Below, in pieces: positions 1 to 64,000 of a stretch of 64,000 bases of DNA (position 1 is its first letter; every line of letters begins with the position of its first letter). The stretch is from positions 1,116,001 through 1,180,000 of the forward strand of contig NC_090288.1 of assembly GCF_037392515.1 (NCBI RefSeq), in the 5' to 3' direction. The DNA is from Haliotis asinina (Eukaryota; Mollusca; Gastropoda; Lepetellida; Haliotidae). The position numbers and the translations under genes were made by a program. The notes beneath the pieces are model-generated. The model was not told where the DNA came from. It made no database searches and saw only the letters and a program-made list of their open reading frames with translations.

Positions 1-828
1 AATTGTGTACCATATGTTGACTTTGGAATACACTTTCTAGTTTAAAGTAGAGATTCTGTTGCTTTTGAGGGGTTAAGTCCCACTTCAGAGGAATATGAAT
101 TAAGTTAAACACATCACATCACAACACAACAGAACTCGAAACAGCACAACACACAGTGAGCGGGATTCCAACTGTACAGTATCCTCTAACATCAATGTCC
201 AACACCGACATCTATATGACATTATACTCTCAACTAGTGGTCATACATATACTGTGAAAATCGCATCTGTTTTATAATAACATGGTTATAAGTTTTTCAG
301 ATGCATCAAATACATTTAGTATTTTTTTCTTCATTGTCCAAATTGTGGGGTTAAATGAACATCATACTTTGACAGGTAAAAATATATGAGTTACTATTCT
401 ATTGTTGCGTTGTTTCTTACATGCTGGTGTTTGTTACATCAACCAACTCATTTTAAAGAGTTATAGTAAAGTGTGCAATATGAGCACAGAAACATCAAAC
501 CAGCTCTTAAGAGGCATTGTATCTTGAAATGTCATACTTCTATATACACTCCTTTCACATTAATATCCCCTAGAGATTAATCAGTGGTATAAGACGGATT
601 CTTTCTATTGCTGGTCGGCGGGTTGGTGTCGGATCTCCCCCAATAGCCATCGGGCATGAGAACTCTGCTTTTGGTCTTGAAATCCTGTCAGATCAGTGCA
701 TTGATTATCAACTTCCTCAGGAATTCTGAAACTAATTCTATATTTTATAGTGAGCAATGTCAAAAATTGATTTTTGTAGTATGCTGCAACTGACGTTTTA
801 TAATCGGTAGAATAATTTATCAACTAGC

Positions 829-1194
829 TAGGATAGTTACTAGCTCCATCCTCGAAGAGGGTGAAGTACTGTGAATGATTGTCCTCCTGAAAGGGTACGC
901 TAGTCCCGAAATTCAGTTTAGCCCTACATAGGATTTTGATCTTAGAATATTTCTTGTTTTATTATGGCTAAATATCAGTAATATCGCAAATGGTTGAAAG
1001 GATGGTACAAATCCAGCTAGAGTCCATGCAGGTAGCCAAAGTACTGTAAGTCCCCATGGTTCTTAGAGAGGTGATCGACCTTAGGTTACTAGCGATCCTC
1101 AGCCTTTTTTAAGTCCCGGTATGACTGAAATACTGTCTGCTGTGACTATAAACTTTAACTCGTTAACTCACTCACTCACTCACTCACTCACTCA
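829..1194 (+). mobile_element. 5'-truncated LINE 3' end with (TCAC)n tail
   Basis: This is a LINE 3' untranslated region with no coding part. It aligns, with clear divergence, to the 3' ends of the longer LINEs at 4050-4558 and 17420-17928. Shared blocks include the stretch around ATGCAGGTAGC and CTGTAAGTCCCCATGG. It ends in about seven TCAC repeats. It comes from a related but different LINE subfamily. Its duplicated copies lie at about 8898-9264, 22188-22627 and 33007-33393. Confidence 0.75.
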
Positions 1195-1352
1195 CACTGT
1201 CAGTAAGCTTAGATATGTTGTAGATCCACTGTATCCCTACTTTAATCCCAGTGTACGTGACATAATTCCAGTAGGCCAGTAAACTTACTTAAATCACCCC
1301 ATTGTGACAATTATTTATAGGTTCAATGAATCATTAATTAGACATACCTTTT

Positions 1353-1378
1353 AACACACACAAAAATATGTGTGTGTT
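1353..1378. repeat. Perfect hairpin, 10-bp stem and 6-base loop
   Basis: AACACACACA at 1353-1362 pairs with TGTGTGTGTT at 1369-1378 around the loop AAAATA. A near-palindrome built from TTGATCAA follows at once. The same hairpin recurs in unit 1 near 9423-9448. Unit 3 homology ends at this point. Confidence 0.7.
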
Positions 1379-1700
1379 GATCAACTGATCAACTATTCCG
1401 CTGAGGGTGGGGCCCTCCATCGCAAACACATTTTGAAACGAGAAAAGGGATGGAAATTACATTCCCAAGCCTCCCAGGATATTATCTTTCATCAGAACCG
1501 CAAGTCTCTCATGCAGCCCATTTCCTCGTTATCAACAAAAACGGGAAGGTCAAAAATCCGGACAACCAGAAACTTGGGGAGCTAATGGCGCCTTAGCAAC
1601 AAGCCATATCACGGTGACGGAAAGATGCGATCTGTTTGGATGAAGAACGATCAGTAGTAACCATGCATAATGATGTGTTGTGTTGTGCTAGGTGTAGTAA

Positions 1701-2490
1701 GTGTTATTAACTGTTTGTTGATAACTGAATGAAAAGTGTATGGAATTCTCGTTTTGTCTGCAGTTATCTGTGACAGCTGATGTTTAGGTGTGTGGCATCG
1801 ATGTTCGTTGTGTAACAATGTTCTCAATGTAATGCATTGTATGTAAATAATAATAAAGGTAATCTTGCATAGCTCCTGTTCCAACGTATTGATATACTTT
1901 GGATGTATTTATGACGGGTCCCTGCAGTGGTGCAGGATACACTCACATTTTCACCGAGACGTGTTGTGTTTACAAAGAAAATGTGATATTAGAGCCTGCC
2001 TACGATGAATAACCATCTTTTAACTGTTAACAATTTTTATACGTCCTTGCTTTTCTTCTATCATCTTATTGCTGTACGATCATCAGAGTGTTGCCGTTCA
2101 AACCCGTTGATGATATTCACATTGAAAACAAAGGAGAATAAAATAAAATGTTCCTGATGAAACCCCGGTCACTGTGTATACAGTGTTGGATTGTATATTT
2201 AATGTGTATTCAGTGTTTCGGTTGAAGTCGTTGCTGTCCTTCTTAGGCCAGGAGACCGTCGGTAGTTTGAAGATACCTTTGTACTAGATTGTTTATTAAT
2301 TATACTTTCTCTTTCTGGTCATCATAATAAATAGTTTTATGAATTTGGGCGGTGTTCCACATTGTTCCACTATGAACATCACTGCAATATGCCAATGCTA
2401 CAGTCTTAGTTATCACAGGTAATTGCAGACAAAATGAGAATTGCATAAACGTTTCATCCAGTCATCAACAAACAGTTAATATCATTAACA
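1701..2490. repeat. Inverted-repeat pair of about 75-80 bp (arms 1701-1774 and 2411-2490)
   Basis: The reverse complement of 1701-1774 aligns to 2411-2490 with roughly four bases in five matching. Shared blocks include GCAGACAAAA and ATCAACAAACAGTTAAT. Both arms recur in units 1 and 2. They flank the reverse-complement gene-flank fragment, so the whole block may be one old inverted insertion. Confidence 0.7.
1876..2138 (-). pseudogene. Reverse-complement remnant of precursor-gene intron and 3' flank
   Basis: Two pieces match the gene region in inverted orientation and in the correct order. The 81 bases 1876-1956 are the reverse complement of 7884-7964, which lie 3' of gene A, with few mismatches. 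Bases 2084-2138 are the reverse complement of 6386-6440, inside the intron between coding exons 1 and 2. I see no exon sequence between them. The simplest reading is an old inverted copy of the gene that lost its exons. Equivalent blocks lie at 9946-10208 and around 22940-23200. Confidence 0.65.
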
Positions 2491-2655
2491 CACATCACAA
2501 CATAACACAACACAACACAACACAACATATCTCATCACAACGTAATGCAAAGCTGCTTGAAAGAACACAACACACAGTGAGGGGGATTGCAACTTAGTTC
2601 TCCGCTAACTGCAACGTACAATGCCGACATCAATGTCACATCTACTGTATATCAT

Positions 2656-3056
2656 CTGTAAATCATGAAATTGATGCGTCATGAATTTAATGCGAATGCA
2701 AAGGTCTTGTCTAAAATGCATCATGAAATTAATGCGAGCTCAGGAAGCGGTGTTGATCAGAAAATGCGACACCCTGATTCTTTGATGTTCATTTTCTTTT
2801 CATTTCTAATTACCACACACTAGTGACCTGAATTGAACTTGTTAAGTATTGAATAGAATGGAGCTGATGATGTTTTGATTACGCTGAGATATTTGATCAC
2901 GTGATTGCTTGCCACTACTTGTCTTATGACAACAATTATAGAGGTCGCGATTGCAAAGGTGAGCAAAGATCGCGAAACGATCCTGCGTGACTGGAGAATG
3001 TCCGGTCTGGCTGATGTGCTTCAATGACTTTGAACAATTGACAGTGATTATTGTAA
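2656..3056. mobile_element. Left part of a TIR element (MITE-like), truncated by deletion
   Basis: It starts with the same terminal sequence as the complete element at 10731-11494 (one mismatch in 23 bases). It runs about 400 bp and then breaks off at the deletion that fuses it to LINE sequence near 3057-3072. Confidence 0.65.
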
Positions 3057-3069
3057 CAATTTTAGCAAT

Positions 3070-4558
3070 AATTTATTATTGCTGCCGGCACTGACATGAA
3101 AAATATATCTCCTTCCCGTCTTCTTTCTTCTCCCCCTTGGCAATTGGTTAGGGCACAAATCGATTTAACTTGAACTATTTTTAAGAAATCAGAAACAAAT
3201 GCACTACAATACAAACAAGAATATATTCAATTAAAAAATAAATACTGCAATTACAAATCCTTATTCACAGATGGGTCCAAGGACGGTGACGCAGTTGCTT
3301 GAGCCACTGTCATTGGATCCAGAACGATATCTTCTAGATTACCACAGTTCTATATTTACTGCAGAAGCTAACGCCATATTGATGGCTCTTAAATATATTG
3401 AAAAACACCCTAAACAAAACAATATGTAATCTATTCAGACTCTCTTTCTTGCCTTAAAAATATTTCTTGTAAACATCCACTTTTAATAGAAATTATTGAA
3501 TTGTATAATGATCTTGCTACTGGCCAATGCGACATCGTCTTTTAAATTTGTTGGTTACCTAGCCACGTACGCATTTCTGGGAACACACTGGCTGACCTTG
3601 CTGTCAAGGCAGCACTCAGCAAATCCGTGACACCACTTCTTATTCCCTACACTGATTATAAAGCTACTATTAGATCTTACATCCATGATTTGATGCGGAA
3701 GAGCAAAACCCGATATCGGTTATGCCTACTTGGGTTGTCAGTCCAGATTTGAAGAGGTCATCATGCGACGATGTCATATTGGCCACACCAGATGTACCCA
3801 CAACTACCTACTGAAAGGTGAGGATCCTCCGTTCTGCGTTCCTTGTGATGAAAGAATCACAGTCAGGCACGTGATGACTGCTTGACTGTGTTGAATACTC
3901 CATCACAAGGAATACCTATTTTAAATCACGAACTATGAAGGATCTTTTTAACAATATAAGTTCTCATTTAATTATTGGATTTTCAAAAGAATTGGATTTG
4001 TTGACTGATTAGTAAATAGATCAATATTTTATGATTGGAACTTTAAATTAATAACTGGATAGTGGCAGTACCCTCAAGAGAGGTTGAAGTACCGTAAAAT
4101 TATTGTCCTCCTGAGAGGGTAGGTAAGTCCCAAAACATTTAAAGTAAAATTTAATCTTCCACACTTTTAGATGTAATATTATTGTCATTTTAATTCGTGG
4201 CTAAACTTGCATACAATCGCCAATAGGTGAAGGGATGGTGTACATCCAAATAGGGATCATGCAGGTAGCTAAGGTACTGTAAGTCCCCATGGCCCCTAGT
4301 ATGGTGATCTACCTTTAGTTGTTGGTGATCAATAGCCAATTTTTACGTGGTTTTGTCTAACATAGTTTTCTGCTTTTAAAAATACATTCTAGCTAGTTTT
4401 AATTTTTTTTTGTGATACTCTAGTTGTTTTACAGTGCGTCGATGACTGGTTCTTTAATTACTTGTATTTGTTGTGTGCATCTACAACATTTTTCGTCACT
4501 ATATGGCTGCAATATTGCCGATGTGACGTTAAATTTTAACTCACTCACTCACTCACTC
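3070..4558 (+). mobile_element. LINE remnant, unit 0: RNase H region, 3' UTR and (TCAC)n tail
   Basis: This is the 3' quarter of the I/Nimb-like LINE seen whole in unit 1 (about 11,800-17,928). It begins in the C-terminal part of ORF2, includes RNase H sequence near 3270-3420 (the TDGSK motif and a downstream TAEAN motif) and the Cys-rich C-terminal segment around 3720-3890, all broken by stops and frameshifts. The 3' UTR ends in TCAC repeats. The sequence after 4558 is the same as after the LINEs in units 1 and 2, so this is the same ancestral insertion shortened by an internal deletion and not a 5'-truncated new insertion. Confidence 0.8.
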
Positions 4559-5200
4559 TTTATCCAAACTCGAAATTTTGTTTTGCTTCTTGTTACTTTA
4601 TTCAAACTTGAAGTGAAAAATAATTGATTGCAGAACGTCAGTGCGAAGGAATACGCAGTCTTAAATGGTCTTAAAGGAAAAGTAACTTTGAACATTATTG
4701 GAATGGATCACAGAAAATCAAAGTGATCAACTCGTCAAGTTTTTGAAACAAAGAATAAATAATGGCTGAAGTAGCGGGAAAATACTAGCAATTTTAGAGA
4801 GTAAAAATAAGGTAGGTTTGAAACAAAATGTTTGTTGCCAAAAAGGCGCGATTAGCACCATGGTGGGCTTGTGTTGCCATTACAGGCAGAGTAGGAACAT
4901 GTGTTTCGCTGTTGCCGTCACAAACTGCTGACGCCAACAACATCCGAGTGGTCGTTATCCACCTATCTAGCCATCTGGTGGTAACCGTGTTAAAATATCA
5001 TTTCCAAAGAACTAAATAACACGTCAGTATGGCAATAACTGTGTTAAATCAATATTCCCAATTGACATCCATCTCTCCCAGCTGTTTCTTGTAACGATGG
5101 TACAGATACCCAACATGTTGTCCAATCAAGCGCCATTATTCGTGACATGTTATCTTTGAGATCTCAAATGCTTTTCCTGTTTCCTTTCACGAGTTTCTGA
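4559..5200. other. Gene-proximal upstream region, unit 0
   Basis: No convincing gene is seen. A 63-codon open frame at 4828-5019 recurs in unit 2, but in unit 1 its start is deleted, so it is not kept as a coding sequence. Near 5077-5120 lies a block shared with the divergent gene D promoter: CTCTCCCAGCTGTT (a CAGCTG E-box) and a CCAATCA motif. Confidence 0.5.
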
Positions 5201-5210
5201 TCCATACAAG

Positions 5211-5269
5211 CATAAATATGTGTGGTTTATACATACAATCTGCAGAAACTCTTTTCGTCGTCCATTTTG
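5211..5269 (+). promoter_or_regulatory. Gene A core promoter and non-coding first exon
   Basis: The TATA-box position reads CATAAATA at 5211-5218, while copies B, C and D read TATAAATA. A short non-coding exon follows and ends at 5269 before a GTAAGT donor; its acceptor (CAG at 5804-5806) lies just before the start codon. Conservation of TATA position, donor and acceptor with gene D supports the model. The first-base change in A may weaken its promoter. Confidence 0.6.
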
Positions 5270-5825
5270 GTAAGTAACATTTCTATGATTTCTTGATTTG
5301 ATGACTGTAGTTAAGCAGCAGCATCCTGAACTACACAGTAGACCTATCCCAACAGAATCAAGACACACCACATTGCCACAGGAGTGGTTCATCTACTGCA
5401 TCAGACAACAAACACAAAGACACTTCTTTTGTACAGAAATCAGCGGTGGTTGCCATCTGAGACATTATAATGGTTAAAATGGAGCATTTTCACAATTTAG
5501 AACTTTAGAGAGCTCATATTTTAAACGCCATTTCAACTGCCTACTGTATCCTATAAGCGTCCTCTTAATAAATGAAAAACGAAGTTACAAACAAGAGAAT
5601 ATATCAGTCATGCCCATGACATACCTATAAAGGTCTATCTCGTATTTCACGTCATTATCTCAAGGTATTATTGTCTGAAACAGTTGTGATGAATAATAAG
5701 CGTGTTATCCTTCTAAAGGCAGATACAAGAGACAAAAATATTGTCAGTAGTGTGTTCCACTATTGATTGCGTTTGTAATTTGCACAATGATCTATATGTC
5801 AAGCAGATAATATCAACTGACCAGA

Positions 5826-7588
5826 ATGCGTCTGTTCCTCGTCCTCCTGCTTGTGGCCGTGGTTCTGATGTCGGAATCGGACGCCTGGAGAAGATTCAGG
5901 TTGAGGGTCCGCGGCCGGCGTTTACTTCGAACCGCTGGACGGGTGTACCGAGTTTACAGGCGATACAAACACATCATCAACCCAGCCGTCGGTAAGCCAG
6001 TACAGAAAGATGTTCTACAAACATGTTTAAGACTTCATACCTCTCAGTATATCAATATTTCTTGAGGACATCAGTCCATTTATTTGAAGATTATCTGTGG
6101 TAATAATGTGGGATCCACTTATTTCTGCCATAAGTAGAATCAAGGCACAGCAGAAGACAATGGTGGTCGTCGTCGTTTAGAATGTAATCAAAGTTTGGAC
6201 ATTTTTGGCATGCATTAGTTTTGCTATATCGCATTTTCTCTCCTTGAGTCCCATCCGGGATCTATAAAATGTGTAACTGGACGTCAAAATCACTCTGAAA
6301 GGTCTCAGAGGTCGAAAGCTATTAATACACTGTACCTTTCAGTAAGTGATGACTTTTAATAGTAAAAAGTGTCCACATTATGTGTTTCTCCTTTGTTTTC
6401 AATGTGAACATCATCAACGGATTTGAACGCCAACATACTGAAGACCGTTCACTAAGAGACTGATAAACAGGTGGAACCATTAGACTAAGAAACAAGTTAG
6501 CTTATGAAAAAATGCCAAAATTCAGGTGTCTTATTTAACAAAGAAATAATGTTCTTGGGTGTTTGAGTGATCGAATGAGTTATAATTGTGCTTCTTTGAA
6601 AACACGTTCAGTTAAATAGGCGGTTTTCATTGTACTGAGGACTCAACTCTGAAACATGAATTACTGTGTTTGGAAGTACTGTTTCATCTGTTCTGAGAAA
6701 TATTGAAATAGTCAAGGGGACAGAATCCTGTTATTATCAGTCTTAACAAACCGTAGCAATATGTGTTTGTTTTTCCTTTCTGTGTGAAAAAATCTCATTG
6801 TGTTAGCTTGAAGCCATTGCTTTGTAACTTTTACTACTGTGCGAGAATATATTTGTGTGTTCTTTGCTTTCAGGAGCCCTAGTTGGTAAGCGAAGTATTG
6901 ACGACCTCGATAAGAACAAGGATGGCAATATTGACCAATCAGAAGCTGAGGAACTGATGGAGAGAAGGGCGGCCGAGGATCTACTTTCACTTGCTGATGA
7001 AAACGGTAAACTTGACTCACCGTTCACATAATGACGATATATACAGTCCCTGTAACCCTGACTTTAATCACAAGTTATTTCATTGTGAACATGAAAATAA
7101 TGCTTAAGTAATGAAGAGATTTGGACTGATCATTTCAACAATTTCAGATGATTCAAACGTGAGTTTGGAGGAGTTCTCGAGGAGCATCCATGACTTCATG
7201 ACCATAGATTCAGGTAGTCGGACATGACGAGTTGAATTGTACTGGTTTTGTACAATCGAACATTACAGATAAATTGTATACGTTGTTGCACATAACATTA
7301 ACTTGAAATGTTCATATTCAAGTGAAGTCTAAAGCTGATATTAACAGTGTTCTTCATATATTACATTCTATCAAAAACATGAAAACATGTGCTACAGTGG
7401 AAACAGACCGAGGATCGTAATCAGGAATCATCCACAACCAGTCCTCGGGACTGCAAGATTGGATTTGAAGTATGGCTGAACTATAGTTGTCTGTGTATAT
7501 TGTAATCTGTGCCTAATGTTTCTTTTCAGACCCAGATTTGCAAAATGTACTGGAGAAGGAGTTTGCTGACGCTTTCGACTCAGAGTAA
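5826..7588 (+). CDS. Gene A: secreted Arg-rich cationic peptide / EF-hand precursor (140 aa, four coding exons)
   Basis: Coding exons are 5826-5991, 6874-7005, 7148-7213 and 7530-7588. All introns are GT-AG and phase 1. The start is the first ATG after the 5' UTR acceptor and opens a hydrophobic signal peptide (residues 1-20, ending SESDA). Residues 21-60 form a Trp-led, Arg-rich, Tyr-containing peptide with 12 Arg, one Lys and no acidic residue. Gly60-Lys61-Arg62 is a classic amidation and dibasic cleavage site. Residues 63-140 are acidic (26 Asp/Glu, 6 Lys/Arg) with two full EF-hand loops, 68-79 (DKNKDGNIDQSE) and 97-108 (DENDDSNVSLEE). By analogy with antimicrobial-peptide precursors, the acidic part may neutralise and fold the cationic part until secretion; this is inference. 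A peptide hormone or shell-matrix protein is also possible. I do not recognise a named family. Confidence 0.85.
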
Positions 7589-7621
7589 TGATCCTTATCA
7601 CAGTGTTTATTACAAGATTTC

Positions 7622-7627
7622 AATAAT
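7622..7627 (+). terminator. Gene A variant poly(A) signal (AATAAT)
   Basis: It lies 34 bases past the stop. The aligned site in gene C reads AATAAA; genes A and B read AATAAT. Confidence 0.4.
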
Positions 7628-7687
7628 AATGTGGGTACACTAGAACTGTCTCGTGTCTGTTCTTCATACTTAGGGAATCAGAGTTGC

Positions 7688-8019
7688 GTCCCTTAGTAGT
7701 GTCAAAATCCGATGATGGATATACCATGCTACAACCATGAGGGAAGGTACACCTACAACCGTCATAATTACAATACACAGCGGGACTGTTACACAATACA
7801 GCGCCACGGAATAGCACTGTAATGTTTAAGGAAATGTGCTACCCTGTCATCTGTTTATAGTCACGTTCCAATTGTGATGACATCGGTGAAAATGTGAGTG
7901 TATCCTGCACCACTGCAGGGACCCGTCATGAATACATCCAATGTATATCAATACGTTGGAACAGTTGTCCCCCTTAGCTGTGTCAAAACTCATTTATGGA
8001 CACACCATGCTACAACCAT
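7688..8019. repeat. Direct repeat of about 52 bp in the gene 3' flank (7688-7739 and 7967-8019)
   Basis: Both copies share CCCTTAG, GTGTCAAAA and CCATGCTACAACCAT. The pair occurs after each of genes A, B and C. Bases 7884-7964 between them are the source of the inverted copy at 1876-1956. No coding function is evident. Confidence 0.6.
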
Positions 8020-8897
8020 AAAGAAAATTGGAAGAAATTGTACCTCGCAGTAACATTCATAGTCTTTCCTTAATTGTGTACCATATGTTGACTTTGGAAT
8101 ACACTGTCTAGTTTAAAGTAGAGATTCTGTTGCTTTTGAGGGGTTAAGTCCCACTTCAGAGGAATATGAATTAAGTTAAACACATCAGTTCACAACACAA
8201 CAGAACTCGAAACAGCACAACACACAGTGAGCGGGATTCCAACTGTACAGTCTCCTCTAACATCAATGTCCAACACCGACATCTATATGACATTATACTC
8301 TCAACTAGTGGTCATACATATACTGTGAAAATCGCATCTGTTTTATAATAACATGGTTATAAGTTTTTCAGATGCATCAAATACATTTAGTATTTTTTTC
8401 TTCATTGTCCAAATTGTGGGGTTAAATGAACATCATACTTTGACAGGTAAAAATATATGAGTTACTATTCTATTGTTGCGTTGTTTCTTACATGCTGGTG
8501 TTTGTTACATCAACCAACTCTTTTTAAAGAGTTATAGTAAAGTGTGCAATATGAGCACAGAAACATCAAACCAGCTCTTAAGAGGCATTGTATCTTGAAA
8601 TGTCATACTTCTATATACACTCCTTTCACATTAATATCCCCTAGAGATTAATCAGTGGTATAAGACGGATTCTTTCTATTGCTGGTCGGCGGGTTGGTGT
8701 CGGATCTCCCCCAATAGCCATCGGGCATGAGAACTCTGCTTTTGGTCTTGAAATCCTGTCAGATCAGTGCATTGATTATCAACTTCCTCAGGAATTCTGA
8801 AACTAATTCTATATTTTATAGTGAGCAATGTCAAAAATTGATTTTTGTAGTATGCTGCAACTGACGTTTTATAATCGGTAGAATAATTTATCAACTA

Positions 8898-9264
8898 GGA
8901 TAGTTACTAGCTCCATCCTCGAAGGGGGTGAAGTACTGTGAATGATTGTCCTCCTGAAAGGGTACGCTAGTCCCGAAATTCAGTTTAGCCCTACATAGGA
9001 TTTTGATCTTAGAATATTTCTTGTTTTATTATGGCTAAATATCAGTAATATCGCAAATGGTTGAAAGGATGGTACAAATCCAGCTAGAGTCCATGCAGGT
9101 AGCCAAAGTACTGTAAGTCCCCATGGTTCTTAGAGAGGTGATCGACCTTAGGTTACTAGCGATCCTCAGCCTTTTTTAAGTCCCGGTATGACTGAAATAC
9201 TTCTGCTGTGACTATAAACGTTAACTCGTTAACTCACTCACTCACTCACTCACTCACTCACTCA
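8898..9264 (+). mobile_element. Duplicated LINE-tail copy, unit 1
   Basis: Same insertion as at 829-1194, carried along by the segmental duplication. The flanks are identical, so this is one ancestral insertion and not an independent event. Confidence 0.75.
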
Positions 9265-10730
9265 CACTGTCAGTAAGCTTAGATATGTTGTAGATCCACT
9301 ATATCCCTACTTTAATCCCAGTGTACGTGACATAATTCCAGTAGGCCAGTAAACTTACTTAAATCACCCCATTGTGACAATTATTTATAGGTTCAATGAA
9401 TCATTAATTAGACATACCTTTTAACACACACAAAAATATGTGTGTGTTGATCAACTGATCAACTATTCCGCTGAGGGTGGGGCCCTCCATCGCAAACACA
9501 TTTTGAAACGAGAAAAGGGATGAAAATTACATTCCCAAGTCTCCCAGGGTATTATCTCTCATCAGAACCGCAAGTCTCTCATGCAGCCCATTTCCTCGTT
9601 ATCAACAAAAACGGGAAGGTCAAAAATCCGGACAACCAGAAACTTGGGGAGCTAATGGCGCCTTAGCAACAAGCCATATCACGGTGACGGAAAGATGCGA
9701 TCTGTTTGGATGAAGAACGATCAGTAGTAACCATGCATAATGATGTGTTGTGTTGTGCTAGGTGTAGTAAGTGTTATTAACTGTTTGTTGATAACTGAAT
9801 GAAAAGTGTATGGAATTCTCGTTTTGTCTGCAGTTATCTGTGACAGCTGATGTTTAGGTGTGTGGCATCGATGTTCGTTGTGTAACAATGTTCTCAATGT
9901 AATGCATTGTATGTAAATAATAATAAAGGTAATCTTGCATAGCTCCTGTTCCAACGTATTGATATACTTTGGATGTATTTATGACGGGTCCCTGCAGTGG
10001 TGCAGGATACACTCACATTTTCACCGAGACGTGTTGTGTTTACAAAGAAAATGTGATATTAGAGCCTGCCTACGATGAATAACCATCTTTTAACTGTTAA
10101 CAATTTTTATACGTCCTTGCTTTTCTTCTATCATCTTATTGCTGTACGATCATCAGAGTGTTGCCGTTCAAACCCGTTGATGATATTCACATTGAAAACA
10201 AAGGAGAATAAAATAAAATGTTCCTGATGAAACCCCGGTCACTGTGTATACAGTGTTGTATTGTGTATTTAATGTGTATTCAGTGTTTCGGTTGAAGTCG
10301 TTGCTGTCCTTCTTAGGCCAGGAGACCGTCGGTAGTTTGAAGATACCTTTGTACTAGATTGTTTATTAATTATACTTTCTCTTTCTGGTCATCATAATAA
10401 ATAGTTTTATGAATTTGGGCGGTGTTCCACATTGTTCCACTATGAACATCACTGCAATATGCCAATGCTACAGTCTTAGTTATCACAGGTAATTGCAGAC
10501 AAAATGAGAATTGCATAAACGTTTCATCCAGTCATCAACAAACAGTTAATATCATTAACACACATCACAACACAACACAACACAACACAACACAACACAA
10601 CATATCTCATCACAACGTAATGCAAAGCTGCTTGAAAGAACACAACACACAGTGAGGGGGATTGCAACTTAGTTCTCCGCTAACTGCAACGTACAATGCC
10701 GACATCAATGTCACATCTACTGTATATCAT

Positions 10731-11494
10731 CTGTAAATCATGAAATTAATGCGTCATGAATTTAATGCGAGTGCAAAAGTCTTGTCTAAAATCCGTCATG
10801 AAATTAATGCGAGCTCAGGAAGCGGTGTTGATCAGAAAATGCGACACCCTGATTCTTTGATGTTCATTTTCTTTTCATTTCTAATTACCACACACTAGTG
10901 ACCTGAATTGAACTTGTTAAGTATTGAATAGAATGGAGCTGATGATGTTTTGATTACGCTGAGATATTTGATCACGTGATTGCTTGCCACTACTTGTCTT
11001 ATGACAACAATTATAGAGGTCGCGATTGCAAAGGTGAGCAAAGATCGCGAAACGATCCTGCGTGACTGGAGAATGTCCGGTCTGGCTGATGTGCTTCAAT
11101 GACTTTGAACAATTGACAGTGATTATTGTAACCAGTGATAACTTACTTGCGATACCTGTGATGAGGAAGTGACCTGTATTGACTGGTGTAGTGTGTAGTG
11201 TCAACACTTCTGCTTAGTGACAAAATGTGCCGATGAATAATTTCAATGGGTATTAAGTAGTGTCATTGAAACGAGTGCTCGATTGTCAATCAATGTTATA
11301 CAAGATGTCTAAATTGTTGTTATATTCTGTATTGATTGTATTGAAGACAATAAGGACAAGAAGAGATTTCTGTTTTCTGACGTTTATTCAAAAGTACACC
11401 CCAAGACTGAAATGCGTCATTTTAATAATGCGACACATGTACAGACGCATTTTTCGCATTAATAAAATGCTCGCATTAATTTCATGATTTACAG
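10731..11494. mobile_element. Complete 764-bp TIR element (non-autonomous DNA transposon)
   Basis: Left end CTGTAAATCATGAAATTAAT... (10731-10753) and right end (11472-11494) are perfect 23-bp inverted repeats. Subterminal copies of the ATGAAATTAATGCG motif occur at the left near 10762 and 10800 and inverted at the right near 11411 and 11455. No transposase is encoded; small open frames inside (10917-11207 minus, 11260-11487 plus) show no recognisable domain. The element is complete only in unit 1, left-truncated in unit 0 and absent from unit 2. I could not find a clear target-site duplication. Confidence 0.75.
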
Positions 11495-12605
11495 AAACAC
11501 ACACAAATATGTCTCACTTGAAGGTGACCTTGGACATCCAAAGATGAGTTATTTGTTCATCTGAGACAACAGAGAAACGCCCGTCCAACAGGTTAGTGCG
11601 TAGGACATTTCTGCTATGCCATTTTTCAAAAGGGGTTGAAAGGCTTTGAATAATGTCACCTTGATGAAAAAACTTATGGCGTTTTGGAAATCTTCATATG
11701 GGAGAGTGCACTTTGGCAGCACTTAGAAATGCTTACAGTGATTGTTCTAGTTAGTTTAGTTATTTGTATATCTTATTTCGATATTTATATTTATATATTT
11801 GTAATTGCGACCCCATGATCTCTACTTCAGGGTTATAGCCAAATCTGTGAATATTAACTATTTTCTAGTTCTTTTGATTATTCTAGCTGATTAAATTGGA
11901 TTTCCTGGTTTCGCTCCTAGCTTCCTTTCTTTGTGATTTCCATTTCAGGTCTCTTTTTCCAAAAGGCACACGTGGCGAGCCACCTCCTCGTGGTGGGTGC
12001 TGGGTTACGCCAAGAGCTCGCCAACACCCCTGTAGTGGACCTGGGGGCATATTTGGTCCACCAACCCGTTCGCCATGGGTTGCGGCCCTGTGTCGGTGGA
12101 GGAAGGGAGTCTGGGGGTTGAGGGCACTGGGGCCTGTGACCGCATTCTCTTTGCTCAACACACCCCTTCGACCCTTACTTCACCTAGACGAGAGGTTGAA
12201 TGGGCCCGGTTCAACCAATCGGCTGGGCACGCCATTCCCTGTGCGTAGAACTATTTTTGCACAGTTAATCAATTGGGTATTGGTGTCTTTGATATATGTA
12301 ATTCAAAATATTTTCAAATTATTCCTGATCTTATATTGCCTAGAGTCCTATGCCAGAATTTTGGTGGCTCATTGGCCAATCTGGTAATGTCAACCTCTGA
12401 ATTCCGTATGCCTCCAATTACCTGTTTAAGACTGAACCAGCCTGACTGTGCTTTTTGGTAGGCAAATATGGCTATTCACATTGTATTTCCTGGTGTATAC
12501 CACTCTTGTATCTCTGGTGTTGTAGATGGTTGCCTCTGCAACATCGTCCTTGTTGACGCTCGATCGCGGGTGGGGGTCAAGGGTGCTGAGTATTATTCAC
12601 ACGCC

Positions 12606-13830
12606 ATGTCTCAAAACCCCAGTCCTGGTTCATTGAAGGCAAATAAACGTCGCCACGTAGAATCTTTATCCTCTGATGAAGAAGTTTCTTCAGATGTAGC
12701 TAATTCTTGGTTTATTGTTATATCTTCTTTTGATGGAAACCCACTAAAACGTAATTCTTTCGCTGTGTCCAAAGGCATTCAAAGTGTATGTGGAGAGGTG
12801 AAAAATGTCACTGTTCTCCGAAATGGTTCACTGCTTGTTGAATGTGCACGGAGGCAACAATCTGTCAATTTGCTGAACCTTCAGGAATTTGTTAACACCA
12901 AGGTTGTTGTGTCGGTGCACAAGTCACTCAATTCATGTAGAGGAATAGTGCGGGATTATGCAAAGTGTCTGTCTGACATGGCAGAAGATGAAACATCAGC
13001 TGCTTTAAAAAGTCAAGGTGTTACATCTGTAAAACGGTTCACTAGGAAACAAGATGACAAAACACACACATACCTCCTTACATTTGCCTTGTCCTCTTTA
13101 CCCAAATCTATAAAGGCCGGGTATTATAACATTGCTGTGGACGTTTATATACCAACACCACTGAGATGTTTTAAATACCAAAGATTTGGTCATGGTACCA
13201 AGACTTGCAATCACAAGGTTAACTGTGTCCTTTGCAGCGGGGCGCATGAGAGCTCTGACTGCAATAATGAAATCAAGTGTGCTAACTGTCACGGACAACA
13301 CTTAGCATCATCCAAATCCTGTCCCAGTTTAGAAACCCAATATAGATTCCTCACAATTAAGTACACAAACAATATATCTTTCAGTGAAGCAAGAAATATT
13401 AGTTTCCACTGTAACTCAGTCTACTGCCTCTACTTACTCCGCTGCAGTTTCTTTAACTCAGCAAACTCAAGATTCTGTCTCATGGCAAACAGATATGTCT
13501 TGGGTGACAGAGAAGCAGATCAGCCTTGATAAATTTATCTCATCTCCAACTTCGCAGAAATGTTCATCAGCCTCTCAGACGGACGATCTCTCTGAATCGC
13601 TATCTGTCCATACCTTTCATTCTACAAGTGACCAAGAAAATGAGAAAAGTCAACTATCAAGAAATAAAAAGAAACATTCAAAGAAAAAGTTTAAAACGCT
13701 TATGCGTTTGGAGGTGCCTTCCACTTTGGAAGCCCCTGTGGCGGTTCATAATTCATTTGAACCGCTTGAGATGGATATCACTTCCTCACACTGTATCTTG
13801 CATGGGAGTGGTCCTTTCTATATGTCCTAG
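12606..13830 (+). pseudogene. LINE ORF1, gag-like zinc-knuckle protein (broken), unit 1
   Basis: The likely start is the ATG at 12606 (MSQNPSPGS). The frame stays open further upstream but in UTR-like sequence. An RNA-binding gag-like region is followed near 13165-13320 by a cluster of Cys/His knuckles. The first reads CFKYQRFGHGTKTC, where the usual second Cys is Tyr; the next two read CVLCSGAHESSDC and CANCHGQHLASSKSC. A frameshift near 13,390, shared with unit 2, moves the Ser/Thr/Gln-rich C-terminal part to another frame that ends at 13830. Compared with unit 2 it also lacks two codons after SW near 12,710. ORF1 proteins of this kind bind LINE RNA. Confidence 0.8.
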
Positions 13831-13849
13831 ATCTCCAGTTCAGCCCCCA

Positions 13850-16800
13850 CGAGTGGCTCATATCTCATTCAGTGGAATTGCAGAGGACTCAGGAAAAATT
13901 TCAATGAGGTACAATTATTAGTCCAAGATTTTCAGCCCATAGCAGTTTGTCTCCAAGAGACGTATCTTAAATCTACTGACGACTTGGCTTTAAGAAGATA
14001 CAACTGTTACGATTCCTTCTCTCCAGCGGGAGATAAGGCTTCAGGAGGATCTTCTATTTTGATTCGTCAGGATGCCATAAGTAGCTCCATTCCTCTTAAG
14101 ACAAATCTCCAAGCTGTTGCTGTACGGTTGACTATGCACATTGTATTTACTCTGTGTTCATTGTATATCCCTCCATCTACTACACTACAACAATCTGATC
14201 TTCGACAGCTATATGATCAGCTTCCTAGGCCCTGCATTATCATGGGGGGCCTGAATGGACACAACCCTCTGTGGGGAAGCATAAATACAAACATCAAAGG
14301 GAGAATACTCGAGGAATTCATAAATGACAATAATCTGTGCATATTTAATGACGATTCAAACACGTACATCCTGCCACTGGAACGTATTCAGCACTGGACC
14401 TTTCTCTTACAGATGCCAACTTATTAAATGAATTTCAATGGTCAGTTCATGACGACCTTTGTGGCAGCGATCATTTTCCCACTGTTCTGAAAGTGATAAG
14501 CCCACATGCTGATTCATCGTCATCTAGGTGGAATTTTAAAAAAAGCAAACTGGCAACTGTATGAGGTATTGTGTTCTTCAAATCTAACTCCTGACCATTT
14601 TAATAATACCGAAGATCCCATTCAGTTATTTTCAGATAAGCTCAATGCTATAGCTGATCACACAATAGCTAAATCCTCTGTAAATCCTTACATTCGTAAA
14701 CCATGGTTTACCAATGAATGTAAAGAGGCCAGAAAGTGTAGGAAGAAAGCCGAAAAATACTTTCGTCAACATCCAACAGTTGATAATTTAGACAAAGTAA
14801 AACTTTCAAATGCCAAGGCTCGACGTGCATTCAAACAAAATAAACGTCAGTCTTGGCGCAACTATGTTTCCAAAATCAGTTCTCGTGCACCGATTTCAAA
14901 AGTGTGGAATATGATTCAACGTATCAAGGGTAAAGGTTCGAAATCTTCAGTTTATCTTCTGAAGGATGGTGATTCTTTATTGACAGGTAAGGCTGACATT
15001 GCCAGCAAGCTTGGTGAAACACTCGCTAAGCATTCCTCTTCAACCAACTATGTCCCTGAGTTTCAGAAATACCAGACACAAGAAGAAAAGAAAAGAATTA
15101 ATTTTAAGTCAGACAATGGTGAGGATTACAACGAACTATTTTCACTACATGAGCTACATCCACCCCTTGAGCAAGCTCATGATACAGCAACAGGAGATGA
15201 TAATATTCACTATCAGCTCTTGAAGCATTTACCAGAATCATGTTTGGAAACACTTCTACACATTTTTGATACTATATGGACTTTGGGGGATGTCCCATCT
15301 TCATGGCGTAATGCCATTGTCATCCGTATACCAAAGCCTGGAAGGGATCATTCTGTTCCGTCTAATTACAGACCAATTTCTCTAACGAGCTGTGTCTGCA
15401 AAACAATGGAACGAATGGTAAACAATCGTTTAATTTGGTATCTTGAAACCAACAACCTTATTACAAATATTCCATATGGTTTCCCGAAAAAATCGAAACA
15501 CCATTGATCATTTGGTACGTTTAGATTCCTTTGTTAAAAATGCTATAGCCAATAAACAACATACTGTATCAATTTTCTTTGATCTCGAGAAAGCTTATGA
15601 TACGACCTGGAAGCATGGTATTTTAAAGGATTTACATGACTTTGTCTTTGAGAGGCCGTTTGCCTCTTTTTATACCACAGTTTTTAAAAGACAGGCAGTT
15701 TCAAGTCCGAGTGGGTTCAACCCGGTCTGATCATTACAATCAGGTTCAGGGTGTCCCTCAAGGTAGTATTTTGTCTGTCGTTTTATTTAGTATTACGATC
15801 AACAGTTTATCCAAGGTTTTAAATGACTCAGTTGATGGCTCGTTATTTGTGGATGATTTTAATATTTCTTGTCATGGTAAAAATATGCACACTACTGAAC
15901 GACAACTGCAGTTGTGTCTAAACAGAATAAATAAATGGTGTCTTGAAAACGGCTTTACATTTTCTAAATCCAAAACTAATTGCATACACTTTTGTAGACA
16001 ATATAAGCAACATACGGACCCTGAACTATCTTTAAATGGCACTCCCATCAAAGTTGTAAAGGAGGCCAAATTTTGGGGCTTAATTTTCGATTCTCATTTA
16101 ACGTTCTTACCACACATTAAATCCCTTAAAGCTAAATGCCTGAAGGCACTGGACTTGTTAAAGGTTGTTTCAAATTCACTCAAAGCAACCTTAAACTTTT
16201 AGATTCCGTCCACCACCAGTGTCTAAGATTTTGTCTTGGATCTTTCAGAACTTCGACAGTTGACAGCCTTATGTCGAGGCTGATGAGCCATCTCTTGACC
16301 AACGCCGTATAAAATTATCTTTGCAGTATATCACAAAACTATGTTCCAATGAGTCACATGCTGCATATGACTGTGTCTTCAATCCTCTCTATGAGGATTT
16401 GTACAATAAGAAATCTTCTCTTCTTCCGCCTCTTGGGCTCAGGATTAAGCCATTTATTATTGCTGCCGGCATTGATATGAAAAATATATCTCCTTCCCGT
16501 TTTCTTTCTTCTCCCCCTTGGCAATTGGTTAGGGCACAAATCGATTTAACTTTAACTATTTTTAAGAAATCAGAAACAAATGCACTACAATACAAAAAAG
16601 AATATATTCAATTAAAAAATAAATACTGCAATCACAAATCCTTATTTACAGATGGGTCCAAGGACGGTGGCGCAGTTGCTTGTGCCACTGTCATTGGATC
16701 CAGAACAATATCTTCTAGATTACCACAGAACAGTTCTATATTCACTGCAGAAGCTAACGCCATATTGATGGCTCTTAAATATATTGAAAAACACCCTAAA

Positions 16801-17313
16801 CAAAACAATATGTAATCTATTCAGACTCTCTTTCTTGCCTTAAAAATATTTCTTGTAAACATCCACTTTTAATAGAAATTATTGAATTGTATAATGATCT
16901 TGCTACTGGCCAATGAGACATCGTCTTTTGTTGGTTACCTAGCCACGTACGCATTTCTGGGAACACACTGGCTGACCTTGCTGTCAAGGCAGCACTATAA
17001 AGCTACCATTAGATCTTACATCCTTGATCTGATGCAGAAGAGGTGGGACACTGAAGTAGGTATAAATAAATTACATGAAATAAAACCCTATATCGGTTAT
17101 ACCTACTTGGGTTGTCAGTCCAGATTTGAAGAGGTCATCATGCGACTATGTCATATTGGCCACACCAGATGTACCCACAACTACCTACTGAAAGGTGAGG
17201 ATCCTCCGTTCTGCGTTCCTTGTGACGAAAAAATCACAGTCAGACACGTGATGACTACTTGGCTGTTGAATACTCCATCACAAGGGATAAATATTTTAAA
17301 TCACGAACTATGA
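13850..17313 (+). pseudogene. LINE ORF2: endonuclease, reverse transcriptase, RNase H (broken), unit 1
   Basis: The endonuclease occupies about 13,880-14,500 (WNCRG and LQET motifs). Its GDFN-type motif reads GGLNGHNPLWGS, so the catalytic Asp is Gly. Reverse transcriptase runs from about 15,230 to 16,080: PKPGRD and YRPISLTS, then FFDLEKAYDTTW, GVPQGS and the active-site box FVDD near 15,850. RNase H is at about 16,645-16,800 (TDGSK, TAEANA). A Cys-rich tail (ending CVPCDE) closes the frame near 17,230. At least four frameshifts and several stops break it. About 75 bp of the RT thumb region near 16,175 is missing relative to unit 2. Confidence 0.8.
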
Positions 17314-18499
17314 AGGGTCTTTTTAACAATATAAGTTCTCATTTAATTATTGGATTTTTAAAAGAATTGGATTTGTTGACTGATTAGTAAATAGATCAAT
17401 ATTTTATGATTGGAACTTTAAATTAAGAACTGGGTAGTGGCAGTACCCTCAAGGGAGGTTGAAGTACCATAAAATTATTGTCCTCCTGTGAGGGTAGGTG
17501 AGTCCCAAAACATTTAACGTAAAATTTAATCTTCCACACTTTTAGATGTAATATTATTGTCATTTTCATTCGTGGCTAAACTTGCATACAATCGCCAATA
17601 GGTGAAGGGATGGTGTAAATCCAAATAGGGATCATGCAGGTAGCTAAGGTACTGTAAGTCCCCATGGTCCCTAGTATGGTAATCTACCTTCAGTTGTTGG
17701 TGATCAAGAGCCAATTTTTACGTGGTATTGTCTAACATAGTTTTCTGCTTGTAAAAATACATTCTAGCTAGTTTTAATTCTTTTTGTGATACTCTAGTTA
17801 TTTTACAGTCCGTCGATGACTGGTTCTTTAATTACTTGTATTTTTTGTGTGCATCTACAACATTTCTCGTCACTATATGGCTGCAATATTGCCGATGTGA
17901 CGTTAAATTTTAACTCACTCACTCACTCTTTATCCAAACTCGAAATTTTGTTTTGCTTCTTGTTACTTTATTCAAACTTGAAGTGAAACATAATTGATTG
18001 CAGAACGTCAGTGCGAAGGAATACGCAGTCTTAAATGGTCTTAAAGGAAAAGTAACTTTGAACATTATTGGAATGGATCAATGAAAATCAAACTGATCAA
18101 CTCGTCAAGTTTATGAAACAAAGAATAAATAAAGGCGCGATTAGCACCATGGTGGGCTTGTGTTGCCATTACAGGCAGAGTAGGAACATGTGTTTCGCTG
18201 TTGCCGTCACAAACTGCTGACGCCAACAACATCCGAGTGGTCGTTATCCACCTATCTAGCCATCTGGTGGTAAACGTGTTAAAATATCATTTCCAAAGAA
18301 CTAAATAACACGTCAGTATGGCAATAACTGTGTTAAATCAATATTCCACATTGACATCCATCTCTCCCAGCTGTTTCTTGTAACGATGGTACAGATACCC
18401 AACATGTTGTCCAATCAAGCGCCATTATTTGTGAGATGTTATCTTTTAGATCTCAAGTGATTTTCCTGTTTCTTTTCACGAGTTCCTGACCCATACAAG

Positions 18500-18558
18500 T
18501 ATAAATATGTGTGGTTTATACATACAATCTGCAGAAACTCTTTTCGTCGTCTATTTTG
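18500..18558 (+). promoter_or_regulatory. Gene B core promoter and non-coding first exon
   Basis: TATAAATA at 18500-18507 is intact. The short non-coding exon ends at 18558 before GTAAGT and is joined to an acceptor at 19094-19096. The upstream E-box/CCAAT block near 18,360-18,420 is retained. Bases 17929-18360 hold no gene; about 90 bp present in units 0 and 2 are deleted near 18,133. Confidence 0.65.
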
Positions 18559-19115
18559 GTAAGTAACATTTCTATGATTTCTTGATTTGATGATTGTAGT
18601 TAAACAGCAGCATCTTGAACTACACAGTAGACCTATCCCAACAGAATCAAGACACACCACATTGCCACAGGAGTGGTTCTTCCACTGCATCAGACAACAA
18701 ACACAAAGTCTCTTCTTTTGTACAGAAATCAGCGGTGGTTGCCATCTGAGACATTACAATGGTTAAAATGGAGCATTTTCACAATTTAGAACTTTAGAGA
18801 GCTCATATTTTAAACGCCATTTCAACTGCCTACTGTATCCATATAAGCGTCCCCTTCATAAATGAAAAACGAAGTTACAAACAAGAGAATATATCAGTCA
18901 TGCCCATGACATACCTATAAAGGCCTATCTCGTATTTCACGTCATTATCTCAAGGTATTATTGTCTGAAACAGTTGTGATGAATAATAAGCGTGTTATCC
19001 TTCTAAAGGCAGATACAAGAGACAAAAATATTGTCAGTAGTGTGTTCCACTACTGATTGCGTTTGTAATTTGCACAATGATCTATATGTCAAGCAGATAA
19101 TATCAACTGACCAGA

Positions 19116-20879
19116 ATGCGTCTGTTCCTCGTCCTACTGCTTGTGGCCGTAGTGCTGATGTCGGAATCGGACGCCTGGAGAAGATTCAGGTTGAGGGTCC
19201 GCGGCCGGCGTTTACTTCGAACCGCTGGACGGGTGTACCGAGTTTACAGGCGATACAAACACATCATCAACCCAGCCGTCGGTAACCTAGTACAGGAAGA
19301 TGTTCTACAAACATGTTTAAGACTTCATACCTCTCAGTATATCAATATTTCTTGAGGACATCAGTTCATTTATTTGAAGATTATCTGTGGTAATAATGTG
19401 GGATCCACTTATTTCTGCCATAAGTAGAATCAAGGCACAGCAGAAGACAATGGTGGTCGTCGTCGTTTAGAATGTAATCAAAGTTTGGACATTTTTGGCA
19501 TGCATTAGTTTTGCTATATCGCATTTTCTCTCCTTGAGTCCCATCCGGTATCTACATTATGTGTAACTGGGCGTCAAAACCACTCTGAAAAGTCTCAGAG
19601 GTCGAAAGCTATTAATACACTGTACCTTTTAGTAAGTGATGACTTTTAATAGTAAAACGTGTCCACAGTATGTGTTTCTCTTTTGTTTTCAATGTGAACA
19701 TCATCAACCGATTTGAACGCCAACATACTGAAGACCGTTCACTAAGAGACTGATAAACAGATGGAACCATTAGACTAAGAAACAAGTTAGCTTATGAAGA
19801 AATGCCAAAATTCAGGTGTCTTATTTAACAAAGAAATAATGTTCTTGGGTGTTTGAGTGATCGAATGAGTTATAATTGTGCTTCTTTGAAAACACGTTCA
19901 GTTAAATAGGCGGTTTTCATTGTACTGGGGACTCAACTCTGAAACATGAATTACTGTGTTTGGAAGTACTGTTTCTTCTGTTCTGAGAGAATATTGAAAT
20001 AGTCAAGGGGACAGAATCCTGTTATTATTAATCTCAACAAACCGTAGCAATTTGTGTTTGTTTTGCTTTTTTGTGTGAACAAAATTTATTGTCTTTGTTT
20101 GAAGCCATTGCTTTGTAACTTTTGCTACTGCGCGAGAATATATTTGTGTGTTCTTTGCTTTCAGGAGCCCTAGTTGGTAAGCGAAGTATTGACGACCTCG
20201 ATAAGAACAAGGATGGCAATATTGACCAATCAGAAGCTGAGGAACTGATGGAGAGACGGGCGGCCGAGGATCTACTTTCACTTGCTGATGAAAACGGTAA
20301 ACTTGACTCACCGTTCACATAATGACGATATATACAGTCCCTATAACCCTGACTTTAATCACAAGTTATTTCATTGTGAACATGAAAATAATGCTTAAGT
20401 AATGAAGAGATTTGGACTGATCATTTCAACAATTCCAGATGATTCAAACGTGAGTTTGGAGGAGTTCTCGAGGAGCATCCATGACTTCATGACCATAGAT
20501 TCAGGTAATCGGACATAACGAGTTGAATTGTACTGGTTTTGTACAATCGAACATTACAGATAAAATTGTATACGTTCTTGCACATAACATTAACTTGAAA
20601 TGTTCATATTCAAGTGAAGTCTAAAGCTGATATTAACAGTGTTCTACTTATATTACATTCTATCAAAAACATGAAAACATTGCTACAGTGAAAACAGACC
20701 GAGGATCGTAATCAGGAAGCATCTACAACCAGTCCTCGGGACTGCAAGATTGGATTTGAAGTATGGCTGAACTATAGTTGTCTGTGCATATTGTAATCTG
20801 TGCCTAATATTTCTTTTCAGACCCAGATTTGCAAAATGTACTGGAGAAGGAGTTTGCTGACGCTTTCGACTCAGAGTGA
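19116..20879 (+). CDS. Gene B: cationic peptide / EF-hand precursor (140 aa)
   Basis: Coding exons are 19116-19281, 20165-20296, 20439-20504 and 20821-20879. The protein is identical to that of gene A: signal peptide 1-20, Arg-rich peptide 21-60, GKR processing site, EF-hand loops 68-79 and 97-108. Nucleotide differences in exon 1 are synonymous (for example CTC to CTA, and GTGGTT to GTAGTG) and match gene C. The stop is TGA where gene A has TAA. The donor after exon 1 is GTAACC, weaker than GTAAGC of gene A. The poly(A) signal position at 20913-20918 reads AATAAT. Confidence 0.85.
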
Positions 20880-21386
20880 TGATCCTTATCACAGTGTTTA
20901 TTACAAGATTTCAATAATAATGTGGGTACACTAGAACTGTCTCGTGTCTGTTCTTCATACTTAGGGAATCAGAGTTGCGTCCCTTAGTAGTGTCAAAATC
21001 CGATGATGGATATACCATGCTACAACCATGAGGGAAGGTACACCTATACCGTCATAATTACAATACACAGCGGGACTGTTACACAATACAGCGCCACGGA
21101 ATAGCACTGTAATGTTTAAGGAAAAGTGGCGAGTGGAGTTGATTGTGCCGCTGCTGCCTTGTCATCTGTTTATAGTCACGTTCCAATTGTGATGACATCG
21201 GTGAAAATGTGAGTGTATCCTGCACCACTGCAGGGACCCGTCATGAATACATCCAATGTATATCAATACGTTGGAACAGTTGTGTCCCTTAGTTGTGTCA
21301 AAGCTCATTGATGGACACACCATGCTACAACCATAAAGAAAATTGGAAGAAGTTGTACCTCGCAGTAACATTCATAGTCTTTCCTT
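20880..21386. other. 3' flank of gene B
   Basis: Same content as after gene A: the direct-repeat pair and the source sequence of the inverted 81-bp copy. No gene is seen. Confidence 0.5.
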
Positions 21387-22187
21387 AATTGTGTACCATA
21401 TGTTGACTTTGGAATACACTTTCTAGTTTAAAGTAGAGATTCTGTTGCTTTTGAGGGGTTAAGTCCCACTTCAGAGGAATATGAATTAAGTTAAACACAT
21501 CACATCACAACACAACAGAACTCGAAACAGCACAACACACAGTGAGCGGGATTCCAACTGTACAGTCTCCTCTAACATCAATGTCCAACACCGACATCTA
21601 TATGACATTATACTCTCAACTAGTGGTCATACATATACTGTGAAAATCGCATCTGTTTTATAATAACATGGTTATAAGTTTTTCAGATGCATCAAATACA
21701 TTTAGTATTTTTTCTTCATTGTCCAAATTGTGGGGTTAAATGAACATCATACCTTGACAGGTGAAAATATATGAGTTACTATTCTATTGTTGTGGTGTTT
21801 CTTACATGCTGATGTTTGTTACATCAACCAACGCTTTTTAAAAGAGTTATGGTAAAGTGTGCAATATGAGCACAGAAACATCAAACCAGCTCTTAAGAGG
21901 CTTTGTATCTTGATATGTCATACTTCTATATACACTCCTTTCACATTAATATCCCATAGAGATTAATCAGTGGTATAAGACGGATTCTTTCTATTGCTGG
22001 TCGGCGGGTTGGTGTCGGAACGCCACCAATAGCAATCGGGCATGAGAACTCCTGTCAGATCAGTGCATTGATTATCAAATTCCTCAGGAATTCTAAAACT
22101 AATTATATATTTTATAGTGAGTAATGTGAAAAATTGATTTTTGTAGTATACTGATGTTTTATAATCAGTAGAATAACTTATCAACTA

Positions 22188-22627
22188 GGATAGTTACTAG
22201 CTCCATCCTCGAAGAGGGTGAAGTACTGTGAATGATTGTCCTCCTGAAAGGGTACGCTAGTCCGGAAATTCAGTTTAGCCCTACACAGGATTTTGATCTT
22301 AGAATATTTCTTGTTTTATTATGGCTAAATATCAGTAATATCGCAATTGGTTGAAAGGATGGTACAAATCCAGCTAGAGTCCATGCAGGTAGCCAAAGTA
22401 CTGTAAGTCCCCATGGTTCTTAGAGAGGTGATCGACCTTAGGTTACTAGCGATCCTCAGCCTTTTTTATATTATGTATTGTCTTTATTTGAAATCCCAGG
22501 AATTTATAATTATTTTAAGTCCCGGTATGACTGAAATACTTCTGATGTGACTATAAACTTTAACTCGTTAACTCACTCACTCACTCACTCACTCACTCAC
22601 TCACTCACTCACTCACTCACTCACTCA
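22188..22627 (+). mobile_element. Duplicated LINE-tail copy, unit 2
   Basis: Same insertion as at 829-1194, but it keeps a segment of about 45 bp that units 0 and 1 lack, and its TCAC array is longer (about 17 repeats). The sequence that follows the array in the other units is deleted here. Confidence 0.75.
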
Positions 22628-24622
22628 ACCAGAAACTTGGGGAGCTAATGGCGCCTTAGCAACAAGCCATATCACGGTGACGGAAAGATGCGATCTGTTT
22701 GGATGAAGAACGATCAGTAGTAACCATGCATAATGATGTGTTGTGTTGTGCTAGGTGTAGTAAGTGTTATTAACTGTTTGTTGATAACTGAATGAAAAGT
22801 GTACGGAATTCTCGTTTTGTCTGCAGTTATCTGTGACAGCTGATGTTTAGGTGTGTGGCATCGATGTTCGTTGTGTAACAATGTTCTCAATGTAATGCAT
22901 TGTATGTAAATAATAATAAAGGTAATCTTGCATAGCTCCTGTTCCAACGTATTGATATACTTTGGATGTATTTATGACGGGTCCCTGCAGTGGTGCAGGA
23001 TACACTCACATTTTCACCGAGACGTGTTGTGTTTACAAAGAAAATGTGATATTAGAGCCTGCCTACGATGAATAACCATCTTTTAACTGTTAAGAATTTT
23101 TATACGTCCTTGCTGTTCTTCTATCATCTTACTGCTGTACGATCATCAGAGTGTTGCCGTTCAAACCCGTTGATGATATTCACATTGAAAACAAAGGAGA
23201 ATAAAATAAAATGTTCCTGATGAAACCCCGGTCACTGTGTATACAGTGTTGTATTGTGTATTTAATGTGTATTCAGTGTTTCGGTTGAAGTCGTTGCTGT
23301 CCTTCTTAGGCCAGGAGACCGTCGGTAGTTTGAAGATACCTTTGTACTAGATTGTTTATTAATTATACTTTCTCTTTCTGGTCATCATAATAAATAGTTT
23401 TATGAATTTGGGCGGTGTTCCACGTTGTTCCACAACGAACATCACTGCAATATGCCAATGCTAAAGTCTTAGCTATCACAGGTAATTGCAGACAAAATGA
23501 GAATTGCATAAACGTTTCACCCAGTCATCAGCAAACAGTTAATAACGTTTAACACACATCGCAACGCAACTCGAAAGAACACAACACACAGTGAGGGGGA
23601 TTGCAACTTAGTTCTCCTCTAACAGCAACGTACAATGGCGACATCTATGTCACATCTATATTGTCAGCATGTGATCATACCAGGCATTCACTTGAAGGTG
23701 ACCTTGGACATCCAAAGATAAGTTATTTTTTCATCTGAGACAACAGAGAAACGCCCGTCCAACAGGTTAGTGCGTAGGACATTTCTGCTATGCCATTTTT
23801 CAATATTTTTTTATATTTGTAATTGCGACCACATGATCTCTACTTCAGGGTTATAGCCAAATCTGTGAATATTAACTATTTTCTAGTTCTTTTGATTATT
23901 CTAGCTGATTAAATTGGATTTCCTGGTTTCGCTCCTAGCTTCCTTTCTTTGTGATTTCCATTTCAGGTCTCTTTTTCCAAAAGGCACACGTGGCGAGCCA
24001 CCTCCTCGTGGTGGGTGCTGGGTTACGCCAAGAGCTCGCCAACACCCCTGTAGTGGACCCGGGGGCATATTTGGTCCACCAACCCGTTCGCCATGGGTTG
24101 CGGCCCTGTGTCGGTGGAGGACGGGAGTCTGGGGGTTGAGGACACTGGGGCCTGTGACCGCATTCTCTTTGCTCAACAAACCCCTTCGACCCTTACTTCA
24201 CCTAGACGGGAGGTTGAATGGGCCCGGTTCAACCAATCGGCTGGGCACGCCATTCCCTGTGCGTAGAACTATTTTTGCACAGTTAATCAATTGGGTATTG
24301 GTGTCTTTGATATCTGTAATTCAAAATATTTTCAAATTATTCCTGATCTTATATTGCCTAGAGTCCTATGCCAGAAGGCGGTGGCTCATGGGCCAATCTG
24401 GTAATGTCAACCTCTGAATTCCGTATGCCTCCAATTACCTGTTTAAGACTGAACCAGCCTGACTGTGCTTTTTGGTAGGCAAATATGGCTATTCAAGTTG
24501 TATTTCCTGGAGTATACCACTCTTGTATCTCTGGTGTTGTAGATGGTTGCCTCTGCAACATCGTCCTTGTTGACGCTCGATCGCGGGTGGGGGTCAAGGG
24601 TGCTGAGTATTATTCACACGCC

Positions 24623-25796
24623 ATGTCTCAAAACCCCAGTCCTGGTTCATTGAAGGCAAATAAACGTCGCCACGTAGAATCTTTATCCTCTGATGAAGAA
24701 GTTTCTTCAGATGTAGCTAATTCTTGGCCAAAGTTTATTGTTATATCTTCTTTTGATGGAAACCCACTAAAACGTAATTCTTTCGCTGTGTCCAAAGGCA
24801 TTCAAAGTGTATGTGGAGAGGTGAAAAATGTCACTGTTCTCCGAAATGGTTCACTGCTTGTTGAATGTGCACGGAGGCAACAATCTGTCAATTTGCTGAA
24901 CCTTCAGGAATTTGTTAACACCAAGGTTGTTGTCTCGGTGCACAAGTCACTCAATTCATGTAAAGGAATAGTACGGGATTATGCAAAGTGTCTGTCTGAC
25001 ATGGCAGAAGATGAAATATCAGCTGCTTTAAAAAGTCAAGGTGTTACATCTGTAAAACGGTTCACTAGGAAACAAGATGACAAAACACACACATACCTCC
25101 TTACATTTGCCTTGTCCTCTTTACCCAAATCTATAAAGGCCGGGTATTATAACATTGCTGTGGACGTTTATATACCAACACCACTGAGATGTTTTAAATA
25201 CCAAAGGTTTGGTCATGGTACCAAGACTTGCAATCACAAGGTTAACTGTGTCCTTTGCAGCGGGGCGCATGAGAGCCCTGACTGCAATAATGAAATCAAG
25301 TGTGCTAACTGTCACGGACAACACTTAGCATCATCCAAATCCTGTCCCAGTTTAGAAACCCAATATAGATTCCTCACAATTAAGTACACAAACAATATAT
25401 CTTTCAGTGAAGCAAGAAATATTAGTTTCCACTGTAACTCAGTCTACTGCCTCTACTTACTCCGCTGCAGTTTCTTTAACTCAGCAAACTCAAGATTCTG
25501 TCTCATGGCAAACAGATATGTCTTGGGTGACAGAGAAGCAGATCAGCCTTGATAAATTTATCTCATCTCCAACTTCGCAGAAATGTTCATCAGCCTCTCA
25601 GACGGACGATCTCTCTGAATCGCTATCTGTCCATACCTTTCATTCTACAAGTGACCAAGAAAATGAGAAAAGTCAACTATCAAGAAATAAAAAGAAACAT
25701 TCAAAGAAAAAGTTTAAAACGCTTATGCGTTTGGAGGTGCCTTCCACTTTGGAAGCCCCTGTGGCGGTTCATAATTCAATGAGGTACAATTATTAG
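24623..25796 (+). pseudogene. LINE ORF1, gag-like zinc-knuckle protein (broken), unit 2
   Basis: The same protein as in unit 1, starting at the matching ATG at 24623. It shares the Cys-to-Tyr change in the first knuckle and the frameshift near 25,413, so both predate the duplication. The 145-bp deletion removes its C-terminal residues. Confidence 0.8.
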
Positions 25797-28390
25797 TCCA
25801 AGATTTTCAGCCCATAGCAGTTTGTCTCCAAGAGACGTATCTTAAATCTACTGACGACTTGGCTTTAAGAAGATACAACTGTTACGATTCCTTCTCTCCA
25901 GCGGGAGATAAGGCTTCAGGAGGATCTTCTATTTTGATTCGTCAGGATGCCATAAGTAGCTCCATTCCTCTTAAGACAAATCTCCAAGCTGTTGCTGTAC
26001 GGTTGACTATGCACATTGTATTTACTCTGTGTTCATTGTATATCCCTCCATCTACTACACTACAACAATCTGATCTTCGACAGCTATATGATCAGCTTCC
26101 TAGGCCCTGCATTATCATGGGGGGCCTGAATGGACACAACCCTCTTTGGGGAAGCATAAATACAAACATCAAAGGGAGAATACTCGAGGAATTCATAAAT
26201 GACAATAATCTGTGCATATTTAATGACGATTCAAACACGTACATCCTGCCACTGGAACGTATTCAGCACTGGACCTTTCTCTTACAGATGCCAACTTATT
26301 AAATGAATTTCAATGGTCAGTTCATGACGACCTTTGTGGCAGTGATCATTTTCCCACTGTTCTGAAAGTGATCAGCCCACATGCTGATTCATCGTCATCT
26401 AGGTGGAATTTTAAAAAAGCAAACTGGCAACTGTATGAGGTATTGTGTTCTTCAAATCTAACTCCTGACCATTTTAATAATACCGAAGATCCCATTCAGT
26501 TATTTTCAGATAAGCTCAATGCTATAGCTGATCACACAATAGCTAAGTCCTCTGCAAATCCTTACATTCATAAACCATGGTTTACCAATGAATGTAAAGA
26601 AGCCAGAAAGTGTAGGAAGAAAGCCGAAAAATACTTTCGTCGACATCCAACAGTCCATAATTTAGACAAAGTAAAACTTTCAAATGCCAAGGCTCGACGT
26701 GCATTCAAACAAAATAAACGTCAGTCTTGGCGCAACTATGTTTCCAAAATCAGTTCTCGTGCACCGATTTCAAAAGTGTGGAATATGATTTAACGTATCA
26801 AGGGTAAAGGTTCGAAATATTCAGTTTATCACCTCAAAGATGGTGATTCTTTATTGACATGTAGGCTGATATTGCCAGCAAGCTTGGTGAAACACTCGCT
26901 AAGCATTCCTCTTCAACCAACTATGTCCCTGCGTTTCAGAAATACCAGACACAAGAAGAAAAGAAAAGAATTAATTTTAAATCAGACAATGGTGAGGATT
27001 ACAACGAACTATTTTCACTACATGAGCTACATCCACCCCTTGAGCAAGCTCATGATACAGCAACAGGAGATGATAATATTCACTATCAGCTCTTGAAGCA
27101 TTTACCAGAATCATGTTTGGAAACACTTCTACACATTTTTGATACTATATGGACTTTGGGGGATGTCCCATCTTCATGGCGTAATGCCATTGTCATCCGT
27201 ATACCAAAGCCTGGAAGGGATCATTCTGTTCCGTCTAATTACAGACCAATTTCTCTCATGAGCTGTGTCTGCAAAACAATGGAACGAATGGTAAACAATC
27301 GTTTAATTTGGTATCTTGAAACCAACAACCTTATTACAAATATTCCATATGGTTTCCCGAAAAAATCGAAACACCATTGATCATTTGGTACGTTTAGATT
27401 CCTTTGTTAAAAATGCTATAGCCAATAAACAACATACTGTATCAATTTTCTTTGATCTCGAGAAAGCTTATGATACGACCTGGAAGCATGGTATTTTAAA
27501 GGATTTACATGACTTTGTCTTTGAAAGGCCGTTTGCCTCTTTTTATACCACAGTTTTTAAAAGACAGGCAGTTTCAAGTCCGAGTGGGTTCAACCCGGTC
27601 TGATCATTACAATCAGGTTCAGGGTGTCCCTCAAGGTAGTATTTTGTCTGTCGTTTTATTTAGTATTACGATCAACAGTTTATCCAAGGTTTTAAATGGT
27701 TCAAGTGATGACTCGTTATTTGTGGACGATTTTAATATTTCCTGTCATGGTAAAAATATGCACACTATCGAACGACAACTGCAGTTGTGTCTAAACAGAA
27801 TAAATAAATGGTGTCTCGAAAACGGCTTTAAATTTTCTAAATCCAAAACTAATTGCATACACTTTTGTAGACAATATAAGCAACATACGGACCCTGAACT
27901 ATCTTTAAATGGCACTCCCATCAAAGTTGTAAAGGAGGCCAAATTTTGGGGCTTAATTTTCGATTCTCATTTAACGTTCTCACCACACATTAAATCCCTT
28001 AAAGCTAAATGCCTGAAGGCACTGGACTTGTTAAAGGTTGTTTCAAATTCACTCCTTCAATTATACAGATCATTAGTACGATCTAAACTTGATTACGGTT
28101 CCATCGTATATGGTGGAGCCTGCAAAAGCAACCTTAAACTTTTAGATTCCGTCCACCACCAGTGTCTAAGATTTTGTCTTGGATCTTTCAGAACTTCGAC
28201 AGTTGACAGCCTTATGTCGAGGCTGATGAGCCATCTCTTGACCAACGCCGTATAAAATTATCTTTGCAGTATATCATAAAACTATGTTCCAATGAGTCAC
28301 ATCCTGCATATGACTGTGTCTTCAATCCTCTCTGTAAGGATTTGTACAATAAGAAATCTTCTCTTCTTCCGCCTCTTGGTCTCAGGATTA
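25797..28390 (+). pseudogene. LINE ORF2: endonuclease and reverse transcriptase (RNase H deleted), unit 2
   Basis: The endonuclease carries the same Asp-to-Gly change (GGLNGHN) as unit 1. Reverse transcriptase motifs are PKPGRD, FFDLEKAYDTTW, GVPQGS and FVDD near 27,720. A stop in the linker near 26,791 and another frame break near 26,860 are private to this copy. The frame runs out at the deletion near 28,405 before RNase H. Confidence 0.8.
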
Positions 28391-29381
28391 AGCCATTTAT
28401 TATTGAAGGGATGGTGTAAATCCAAATAGGGATCATGCAGGTAGCTAAGGTACTGTAAGTCCCCGTGGTCCCTAGTATGGTGGTCTCCCTTCAGTTGTTG
28501 GTGATCAATAGCCAATTTTTACGTGATATTGTCTAACATAGTTTTCTGCTTGTAAAAATACATTCTAGCTAGTTTTAATTCTTTTTGTGATACTCTAGTT
28601 ATTTTACAGTCCGTCGATGACTGGTTCTTTAATTACTTGTATTTTTTGTGTGCATCTACAACATTTCTCGACACTATATGGCTGCAATATTGCCGATGTG
28701 ACGTTAAATTTTAACTCACTCACTCACTCTTTATCCAAACTCGAAATTTTGTTTTGCTTCTTGTTACTTTATTCAAACTTGAAGTGAAAAATAATTGATT
28801 GCAGAACGTCAGTGCGAAGGAATACGCAGTCTTAAATGGTCTTAAAGGAAAAGTAACTTTGAACATTATTGGAATGGATCAATGAAAATCAAACTGATCA
28901 ACTCGTCAAGTTTATGAAACAAAGAATAAATAATGGCTGAAGGAGCGGGAAAATACTAGCAATTTTAGAGAGTAAAAATAAGGTAGGTTTGAAACAAAAT
29001 GTTTATTGGCAAAAAGGCGCGATTAGCACCATGGTGGGCTTGTGTTGCCATTACAGGCAGAGTAGGAACATGTGTTTCGCTGTTGCCGTCACAAACTGCT
29101 GACGCCAACAACATCCGAGTGGTCGTTATCCACCTATCTAGCCATCTGGTGGTAACCGTGTTAAAATATCATTTCCAAAGAACTAAATAACACGTCAGTA
29201 TGGCAATAACTGTGTTAAATCAATATTCCCAATTGACATCCATCTCTCCCAGCTGTTTCTTGTAACGATGGTACAGATACCCAACATGTTGTCCAGTCAA
29301 GCGTCATTATTTGTGAGATGTTATCTTTTAGATCTCAAGTGATTTTCCTGTTTCCTTTCACGAGTTTCTGACCCATACAAG

Positions 29382-29440
29382 TATAAATATGTGTGGTTTA
29401 TACATACAATCTGCAGAAACTCTTTTCGTCGTCTATTTTG
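29382..29440 (+). promoter_or_regulatory. Gene C core promoter and non-coding first exon
   Basis: TATAAATA at 29382-29389 is intact. The non-coding exon ends at 29440 before GTAAGT; the acceptor is CAG at 29976-29978. The E-box/CCAAT block lies near 29,245-29,300. Bases 28730-29240 hold no gene I accept. Confidence 0.65.
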
Positions 29441-29997
29441 GTAAGTAACATTTCTATGATTTCTTGATTTGATGATTGTAGTTAAGCAGCAGCATCCTGA
29501 ACTACACAGTAGACCTATCCCAACAGAATCAAGACACACCACATTGGCACTGGAGTGGTTCTTCTACTGCATCAGACAACAAACACAAAGACACTTCTTT
29601 TGTACAGAAATCAGCGGTGGTTGCCATCTGAGACATTATAATGGTTAAAATGGAGCATTTTCACAATTTAGAACTTTAGAGAGCTCATATTTTAAACGCC
29701 ATTTCAACTGCCTACTGTATCCATATAAGCGTCCTCTTCAGAAATGAAAAACGAAGTTACAAACAAGAGAATATATCAGTCATGCCCATGACATACCTAT
29801 AAAGGTCTATCTCGTATTTCACGTCATTATCTCAAGGTATTAATGTCTGAAACAGTTGTGATGAATAATAAGCGTGTTATCCTTCTAAAGGCAGATACAA
29901 GAGACAAAAATATTGTCAGTAGTGTGTTCCACTATTGATTGCGTTTGTAATTTGCACAATGATCTATATGTCAAGCAGATAATATCAACTGACCAGA

Positions 29998-31761
29998 ATG
30001 CGTCTGTTCCTCGTCCTACTGCTTGTGGCCGTAGTGCTGATGTCGGAATCGGACGCCTGGAGAAGATTCAGGTTGAGGGTCCGCGGCCGGCGTTTACTTC
30101 GAACCGCTGGACGGGTGTACCGAGTTTACAGGCGATACAAACACATCATCAACCCAGCCGTCGGTACGCCAATACAGGAAGATGTTCTACAAACATGTTT
30201 AAGACTTCATACCTCTCAGTATATCAATATTTCTTGAGGACATCAGTTCATTTATTTGAAGATTATCTGTGGTAATAATGTGGGATACACTTATTTCTGC
30301 CATAAGTAGAATCAAGGCACAGCAGAAGACAATGGTGGTCGTCGTCGTTTAGAATGTAATCAAAGTTTGGACATTTTTGGCATGCATTAGTTTTGCTATA
30401 TCTCTCCTTGCATTTTCTCTCCTTGAGTCCCATCCGGGATCTACAAAATGTGTAACTGGACGTCAAAATCACTCTGAAAGGTCTCAGAGGTCGAAAGCTA
30501 TTAATACACTGTACCTTTTAGTAAGTGATGACTTTTAATAGTAAAAAGTGTCCACAGTATGTGTTTCTCCTTTGTTTTCAATGTGAACATCATCAACCGA
30601 TTTGAACGCCAACATACTGAAGACCGTTCACTAAGAGACTGATAAACAGATGGAACCATTAGACTAAGAAACAAGTTAGCTTATGAAGAAATGCCAAAAT
30701 TCAGGTGTCTTATTTAACAAAGAAATAATGTTCTTGGGTGTTTGAGTGATCGAATGAGTTATAATTGTGCTTCTTTGAAAACACGTTCAGTTAAATAAGC
30801 GGTTTTCATTGTACTGAGGACTCAACACTGAAACCTGTGTTTGGAAGTATTGTTTCATCTGTTCTGAGAGAATATTGAAATAGTCAAGGGGGCAGAATCC
30901 TGTTATTATCAATCTTAACAAACCGTAGCAATTTGTGTTTGTTTTGCCTTTTTATGTGAAAAAATCTCATTGTGTTTGTTTGAAGCCATTGCTTTGTAAC
31001 TTTTGCTACTGCGCGAGAATATATTTGTGTGTTCTTTGCTTTCAGGAGCCCTAGTTGGTAAGCGAAGTATTGACGACCTCGATAAGAACAAGGATGGCAA
31101 TATTGACCAATCAGAAGCTGAAGAACTGATGGAGAGACGGGCGGCCGAGGATCTACTTTCACTTGCTGATGAAAACGGTAAACTTGAGTCAGCGTTCACA
31201 TAATGACGATATATACAGTCCCTGTAACCCTGACTTTAATCACAAGTTATTTCATTGTGAACATGAAAATAATGCTTAAGTAATGAAGAGATTTGGACTG
31301 ATCATTTCAACAATTTCAGATGATTCAAACGTGAGTTTGGAGGAGTTCTCGAGGAGCATCCATGACTTCATGACCATAGATTCAGGTAATCGGACATAAC
31401 GAGTTGAATTGTACTGGTTTTGTACAATCGAACATTACAGATAAAATTGTATACGTTCTTGCACATAACATTAACTTGAAATGTTCATATTCAAGTGAAG
31501 TCTAAAGCTGATATTAACAGTGTTCTACTAATATTACATTCTATCAAAAACATGAAAACATGTGCTACAGTGAAAACAGACCGAGAATCGTAATCAGGAA
31601 GAATCTACAACCAGTCCTCGGGACTGCAAGATTGGATTTGAAGTATGGCTGAACTATAGTTGTCTGTGCATATTGTAATGAGTGCCTAATATTTCTTTTC
31701 AGACCCAGATTTGCAAAATGTACTGGAGAAGGAGTTTGCTGACGCTTTCGACTCAGAGTGA
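29998..31761 (+). CDS. Gene C: cationic peptide / EF-hand precursor (140 aa)
   Basis: Coding exons are 29998-30163, 31046-31177, 31320-31385 and 31703-31761. The predicted protein is identical to A and B. The first donor is GTACGC, which departs from the GTAAG consensus, so splicing of intron 1 may be less efficient. If that intron were retained, the frame would run to a stop at 30235-30237 and give a 79-residue secreted cationic peptide without the EF-hand part. This copy has an intact TATA box and a standard poly(A) signal (AATAAA at 31795-31800), the best promoter/terminator pair of the three young copies. Confidence 0.85.
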
Positions 31762-31794
31762 TGATCCTTATCACAAAGTTTATTACAAGATTTC

Positions 31795-31800
31795 AATAAA
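31795..31800 (+). terminator. Gene C poly(A) signal
   Basis: AATAAA lies 33 bases after the stop codon. Gene D has the same signal at 62045-62050. Confidence 0.6.
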
Positions 31801-32270
31801 TCGTTTGGGTAAATGAGAGCTGTCTCATGTCTGTTCTTCATCCTTAGGGAATCAGAGTTGCGTCCCTTAGCAGTGTCACAATCCGATGATGGATATACCA
31901 TGCTACAACCATGAGGGAAGGTACACCTACAACCGTCATAATTACAATACACAGCGGGACTGTTACAGAATACTGTGGCACGGAATAGCACTGTAATGTT
32001 TAAGGAAATGTGGCGAGTGGAGTTGATTGTACCGCTGCTACCCTGTCATCTCTTTATAGTCACGTTCCAATTGTGTTGACATCGGTGAAAATGTGAGTGT
32101 ATCCTGCACCACTGCAGGGACCCGTCATGAATACATCCAATGTATATCAGTACGTTGGAACAGTTGTGTCCCTTAGTTGTGTGAAAACTCATTGATGGAC
32201 ACACCATGCTACAACCATAAAGAAAATTGGAAGAAATTGTACCTCGCAGTAACATTAACAGTCTTTCCTT
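31801..32270. other. 3' flank of gene C
   Basis: Direct-repeat pair and inverted-copy source sequence as after gene A. No gene is seen. Confidence 0.5.
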
Positions 32271-33565
32271 AATTGTGTACCATATGTGGGGTTAAGTCCC
32301 ACTTCAGAGGAATATGAATTAAGTTAAACACATCACATCACAACACAACAGAACTCGAAACAGCACAACACACAGTGAGCGGGATTCCAACTATACAGTC
32401 TCCTCTAACATCAATGTCCAACACCGACATCTATATGACATTATACTCTCAACTAGCGGTCATACATATACTGTGAAAATCGCATCTGTTTTATAATAAC
32501 ATGGTTATAAGTTTTTCAGATGCATCAAATACATTTAGTATTTTTTCTTCATTGTCCAAATTTTGGGGTTAAATGAACATCATACCTTGACAGGTGAAAA
32601 TATATGAGTTACTATTCTATTGTTGTGGTGTTTCTTACATGCTGATGTTTGTTACATCAACCAACACTTTTTAAAAGAGTTATAGTAAAGTGTGCAATAT
32701 GAGCACAGAAACATCAAAACAGCTCTTAAGAGGCAATGTATCTTGAAATGTCATACTTCTATATACACTCCTTTCACATTAATATCCCAAAGAGATTAAT
32801 CAGTGGTATAAGAACTCCCCCAATAGCAATCGGGCATGAGAACTCTGCTTGTGGTCTTGAAATCCTGTCAGACCAGTGCATTGATTATCAAATTCCTCAG
32901 GAATTCTAAAACTAATTATATATTTTATAGTGAGCAATGTCAAAAATTGATTTTTGTAGTATGCTGCAACTGACGTTTTATAATCAGTAGAATAATTTAT
33001 CAACTAGGATAGTTACTAGCTCCATCCTCGAAGGGGGTGAAGTACTGTGAATGATTGTCCTCCTGAAAGGGTACGCTAGTCCCGAAATTCAGTTTAGCTC
33101 TACACAGGATTTTGATCTTAGAATATTTCTTGTTTTATTATGGCTAAATATCAGTAATATCGCAAATGATTGAAAGGATGGTACAAATCCAGCTAGAGTC
33201 CATGCAGGTAGCCAAAGTACTGTAAGTCCCCATGGTTCTTAGAGAGGTGATCGACCTTAGGTTACCAGCGATCCTCAGCCTTTTTTATATTATGTATTGT
33301 CTTTATTTGAAATCCCAGGAATTTATAATTATTTTAAGTCCCGGTGTGTCTGAAATACTTCTGATGTGACTATAACCTTTAACTCGTTAACTCAGTCAGT
33401 AAGCTTAGATATGTTGTAGGTCCACTGTATCCGTACTTTAATCCCAGTGTACGTGACATAATTCCAGTAGGCCAGTAAACTTACTTAAATCATCCCATTT
33501 TGATAATTATTAAAAGGGTCAATGAATCAGTAATTAAATATACCTTTAATAAACACAAATATGGC
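32271..33565 (+). repeat. Truncated duplication unit 3
   Basis: This is the first 1.3 kb of a further unit. It follows the others through the LINE-tail copy (33007 to about 33393) but lacks the TCAC array. Homology stops near 33560, at the place where the other units carry the 26-bp hairpin (1353-1378 in unit 0). P-type transposon sequence follows. No gene copy is attached to this partial unit. It also lacks about 70 bp near 32287 that the other units have. Confidence 0.85.
33007..33393 (+). mobile_element. Duplicated LINE-tail copy, unit 3, without TCAC array
   Basis: Same insertion as in the other units, with the segment of about 45 bp retained. The TCAC array has collapsed to a single TCAG-like remnant. 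Confidence 0.7.
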
Positions 33566-36500
33566 AGTCGTCGGAAGGGCTATTCTTTAGTTCAGTCAAC
33601 TGTTCTTGATGATTCCAGGTATGTAATAATGAAAGTAGGAAATTCAGAAATGGTGTCCATTCTGGCTAGTGGTTTATTTTTAAAACGTGAGTGTTAATAT
33701 TTTGTAGTTATTGATGTTTATATATTTTAGTGTTATTTCTATATCTGGTTCCTGCAGAAATAAGTTTAACTCTCAAGGTAACTGTATAATCAAATTTAAT
33801 ATTGTTTCTTTTGTTATGTGAAAAAAGGTACAATATAAAATATTAAATACATTATTCCAATCTTGAGTAAGTATGTAGACCATGTTTGAAAGAGCATTTG
33901 CAACCAACTATTGCATAATGTTAACAAGTATTTAGAACAATACAAATTATTTTGTATTATTAGTATTGTGTATCTCCATTTTCAGATCAAGAGATGTACT
34001 GTCGGACAGAGCGTGGAAGTCATTCTTCATTGACCTCAGTGATGACCCTACAGATAACCCATGTCAAGAAGCAACAGATTCTGATAGTTGTTCAGCAGAT
34101 GAATTCTTAGTTATTTTGGACAAAGTTCACCAGTATCATCCAGACAACAATGTGGATGAATTTGTTGATGGCACCATGTGGTACCACAGGTACCAGGAAT
34201 ATTTGAATTTGAAAAAGGAGCTGCTTCAGCATGTAGATGAGCTTGGTAATTTTACAATTGCAAGAAACCAACGTGAAAACATCACAATTGTGCAGTTTTA
34301 TGACAGTGACTTAGGCTCAGTCCAGCTTTCAGTAGTCATCAAGCCATCCTTTACAGCAGCCATATATGCGCATCGACGTGACATTGGCCCAAATCATGAA
34401 TTCTGGATTGGTTTACCTTCATTTTTCTCCATTCTTAATGATGTGAAAAAACTTCTATCAAAACTGTCTACATACCATGTTTGTGTTGACAATTACGAAG
34501 ACAGATTTGTAGACATGATTCCGGTTGGTGCAGGGTTAAGTAGAGGAGCTATTTCAGCAATATCTGCCTACCGAGAAGGAGAGTTTGGAGCTAACATAAC
34601 TGGAATTGCTGATACTTCTACCATCCGATCCATGAAATGTCAGTTCCTGGTGTCTCAGAGAGACCGTTGTAGCCATTGCAGTAAATACAGAGCCACACTC
34701 CGAGCAAATGCCAGAAGAGACTGAAAAACAGAAACCAAATAACTTTTGTCACACGACTCATAACAACATGTCGAAGAATGAAGTCATAGAAAAGTACCTA
34801 ATGATGAAAAGTCGAATGTCGAAATTCCATTCAGCTTGAAATGGAGCGTTTAAGAAAAAACATATCCAAGAATATTACTCAGAAAGGTCTTCACGTAAGT
34901 GCTTCATCTAACTCAGAATTCCAGAAGCTCTTGATGGAACACTCGGATGAAGTATGTCATAATTACCCCGATGAAACATCTATTCAGAGACCTTTCTGGG
35001 AGCAGCAGAAACAATAGAGTGACGTCAAAGACAAACGCACAATGAGATGGCATCCAATGGTAATTAAATGGTGTCTCTACATGCGAAGTAGAAGTCGAAA
35101 GGCTTATGACATTGCTGGCAAGTCGTGCTTCATATTATTCCCAAGCAAAAGGACATTGTATGATTATTCCCATGCTCTTCCACGTTCACTTGGCTTTGAT
35201 TCCAGTTATTCAAAACATTTAGAAGGAGAATCCAAGTCACCTCGAATGTTAGACATTGAGGCAAAATCCTATGTTGGCATTCTTCAGGATGAAGTAAAAG
35301 TGTCTGAAGGTCTTGTATATGCCAAAAACACTGGAGAACTGGTTGATTATGTTGATCTTGACAGAGTTGGCCATGCCTTGCTCTGTTTAGAGGAGGTTAT
35401 TACAGGCAGTAAACCTCAACTAGCAAATACAATGTTCGTCCCCATGATCCGTGGTATTGTGGCAGATCTGAAATACCCATATGCAGCCTTTGCCACTGGG
35501 GGTGTAAGTGCCGATTACCTATTTCCAATACTTAGGGGAGCTGTTATTAATTTGCAAACAATTGGATTGAAGCCGCTTTTTATAACCTGTGATAGATCTT
35601 CACTCAACCGAAGGTTCTTCAGCTTGCACGAAGTACCACAGGTGAATACTTTCTACTGGACGTGGAATCCCTACTGTCGTCCATGCAGGAAAGTTTACTT
35701 CATTTCAGATGTTCCTCATCTTATCAAGACCACCAGAAACTGTTTTTCGAATTCAGGATCCCACAAAATGACCAGAGATCTGTGGAAGGATGGCCGTGAC
35801 ATCAGTTGGATCAATATTTTGAGGTTGTATGAAGAACATGTAGAAAAAGCCTTGTTTTGCAAGACATACAAGCTTACTAGAGACCATGTAGATTTGCCAC
35901 CATACACAGCCGTGAAAGTCAACCCGTTAGCACAGATATTTAGCAGCTCTGTTGCAAATGCTATGGAGGAACCATATGGGTACCCAGTCAGAGAAACTGT
36001 GAACCTAATTGGACATATGAACCGTTTTTTATTGTCTCAACACAAGGAGTTTGCAGGAAGGAAACATAACTCGGAACAGTGACAAACAAGAGTACCGAAA
36101 TGTTCACGACACCAGAGTGGATTATCTTGTTAATGACTTCTTGAATTTTTTCAAAGCCTGGGAGGATAGTGTTATGCAACGGCCAGGGCAATTTACTTCC
36201 ACCCAAAGCAAATGTATGATGCTCACACATGTCATCAAACACTGAAAGGACTTACAATATATGTATATTCCACTGTAGGGCGTGTGCGATTCATGCTTGC
36301 TGCAGGTGCAGAATTTGTTCTAACTCACCGATTTAATCAGGACCCTGTAGAAGAACAGTTTAGACATAAAGGAGGCGCAAATGACAATCCATCAGTTTAC
36401 GCTGTCAAACAGAACTTTTCACAGATAACGGTCATTGGTTCATCTGTGCTCCAACCAATACGTGGCAACATATCCAACAAGAGACCACACCCTACCATGA

Positions 36501-36850
36501 CAGTTGATGATGAAGCACTCCCTAGGCGCATGTGTAATGTGTTTTACTTTAGTAATAAAAGGATAGACAAATGTATAATCTCAACACTCCATCTCCCATA
36601 CCACTGGCGTACCGCTCAGTAAAAGTATCTGTTGTAATTGTGGCACTGTAACTTAAATTTGTTGACTCTTATATAGGAAAAACACAAGACCAAACTGAAG
36701 ATTGAATTATTACATACAAATGATATGTAATATATTTTACATATGATTCTCATTTTTGAACAGATCATTGCATTTTTTTTATTACATGTTGCTGATGCTA
36801 ATGTCACTCTCACCTGGATTTTCATGTGTGTGCAAAATGTATACATACAA
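33566..36850 (+). mobile_element. P/THAP9-type DNA transposon, broken
   Basis: Boundaries are approximate; I could not identify terminal inverted repeats. The left limit is where unit 3 homology stops. The transposase coding region runs from about 33,986 to 36,622. A candidate upstream exon may lie near 33,560-33,620 (CAG/GTATGT) or 33,689 (GTGAGT donor), followed by an intron ending in CCATTTTCAG at 33,985. AT-rich imperfect palindromes occur near 36,715-36,755. Confidence 0.6.
33986..36622 (+). pseudogene. P-element-like (THAP9-related) transposase, broken
   Basis: The first frame (33,986-34,724) is the region before the catalytic core and ends in a Cys-containing segment (CSHCSKYRA). A frame change follows near 34,730. 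A coiled region and then the RNase H-like core (RWHPMVIKWCLYMR) begin near 34,860, interrupted by a TAG at 35015-35017. Candidate catalytic residues are Asp in LQDEVKV (about 35,290), Asp in ISDVPHL (about 35,705) and the Asp/Glu of FNQDPVEEQF (about 36,335), matching the P-family pattern as I remember it. Further frame changes lie near 36,060 and 36,240, and about three residues are missing just after EEQF. No THAP zinc finger is seen upstream. Function in its intact relatives: cut-and-paste transposition. Confidence 0.7.
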
Positions 36851-37927
36851 GCTATTGTTATAATTAACCACCCATATTAAATAGTCTCATAAAAGTGTCT
36901 ATGACTATTCTCTCATTGATGATTACAGTAAATTGTCTCTTGATTTTAAGATTTTTCTGAGTTACTGGCTGTTTTTCCCTTCACTAGATTTTCTCTCGAT
37001 TTTTTTCTCTTTCTGGTGTTGGCGCTTCACATATTGGCCACGGCCCCACCACGCACATTCAGGAACAAAGAGACTAGAAATTTTAACAGTTGTAACTTTA
37101 GTTTTTCTTCGCACATGATTAACTTGTCCCAGTAGAACATGACCATGGGGTTAGTCAGAATAGTTTCTTTCAGTTTACCACATTGAAGTTAGTGAGCACT
37201 AGGGTTGGACAGATCCTAACTACTGTTTCAACTGATCTCAAAAGAAGAAAGCAACAATCACTTGGAAGTGTAAGGCCACCCCTGTTGATTTTTTCTGTCC
37301 ATCTTGAAAAGGTCGGAATGTATCCTTCCTTGGATTCTCTTTTCGCATGAAGGCCCTCGATGAGAGCCTCTATGTTTTGACCACCTACTGGTTTCTTTTT
37401 GAGCATTGCATGGACAATATAAGACTTTTGAAGATTGTTTTTCATCGGGTTTGAAGCTGTGTTGCTTGTTGGTGGTGTTCTTTTGTCTGTGCTCATAAGC
37501 TGAAATCAGGAGGATAGCTATATTTAATAATTTAAGATGTGATAGAGACCGTGGGTAGAAATTATGGAAATTAAAATTTAGTGTACTATTCACTTCAAAG
37601 ATGTCTAAAATACCAGTTAACAACTTTATTTTAAGATTGTATACACTGTACAGAATTGTATGATTTTATGTTTTCCATTTACAGTCAGTCCTCAATGGAC
37701 AACACAACTATCCAGATTGTGTTGCAAGATGTTTATCAGTTATCACGGCGTAATATGTTAATATTATAGTATATTCTTTGGTCTTAAGCTCAATTTCAAT
37801 ATCACTTTTAAGTTTCATTACAATGATTGATATTCATAAATTACATGTGAAGAAATTATGAAAATTATAATCAAATGTACAATTCAAATTATGCGTATCT
37901 AAGATATTGGTTTTAAACTAAAGAGCT
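36851..37927. other. Intergenic stretch with one possible transposase fragment
   Basis: Mostly AT-rich and without a clear gene. Bases 37640-37740 (acceptor-like TTTACAG, then AATGGACAACA...) resemble 48310-48400, so a short dispersed repeat occurs on both sides of the LTR element. Confidence 0.4.
37170..37496 (-). pseudogene. Unassigned 108-codon open frame, possibly the C-terminal part of a transposase
   Basis: The segment INRGGLTLPSDCC followed by SVETVVRICP recalls the C-terminal part of P-type transposases, in which an RGGL motif precedes a helix with VVR. It lies opposite in strand to the P-type element beside it. There is no start context or partner exon that I trust. Confidence 0.25.
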
Positions 37928-38846
37928 TGTAACAGTTTACTGGGGTAAAATGAGGAAGTTGTTCTTCAGTTAAATACTAGTATAAGTGGATCACTCTCAC
38001 TTTACCCTGTTAATTACAGTTTTTTCTGATTAATAAATAACATGATCACGAATGGTTGAAACAATGAACAAGAATTTATTACATATAAATTTATATGAAT
38101 TAATAATGACATTAAAGATGACGTTTTCCCCAAAACGAAATACCAAGAGCAGTTTTCAATCTCTACAGTCAGTCATAGACGATTTATGGGACGCTTCACT
38201 CAATTTAAATATCGACGAGTGTAATCGTCTATGAATAACAGTCTCACGCAAAGCTTGGGCAGTAAAACACTTACATTTGTAGTGTTGCACACGGTAGATA
38301 GCGACAAAATATCTTCTCAACGGAAATACTGGCATGCACCGCAGTTAGTCAACGACTACAACTGTCAAGAACTGTTAACTGACGAGAGTTACGTCACAGT
38401 CCTCTTGACGTAATATATTTACATAAACAAGCAAAATATTTTAATTTCCTATTGGTGCAGTACTATTACATGTAGAGCGTTATGAGTCTCAATATAAATA
38501 CGGAAATGCCTTTTGATGCTCAAAATATAGAATTTGCAAAAGTAATTTTGTCAACGAACTGTGTACACATAACATCATCAATATGGCCGCCTCCATGGAT
38601 AACATTGCCGAAGCAATAACTCTGACAAAACGGCAGTTAAATATAATTTTTTGTCAGGTAACAAGGATATGCATTAGAGTGTACATAACACTGAATATCA
38701 ATTGAATGTCATTTAAACTGTATTATGTCTCCTAATCTAAAGACTGAGGACAAATGCGATGACGCTCCCTGCCACTATGTCAATATGGGCATACTCGTCG
38801 CATGCAAACACCCCGAGGCCAAATGCCAACTTGGGCTGTATATTAC
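37928..38846 (-). repeat. Left LTR (3' LTR of the minus-strand element)
   Basis: Aligns over its whole length to 45645-46590. On the minus strand it runs TG...CA. A segment of about 22 bp and another of about 11 bp present in the right LTR are missing here. Confidence 0.85.
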
Positions 38847-39284
38847 AATATCCCCCTCTTTATAAATAAATCGTCCTCGATTTAACCTCTTACTTTATAA
38901 ATCTTGTTGAATGTCGAACATAAATATATACATATACATTGTTAAATAATCATGTGCATCATCATAGTGAGTGAAGTCTTATGCCGAGCTCAGGAATGTT
39001 CCCGCCATATGGCGGCGGTCTGTAAAATACGAGTCTGAACCAGACAATCCAATAAAAATTTAAAAACAATCCAATAAAACAATAAAACTTAAATCTTTCA
39101 CAGTCCCAGAATAAACACAGTTCCAAAAAGGCAAGGTCCACTAGTTCCACACAGAGATTGTTCCAGAGATATGTAGAGACTGAGAGATGGTTCCACATAG
39201 TCATTCAACAAGTCCAGAGATAGTTCCAGGGTTGCCAAGAATAATGGTAGCCTACTTGCTCATTATTCGGATGTAGGCATCCGC

Positions 39285-40043
39285 TTATCGATGCAAAGTT
39301 AACTGTTCATTAAATCTTCTGTCCTCAGCCTCATAAAGGACAGCCATTGCTTCTCGCTCAGACCGGATGAAATCGTCCAGTGCTGGTCTGGTAAGAGGAA
39401 TGTCAAAGGTGGTAGGCCAGCTGGGAACTGACCTGGCTATCTGTCTCTCCAGCTGAGACACCTGACATTTCAGGGCCTGTATCTCTACTTGGGCTCGATC
39501 ATAGGCCAGTTCCCACTGGTTAGGAGTAACTTCACCAATGGAAACTGGTTCACTCTCCCTCTGAGTTGACTCAGGAGCAGACTTGACGTTTACCAGTTCT
39601 ACTGGTATCTCCTTTTGTTGTGGTTGGGAACTTGCTAGGGTAGATCTGATTCCCTTCTTTGACTTACCCGCCGGGAAGGTCCATTTTCCTGGATCCCTGA
39701 AAGCTCTATTTGTTGCCACAGTGGTTCGGGCCTTTCTGCAAACCTGCATCATTTTCTTTGGATTGGCTCGCTTGTTAGTGTGATGCCTCATATAGTGTCG
39801 GGTCAAGTCCGGGAAGATGTTGTATGTCGCTCGGCAATCCAGGACAGGACAATGGAATGTGGTCAACTGAGGTCTATGTCTCATTGTCCAGTGACGCTGA
39901 AATGCCGGAAGATGAGTGAATATACTTCTCTCCGGACATGCCGGGCAATCCATTCCTGAGTTAAAATGTATTTCCTGCTCCTCATCTGTTGGAAGGTCCA
40001 TATCAATGTTTGTGTCCCCATCCAAGATGAGAACCTCCTCCAC
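39285..40043 (-). CDS. Accessory C2H2 zinc-finger ORF inside the LTR element (252 aa)
   Basis: It lies between integrase and the 3' LTR, on the same strand as gag-pol. The N-terminal part is acidic (DGDTNIDMDLPTDEEQE). Two C2H2-like fingers follow: CPACPERSIFTHLPAFQRHW with MRH, and FHCPVLDCRATYNIFPDLTRH with MRHH. A basic Lys/Arg-rich stretch (about residues 90-130) could be a nuclear-localisation segment. A helical, possibly coiled-coil region (about 185-205, ELAYDRAQVEIQALKCQVSQ) comes next. It is the longest undamaged frame in this part of the element. The role is unknown; DNA targeting or nucleic-acid chaperoning is speculative. Confidence 0.6.
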   Translation of the reverse strand: MEEVLILDGDTNIDMDLPTDEEQEIHFNSGMDCPACPERSIFTHLPAFQRHWTMRHRPQLTTFHCPVLDCRATYNIFPDLTRHYMRHHTNKRANPKKMMQVCRKARTTVATNRAFRDPGKWTFPAGKSKKGIRSTLASSQPQQKEIPVELVNVKSAPESTQRESEPVSIGEVTPNQWELAYDRAQVEIQALKCQVSQLERQIARSVPSWPTTFDIPLTRPALDDFIRSEREAMAVLYEAEDRRFNEQLTLHR

Positions 40044-40833
40044 TGGGGAGGGTGAGGTGACAGATTTTTCAGCCCTGAAGATGCAAATTTACATATTACA
40101 TAGTGGATAGGATGATATAATTTAAAGGTTTGTTCTGAATAAGGTAACGAGAGAGAGATCCATTCCCTATGTTATTCCAGCAATAACATATCCTACGAAT
40201 CGTACTGAAAATTAAGTTTATCCAACATCTACTCACAGTGGGATTTTTAGCTCAGACATTCTAATGTTTAGGCCCTTAGAAATACTGATGGAAAGCGTCC
40301 AACACGCCTAAAGTTTAAATCTGTACAGGTTTGTAAGCTTCCAAACACTAGATTTTAGTTTTCATCACTCTGTTCTCTACCACCTTAAGTACGTAGACTG
40401 ATAATTTTGAATTTTGATTTTAACGTACTGATCTTAACTCTAATCTCAGACTGTTTCTGGAATACGGAAACAACAGGTGGATGTCTCAAGCCTGCTGCTT
40501 GGAAGTCCACTATATAGGTGGATCACTCCCCAAGTATGGTAACTACCGGTCAGTATACACAACCTTGGGTGTCTTATTTGGTCCATTCTGGATACGGTAG
40601 GTGACGTCATCAATTTGTTTGATGACTACCCAAACCTTTGACCATTTTGGAGTGAGTTTGTAGCTGAGGTTAGTGGCTTTGTGGGGCTTAAATAACCATA
40701 CTGGTTGCCCTACTTTGAGTCTGGACTCTTTACTTCCCTAGTCAAAACGTTTTTTCCGCACCTCAGAAGAACATTTGAGACTTCTTCTGGCAGTTTCAAA
40801 AGCTTTTTGAAACTGTTGCTTGATCTCTTTCAC

Positions 40834-43800
40834 CTATTCTTCTCTGGTGATGGAATTCTCCTTCGGATCACCAGTTACCAGGTGAAATGGCATTCGCACC
40901 TCTGAACCAAATACTAATTTATTTGGCGTGCAGCCAGTTGATTCATGCTTTGAACTTCTGTATGCAGCCATCACAAAGGGGAGATATTTGTCCCAAGACT
41001 TCGGCCTCCCTTCGGTATATATACTTAGCATTGCAGCTAGTGTGCGGTTAAAACGTTCGACCTGACCGTTAGCCTGAGATCTAAGAGAGGTTGTTCTGGT
41101 TTTCACCACTCCCAGCAATTTACATAGCTCTTGGAAAAGTGTAGCTTCATATTGTCTACCCTGATCGCTATGTAAGATTTTTGGGGTACCAAACCGGCAT
41201 ATCCACTCTTCCACCACTTTCTTAGCCACCGTTTTAGCCTCGATATTTGGTATGGCATAGGCCTCTGTCCACTTCGTGAAAGAATCTGTGACCACGAGAA
41301 CATATTTATTTCCCGCAGTTGTTTTTTCCAAGGGACCCATGATATCCGTTGTCAGTCTCTGGGTGAGCCAGTTATATATTCCTTCATGGGTGCTTTCTGC
41401 TTTTTAGGTGTTTTCCTGGCCACACATTTGTCACAATGTAGACAGTGGTCTCTGACATCAGCCTTCATTCCAACCCAGTAGAACGACTATTCGAGCTTTG
41501 CAAAAGTCTTAGAAACACCAAGGTGGCCTCCCAAAGGCGAGTCATGACAACCTTTAAGGATGAATCTTCTCTTAACAGCTGGTACAACAATGAGCCAGCG
41601 CCATTCCTTACCATCATTACTTTCCCATCTACGATGAAGAACTCCTTGTCGTATAGACAAACGATCAAATTGACCCCATAATGCTTTGCAAGCATCAGAG
41701 CATCCTGAAACAGTTTCCCATTCCGGACATTGATTCTGCTGTCTAGCCTTAAAAATAAGACTGATGTCAGGATCCTGTATTTGCATGTCTTTAAGCTCTT
41801 CCTTTCCAAATGTTATGTCATTCTGTTTTGCAGATTGGGATCTGGTGATGGCGGAGCAAACAGCACTTGCCTCAGCAACACTGCATGGTCCTTCCTCCCT
41901 GTGACATTGCGGACACGGGGTACAAGGTCGGCGACTTAGGGCGTCAGCATTCCAGTGAATTCGGCCGGGTCTATGAACTTCTGTCAAGTCATAGTTACCT
42001 AATTCCTGTAACCATCGAGCCATTTGATTGACTGGCCTCTTGATGCGCTTAGCCCATGCGACTGCAGAATTGTCCGTTCTGATGGTAACAGGCCTACCGA
42101 AGACATATGGATGCCAATGGCGACAAGCTGCCATTACTGCCAACAGCTCACGATGAGTAACACAGCAGTTCTTTTCTGCTGGTGTGAGACATTTACTGTA
42201 GTAACCCAGCACCACCTCTCTGCCATTTTGATTCTGTGACAGGACAGCTCCAAGACCATCACCTGATGCATCACTGTCGATGGTGATTTCGCCTTGTCTT
42301 GTGGGAAAACCAAGGATAGGGGCTGAAGTGAGAGTCCACTGGAACTCAACCAACGGACTGGAAAGTTTTGTCAGCGGTCTTGCAATTTTTGAAAAATCTT
42401 TTATGAATTTTCGATAGTAATTGGCTAGCCCCAGAAATTGTTGAATCTGTTTTCTAGATTTGGGAGTTGGCCAGGACCTCACAGTCTCAATTTTCTCTGG
42501 CTGGGTGTGTACGCCGTCAGTTGAAATGACATGACCCAGAAAGTCCACTCTCCCCTTGAAGAAATGACACTTCTTTGGCTTTAATTTAAGGCCCGACGAA
42601 GAAGATCCGAGAGTGTTTTCAAGAAAATCAGTACTTGATTGAAATCTTGCCCAAACACTATTATGCCATCTTGGAAACAGAGACATTCGTTCCATTGGTG
42701 ACCTCTGAGAATCATCTCCATGAGCCTTTCGAACGTGGAAGGAGCATTGCAGAGACCAAATGGCATAACATTCCATTCAAACAAGCCGAAACGTGTTACA
42801 AAAGCTGTTTTCTCACGATCACGTGAATCAATCTCGACTTGCCAGTAGCCCGCTTGTAAATCCATGGTACAATACATTCTTACCCCCAAGGCTATCAATA
42901 CAGTCATCAATACGAGGCAAAGGATATGAGTCTTTTCTAGTGTGCTCATTTAAAACGTGAAAATCACAACAGTATCTCCAACGACCATCCTTGCGTTGAA
43001 GAAGAACTGTTGGGGAAGCCCATGGACTACTGGATGGTTGTATGACACCTTGTTCCAACATTCGATTGACTTCCTTCTCCTCTGCTTCTTGTTTAGCAAG
43101 GGTTTGACGGCGAGGGGATTGTTTGACTGGTCTCGCATCACCAGTGTCAATGCGGTGTTTCACTAAGTTGGTACATCCAAGATCATCCTCATTCTTAGCA
43201 AAAGTATCCCTATAATTGTATAGAAAATCTCGAAGCTTTTCTTGCTGGCTTGCATCCAGATTAACCCTGCTTCGGTCAAACAAATCTGGTAAATGATCAG
43301 GTACCTTAGCATTGATAACTCGGACACGTGAGACTCTCTTGTTCTTAGCATGTTTGTTTGGAACTAAGTTTACATTTTCACACTGTCCCAGGATTCTACC
43401 TTTAGCTAGGATATATTCTTTATCAAGAACATTGATGAATAATAATGATTAATAACTACTGAATGTCCCATCACTAACCCATGTACAAATAACATGTCTT
43501 TGCAGGGTTCTATGAGGATAGAGGACTGGTCTCTCTGACTCGCAGGCAAGCTAACTTGGACATAGGATACAACTGAGGTGGCAACGAGGCATCATCTGCA
43601 ACTATGACAGTGGTGTCTGTGCCAACCATTGGCATCCATCTGCCGCGCAACTGGATTCTCGACCCAGCAATGTCGGTCACACCTTCAAGTCTCTCTAACA
43701 CATCTATTCCAAGAATGCCATCGCACTCATGAGAGTTATCTACCTCTGCAATAATGAATTCCTCCTTAGTAGGGCTTAAATCATCTCCCAGAAAGACAGA

Positions 43801-44226
43801 TGTTTGGAAAATCCCTATAGCCTTGAACAAAGTTCCATTCACAGCCTCAAGCATCAGGTCAATAAGTTTAATAGCTGTAGAGGAGGACAAACGCTTGCTT
43901 GCAGCATGAGACAACAGAGACACTTGACTACCAGTGTCAACAAGTAAGGTGAAATAAGTTTGACCTATCCTTAAGTTAACAAATTGGCCCTTATCACCTA
44001 TTTTAAAACAAGTTTGGAAATCTGCTTTGACAGCAACTGGGTCAGGTGGATTGTGTTGAGGATTATTTGGAATTATCTCCTTTTCATTGGAAAACACACA
44101 AATCCCACTTTCCACCTGACCACTGGTTTTAACTGAGTTAGGATTTGTGGTCCCATTATCTGGTTTATTCTCCACTGCATCCGACCTACTTCCGGGCCAG
44201 TGGATAACCGTTTCCCTGACAGCCAT
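40834..44226 (-). mobile_element. Pol region of the LTR element: protease, RT, RNase H, integrase
   Basis: Motifs in order are the protease LLVDTGSQ; RT with MDLQAGYWQVEID and MPFGLCNAPSTFE; RNase H with TIDSDASGDGLGAVLSQ and later ALSRRPC; and the integrase core with VVTDSFTKWTEAYAIP, LHSDQG and NGQVERFNRTL. This order is diagnostic of Ty3/Gypsy. The region is broken. Confidence 0.8.
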
Positions 44227-45567
44227 TCCCCTGGTTATTCAGAGGACACTCAGAAGCCCAATGACCTGTCTGTTTACACTGAAAACAGGCATCTTTATCT
44301 CTCCGGCTCGTACTCGGTGAGCGAGATTCACTCCACTGACCGGAATTGTCTCTCTTCCGTTGAGACTGAGACCGATTTTGCCTGTCTTTATTGTGATTGT
44401 AGTATTGTCTTCCTCCTTCAAATCGCGTTCGAGAACAGGAACTGTGAAACTGCATGGCAGCAAGTTTTTCCACAGTCTTCTGGAGGCTTGATAACTGTTC
44501 AGTAAGAGAATCGATTTTCTTATTCACTGTAGAACTTTCCAACTCAAACTGAACTCTCTTCTCTCGAGAAGGATATGGACTGACAGATCTCACAGATCTA
44601 TTTGAACCTGGTTTACCAACAACAGACTCGTAAAGTTCTGCGACTTCAATAGCATCTTGAAGAGTGCAGACACCTCTATCAAGGAATCTGAGTCTTAAGT
44701 CTTTATCGACTGCTCTTTTAGGTGCATCTCAAAAGGTAGATCTGGATAGGCTCCCAAAGCCAAATGCCAGATATCGTCACACATTTCAGCGATATTCTCG
44801 CCAGGTTTACGGCGTCTCATCATGAGCTCTTCTCGTTTGACATCAGGGATACAAGTTCCATACCGTCTTCTTAATTGATTGGACAGCCATTGATAGTCCA
44901 AACGCTCTCTCACAGGTAAACCTGCATAGAAACGTTGTGCTACCCCATCCAGAGCACATCCCAACATCTGAGCAGCCTGGGTATTGTCCCAATTGGACTG
45001 ATTAGCAATATTGATAAACCTGGCTTCAAAAACCGGAAAATCACCAGTTCTGTTGAAATTGGGCAACTGCAGAGAAATTCTACCAATGGAATTATTTCCC
45101 CTTGAGGTACCTTTATCCATGGAATCTATTCTCTGAGACAAACGTAGAACACAGATGGACAACTGTGACACCAGACCCACAAGATTTGGATCTGAACTCC
45201 CTACTGGGTGTGGCGGATTGTACAAAGGTGTAGCATGGATAAACTTGTCCTGAGATTGGAGCTCAGGATGAAAACCATTATTCACTGGAGAATGAATGGA
45301 TGTGTTTGAACTATGCACCTCAACTGGGGAAAGCTGAGTTGGTACACTACCAGCTACAATCTCAGACCCAGCCCTATAGGCATTATCTGGAGAAGTATTG
45401 ATCTCAGAGTGTAACTCTGGAAAACTGTGCATTTGTCGAGAACGCAAATTACCAGCTGGACCCTCCACAGGGTTTACTCTCCATAGATCAGGGTTTTTCT
45501 GACTGTGAAGCTCCATCTTTATGTTAGGGAAAATGTTACTTGAAATTAGAATAAAAGTTGGGAACAT
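44186..45567 (-). mobile_element. Gag region of the LTR element, with zinc knuckle
   Basis: The capsid-like part includes a segment with FPVFEARFINIA and a downstream helix-rich region, as in Ty3/Gypsy Gag. A CCHC knuckle (CFQCKQTGHWASEC) marks nucleocapsid. A basic linker lies between them. It is a fossil part of the element described above. Confidence 0.75.
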
Positions 45568-45644
45568 TCTATGTTTTAATCAAGTTATTTACAAAATATT
45601 TCTTTGATCCACAAGAAGGGATCCCACCGGTGCCACCATAAAAC

Positions 45645-46590
45645 TGTAACGGTCTACTGGGGTAAAATGAGGAAGTTGTTCTTCAGTTAAATACTAGTAT
45701 AAGTAGCCTGCTGGTTCTGTGGATCACTCTCACTTTACCCTGTTAATTACAGTTTTTTCTGATTAATAAATAACTTGATCACGAATGGTTGAAACAATGA
45801 ACAAGAATTTATTACATATAAATTTATATGAATTAATAATGACAAACATTAAAGATGACGTTTTCCCCAAAGTGAAATACCAAGAGCAGTTTTCAATCTC
45901 TACAGTCAGTCATAGAAGATTTATGGGACGCTTCACTCAATTTAAATATCGACGAGTGTAATCGTCTATGAATAACAGTCTCAAGCAAAGCTTGGGCAGT
46001 AAAACACTTACATTTGTAGTGCTGCACACGGTAGATAGCGACAAAATATCCTCTCAACGGAAATACTGGCATGCACCGCAGTTAGTCAACGACTACAACT
46101 GTCAAGAACTGCCAACTGACGAGAGTTACGTCACAGTCCTCTTGACGTAATATGTTTACATAAACAAGCAAAATATTTTAATTTCCTATTGGTGCAGTAC
46201 TATTACATGTAGAGCGTTATGAGTCTCAATATAAATACGGAAATGCCTTTTGATGCTCAAAATATAATATTTGCAAAAGTAATTTTGTCAACGAACTGTG
46301 TACACATAAACTCATGACGCCATCATCAATATGGCCGCCTCCATGGATAACATTGCTGAAGCAATAACTCTGACAAAACGGCAGTTAAATATAAGTTTTT
46401 ATCAGGTAACAAGGATATGCATTAGAGTGTACATAACACTGAATATCAATTGAATGTCATTTAAACTGTATTATGTCTCCTAATCTAAAGACTGAGGACA
46501 AATGCGATGACGCTCCCTGCCACTATGTCAATATGGGAATACTCGTAGCATGCAAACACCCCGAGGCCAAATGCCAACTTGGGCTGTATA
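45645..46590 (-). repeat. Right LTR (5' LTR of the minus-strand element)
   Basis: Aligns to the left LTR. Its outer end is less clear than its inner end. Just inside it, near 45,620-45,640, lies a TGG-starting stretch on the minus strand that fits a tRNA primer-binding site. Confidence 0.8.
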
Positions 46591-48419
46591 CTAATCTATA
46601 CTGAATACACGCTGTCGTGTCTGTGTTTATGTAAAACAACACCCTTCTTTCAAAGGATTAACCGCCAATACATTGATTGATTGCTCATTATTGGCTAACT
46701 AAATAACTTTTTAAAAAGAATGACGCACATTTTGCAATTAGTTGCCAGGTGTGATCTCTTGGGTATCCAATGAAACTATACAGCAATGTGAAAAACCTGA
46801 AACGATACATCACGTTTTCGTATATTAGACTGTTAAAAGACACATCACTTGGGAAATCTGCAGATGAATTATATATCACTCGTTTTTGTGGATATTGATG
46901 GATACATTCCTCGAAGAAGGTAATAGCCTGACATTGCTCCTATAACTTTAATTTTATTATTTGCATTTTTGTTTTTAATAAGTTGTCGTAGCTTTCAACA
47001 GAATCATTGTTCTCGTCGTTAAGTGTAATGATGCAGACGACATACACTAGGGCGTGCGTGCGAATTATGATTCATACAGGAAAACTATGAAATGTCTACA
47101 TATTACATTCCAGTTATACTTTCGCAGATCGCTTCTTTTTATTAAGTTTCAAAATGCATACAAGTATGATTATAAAGTAATTAGGATTATGAGACCAAGC
47201 ATAAAGACGTATGTGTCTACATACTGGTGAGTGAACGTTACAAACCAAGTAAATTAAGTAAACCAAGTGAAGAAATTTATCGCGCAGTATTTTCACTTCG
47301 ACCCCGACCTCGTTTAGGTTATGTTACAGGTTGTGTCATGCAAACTCCTTTTGGTAATGATTCAAATACACATTTATGTAGTTTTGATTTTCTAACTTGA
47401 TGAGAAGAAACCATGCATAATCTCATTAATTCAAATGGATTTGACTTCACGATTTTCAAAAATGGCGGCGCCCTGTCTTGGGATGAATGCTATTCAAGTT
47501 TGTTTTCACCTACTTACAAAATCAAAATTACTTTCTACTGGTAGTAAAATATGTATTTTATTGATGGACATTAGGATTTTACATGGCATTGCTTATAACA
47601 TAACAATTTCACTCTTGGAATCGGTCAGTATAAGGAGTCAAAATAAGATTACGTACGATAATACTGTCACTTCGACCACAACCTCGTTTCCGAGGAAGAA
47701 AGCGTTATATCCATGCAAAATCCTTTCGGTCAGCAATATATAGTAAGCAGTCTTAATTTTATAAACTCGATGAAACTTAAATTCCATTTTCTATCCTGGA
47801 AGCGTGGTAGGGTGCGAACCATCCGATTTAGTATACACCACAGGCTTCCACAAAGCTCACTTCGCACACAAACAACAATTTAAGCACAAACTACGTGCTC
47901 CGGTGGAAATCTGTGCATAATGACACCATCACCCGACCCCAAGGAACAATTGACGGCAACACAACAATTCGGCATGTCTTTGGTGACGTCAAGAAATTAG
48001 TAAAATGACGAGCTTCCTACACATTTTCTATACATTTAACTGGAAACCGTTCCTTCTATGACGTCACTGTAGGGCTCTGGCGACAGAGTTACGTAACCTG
48101 TCTGCGGTTTCGTTTGCGGGCGAGAGAGAAGCAGACGGCTTTTTAGCGACTTTTAAGCGCTTGGTATTAATTAACCACAAGTTGTTTTTTTTTTTAAAAA
48201 TGGTGTTTCGTTTATGACTAACCAAAAATATTTCATATGCAGTGATAAAAAGAGTACCAAAAAATTGAGTTTAATGGTCCTTTAAGACTGCAATATTTTT
48301 GTGTGATTTTATGTTTTTCAATTGCAGTCTAAATATTAAATGGACAACATGGCTATGCTGTTTGTGTTGCACCAAGTTAAAACATTAGTACACTTTTAAC
48401 TCTTCTAATAGTTTACCTT
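46591..48419. other. Stretch without a recognised gene
   Basis: No convincing coding sequence. Two weakly similar blocks (from about 47,294 and about 47,668, both starting CACTTCGACC and containing CCTCGTTT and TGCAAA.TCCTTT) suggest an old internal duplication. A poly(T) run lies near 48,186. A TTTAATGGTCCTTTAA end near 48,270-48,286 looks like a transposon terminus, but I found no partner end. Confidence 0.4.
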
Positions 48420-50110
48420 TAGTATTCGTAGTTGGACCACCCCAGAGTTATGGCCATTCAAATCTCCCATAATAAGACACGGTTTGGGGAGTTGATCGTA
48501 TAGGGTTTGAAGGTCAGTCCTCTGAACAGCGGTGAGACATACCAAGAACATAATGTAAGCGTAACATGTAAAGTGAGTCGGACGGCAACTGTTTGAAGAT
48601 TAGTAGTGAGTGTAAATAGGCTATGGATAACATTCTGTTTGGCGAGGATTGAAGATCCTCCAGTGGCTCTGTCACCCGGAGGTGAGAAACAATTATAAGC
48701 ATTGAAATGATGTAACTCAAAAATATCTGTCTGCTTTAAATAGGTCTCCGGCAGACAGACTCCTCACGGCGTACAATCCTGGACCCATAACTGTAACTCA
48801 TTATAATTATGCCTTTATGCCTCATTATAATTATCTGCAGTTCCACTGTACCATATTGTGGGAGCAGACTATCTTTTAGGGGGGTTTATTGGGGATCTAC
48901 CCCGTACCTTTTCGATGGGCGACAAGTTGTGTGCCCTAAAATGGACATTATCGGACACGTCCATGTCCTCAAGTGATCCGTATTTGTTGTAAAGTTTAAT
49001 CTTATTTTCGGACCCTTTTGGGGCTCTGCCACTTTGTTTTTGGAAAGGATCAGGCTTATGTTTACCTTTGCCTTTAGCAGTTTGTTGCATGTTACACAAC
49101 AATTGAGACCTTGTGGTAGACTGAGATGACAAATTATGATCACGATCTGGTCCTGGTTGACTTTGAGACGTGCCAGGAAGTGGCTCAGCAGTTTGAGTAG
49201 ATATTGCAGATGCAAAAGTCTGTGGGGAATCGGTGTTCATCCACGTCAAATCTGTTTGACAGCCTGAAGTTGATCTGGTTGCTTTATTCGTCGTCTCAGA
49301 TGATGTCTTAGTTTTTGAAGCATATGTTACTGTTAATTCAGATCTCTGGACAAGCTGCTTTGCTTCAGAAACACTAATATTTTGGGCAAATTTGAGTTTG
49401 CTTATCTCCATCTGCTGCTTCCATATTGGACACTCTTCTGAAAAAGAGGAATGGTCTCCTGAACAGTTAGTACATTTCTTATAACTACTGTCGTAATCTT
49501 CTGTTGTGTGTGTCTTCTCACCACAGTGAGCACACACAACAGTGAGTGAGTGAGTGAGTTAAAATTTAAAGTCACATCGGCAATATCTCAGCCATATCGT
49601 GACGAGAACATCTAATATCAAAATTAATGATATGTCTACTATGAAACCTGTCAACGAAGGACAGTAAAACAACTAGAATATCACAAATGGAATTAAAACT
49701 AGCATGGAAAGTTAAAAACAACATCACCATTAGGACAATACACTATAAAATCAGGCTATAGATCGCCAACAACTGAAGGTAGATCACCAAACTAGGGACC
49801 ATGGGGACTTACAGTATCTTTGCTACCTGCATGGACTCTAGTTGGATTTACACCATCCCTTCAACCGCTGGCGAGTATACAAAATGCTAACCAAAATTAA
49901 AACAAGAAGAATACTACGATTAAAAACCTGGTAGATTTAAATTTACATCGAATGTTTGTGGACTTATGTACTCTCTCACACACACAACAGACAATGTGCA
50001 AGTATTGACGCCATGCCCATACTTTTGGCTCTTGAAACATTTCAGTGGATTCGGAATATATGTTTCCACTTTGATATGACAGTAACCAGCCTTTTCCGAT
50101 GTCTCCACCT
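48420..50110 (-). mobile_element. Minus-strand I/Nimb-like LINE fragment (ORF1 and start of ORF2), itself interrupted
   Basis: The ORF1 part includes NPLKCFKSQKYGHGVNTC upstream of the insertion, and CAHCGEKTHTTEDYDSSYKKC and CTNCSGDHSSFSEEC downstream. ORF2 starts near 48,850 and keeps the endonuclease up to about 48,430. Here the metal-binding motif on the minus strand reads MGDLNG, with the catalytic Asp still coded. It breaks off 5' inside ORF1 near 50,110 and 3' inside the endonuclease near 48,420. It is related to, but clearly diverged from, the LINEs in units 0-2. Frameshifts and stops are present. Confidence 0.75.
49543..49978 (-). mobile_element. LINE-tail insertion (436 bp) with 12-bp target-site duplication
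   Basis: On the minus strand this is a LINE 3' end finishing in TCAC repeats (GTGA on the plus strand at 49,543-49,557). It interrupts the zinc-knuckle region of the LINE ORF1 above. The flanks CACACACAACAG at 49531-49542 and 49979-49990 are identical and form the target-site duplication. It contains the same conserved CATGGGGACTTACAG block (plus strand near 49,800) as the tails in units 0-3. Confidence 0.85.
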
Positions 50111-52045
50111 CACCCACCTCCAGTGAGTGTTTCCTCAAGTCGGTCAATACTGTCCGAGGCAAAAGTTGCTGCAAGGTGAGGGTGGATATCCTGTGGCAAA
50201 GGAACAGCACCTTCCTGAATAAAAGCTAACTTCTGTAGACAAACTTTTGTTTCTTCATGCTTTGGATAGGAAACTCCATGACCTAATCTGTTCAATATCG
50301 GAATCATCTCAACATTCCCAGTTAGAGCAGAATATGCTTAGGTGTCAGCTTCATTCCTCCTGTAACAGAATATACGAGATCTTCACCAAATGATTCAATT
50401 AGAATCTTTGTCTTTTGGTGTGTGAGGTCAGTTTCAAATTACCTGTCAGAACATTTGCGAAATATTCCTTCACACGTGTGGGAATGTATCTATCTTAGCT
50501 TTTGGAAGAAGTAGTGCTCCTTTCTAAAGGACTTTCCTGCGCTCACTGCATTCAGTTTTTCCTTAAGATTTTTGTTTCCAATGACCACCACTTCAGTTGT
50601 CAATGTACAAGGAAACAGTAGAAGTCTTTATACAGTAGAAGCATATGAAGACTGTCACCTGACTTGAATTTCCTGTACAGATGTTTAGTTGTTGAAGTTT
50701 TGATATTCTGGCATTCGTTCTCCTCCGTGTTTCCTCCTTGTTCCTCAATCTTGTGGTTATATCTGACATCAGTTGGATTTTGGAATACAATGTGTTATGA
50801 GTGTGTATTTTCTGTATATTTTTGTTATTAATTAAGTAGTAATTATTTTTGGGTCACAACATTTAGTGTTCTGAATATTAAATATGATGGGTCACATTTC
50901 GTTTTAATAGCTGGTCAACACTTTTAGCATTCTGGTTTTCCGGAATTTATCTGCTCCTAGTTTTCTATGTGTCTGGGAGAGGGCATTCTACAGTGTTGAC
51001 GATGTTCGTTTGTGCCCGAACTTTCGGGAAATTACTTTGTAAATATATATAAGGGCTGGTTGCCGTACAGAGAGTGACACTCACACTCATTTACATCACA
51101 GCCACGCTTAATCATCAAAACCCGTCAACACCTGACCTACATTATCTGCTGTCGCACCGATCGTTGTGTTGACATTCTGCCATAGTTTATTACCTCTCGT
51201 ACCAAGACTTTGGTGAGTTTGATATATTGTGTTTTTGTGACCCACCAACTTTTGTCTCTCTTGAATTGTATTTGTAATCAGCATTATTATATTGACTTGT
51301 GACTTTGTATACCTTGCTCTCGTTGCATAATAAAGGAATTTGAACGTGAACGACTTGTCTTTGTTCTGTTTTGGTGATTCATGAAAGGAATTCCTTAAAT
51401 TGTTGTCACGGTAAATTCATAACAAGTGCTCATGAAATTCTTATGATATGCTGCTGTCAAAGCCTCTTAATAATGTTGCTTTTCTTGTATGACTTTAGTG
51501 ACTGAGATCTGTAGCAACTCCTTTGGCAGTGCACCTCTGCTGCAAGAGTATACCGGCCTCTAGCTGCTAAGATCTTGGAATCCAATTTCTCAATTGCTTT
51601 TCTCCTCATTGTGTCATCTGTTCTAAACTATGAAGATTTCACCAGTGGCTCCCTTGTGTTTGATCCTTTGATGTGCTTTTTTTCTTAAGCAAAATAAATA
51701 AAGAGCTTCACATACAGCTGATGACTTGATGTTGGGCATGAGTGTCTCCCTGGGCTCTGTTGCTGTTTGGCCATCGTCAGGTGTAATGAATCGTTTTATG
51801 ATCTCTTTCATCAGGGAGCCTGCTCCGGAAATTCCTGTGATAAAGACATGATGGAAATTTATCATCATCAGTTTGTTTTCCAATTTCGAAAGTGGTTTAA
51901 TTTTGACCAAGTTTTGCGCCACTTAACAGTGTTTTCGAAGATGATATGTAGGAAAGTGCACTTAATTCATCAGATGCCTTTTCACATATTATACAAGTAT
52001 CCTTTACTAATGACTGAGAATTACCAGTGTCGGTCATAGCTGACT
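50110..52045 (-). pseudogene. Broken gene of a multicopy metazoan family of unknown function
   Basis: In translation of the minus strand: a Cys-pair segment (CIICEKASDEL) near 51,990; a region with ISGAGSLMKEIIKRF near 51,850; then LYSKIQLMSDITTRLRNKEE near 50,770; ESFGEDLVYSVTGG near 50,380; and IPILNRLGHGVSYPKHEE near 50,290, ending IDRLEETLTG at 50,115. I recall the LGHGVSY...NIDRLEET signature from many uncharacterised, repeat-associated invertebrate proteins, but I know of no assigned function. It is interrupted by a probable solo LTR, carries frameshifts and stops, and is cut by the LINE at 50,110. Confidence 0.5.
50793..51424. mobile_element. Probable solo LTR (fossil)
   Basis: It begins TGTTATGA and ends TCATAACA (inverted ends). 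Internally it has a TATATATAAGG promoter-like box near 51,045 and AATAAAGG near 51,332 followed by a TTGTCTTTGTTCTG region, the usual LTR order on the plus strand. No internal domain remains. It splits the unknown-family pseudogene. The flanking bases do not form a clear target-site duplication. Confidence 0.6.
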
Positions 52046-54734
52046 ATGATTGTTTGATCTCCCCAGCAACCATATGTTATCTAATTGCTGGTATAACAAG
52101 CTAAAAACTTTAAATGCAATGGTTTACTACATTCCTCCATAAGATAACAACAAATCATTATAATCTATTAACTATTAACCATGAACTGTTCCACTGTTGT
52201 CACGGATCATTGCAGGTATCACTCAGAGTTGAGACCTCAAGTAGTATCTGATCATCTCAAAATCTCATCTGTATCAAAGTACACATCACATCCTGAAAAG
52301 TTAAGTAGTTCAAATTACTTACTAATTCAGTTCAGTTTCTAACATCATCCAGCTCTCACAGCTGTTACAAGACCAACGGCTGGCATTGTCGACGTGAAAG
52401 GCAATTCGATTGAAGGGGATAACTGTAGATGACTTCGGTCAATGTTCTAGCCTGAAACTCCCTTTTTGCTGTTTCAGTCCCTAAATTAAACTTTAATCAA
52501 TACCACACCGTCATTCAGTTTGACATCAAATGTGTCAACTTTCTCGTAATCCATGTTACTCATATGTCTCCTTGACAGTGTGAACGACAATCGTATAACA
52601 ACCTCATATAAATTGAATGAAGAGCAGAGTTAGGTCTTGAAACCAAAATACAAACTAGGTTTATTAACCCCATAGGCATGATCATAGGATGATGAAGCAA
52701 TATTGTTATTCTTCGATCATAAATGAGTTTTCACAATGTTTGGGAAATGATTATTTGATATCTTACCAACACGATGGGACGTGTGCTTTGTCGGAAGTGA
52801 GAATTTAACAGGTTTAACACGAGATGATCAGATATTCAGTATCACCAGTCATCATCGATGGCAACAGCTGAACAGAAGTTTTTACGCTTGTCATAATAGT
52901 ATTTGAGTCGTTTGCTTCTCTGTTTGTCACTAAGTGATTAAAGATTAACAAGAGCATGGTTATCATGATGGACGCCTTAAGCACAGGTCCCCAGGTCCTC
53001 TTACTCGGATACATCGCTTTACACAGATGACATTGAAAGGATGGCTATGGGATATTTAACGATGGCAACGAAGTAAGAAATGTGTAGAAGAGGGAGGACC
53101 AGTCAGTTAATGAAGGGGAGGAATTGTTGAAACATTCGCGGAAGATCAGTCCTTCTGGTACTTATTGAAGCAGTTTAGTGACAACCCTTGGGCATCCCTG
53201 GCCCTTTCAAGACAACAACTGAATCATTAAGCAAAGAGATGTGCAAAAGGAACAATGCAATTCAAACATGAAGAGACTTCGCGTCTATAAAACAAACAGT
53301 ATCTTCTTCATGCCCTCAGTGTATTGCTGGCGAAATCAGATTCGATTGTACAAGTCCGACTATGTCATGTGTATGTGCTTTTAATTGTGATTATGCCAGA
53401 TAAAGCTCAGTGCTTCACCAGCGTCATGAAGAAAAGCAAATGTTACTAAAATATGAGAAGAGAATGTTTTTGCCCTCATAATGCAAACTAAATTGTAATT
53501 ATCTGAAAAAGAGTTCGCTAATGTGACAAACATCGCTAAGAAACAGCGCAACAAAAGAACGGCAATCATCTTTTTTTCATTTGGTTGCCACTTGTCAGTG
53601 TATGATGAAGTTATTTGACTCCCAAAATTTGAAAAATGCAGAAAATGTATTCAATGTTTGGAAAATGTGCTCAATTTACAGGTCTTTTTTGGTGTAAAGC
53701 AAAACTTCACAGAACACTCTTAGTTTCCGTTAACTTTCCCTGAGCTTGGGGAGTAACATGTATGACTTTTGAATGGTTTGAGGCATCACTTTCCTCCTTG
53801 TGCAAAGAGTTATTTGTTATGTTTTCCCATGCTTCTTTAAGTGTGAAGTGTCGCGCTGAGTACGGGCATTGGTAATTCCCTTCTCCTGTTCAGGACAACA
53901 TATCTTACCATCAAAAGAAAATTTTGAAGGAAGAAGACAAGAACACTGAAGTGTTGAGGGAGGAACTTAAGAAATGGAAAAGATTTACTGTGACCAGTGT
54001 CTTAGAGACATCAAGGAAACGACATTGCCAGTATCAGTACTACACAGACATTACTTGTGTCAGACTTCTTGCTTTATTGACCTTACTTCTGCATCATAAT
54101 GAGAAATGTGGCCGTGACATTAGCTTATCATCAGCTAAAGATTGCTTGTTCCTGACTCCCGACGTTGACTTCGCCACAGTTTTAAACTGATTAGGAGACA
54201 CGGCAATACGTTTTGGACTCTCACTGCAATCAAGTGCTTTAATATTCATTATACAGTGACTGTGAGTCAAGTACTACCTTAAAGTGCCGAGTTGGTTGTG
54301 ACCCTTGTGGCTCTTTGACATTTGTTCCTGAATTGTTTACAGCTGCAGTTTAAAGCTTTCACTGATCAGGATTTTATGATATTATGCAAGACTTGATAAG
54401 CAATGACTTTGTTATAGAAAGAAGACTTTACAATAAAAGAGGGAGTGCAGGACAAAGGTTTGCACTTGATTATTCTTCCTTTTGCTTTGAAAACGGAAAA
54501 AATGTCACAAGTAGAGAACCATAGGATTGCAACAATTGTCCAAATTGAACGATTAATTACAAGTAGTTCAAAATTGTCTCCTACAGAATTTCCACTTCTC
54601 TGTGTAGGACAGTGTGTTCATACTCTTTTCAAAAATGTGTTTTTAAGAGACAAACATTAGACTAACCTGTTTCTGTATTGTCAAATGTTATTATCACTGA
54701 CATGAAACGGTTTAAGCCTATGCACAAGTTATAG
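52046..54734. other. Stretch without a recognised gene; contains one copy of a dispersed repeat
   Basis: Near 52,775-52,880 lies a copy of a repeat also at about 57,080-57,190, 62,155-62,270 and 62,945-63,090 (shared TTTAACACGAGATGATCAGA and ATCGATGGCAACAGC). A minus-strand frame at 52,814-53,014 begins with a hydrophobic stretch (MITMLLLIF), and another minus frame at 53,381-53,569 also starts hydrophobic; neither has further exons I can identify. Frames at 53,924-54,190 and 54,445-54,660 show no family signature. Confidence 0.4.
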
Positions 54735-55758
54735 TTATTTGCTTTGTTGCTTTGTTGTTGTTACTATGTTTTACAGATTGACATAGGAGTGCAGCAGAGA
54801 TGATTCGGGTGATCCTGGCACAGTCAGGCTGGTAAATCTCATCATCAGCTCAGGCCCTCGCCCTCTACACGCAGCCCAGACAGTGAAAGGGACTTCTCTC
54901 AGGAAACACTGCCTAGACGAATCCACCACGAACTTTCCGGAGAATATGGAGGCTCCCCAACACTGCAGCCTTCTGCATTACCCAGATTGTCAGAAGGGCT
55001 GTGCTCCCGGTGGAGAGCCCGGGCACTCTCCTGATCTGCGCCAAGAGATCAGGAGGTACCAAACCAAGGGCACCGAGAACAATGGGGAGCCTGACGACAG
55101 TGTACTTGGGATGCAAGCGAGACATTTCAAAGGCGAGGTCCTCATATTTATCATGCTTTTCCTGAATCTTGCCAATCACATTGCTGTCAAAAGGGACAGA
55201 AAATTCAATGATATAAATAATTTCATTGGTTTTATCAAAAAGGACAAGATCAGGTTTGTTGGCTGGAATTCGTCTCAGGCTGTATATTGGCCTATTCCAG
55301 AGAAGTTTGAAAGCATCATTTTCCAGGACGCCCTGGACATGTTCTGAGTCATACCATGGATGGACCTCGGAGTCAAAGCCACAGGCATGGCGGAGACGAT
55401 AATAAAAGCAGCGAGCCATGCCATCATGTCTTTTAAGATATGCTGTTTGTGCCAAGGAAGGGCATCCACTGACAAGGAGTTGGACAGTCTCTGTAAATTG
55501 ATTGCAAAGACGACATTTCATATTGATGTTTTCTTTAAGAATCACATTCTGGCGATTGCGAGTGGGAAGTGACTGGTCCTGAGCTGCAAAAAGGAAGCCC
55601 TCAGTTTCACATTTGAGACCAGCCGACTTCATCCAGGCGAAGGAGTCGGTTGGATTGCTGTTCTGTTCCACACACTGCATGTACACTCGGTGCAGTGGCT
55701 TCTCAGACAGCTTCTCCACAAAGGACCGACTCTGGGCAGACTTGGTGAAGGACTTCAC
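54735..55758 (-). mobile_element. 5'-truncated R2/NeSL/CRE-like LINE with restriction-like endonuclease domain
   Basis: A minus-strand frame (55758 to 54913, 281 codons) covers the C-terminal end of a single-ORF LINE. It has a zinc-knuckle region (CRLCNQFTETVQLLVSGCPS, where the usual His of the CCHC motif is Leu), then YYRLRHACGF, and a PD-(D/E)XK-type nuclease signature (NKPDLVLFDKTNEIIYIIEF). The 3' UTR follows to an AAC-rich tail near 54,740-54,765 on the minus strand. The reverse transcriptase is missing. These elements make a nick at the target with the restriction-like nuclease; many are site-specific. No rDNA or other known target is visible here. Confidence 0.75.
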
Positions 55759-56590
55759 CTGGTTATTATTATCATTATTAAATTATTATTATATACATAT
55801 TATCTTTTGTTAGCTGTTCAATCTGAACCCAATACAGGGTGTAGTTTTGTACAGTTGATAAGAATAAATGCTGAATAAATGTTGTTGTTTCTAGTGATAT
55901 GAATGTGAAGGTAGTCTCTATTGACATAAACATAATTGTATTTACATGAAACGTTAATCTTCTTACAAAAAAAAATATTTACTGATTGTTATGTTTTGAC
56001 TGTTTTGAGCATCAATGTCAGAGGTGTTGTCACGGCTATACACTCGCATCTCTTGGGTATTGCCCTGGAAGTCTCGAACTTTCAAGGTATTCTCCAAGAA
56101 ATCCCTTCGATTTTCTGCAGGAATAGCCCTGAAGATTGATAAAACTTTGCTATGCTATCACTGAATAAGATCGTATAATGTAACATTATTAAAGATATCT
56201 AATATATATTGATGACGTTTGTGAACGTTTGTGAACCTACAACCGTCCGCTTACCAGCTTAATGGCTTTAACAGCTCGGCTTCGAAAGATTGCTGTGAAG
56301 AATGTGATTATCAGTAAGAACCATATGTTCCTCACACGAAGTGCATGGAGCGTAAGTGCAGGACACGGGTAGAGTGTGCAAGACAGGGTATCAGGTGCCA
56401 GTAGCATTCTAGTTGGTATCAATTGTAAACACCAAAGATTAAAATCCTATCTAATGTATATCTTTTGTCAGAAGTTTGATAAAACCTCCGCCTGTTGAGG
56501 GCTTACGGTACCACTGACGACGGCTTACTTTAACAAACAAAGTCGGTTCTGATCCTTCCCATAAACTGAACATGCTCGAATATATCATTG
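55759..56590. other. Stretch without a recognised gene
   Basis: ATT/TTA-rich simple sequence at 55,766-55,803, then unique sequence. No supported coding region. Confidence 0.4.
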
Positions 56591-57240
56591 TTGGAATATG
56601 GTTCAATCTAAATGGAAAGTTGTTTATGATGTAAACAATGAGATGTTAGTTTGGGATAATGATCATGCAAGTGAAGAACCTGTTGATGTTCTAATGGTTT
56701 TGTTGGAATCGTCTATTATGCAATGTGAAATATTCCGTTCTGTGTCTCATCTTAAAACCTGGAAATCTTTTTATGCTGAATGTCTTGTGCCAGCAAGGCT
56801 TAAATTCTTATTACCCGACACTCTCAGGAACATAACCTCAACCGAACATGTAATGCAGCTGTTCTGTTCAGACACAATCTATCATTAAATGTAAAAAATG
56901 CATTTACAACAGTCTTTCTCTCACTACATCTGGTAAGGCTTTTACTTCTCTTGTCAACACAGATTAACACAACGAGACTCCCTGACATACCAGGTGACGG
57001 GGAGTTAATCCTTTTGAGTCTTGATTACAGGTTCAATTAAGACGTGAAATAGAAATGCACAACATAACATAACATAAGTGTGACATCGTGCTTTGTTGGA
57101 AATCATATGTTAGCACGTTTAACAAGAGATGATCAGATACTCAGTAGCACCAGCGATGACAACAGTGAAACAGAAGTTTTACTCTGGCTACACTAATGTT
57201 TAAGTCTTTTGACAATCTGTTTATCACTAAGTCACATAAG
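56591..57240. repeat. Repeat block upstream of gene D, copy 1
   Basis: Bases 56,860-57,200 match about 62,570-63,090: the TTTCTCTCACTACA(T/C)CTGGTAAGGCTTTTAC segment, the GACGGGGAGTTA segment and the TTTAACA(A/C)GAGATGATCAGATACTCAGTA segment. A 96-codon frame at 56598-56888 is open but unlike any family I know, and its counterpart near 62,500 is not kept. Confidence 0.6.
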
Positions 57241-57880
57241 TTTAACAAAGATGAAGGTTTACATACATCAAAATTGTATATACTGTAAATTTTCTTGTGC
57301 TGATTGTCTTGCTTACATACTCACTACCAGAAACCATGCCTTTTCTGGTTGAAATCTTTAAGCGAATATTAGAAGCAGGTATTCTTTTTGGACCGAATCC
57401 ATCATTATGATTATATATAGTCTATCAATATTACTATAAATACAACTGGAAATGTAAAAAATGCGAACAATTATTGGAGTATTACTCTCACAACTTTACT
57501 TGGTAAAGTTTGTACTTCTCTTGTCAACACACATTAACACAGTGATCAAAACTCAGAGATGTAATACCTAAGTCACTAGCTGAACTATGCATTTTCACAA
57601 CAGAACAGTATTTCTCTCACTTGTTACTTACCTCCATCCCTCATTACGCATATGCCTTACCTTCAGCGAATCTTCTAATGTCTCTTACCCAAGTACACTG
57701 TCTGATCCTCTGTCTTCTACATTAAGACGAGACGAACGAAAGAATGTGTTTATAAAGTAAACTGACACAGGCGTGTTGGACACCTAACCTGCAGAGTCGT
57801 GATAACCCACATCTTTGTTACGCAAAAAACGATGAAGACAAACGAAATCACACTGTCAAAACACACCTGTCTGATCGTCT
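57241..57880. repeat. Repeat block upstream of gene D, copy 2 (divergent)
   Basis: Aligns to 58,141-58,960 and 63,180-64,000 with gaps: the TCTTTAAGCGAA, GGTATTC/GGTGTTC and TACTTCTCTTGTCAACACA segments are shared. No gene. Confidence 0.55.
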
Positions 57881-58090
57881 CGTGTTACATCTGTTGCCAT
57901 CGAGGATCAAAGTATCACACGGGGTGAACAAAGGGCAGATTACTTCCTATCTGGGCATCTCACGTTAAAGCTGTTAAAATGTCATTTCCAGCAAAAAGTA
58001 AATCACACCTGTGTCGTGATAAGGTAAGTAGTTCACAATCATCCATTTTCCATCTCTCCCAGCTGTTGTACGACATGATCACAGAGGTTC
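57880..58090. repeat. Extra copy of the gene D distal promoter, without gene
   Basis: Bases 57,880-58,075 match 59,150-59,360: the GGGCAGATTACTTCCTATCTG, AAATCACACCTGTGTCGTGATAAGGTAAGTAGTTC and CATCTCTCCCAGCTGTTGTA segments. The TATA box and exons do not follow, so this is a promoter fragment left by an earlier duplication. Confidence 0.7.
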
Positions 58091-58140
58091 TGCAAAGGTC
58101 GCACAATACTCCTTCCCCAAAATGGAGACTTGACTAATCC

Positions 58141-58960
58141 CAAAAACTAAAGTACCTGCTGATTGTCTTGTACCAGAAATGCTTACATACTCATTACCCG
58201 ACACCAGCCCCTTTTTGGTTAAAATCTTTAAGCGAAGATTTTGATATAGGTGTTCTTTTCGGACACAATCCATCGTTATAGTCGATCAATATTATTATAA
58301 ATAAAATGGATATGTAAACAACGCCATTTATTGGAATATTACTGTCACAACTTCACTTGGTAAAACTAGTACGTCTCTTGTCAACACAGATTAACACTTT
58401 GATGAAAACTCAGAGATTTTACACCTAAGTCGTTAGCTGAATTTAGAATCTATTGAGTCTTTGAGACCTATTCACCCTTCAGCAAACGGAAGCTGTACGT
58501 AGGCGTAGTAGATTTTAAGACAATGTATTTTTCATTAATGAAGTTGAAATTTGGAAATGTTTTAGATATCGGGGATTGTGAGAGCTTCAATACCATGAAT
58601 TTTTCACAGAATCAACATGAACAAAAGTATAAGAATCAGTCAGATTATATTGTACCTTGGAAGTCAGTACACACTTTAGAGACTCTTAAATAAACATTTG
58701 TATTGTTGTATTTATGCCATTTATCTAGGCATTCTGGAGTTTGTCTCTTACCTACACCCCTCATTGCGTATATACCTTACCTTCAGCGAATATTCTAATG
58801 TATCTTCCCCAGGTACACTGACTGATCCTCTATCTTCTACATTGACACAAGAAAGAATTTATATATGAAGTAAAGTGAGACAGACGTGCTGGACACCTGA
58901 CCTGAAAAGGCCAGACATGATAACCCACATCTTTGTTACGCAAAAACGACAAACAAAATC
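58141..58960. repeat. Repeat block, copy 3 (nearly identical to 63,190-64,000)
   Basis: Aligns to the last 0.8 kb of the window with few differences. It ends where the gene D upstream region begins. No gene. Confidence 0.85.
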
Positions 58961-59339
58961 ACACTCAAATATTCAATTCCTAATATAAAGGTCGTCACCT
59001 GAAGGCAATTCAAAGATACAAATAATTTCATTCGTTTAGCTTGGATATGTCGGAGGTTGATTATGAAACAATTAGAAGAAATTTTAAAATAAAGGTCAGG
59101 TATGTTGGTTTGAATGCTATTACCAATTACACCTGTCTGATCGTCTCGTGTTACATGTGTTGCCATATCGAGGATCAATGGTATCACACAGACAGGACAC
59201 CTCAAGTGCGATCAACGGGCAGATTACTTCCTATCTGCTCATCGGACGTTAAAGCTGTTAAAATGTCATTTCCAGCAAAACGTAAATCACACCTGTGTCG
59301 TGATAAGGTAAGTAGTTCATAGTCATCCATTTCCCATCT

Positions 59340-59520
59340 CTCCCAGCTGTTGTATGATATGATCTCACAGATACACAACAAATTCACCAATCACACAATG
59401 TTCCACCTCAGATAATATCTTGTTTTCCTGTTTCTATTCACGAGTTTCTAATTTCAGTCTATATAAATATAAGCATTGAATTCCTACTATCTGCAGAGAC
59501 ACTTTTAGACGTCTTCTTTG
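59340..59520 (+). promoter_or_regulatory. Gene D promoter and non-coding first exon
   Basis: CTCTCCCAGCTGTT (E-box CAGCTG) near 59,337, a CCAATCA box near 59,388, and TATAAATA at 59462-59469, all in the same order and similar spacing as in genes A-C although the rest has diverged. The non-coding exon ends at 59520 before GTGAGT; the acceptor is CAG at 59971-59973. The shared stretch TTTTCCTGTTTC...TCACGAGTTTCT just upstream of TATA is also conserved. Confidence 0.65.
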
Positions 59521-59992
59521 GTGAGTAGCATTTACTGATATTCTTGTATTCTAATTCTTGGAAACCCATTCTTTACTGTTTCATACCTGACACAGCATCC
59601 ACAATCTGAAACAAAACTGTCATTTTGAATTCAACTAAACCCCAAACACGCTACTAAATCACTGGAAATGTGGTTCACTCTCTTGGAGCTGTTGACTAAA
59701 GCCACAGATCATTGTAAAGACTATGGTCAGCCTTTCTATTCATCAGGACAGTTTGATTGAAAATTAGGTCCATTTCTCTTTCGGATGTTGCTCAGTCAAT
59801 GACATACATTTTGCCAAAGATATAATCAAGTGAATATTCAAGATATGATAGTTCAATTCGGTATGATGAACAATGTGCTGTAGTGCCTACTAAGGCATCG
59901 CCAAATGTGGTCAGTAGTTTGTTCCACTAACGATTGTATTTGTAGTATACAGATTGATATTTGTGTCATGCAGATAACATCAGTTGATCAGA

Positions 59993-62012
59993 ATGCGGCT
60001 GTTCTTTGTCCTCCTGCTTGTGGCCCTGGTTCTAATGCCAGATTCAGATGCCTGGGGAAGAAGAAGAAGAAGAAGGAGACGAGGCTGGTTTAGGTTCCGT
60101 AGAGTAGTTCGAGGTGTAGGGAGGGCCTACAGGATTTACAGACGCTACTCTCACATCATCAATCCAGCAATCTGTAAGAGGACTGTGTATTCTTTCATAA
60201 ATGGCTTAAAACAAGTATTACTGACAAGTAAAACACAACGAAAAAGTTGTCTTTGGGTGTTTTCTAAATGTAATTTTGTTCAATGGTTGAATATCATTGT
60301 TGACATATGCTACATGAACTTGTATTTTTACCAAACCATCAAGCACCATCGACTGTGTCCTACAGTTGATAAAGCTAGTAGTTTCGTATTTAAATAATCA
60401 TATCGACGTTTTACATTTCGAATGAACCTGGAATTAGCATGGCAAACATGCCAGACATTTTGAACCAAAATACTGTTTCTAGGAAATCAGCTGTGTGTAA
60501 CATCTTCATCGTGTCGACACAATGACTGGGTGAATGATTTGCTTTCACTAGCACAGCTATAAAAATTATTCATGTATTGATGTCTTTATTAAGATTTAGT
60601 ATTGATGAACCCTGGAATGATTGATGGAACTCTGCACATTGAATTGCTTATGCTACACCCAAATGTGTTTCATTGTTTTAGAGAGCCAGGAGTTGATAAA
60701 GTGTAGCTTCTCGAAAAACACCTCCACACAATAATTTGTCATGTGATGCGATATGTTCTGTCGTTTAAGAAATGTCCATTTTTTCGTTAGGAGACCGCAA
60801 TATGAAAGCAACATGAAAAGGTACAATGATGGTGTACAAAGTACATCTACTTGCTCCAAAAACTTACGTTTTTATACCAGTTGCTGTTTGTTATGGGAGA
60901 GATAACTACTTCCATTTTGTTTGCAGCAGCCATAGGCAAGAGAAGTATTGACGAGCTTGATAAGAACAAGGATGGCAATATTGACCAATCAGAAGCTGAG
61001 GAACTGATGGAGAGACGGGCAGCCGAAGATCTACTTTCACTTGCTGATGAAAACGGTAAAACAAAACGGACATTTAATGACCACCTACACATTATTTACC
61101 TGAAATGTTAATGTTTTATGAAAACACTGCTAGTAGGTAAATGTTATTATTGTGATAATATACATATGCTTCGTGAATAAGGTCTGACTGTTTACTTCAA
61201 CAATTTCAGGTGATTCGAACGTGAGTTTGGAGGAGTTCTCGAGGAGCATCCATGACTTCATGACCATACATTCAGGTAATAGGGCATAACGAGGGCTGAA
61301 GGTGGTTTATAGACGCATAAACTGAGATCCGCATCACTCAGTAAGGTCAGAAGGAATCTGAAACATAGGCCAACAGATCCTGCAGTCGTACACAACGTCT
61401 AATATTGATTTGAAGTTATATTTGGGATTACACTTTGTCAGTAATGTACTGATTCTGGTAGGTTGTTGGGGTTGTGTCAATCCGGGACAGCCTTCAAGTC
61501 GTTACCATCCTGTCATGGGATCACCTTGGCTTCTACAAATTGCAACCGAAAACTGGTACTTTAGATCATTTACATTGTCAAATCCCTGACAACTGTTTAT
61601 TGAGGGCTACTATTACTGACACTGGTGGGAGTCAACCAAGTCAGCGAACCTACCACACTCAGCAATATTCCAGCTATAAGGCGGCAGTCTGAAAACATCC
61701 TGTGACCAACAGCATCAGCATCCGTCTACATCACTGAGAACCGAAGTCAGCAAACCTGAGCACCCGATCACTTTAGTCGCCACTTACGACAAGCATGGGT
61801 TATTGAAGATCAATTCTAACCCGGATTTTACCCAAGCTGCAAATATGCAAAGTTATTAAGAAAGATATCAAATACAACATACGTTTTGGATTACGTTTTC
61901 TGCGACATTGTAAACGAGCTTAATGAGTGCCAATTACTTCTTTTCAGACCAAGAGTTGCAAGACGAACTTGAGAAGGAGTTTGCTGATGCATTTGATGAG
62001 GACTCAGAATAA
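59993..62012 (+). CDS. Gene D: divergent cationic peptide / EF-hand precursor (146 aa)
   Basis: Coding exons are 59993-60173, 60927-61055, 61210-61275 and 61948-62012, all phase 1; the exon 2 acceptor is CAG/CAG, so 60930 is an alternative start. The signal peptide (1-20) closely matches A-C. The cationic part (21-63) is longer and richer in Arg (16): Trp-Gly, eight consecutive Arg from an AGA-repeat tract, then GWFRFRRVV and a conserved Tyr/Arg and HIINPA stretch. Gly64-Lys65-Arg66 keeps the amidation/cleavage site. EF-hand loops are at 72-83 (identical to A-C) and 101-112 (DENGDSNVSLEE). The C-terminus is extended by Asp/Glu. Exons 2 and 3 are far more similar to A-C than exon 1 is. Confidence 0.85.
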
Positions 62013-62044
62013 TGCTCCTGATCACCATGTTTAGAAATAACTTG

Positions 62045-62050
62045 AATAAA
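62045..62050 (+). terminator. Gene D poly(A) signal
   Basis: AATAAA, 32 bases after the TAA stop. Confidence 0.6.
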
Positions 62051-62129
62051 TCAATCTAGCAACATTTAAATGTCTCCTGTCATGTTATCTATGTGTTTCA
62101 GCACCAACCTCTCTTTTTCAGTCCATCCC

Positions 62130-64000
62130 GATGAGGTTGTCTTATCAAAACACGGATGTGATGTGTGCTTTGTTGGAAAAGAGATTTAACACATTTAACA
62201 CCACATGATCAGATACTAGTTTGAGTGTCGACTCCCGACAACTGCGATCGTCACTGGCAACAGCATGATTCTGTTTAAATACTAATGACTGGCAATGAGT
62301 TGAAACAAGGCTATCGAGCTCATGGGATTGGTACGTAATGCACAAAACGCTTGCTTTAGAACGACATAAACTGAGGTTGGTTGTTGCTTTGGAAGGTCCG
62401 TTCAATTTGTATTGTAGGTTAGTTGCTGGAAGACAAATGAGGTTGATAGTTTCATTTTACCAGTGGTCAAACCTCATCTAGTTTTCAATACTCAGGCGTT
62501 TATCAAATTAATGACTGTTGAATATACTGTGCACCACATGGAAATGGATGGAGAGTTGAAATGGCTGTTCTGTTTAGACACAATCAATCATTTATGCTGT
62601 ACAGAAAGATATAAATATACACAATGCAATTACAACAGTCTTTCTCTCACTACACCTGGTAAGGCTTTTACTCCTCTTGCCAACACAGATTAAAACACAA
62701 TGAGAAATTGGACATACTTGCAGTCAGACCAGATGACGGGGAGTTAGTCCTTTTGAGTCTTGATTAAAGGTTCAGTTAAGACGTGAAACAGAAATACACT
62801 GACATTTCAGACAAAAACGTTGATAGAAGTCATCTAGAGGCATTTTCCATCCCTTCCCGTCCATAATGCAAGGCGTTCGTCTTCCGTGTCATGTCACAGC
62901 TGTGAGAAACGGATGATAGCAGTAACCTACTTACCTGACCTTATCACAGCATAAGTGTGACGTCGTGCGTTGTTGGAAATGAGATGTTCGCACGTTTAAC
63001 ACGAGATGATCAGATACTCAGTATCACCAGCGATCAGTGTGCCACCATTCATCATCGATGGCAACAGCAGAACAGAATATTTTACTCTGGCTATAATGGA
63101 AATTGGTTCCTTTCCTTCTCTGTTCCTCTCTAATCAGTTACGGTGAACAAAGAGGAAGTTTGTCGCATATTAAATTGTATAAACTGTAAATCTACTTGTG
63201 CTGATTGTCTTGTACCAGAAACGCTTACATACCCATTACCCGACACCAGCCCCTTTTTGGTTAAAATCTTTAAGCGAAGATTTTGATATAGGTGTTCTTT
63301 TCGGACACAATCCATCGTTATAACTATATATAGTCGATCAATATTATTATAAATAAAATGGATATGTAAACAACACCATTTATTGGAATATTACTGTCAC
63401 AACTTCACTTGGTAAAAACTAGTACGTCTCTTGTCAACACAGATTAACACTTTGATGAAAACACAGAGATTTTACACCTAAGTCGTTAGCTGAATTTAGA
63501 ATCTATTGAGTCTTTGAGACATATTCACCCTTCAGCAAACGGAAGCTATACGTAGCCGTAGTAGATTTTAAGACAATGTATTGTTCATTAATGAAGTTGA
63601 AATTTGGAAATGTTTTAGATATCGGGGATTGTGAGAGCTTCAATACCATGATTTTTTCACAGAATCAACATGAACAAAAGTATAAGAATCAGTCAGATTA
63701 TATTGTACCTTGGAAGTCAGTACACACTTTAGAGACTCTTAAATAAACATTTGTATTGTTGTATTTATGCCATTTATCTAGGCATTCTGGAGTTTGTCTC
63801 TTACCTACACCCCTCATTTCGTATATACCTTACCTTCAGCGAATATTCTAATGTATCTTCCCAGGTACACTGACTGATCCTCTATCTTCTACACTGAGAC
63901 AAGAAAGAATTTATATATGAAGTAAAGTGAGACAGACGTGCTGGACACCTGACCTGAAAAGGCCAGACATGATAACCCACATCTTTGTTACGCAAAAACG
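62130..64000. repeat. Repeat region downstream of gene D, matching its upstream region
   Basis: Contains two copies of the dispersed TTTAACAC...GATGATCAGATACT repeat (about 62,155-62,270 and 62,945-63,090), a counterpart of 56,860-57,060 (about 62,570-62,800), and 63,190-64,000, which is nearly identical to 58,141-58,950. The order is that of the region before gene D, so a further gene unit is expected to start after the window. No gene is seen inside this stretch. Confidence 0.75.

Follow-up and report, generated by a model that had tools for sequence, protein, structure and literature searches.

The window analysed here, a 64-kb stretch of the Haliotis asinina genome, contains four genes for secreted-type precursors with the same order of parts: a signal peptide, an Arg-rich Cys-free stretch, Gly-Lys-Arg, an acidic EF-hand pair, and an acidic tail. 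The genes probably encode precursors of abalone host-defence peptides. The precursor observation as a whole is confirmed, and this explanation builds on features seen directly in the sequences, namely, the gene structure, the conserved site, the charge split, the constraint on the propiece, the fast change of the cargo, and the spread of the family.

Gene structure and divergence of the four copies

All four genes lie on the + strand and consist of four coding exons separated by GT–AG introns, every one of them in phase 1 (Table 1). Their translation bears out the layout proposed in the sequence-only reading, that is, four copies of a signal peptide, a cationic peptide, a Gly-Lys-Arg site, and an acidic part with two EF-hands. 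Copy 4 coincides, letter for letter, with an annotated H. asinina “uncharacterized protein” (P0001).

Table 1. Precursor genes and their parts in the window (positions in the window).
Feature	Position	Strand	Remarks
Copy 1	exons 5826–5991, 6874–7005, 7148–7213, 7530–7588	+	140 aa, by translation
Copy 1, signal peptide (residues 1–20)	5826–5885	+	predicted from its hydrophobic core and by aligning the family
Copy 1, cationic peptide, exon 1 part	5886–5991	+	last residues, ALV, fall in exon 2
Copy 1, exon 2	6874–7005	+	end of cationic peptide, Gly-Lys-Arg, EF loop 1, start of EF loop 2
Copy 1, Gly-Lys-Arg site	6885–6893	+	by translation
Copy 1, EF loop 1	6909–6944	+	in exon 2
Copy 1, EF loop 2	6996–7005 (exon 2) and 7148–7173 (exon 3)	+	split by intron 2
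Copy 1, exon 3	7148–7213	+	remainder of EF loop 2
Copy 1, exon 4	7530–7588	+	acidic tail and stop codon
Copy 2 (19116–20879)	exons 19116–19281, 20165–20296, 20439–20504, 20821–20879	+	protein identical to copy 1
Copy 3 (29998–31761)	exons 29998–30163, 31046–31177, 31320–31385, 31703–31761	+	protein identical to copy 1
Copy 4 (59993–62012)	exons 59993–60173, 60927–61055, 61210–61275, 61948–62012	+	146 aa

Copies 1–3 are held by three tandem units, about 94–99% alike, at positions 1–33400 of the window. A LINE-like reverse-transcriptase element occurs in two of the units (about 11786–17300 and 23804–28250), RVT_1 exceeding the cut-off only in the second element, and a LINE 3′ remnant is seen in the first unit (3071–4766). 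The window also contains a TNP-like transposase at 35018–36079 (Pfam RNase H, E 1.6e-13; GTP-binding insertion, E 9.8e-9) and, on the − strand at 40800–45600, retrotransposon remains that are Gypsy-like by reading (RT_RNaseH, E 1e-26 at 41490–42776).

The coding differences among copies 1–3 are synonymous only (four between copies 1 and 2, five between copies 1 and 3, and one between copies 2 and 3), and their stop codons differ, TAA vs TGA. Comparison of copies 1 and 4 yields, for the propiece, 14 synonymous changes per ~47 sites and 10 nonsynonymous changes per ~196 sites (dN 0.053, dS 0.381; Fisher p 8e-6). For the cationic part, dN is 0.335 and dS is 0.978, the synonymous excess being significant here as well (Fisher p 0.009). 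The nonsynonymous rate is greater in the cationic part than in the propiece (p 9e-7); synonymous change is somewhat greater there too (p 0.04), and thus a part of the rate difference may be due to the local rate or to the alignment. In a loose global alignment of the same two copies with five shuffles each, a clear excess is confined to exons 2 and 3 (93.0 vs 75.0 and 95.5 vs 79.5 shuffled, respectively); the peptide part falls below its shuffles (72.5 vs 75.9%), the introns equal theirs, and the signal and exon 4 lie slightly above, the measure being uninformative outside exons 2 and 3.

The cationic peptide and the EF-hand propiece

The charge split of the sequence-only reading, +13 for the cationic peptide against −20 for the propiece, is exact for copies 1–3, and copy 4 has +16 and −22, respectively. 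The same reading was also correct in describing the peptide as free of acidic residues, which is true of both the 39-aa (copies 1–3) and the 43-aa (copy 4) forms, and in placing Gly-Lys-Arg, found in four out of four copies. The peptide has pI 12.0, with Arg accounting for 12 out of 39 residues in copies 1–3 and 16 out of 43 in copy 4, and none of the four window proteins contains a cysteine. Each precursor carries a single long peptide, predicted to end with ALV or SAI directly before Gly-Lys-Arg, and a propiece of 78–80 residues. If amidated at this site, the peptides would have computed average masses of 4850.8 Da (copies 1–3) and 5499.4 Da (copy 4). The ends of the mature peptide are uncertain due to internal RGRR furin-type sites, one in copies 1–3 and several in copy 4, and RR within the EF linker could be a further cut site. 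Eight consecutive Arg residues of copy 4 (60059–60082) are coded mostly by an AGA microsatellite, and hence the charge of this peptide may change by repeat slippage. The correlation between peptide and propiece charges among 16 members (rho −0.46, p 0.07) is not taken as charge compensation.

AlphaFold2 run without an alignment models a helix at residues 3–31 of the copy 1 peptide (mean pLDDT 70), and the copy 4 peptide is modelled as a helix too (mean pLDDT 68); the amphipathic stretch exceeds 98.8% of shuffles for copy 1 and 99.1% for copy 4. An amphipathic helix is ruled out as a trait of the whole family, as only six of the 38 cationic parts in the abalone-type set score above 95% of their shuffles. 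In many abalone-type members, a block of Arg precedes a hydrophobic one.

The propiece had been described as having two canonical EF loops. Two 12-residue loops with ligands at positions 1, 3, 5, 9, and 12 indeed satisfy a relaxed pattern in all four copies, and “canonical” is slightly generous, since the full PROSITE-type EF pattern is matched by neither loop in any of the copies. Two relaxed loops arise in 54 out of 200,000 shuffles of the copy 1 propiece. Pfam EF-hand_1 scores 19 bits for copy 1, below the cut-off of 25.4, and 25.8 bits for copy 4, just above it, and reaches E 0.01 or better in 17 out of 18 members of alignment A1; NCBIfam matches are all far below their cut-offs. When the profile of 18 diverse members was compared with solved EF-hand pairs, the best match was SCaMC-1 (E 2.4e-8), followed by calcium-binding protein 1 and calmodulin. 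Since the family profile matches solved EF-hand pairs, the pair likely binds calcium. The loop starts are 29 residues apart, and the segment between the loops falls short of those in SCaMC-1 and troponin C by seven residues. In P0006, ligand position 3 of EF loop 2 is occupied by Lys, and thus some copies may have lost this loop.

Spread of the family in Haliotis and Gigantopelta

A protein search with copy 4 as the query yielded 18 clusters, and a profile search, in which the 7992 candidates sharing most words were scored, yielded 42. The abalone-type set comprises at least 39 clusters (P0001–P0039), 38 of them from H. asinina, H. cracherodii, H. rufescens, and H. rubra; the family counts leave out a fragment (P0040) and a four-EF protein of another layout (P0042). 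The nearest to copies 1–3 is P0006, the representative of its cluster, with four positions different from copy 1. Gly-Lys-Arg and the acidic propiece (charge −8 to −22) are present in 39 out of 39 abalone-type clusters, and the signal and a Cys-free cationic part (+3 to +18) in 38 out of 39, the exception being P0013, whose N-terminus is different. Asp at the start of loop 2, 29 residues past loop 1, is found in 37 out of 39 (all except P0009 and P0036) by a test that checks this one residue only; P0017, P0036, and P0038 are truncated in loop 2, and P0039 has extra residues there. P0009 is intact (141 aa) within a contig of 502 bases and, if its introns are as in the window genes, which span ~1.8–2.0 kb, would represent a spliced transcript, a hint of expression. 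The relatives that carry a name are annotated as “uncharacterized,” except for two abalone clusters named “calcium-binding protein 5-like” and one Gigantopelta protein named “oncomodulin-like,” and no functional family name occurs among the Haliotis and Gigantopelta relatives retrieved. No relative was found in a scan of viral contigs. The sequence data support the proposal of a secreted-type multicopy precursor family in a mollusc, with an amidation-competent cationic peptide and an acidic EF-hand propiece.

The conservation of Gly-Lys-Arg bears on the view that the protein stays uncut and serves as a shell or mucus matrix protein, a secreted molecule of two charges that would bind calcium and acidic polymers in biomineralization. 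Secreted EF-hand candidates for the shell matrix do exist in abalone, e.g., Hdh-SMP5 of Haliotis discus hannai, which resembles the precursors in having a signal peptide (16 aa), an acidic composition (24 acidic vs nine basic residues), and EF-hands (PMC10741955). However, as far as it is described there, Hdh-SMP5 has three predicted EF loops (36–48, 56–68, and 112–124) and no cationic block, as opposed to the EF pair and the cationic block of the precursors, and the conserved Gly-Lys-Arg has no explanation in an uncut protein, so that a matrix role seems very unlikely. Two Hdh-SMP5 primers have no match in the 64-kb window with up to three mismatches allowed.

Among 12 long members, with gaps scored as differences, the mean identity is 0.57 in the cationic part, 0.89 in the signal, and 0.87 in the EF pair, and in 66 out of 66 pairs the signal and the EF pair are both better conserved than the cationic part. 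The mean identity of the acidic tail is 0.60, nearly as low as that of the peptide, and thus the cargo is not alone in changing fast. Each Haliotis species has seven to eleven clusters, and their peptides differ.

These data weigh on another explanation, a peptide-hormone or neuropeptide precursor in which the amidated basic peptide would act as the ligand, with the EF-hand part serving as its prohormone chaperone. Gly-Lys-Arg is a classic amidation site, and there is a gastropod precedent, the snail gene pleurin (HCS2). According to the title of Bogdanov 1998, this neuropeptide gene includes “an EF-hand motif region,” and the same gene is called pleurin in PMC8398477; it shares with the abalone family a gastropod precursor with an EF-hand region. 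On the other hand, pleurin precursors are described as having three or four copies of peptides ending with PRXamide (PMC8398477), whereas the abalone precursor has a single long Arg-rich peptide that does not end in this way. The number of clusters per species, with their differing peptides, is unlike a hormone. Hormone ligands are usually conserved, and the abalone peptide is the less conserved part in every pair compared, which makes a hormone precursor unlikely.

The conservation of the EF pair, similar to that of the signal and far above that of the acidic tail, exceeds what a mere charge mask needs, and this agrees with a further possibility, that the cleaved cationic peptide stays in a complex with the EF part and both act outside the cell, e.g., with the EF pair withholding metal from microbes. 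However, no metal site beyond the EF loops is seen in the sequence, and the conservation of the pair could equally serve folding; joint action of the two parts therefore appears improbable.

The propiece tree has many open forks; it was built from 66 columns and 46 out of 47 rows, P0036 having been excluded by the length filter. It separates Gigantopelta from the abalone-type rows (support 100/99) and sets off, within abalone, a subfamily whose 20 rows include all four species (99/97). As this subfamily spans four species, at least one duplication predates those Haliotis species.

The profile search with the abalone set retrieved P0041 from Gigantopelta aegis, and a search with P0041 yielded eight proteins, itself included. 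All eight come from a contig of equal length (120.6 Mb), and the locus numbers, available for seven, run from LOC121370732 to LOC121370748; the close numbering and the equal contig size suggest that the eight genes form one cluster. The acidic propiece is present in eight out of eight proteins, Asp at the 29-residue loop spacing in seven, and a cationic part of +3 or more in seven, with P0049 having +2 as parsed. The string Gly-Lys-Arg occurs in one protein, P0049, inside a basic stretch and not adjoining the propiece, while the others have Gly-Arg or Lys-Arg instead. The cargo is mostly Pro/Arg-rich, and in P0045–P0047 consists of Pro/Arg/Gly repeats, e.g., PRPGPIGM-type units in P0047; amphipathy beyond shuffles was found in none of the seven proteins analysed (all except P0049).

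Profile-to-profile comparison of the abalone alignment A1 with the Gigantopelta-only alignment A4 gives E 8e-18 over 108 columns, signal included, and the matches of the generic EF-hand protein P0042 span 49 columns for A1 (E 2.6e-7) and 47 columns for A4 (E 7.4e-9). In the database search, P0042 (E 3.7e-4) was not far behind P0041 (E 6.8e-6). Because the whole layout is shared, and not the EF part alone, the comparison supports one family for the Haliotis and Gigantopelta sets rather than two fusions. The precursor layout is not due to chance, given the constraint, the EF-loop shuffles, and the recurrence in abalone and Gigantopelta.

Known antimicrobial precursors and the preferred explanation

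The sequence-only reading knew of no antimicrobial precursor whose propiece is an EF-hand pair. As a claim of novelty this was wrong, because such a layout is seen in the precursor of mytimycin, a usually cationic antifungal peptide of mytilid mussels with 10–14 cysteines, encoded by a multigene family: in the variant studied, a signal of 23 aa precedes a Cys-rich peptide of 54 aa, followed by a dibasic site and an acidic EF-hand extension of 75 aa (PMC8004829). The reported occurrence of mytimycin is in Mytilida, where one of the sequences has no EF part (PMC8004829). As described there, it shares with the abalone family the signal, the usually cationic peptide, the dibasic site, the acidic EF-hand extension of a similar length (75 vs 78 aa), and the multigene character. 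At the same time, mytimycin has a backbone of ten invariant cysteines, whereas there are none in the window proteins and none in the cationic parts of 38 out of 38 relatives; its published description gives no Gly before the dibasic site (PMC8004829), as opposed to the amidation-type Gly-Lys-Arg of abalone; and the closely spaced EF pair sets the abalone family further apart, mytimycin being compared by description only.

The other comparable group are myticalins and modiocalins of mussels, linear Cys-free Arg-rich and also Pro-rich peptides, often with a Lys-Arg site leading to a C-terminal amide (PMC5577615, PMC12294457), with a conserved signal and a hypervariable peptide (PMC5577615), and clustered genes (PMC12294457). 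The abalone peptide has the described myticalin features, being linear and Cys-free, with pI above 11 and more than 10% Arg. Both have a phase-1 intron after the exon for the signal and the peptide; however, the peptide end and the dibasic site are encoded by the next exon in abalone and by the same exon in myticalins (PMC5577615). The myticalin acidic extension, compared by description only, is of low complexity with no mention of an EF-hand in the source texts, as opposed to the EF-hand pair of abalone. The abalone family is thus built like the mytimycin and myticalin precursors and is a member of neither, because it lacks one defining feature of each: the Cys backbone of mytimycin and the low-complexity extension of myticalins. 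The open-licence papers searched contain no report of the gastropod family, its Cys-free amidation-type cargo, or the cargo diversity, and in the same literature strings of the family peptides and the intron repeat motif occur in zero papers each.

We favour host-defence peptide precursors for three reasons. First, a conserved signal and propiece surround a variable cationic core, as in antimicrobial-peptide families. Second, the clustered copies and the Cys-free Arg-rich peptide resemble myticalins. Third, mytimycin, with its antifungal properties, has the same combination. Several results speak against this reading: few members are amphipathic beyond shuffles, the acidic tail is almost as variable as the peptide, synonymous change is also raised in the peptide, internal basic sites leave the mature ends uncertain, the exact amidation string does not adjoin the propiece in Gigantopelta, and EF loop 2 is altered or truncated in some abalone-type members. 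Secretion, cleavage, amidation, calcium binding, microbe killing, and masking are roles that we infer from the parts of the precursor. Signal peptidase would take off residues 1–20, and a proprotein convertase would cut after Gly-Lys-Arg; Lys-Arg would then be trimmed by a carboxypeptidase, with PAM converting Gly to a C-terminal amide. The product would be an Arg-rich membrane-active peptide of about 39–43 residues. The acidic EF-hand pair (78–80 residues), probably calcium-loaded, would hold the cationic part in a folded, neutral, and harmless state during its passage through the secretory path, and then be shed.

A broader proposal, which we advance tentatively, as it may well prove mistaken, is that the EF-hand pair serves as an old carrier of dangerous cationic peptides, gated by calcium and open to reuse, whose cargo is swapped while the carrier stays. 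Calmodulin clamps melittin-like peptides, and the calcium-bound EF pair might likewise clamp its own basic cargo, releasing it when calcium or pH falls. The cargoes would include the Arg-rich helices and the Arg-block/hydrophobic-block peptides of Haliotis, the Pro/Arg repeats of Gigantopelta, and, perhaps, the Cys-rich peptides of mytimycin.

Disease has been described as a threat to abalone farming (PMC4631488), and Cys-free antimicrobial peptides from molluscs as rarely reported (PMC12294457). The 38 cationic variants on one conserved propiece are a ready set of candidate peptides, and the Pro/Arg/Gly repeats of Gigantopelta add cationic cargo of another class to the same carrier. The role of the EF-hand in the precursor was left unexplained by the mytimycin authors (PMC8004829), and the abalone family makes answerable their question about the purpose of an EF-hand in an antimicrobial precursor.
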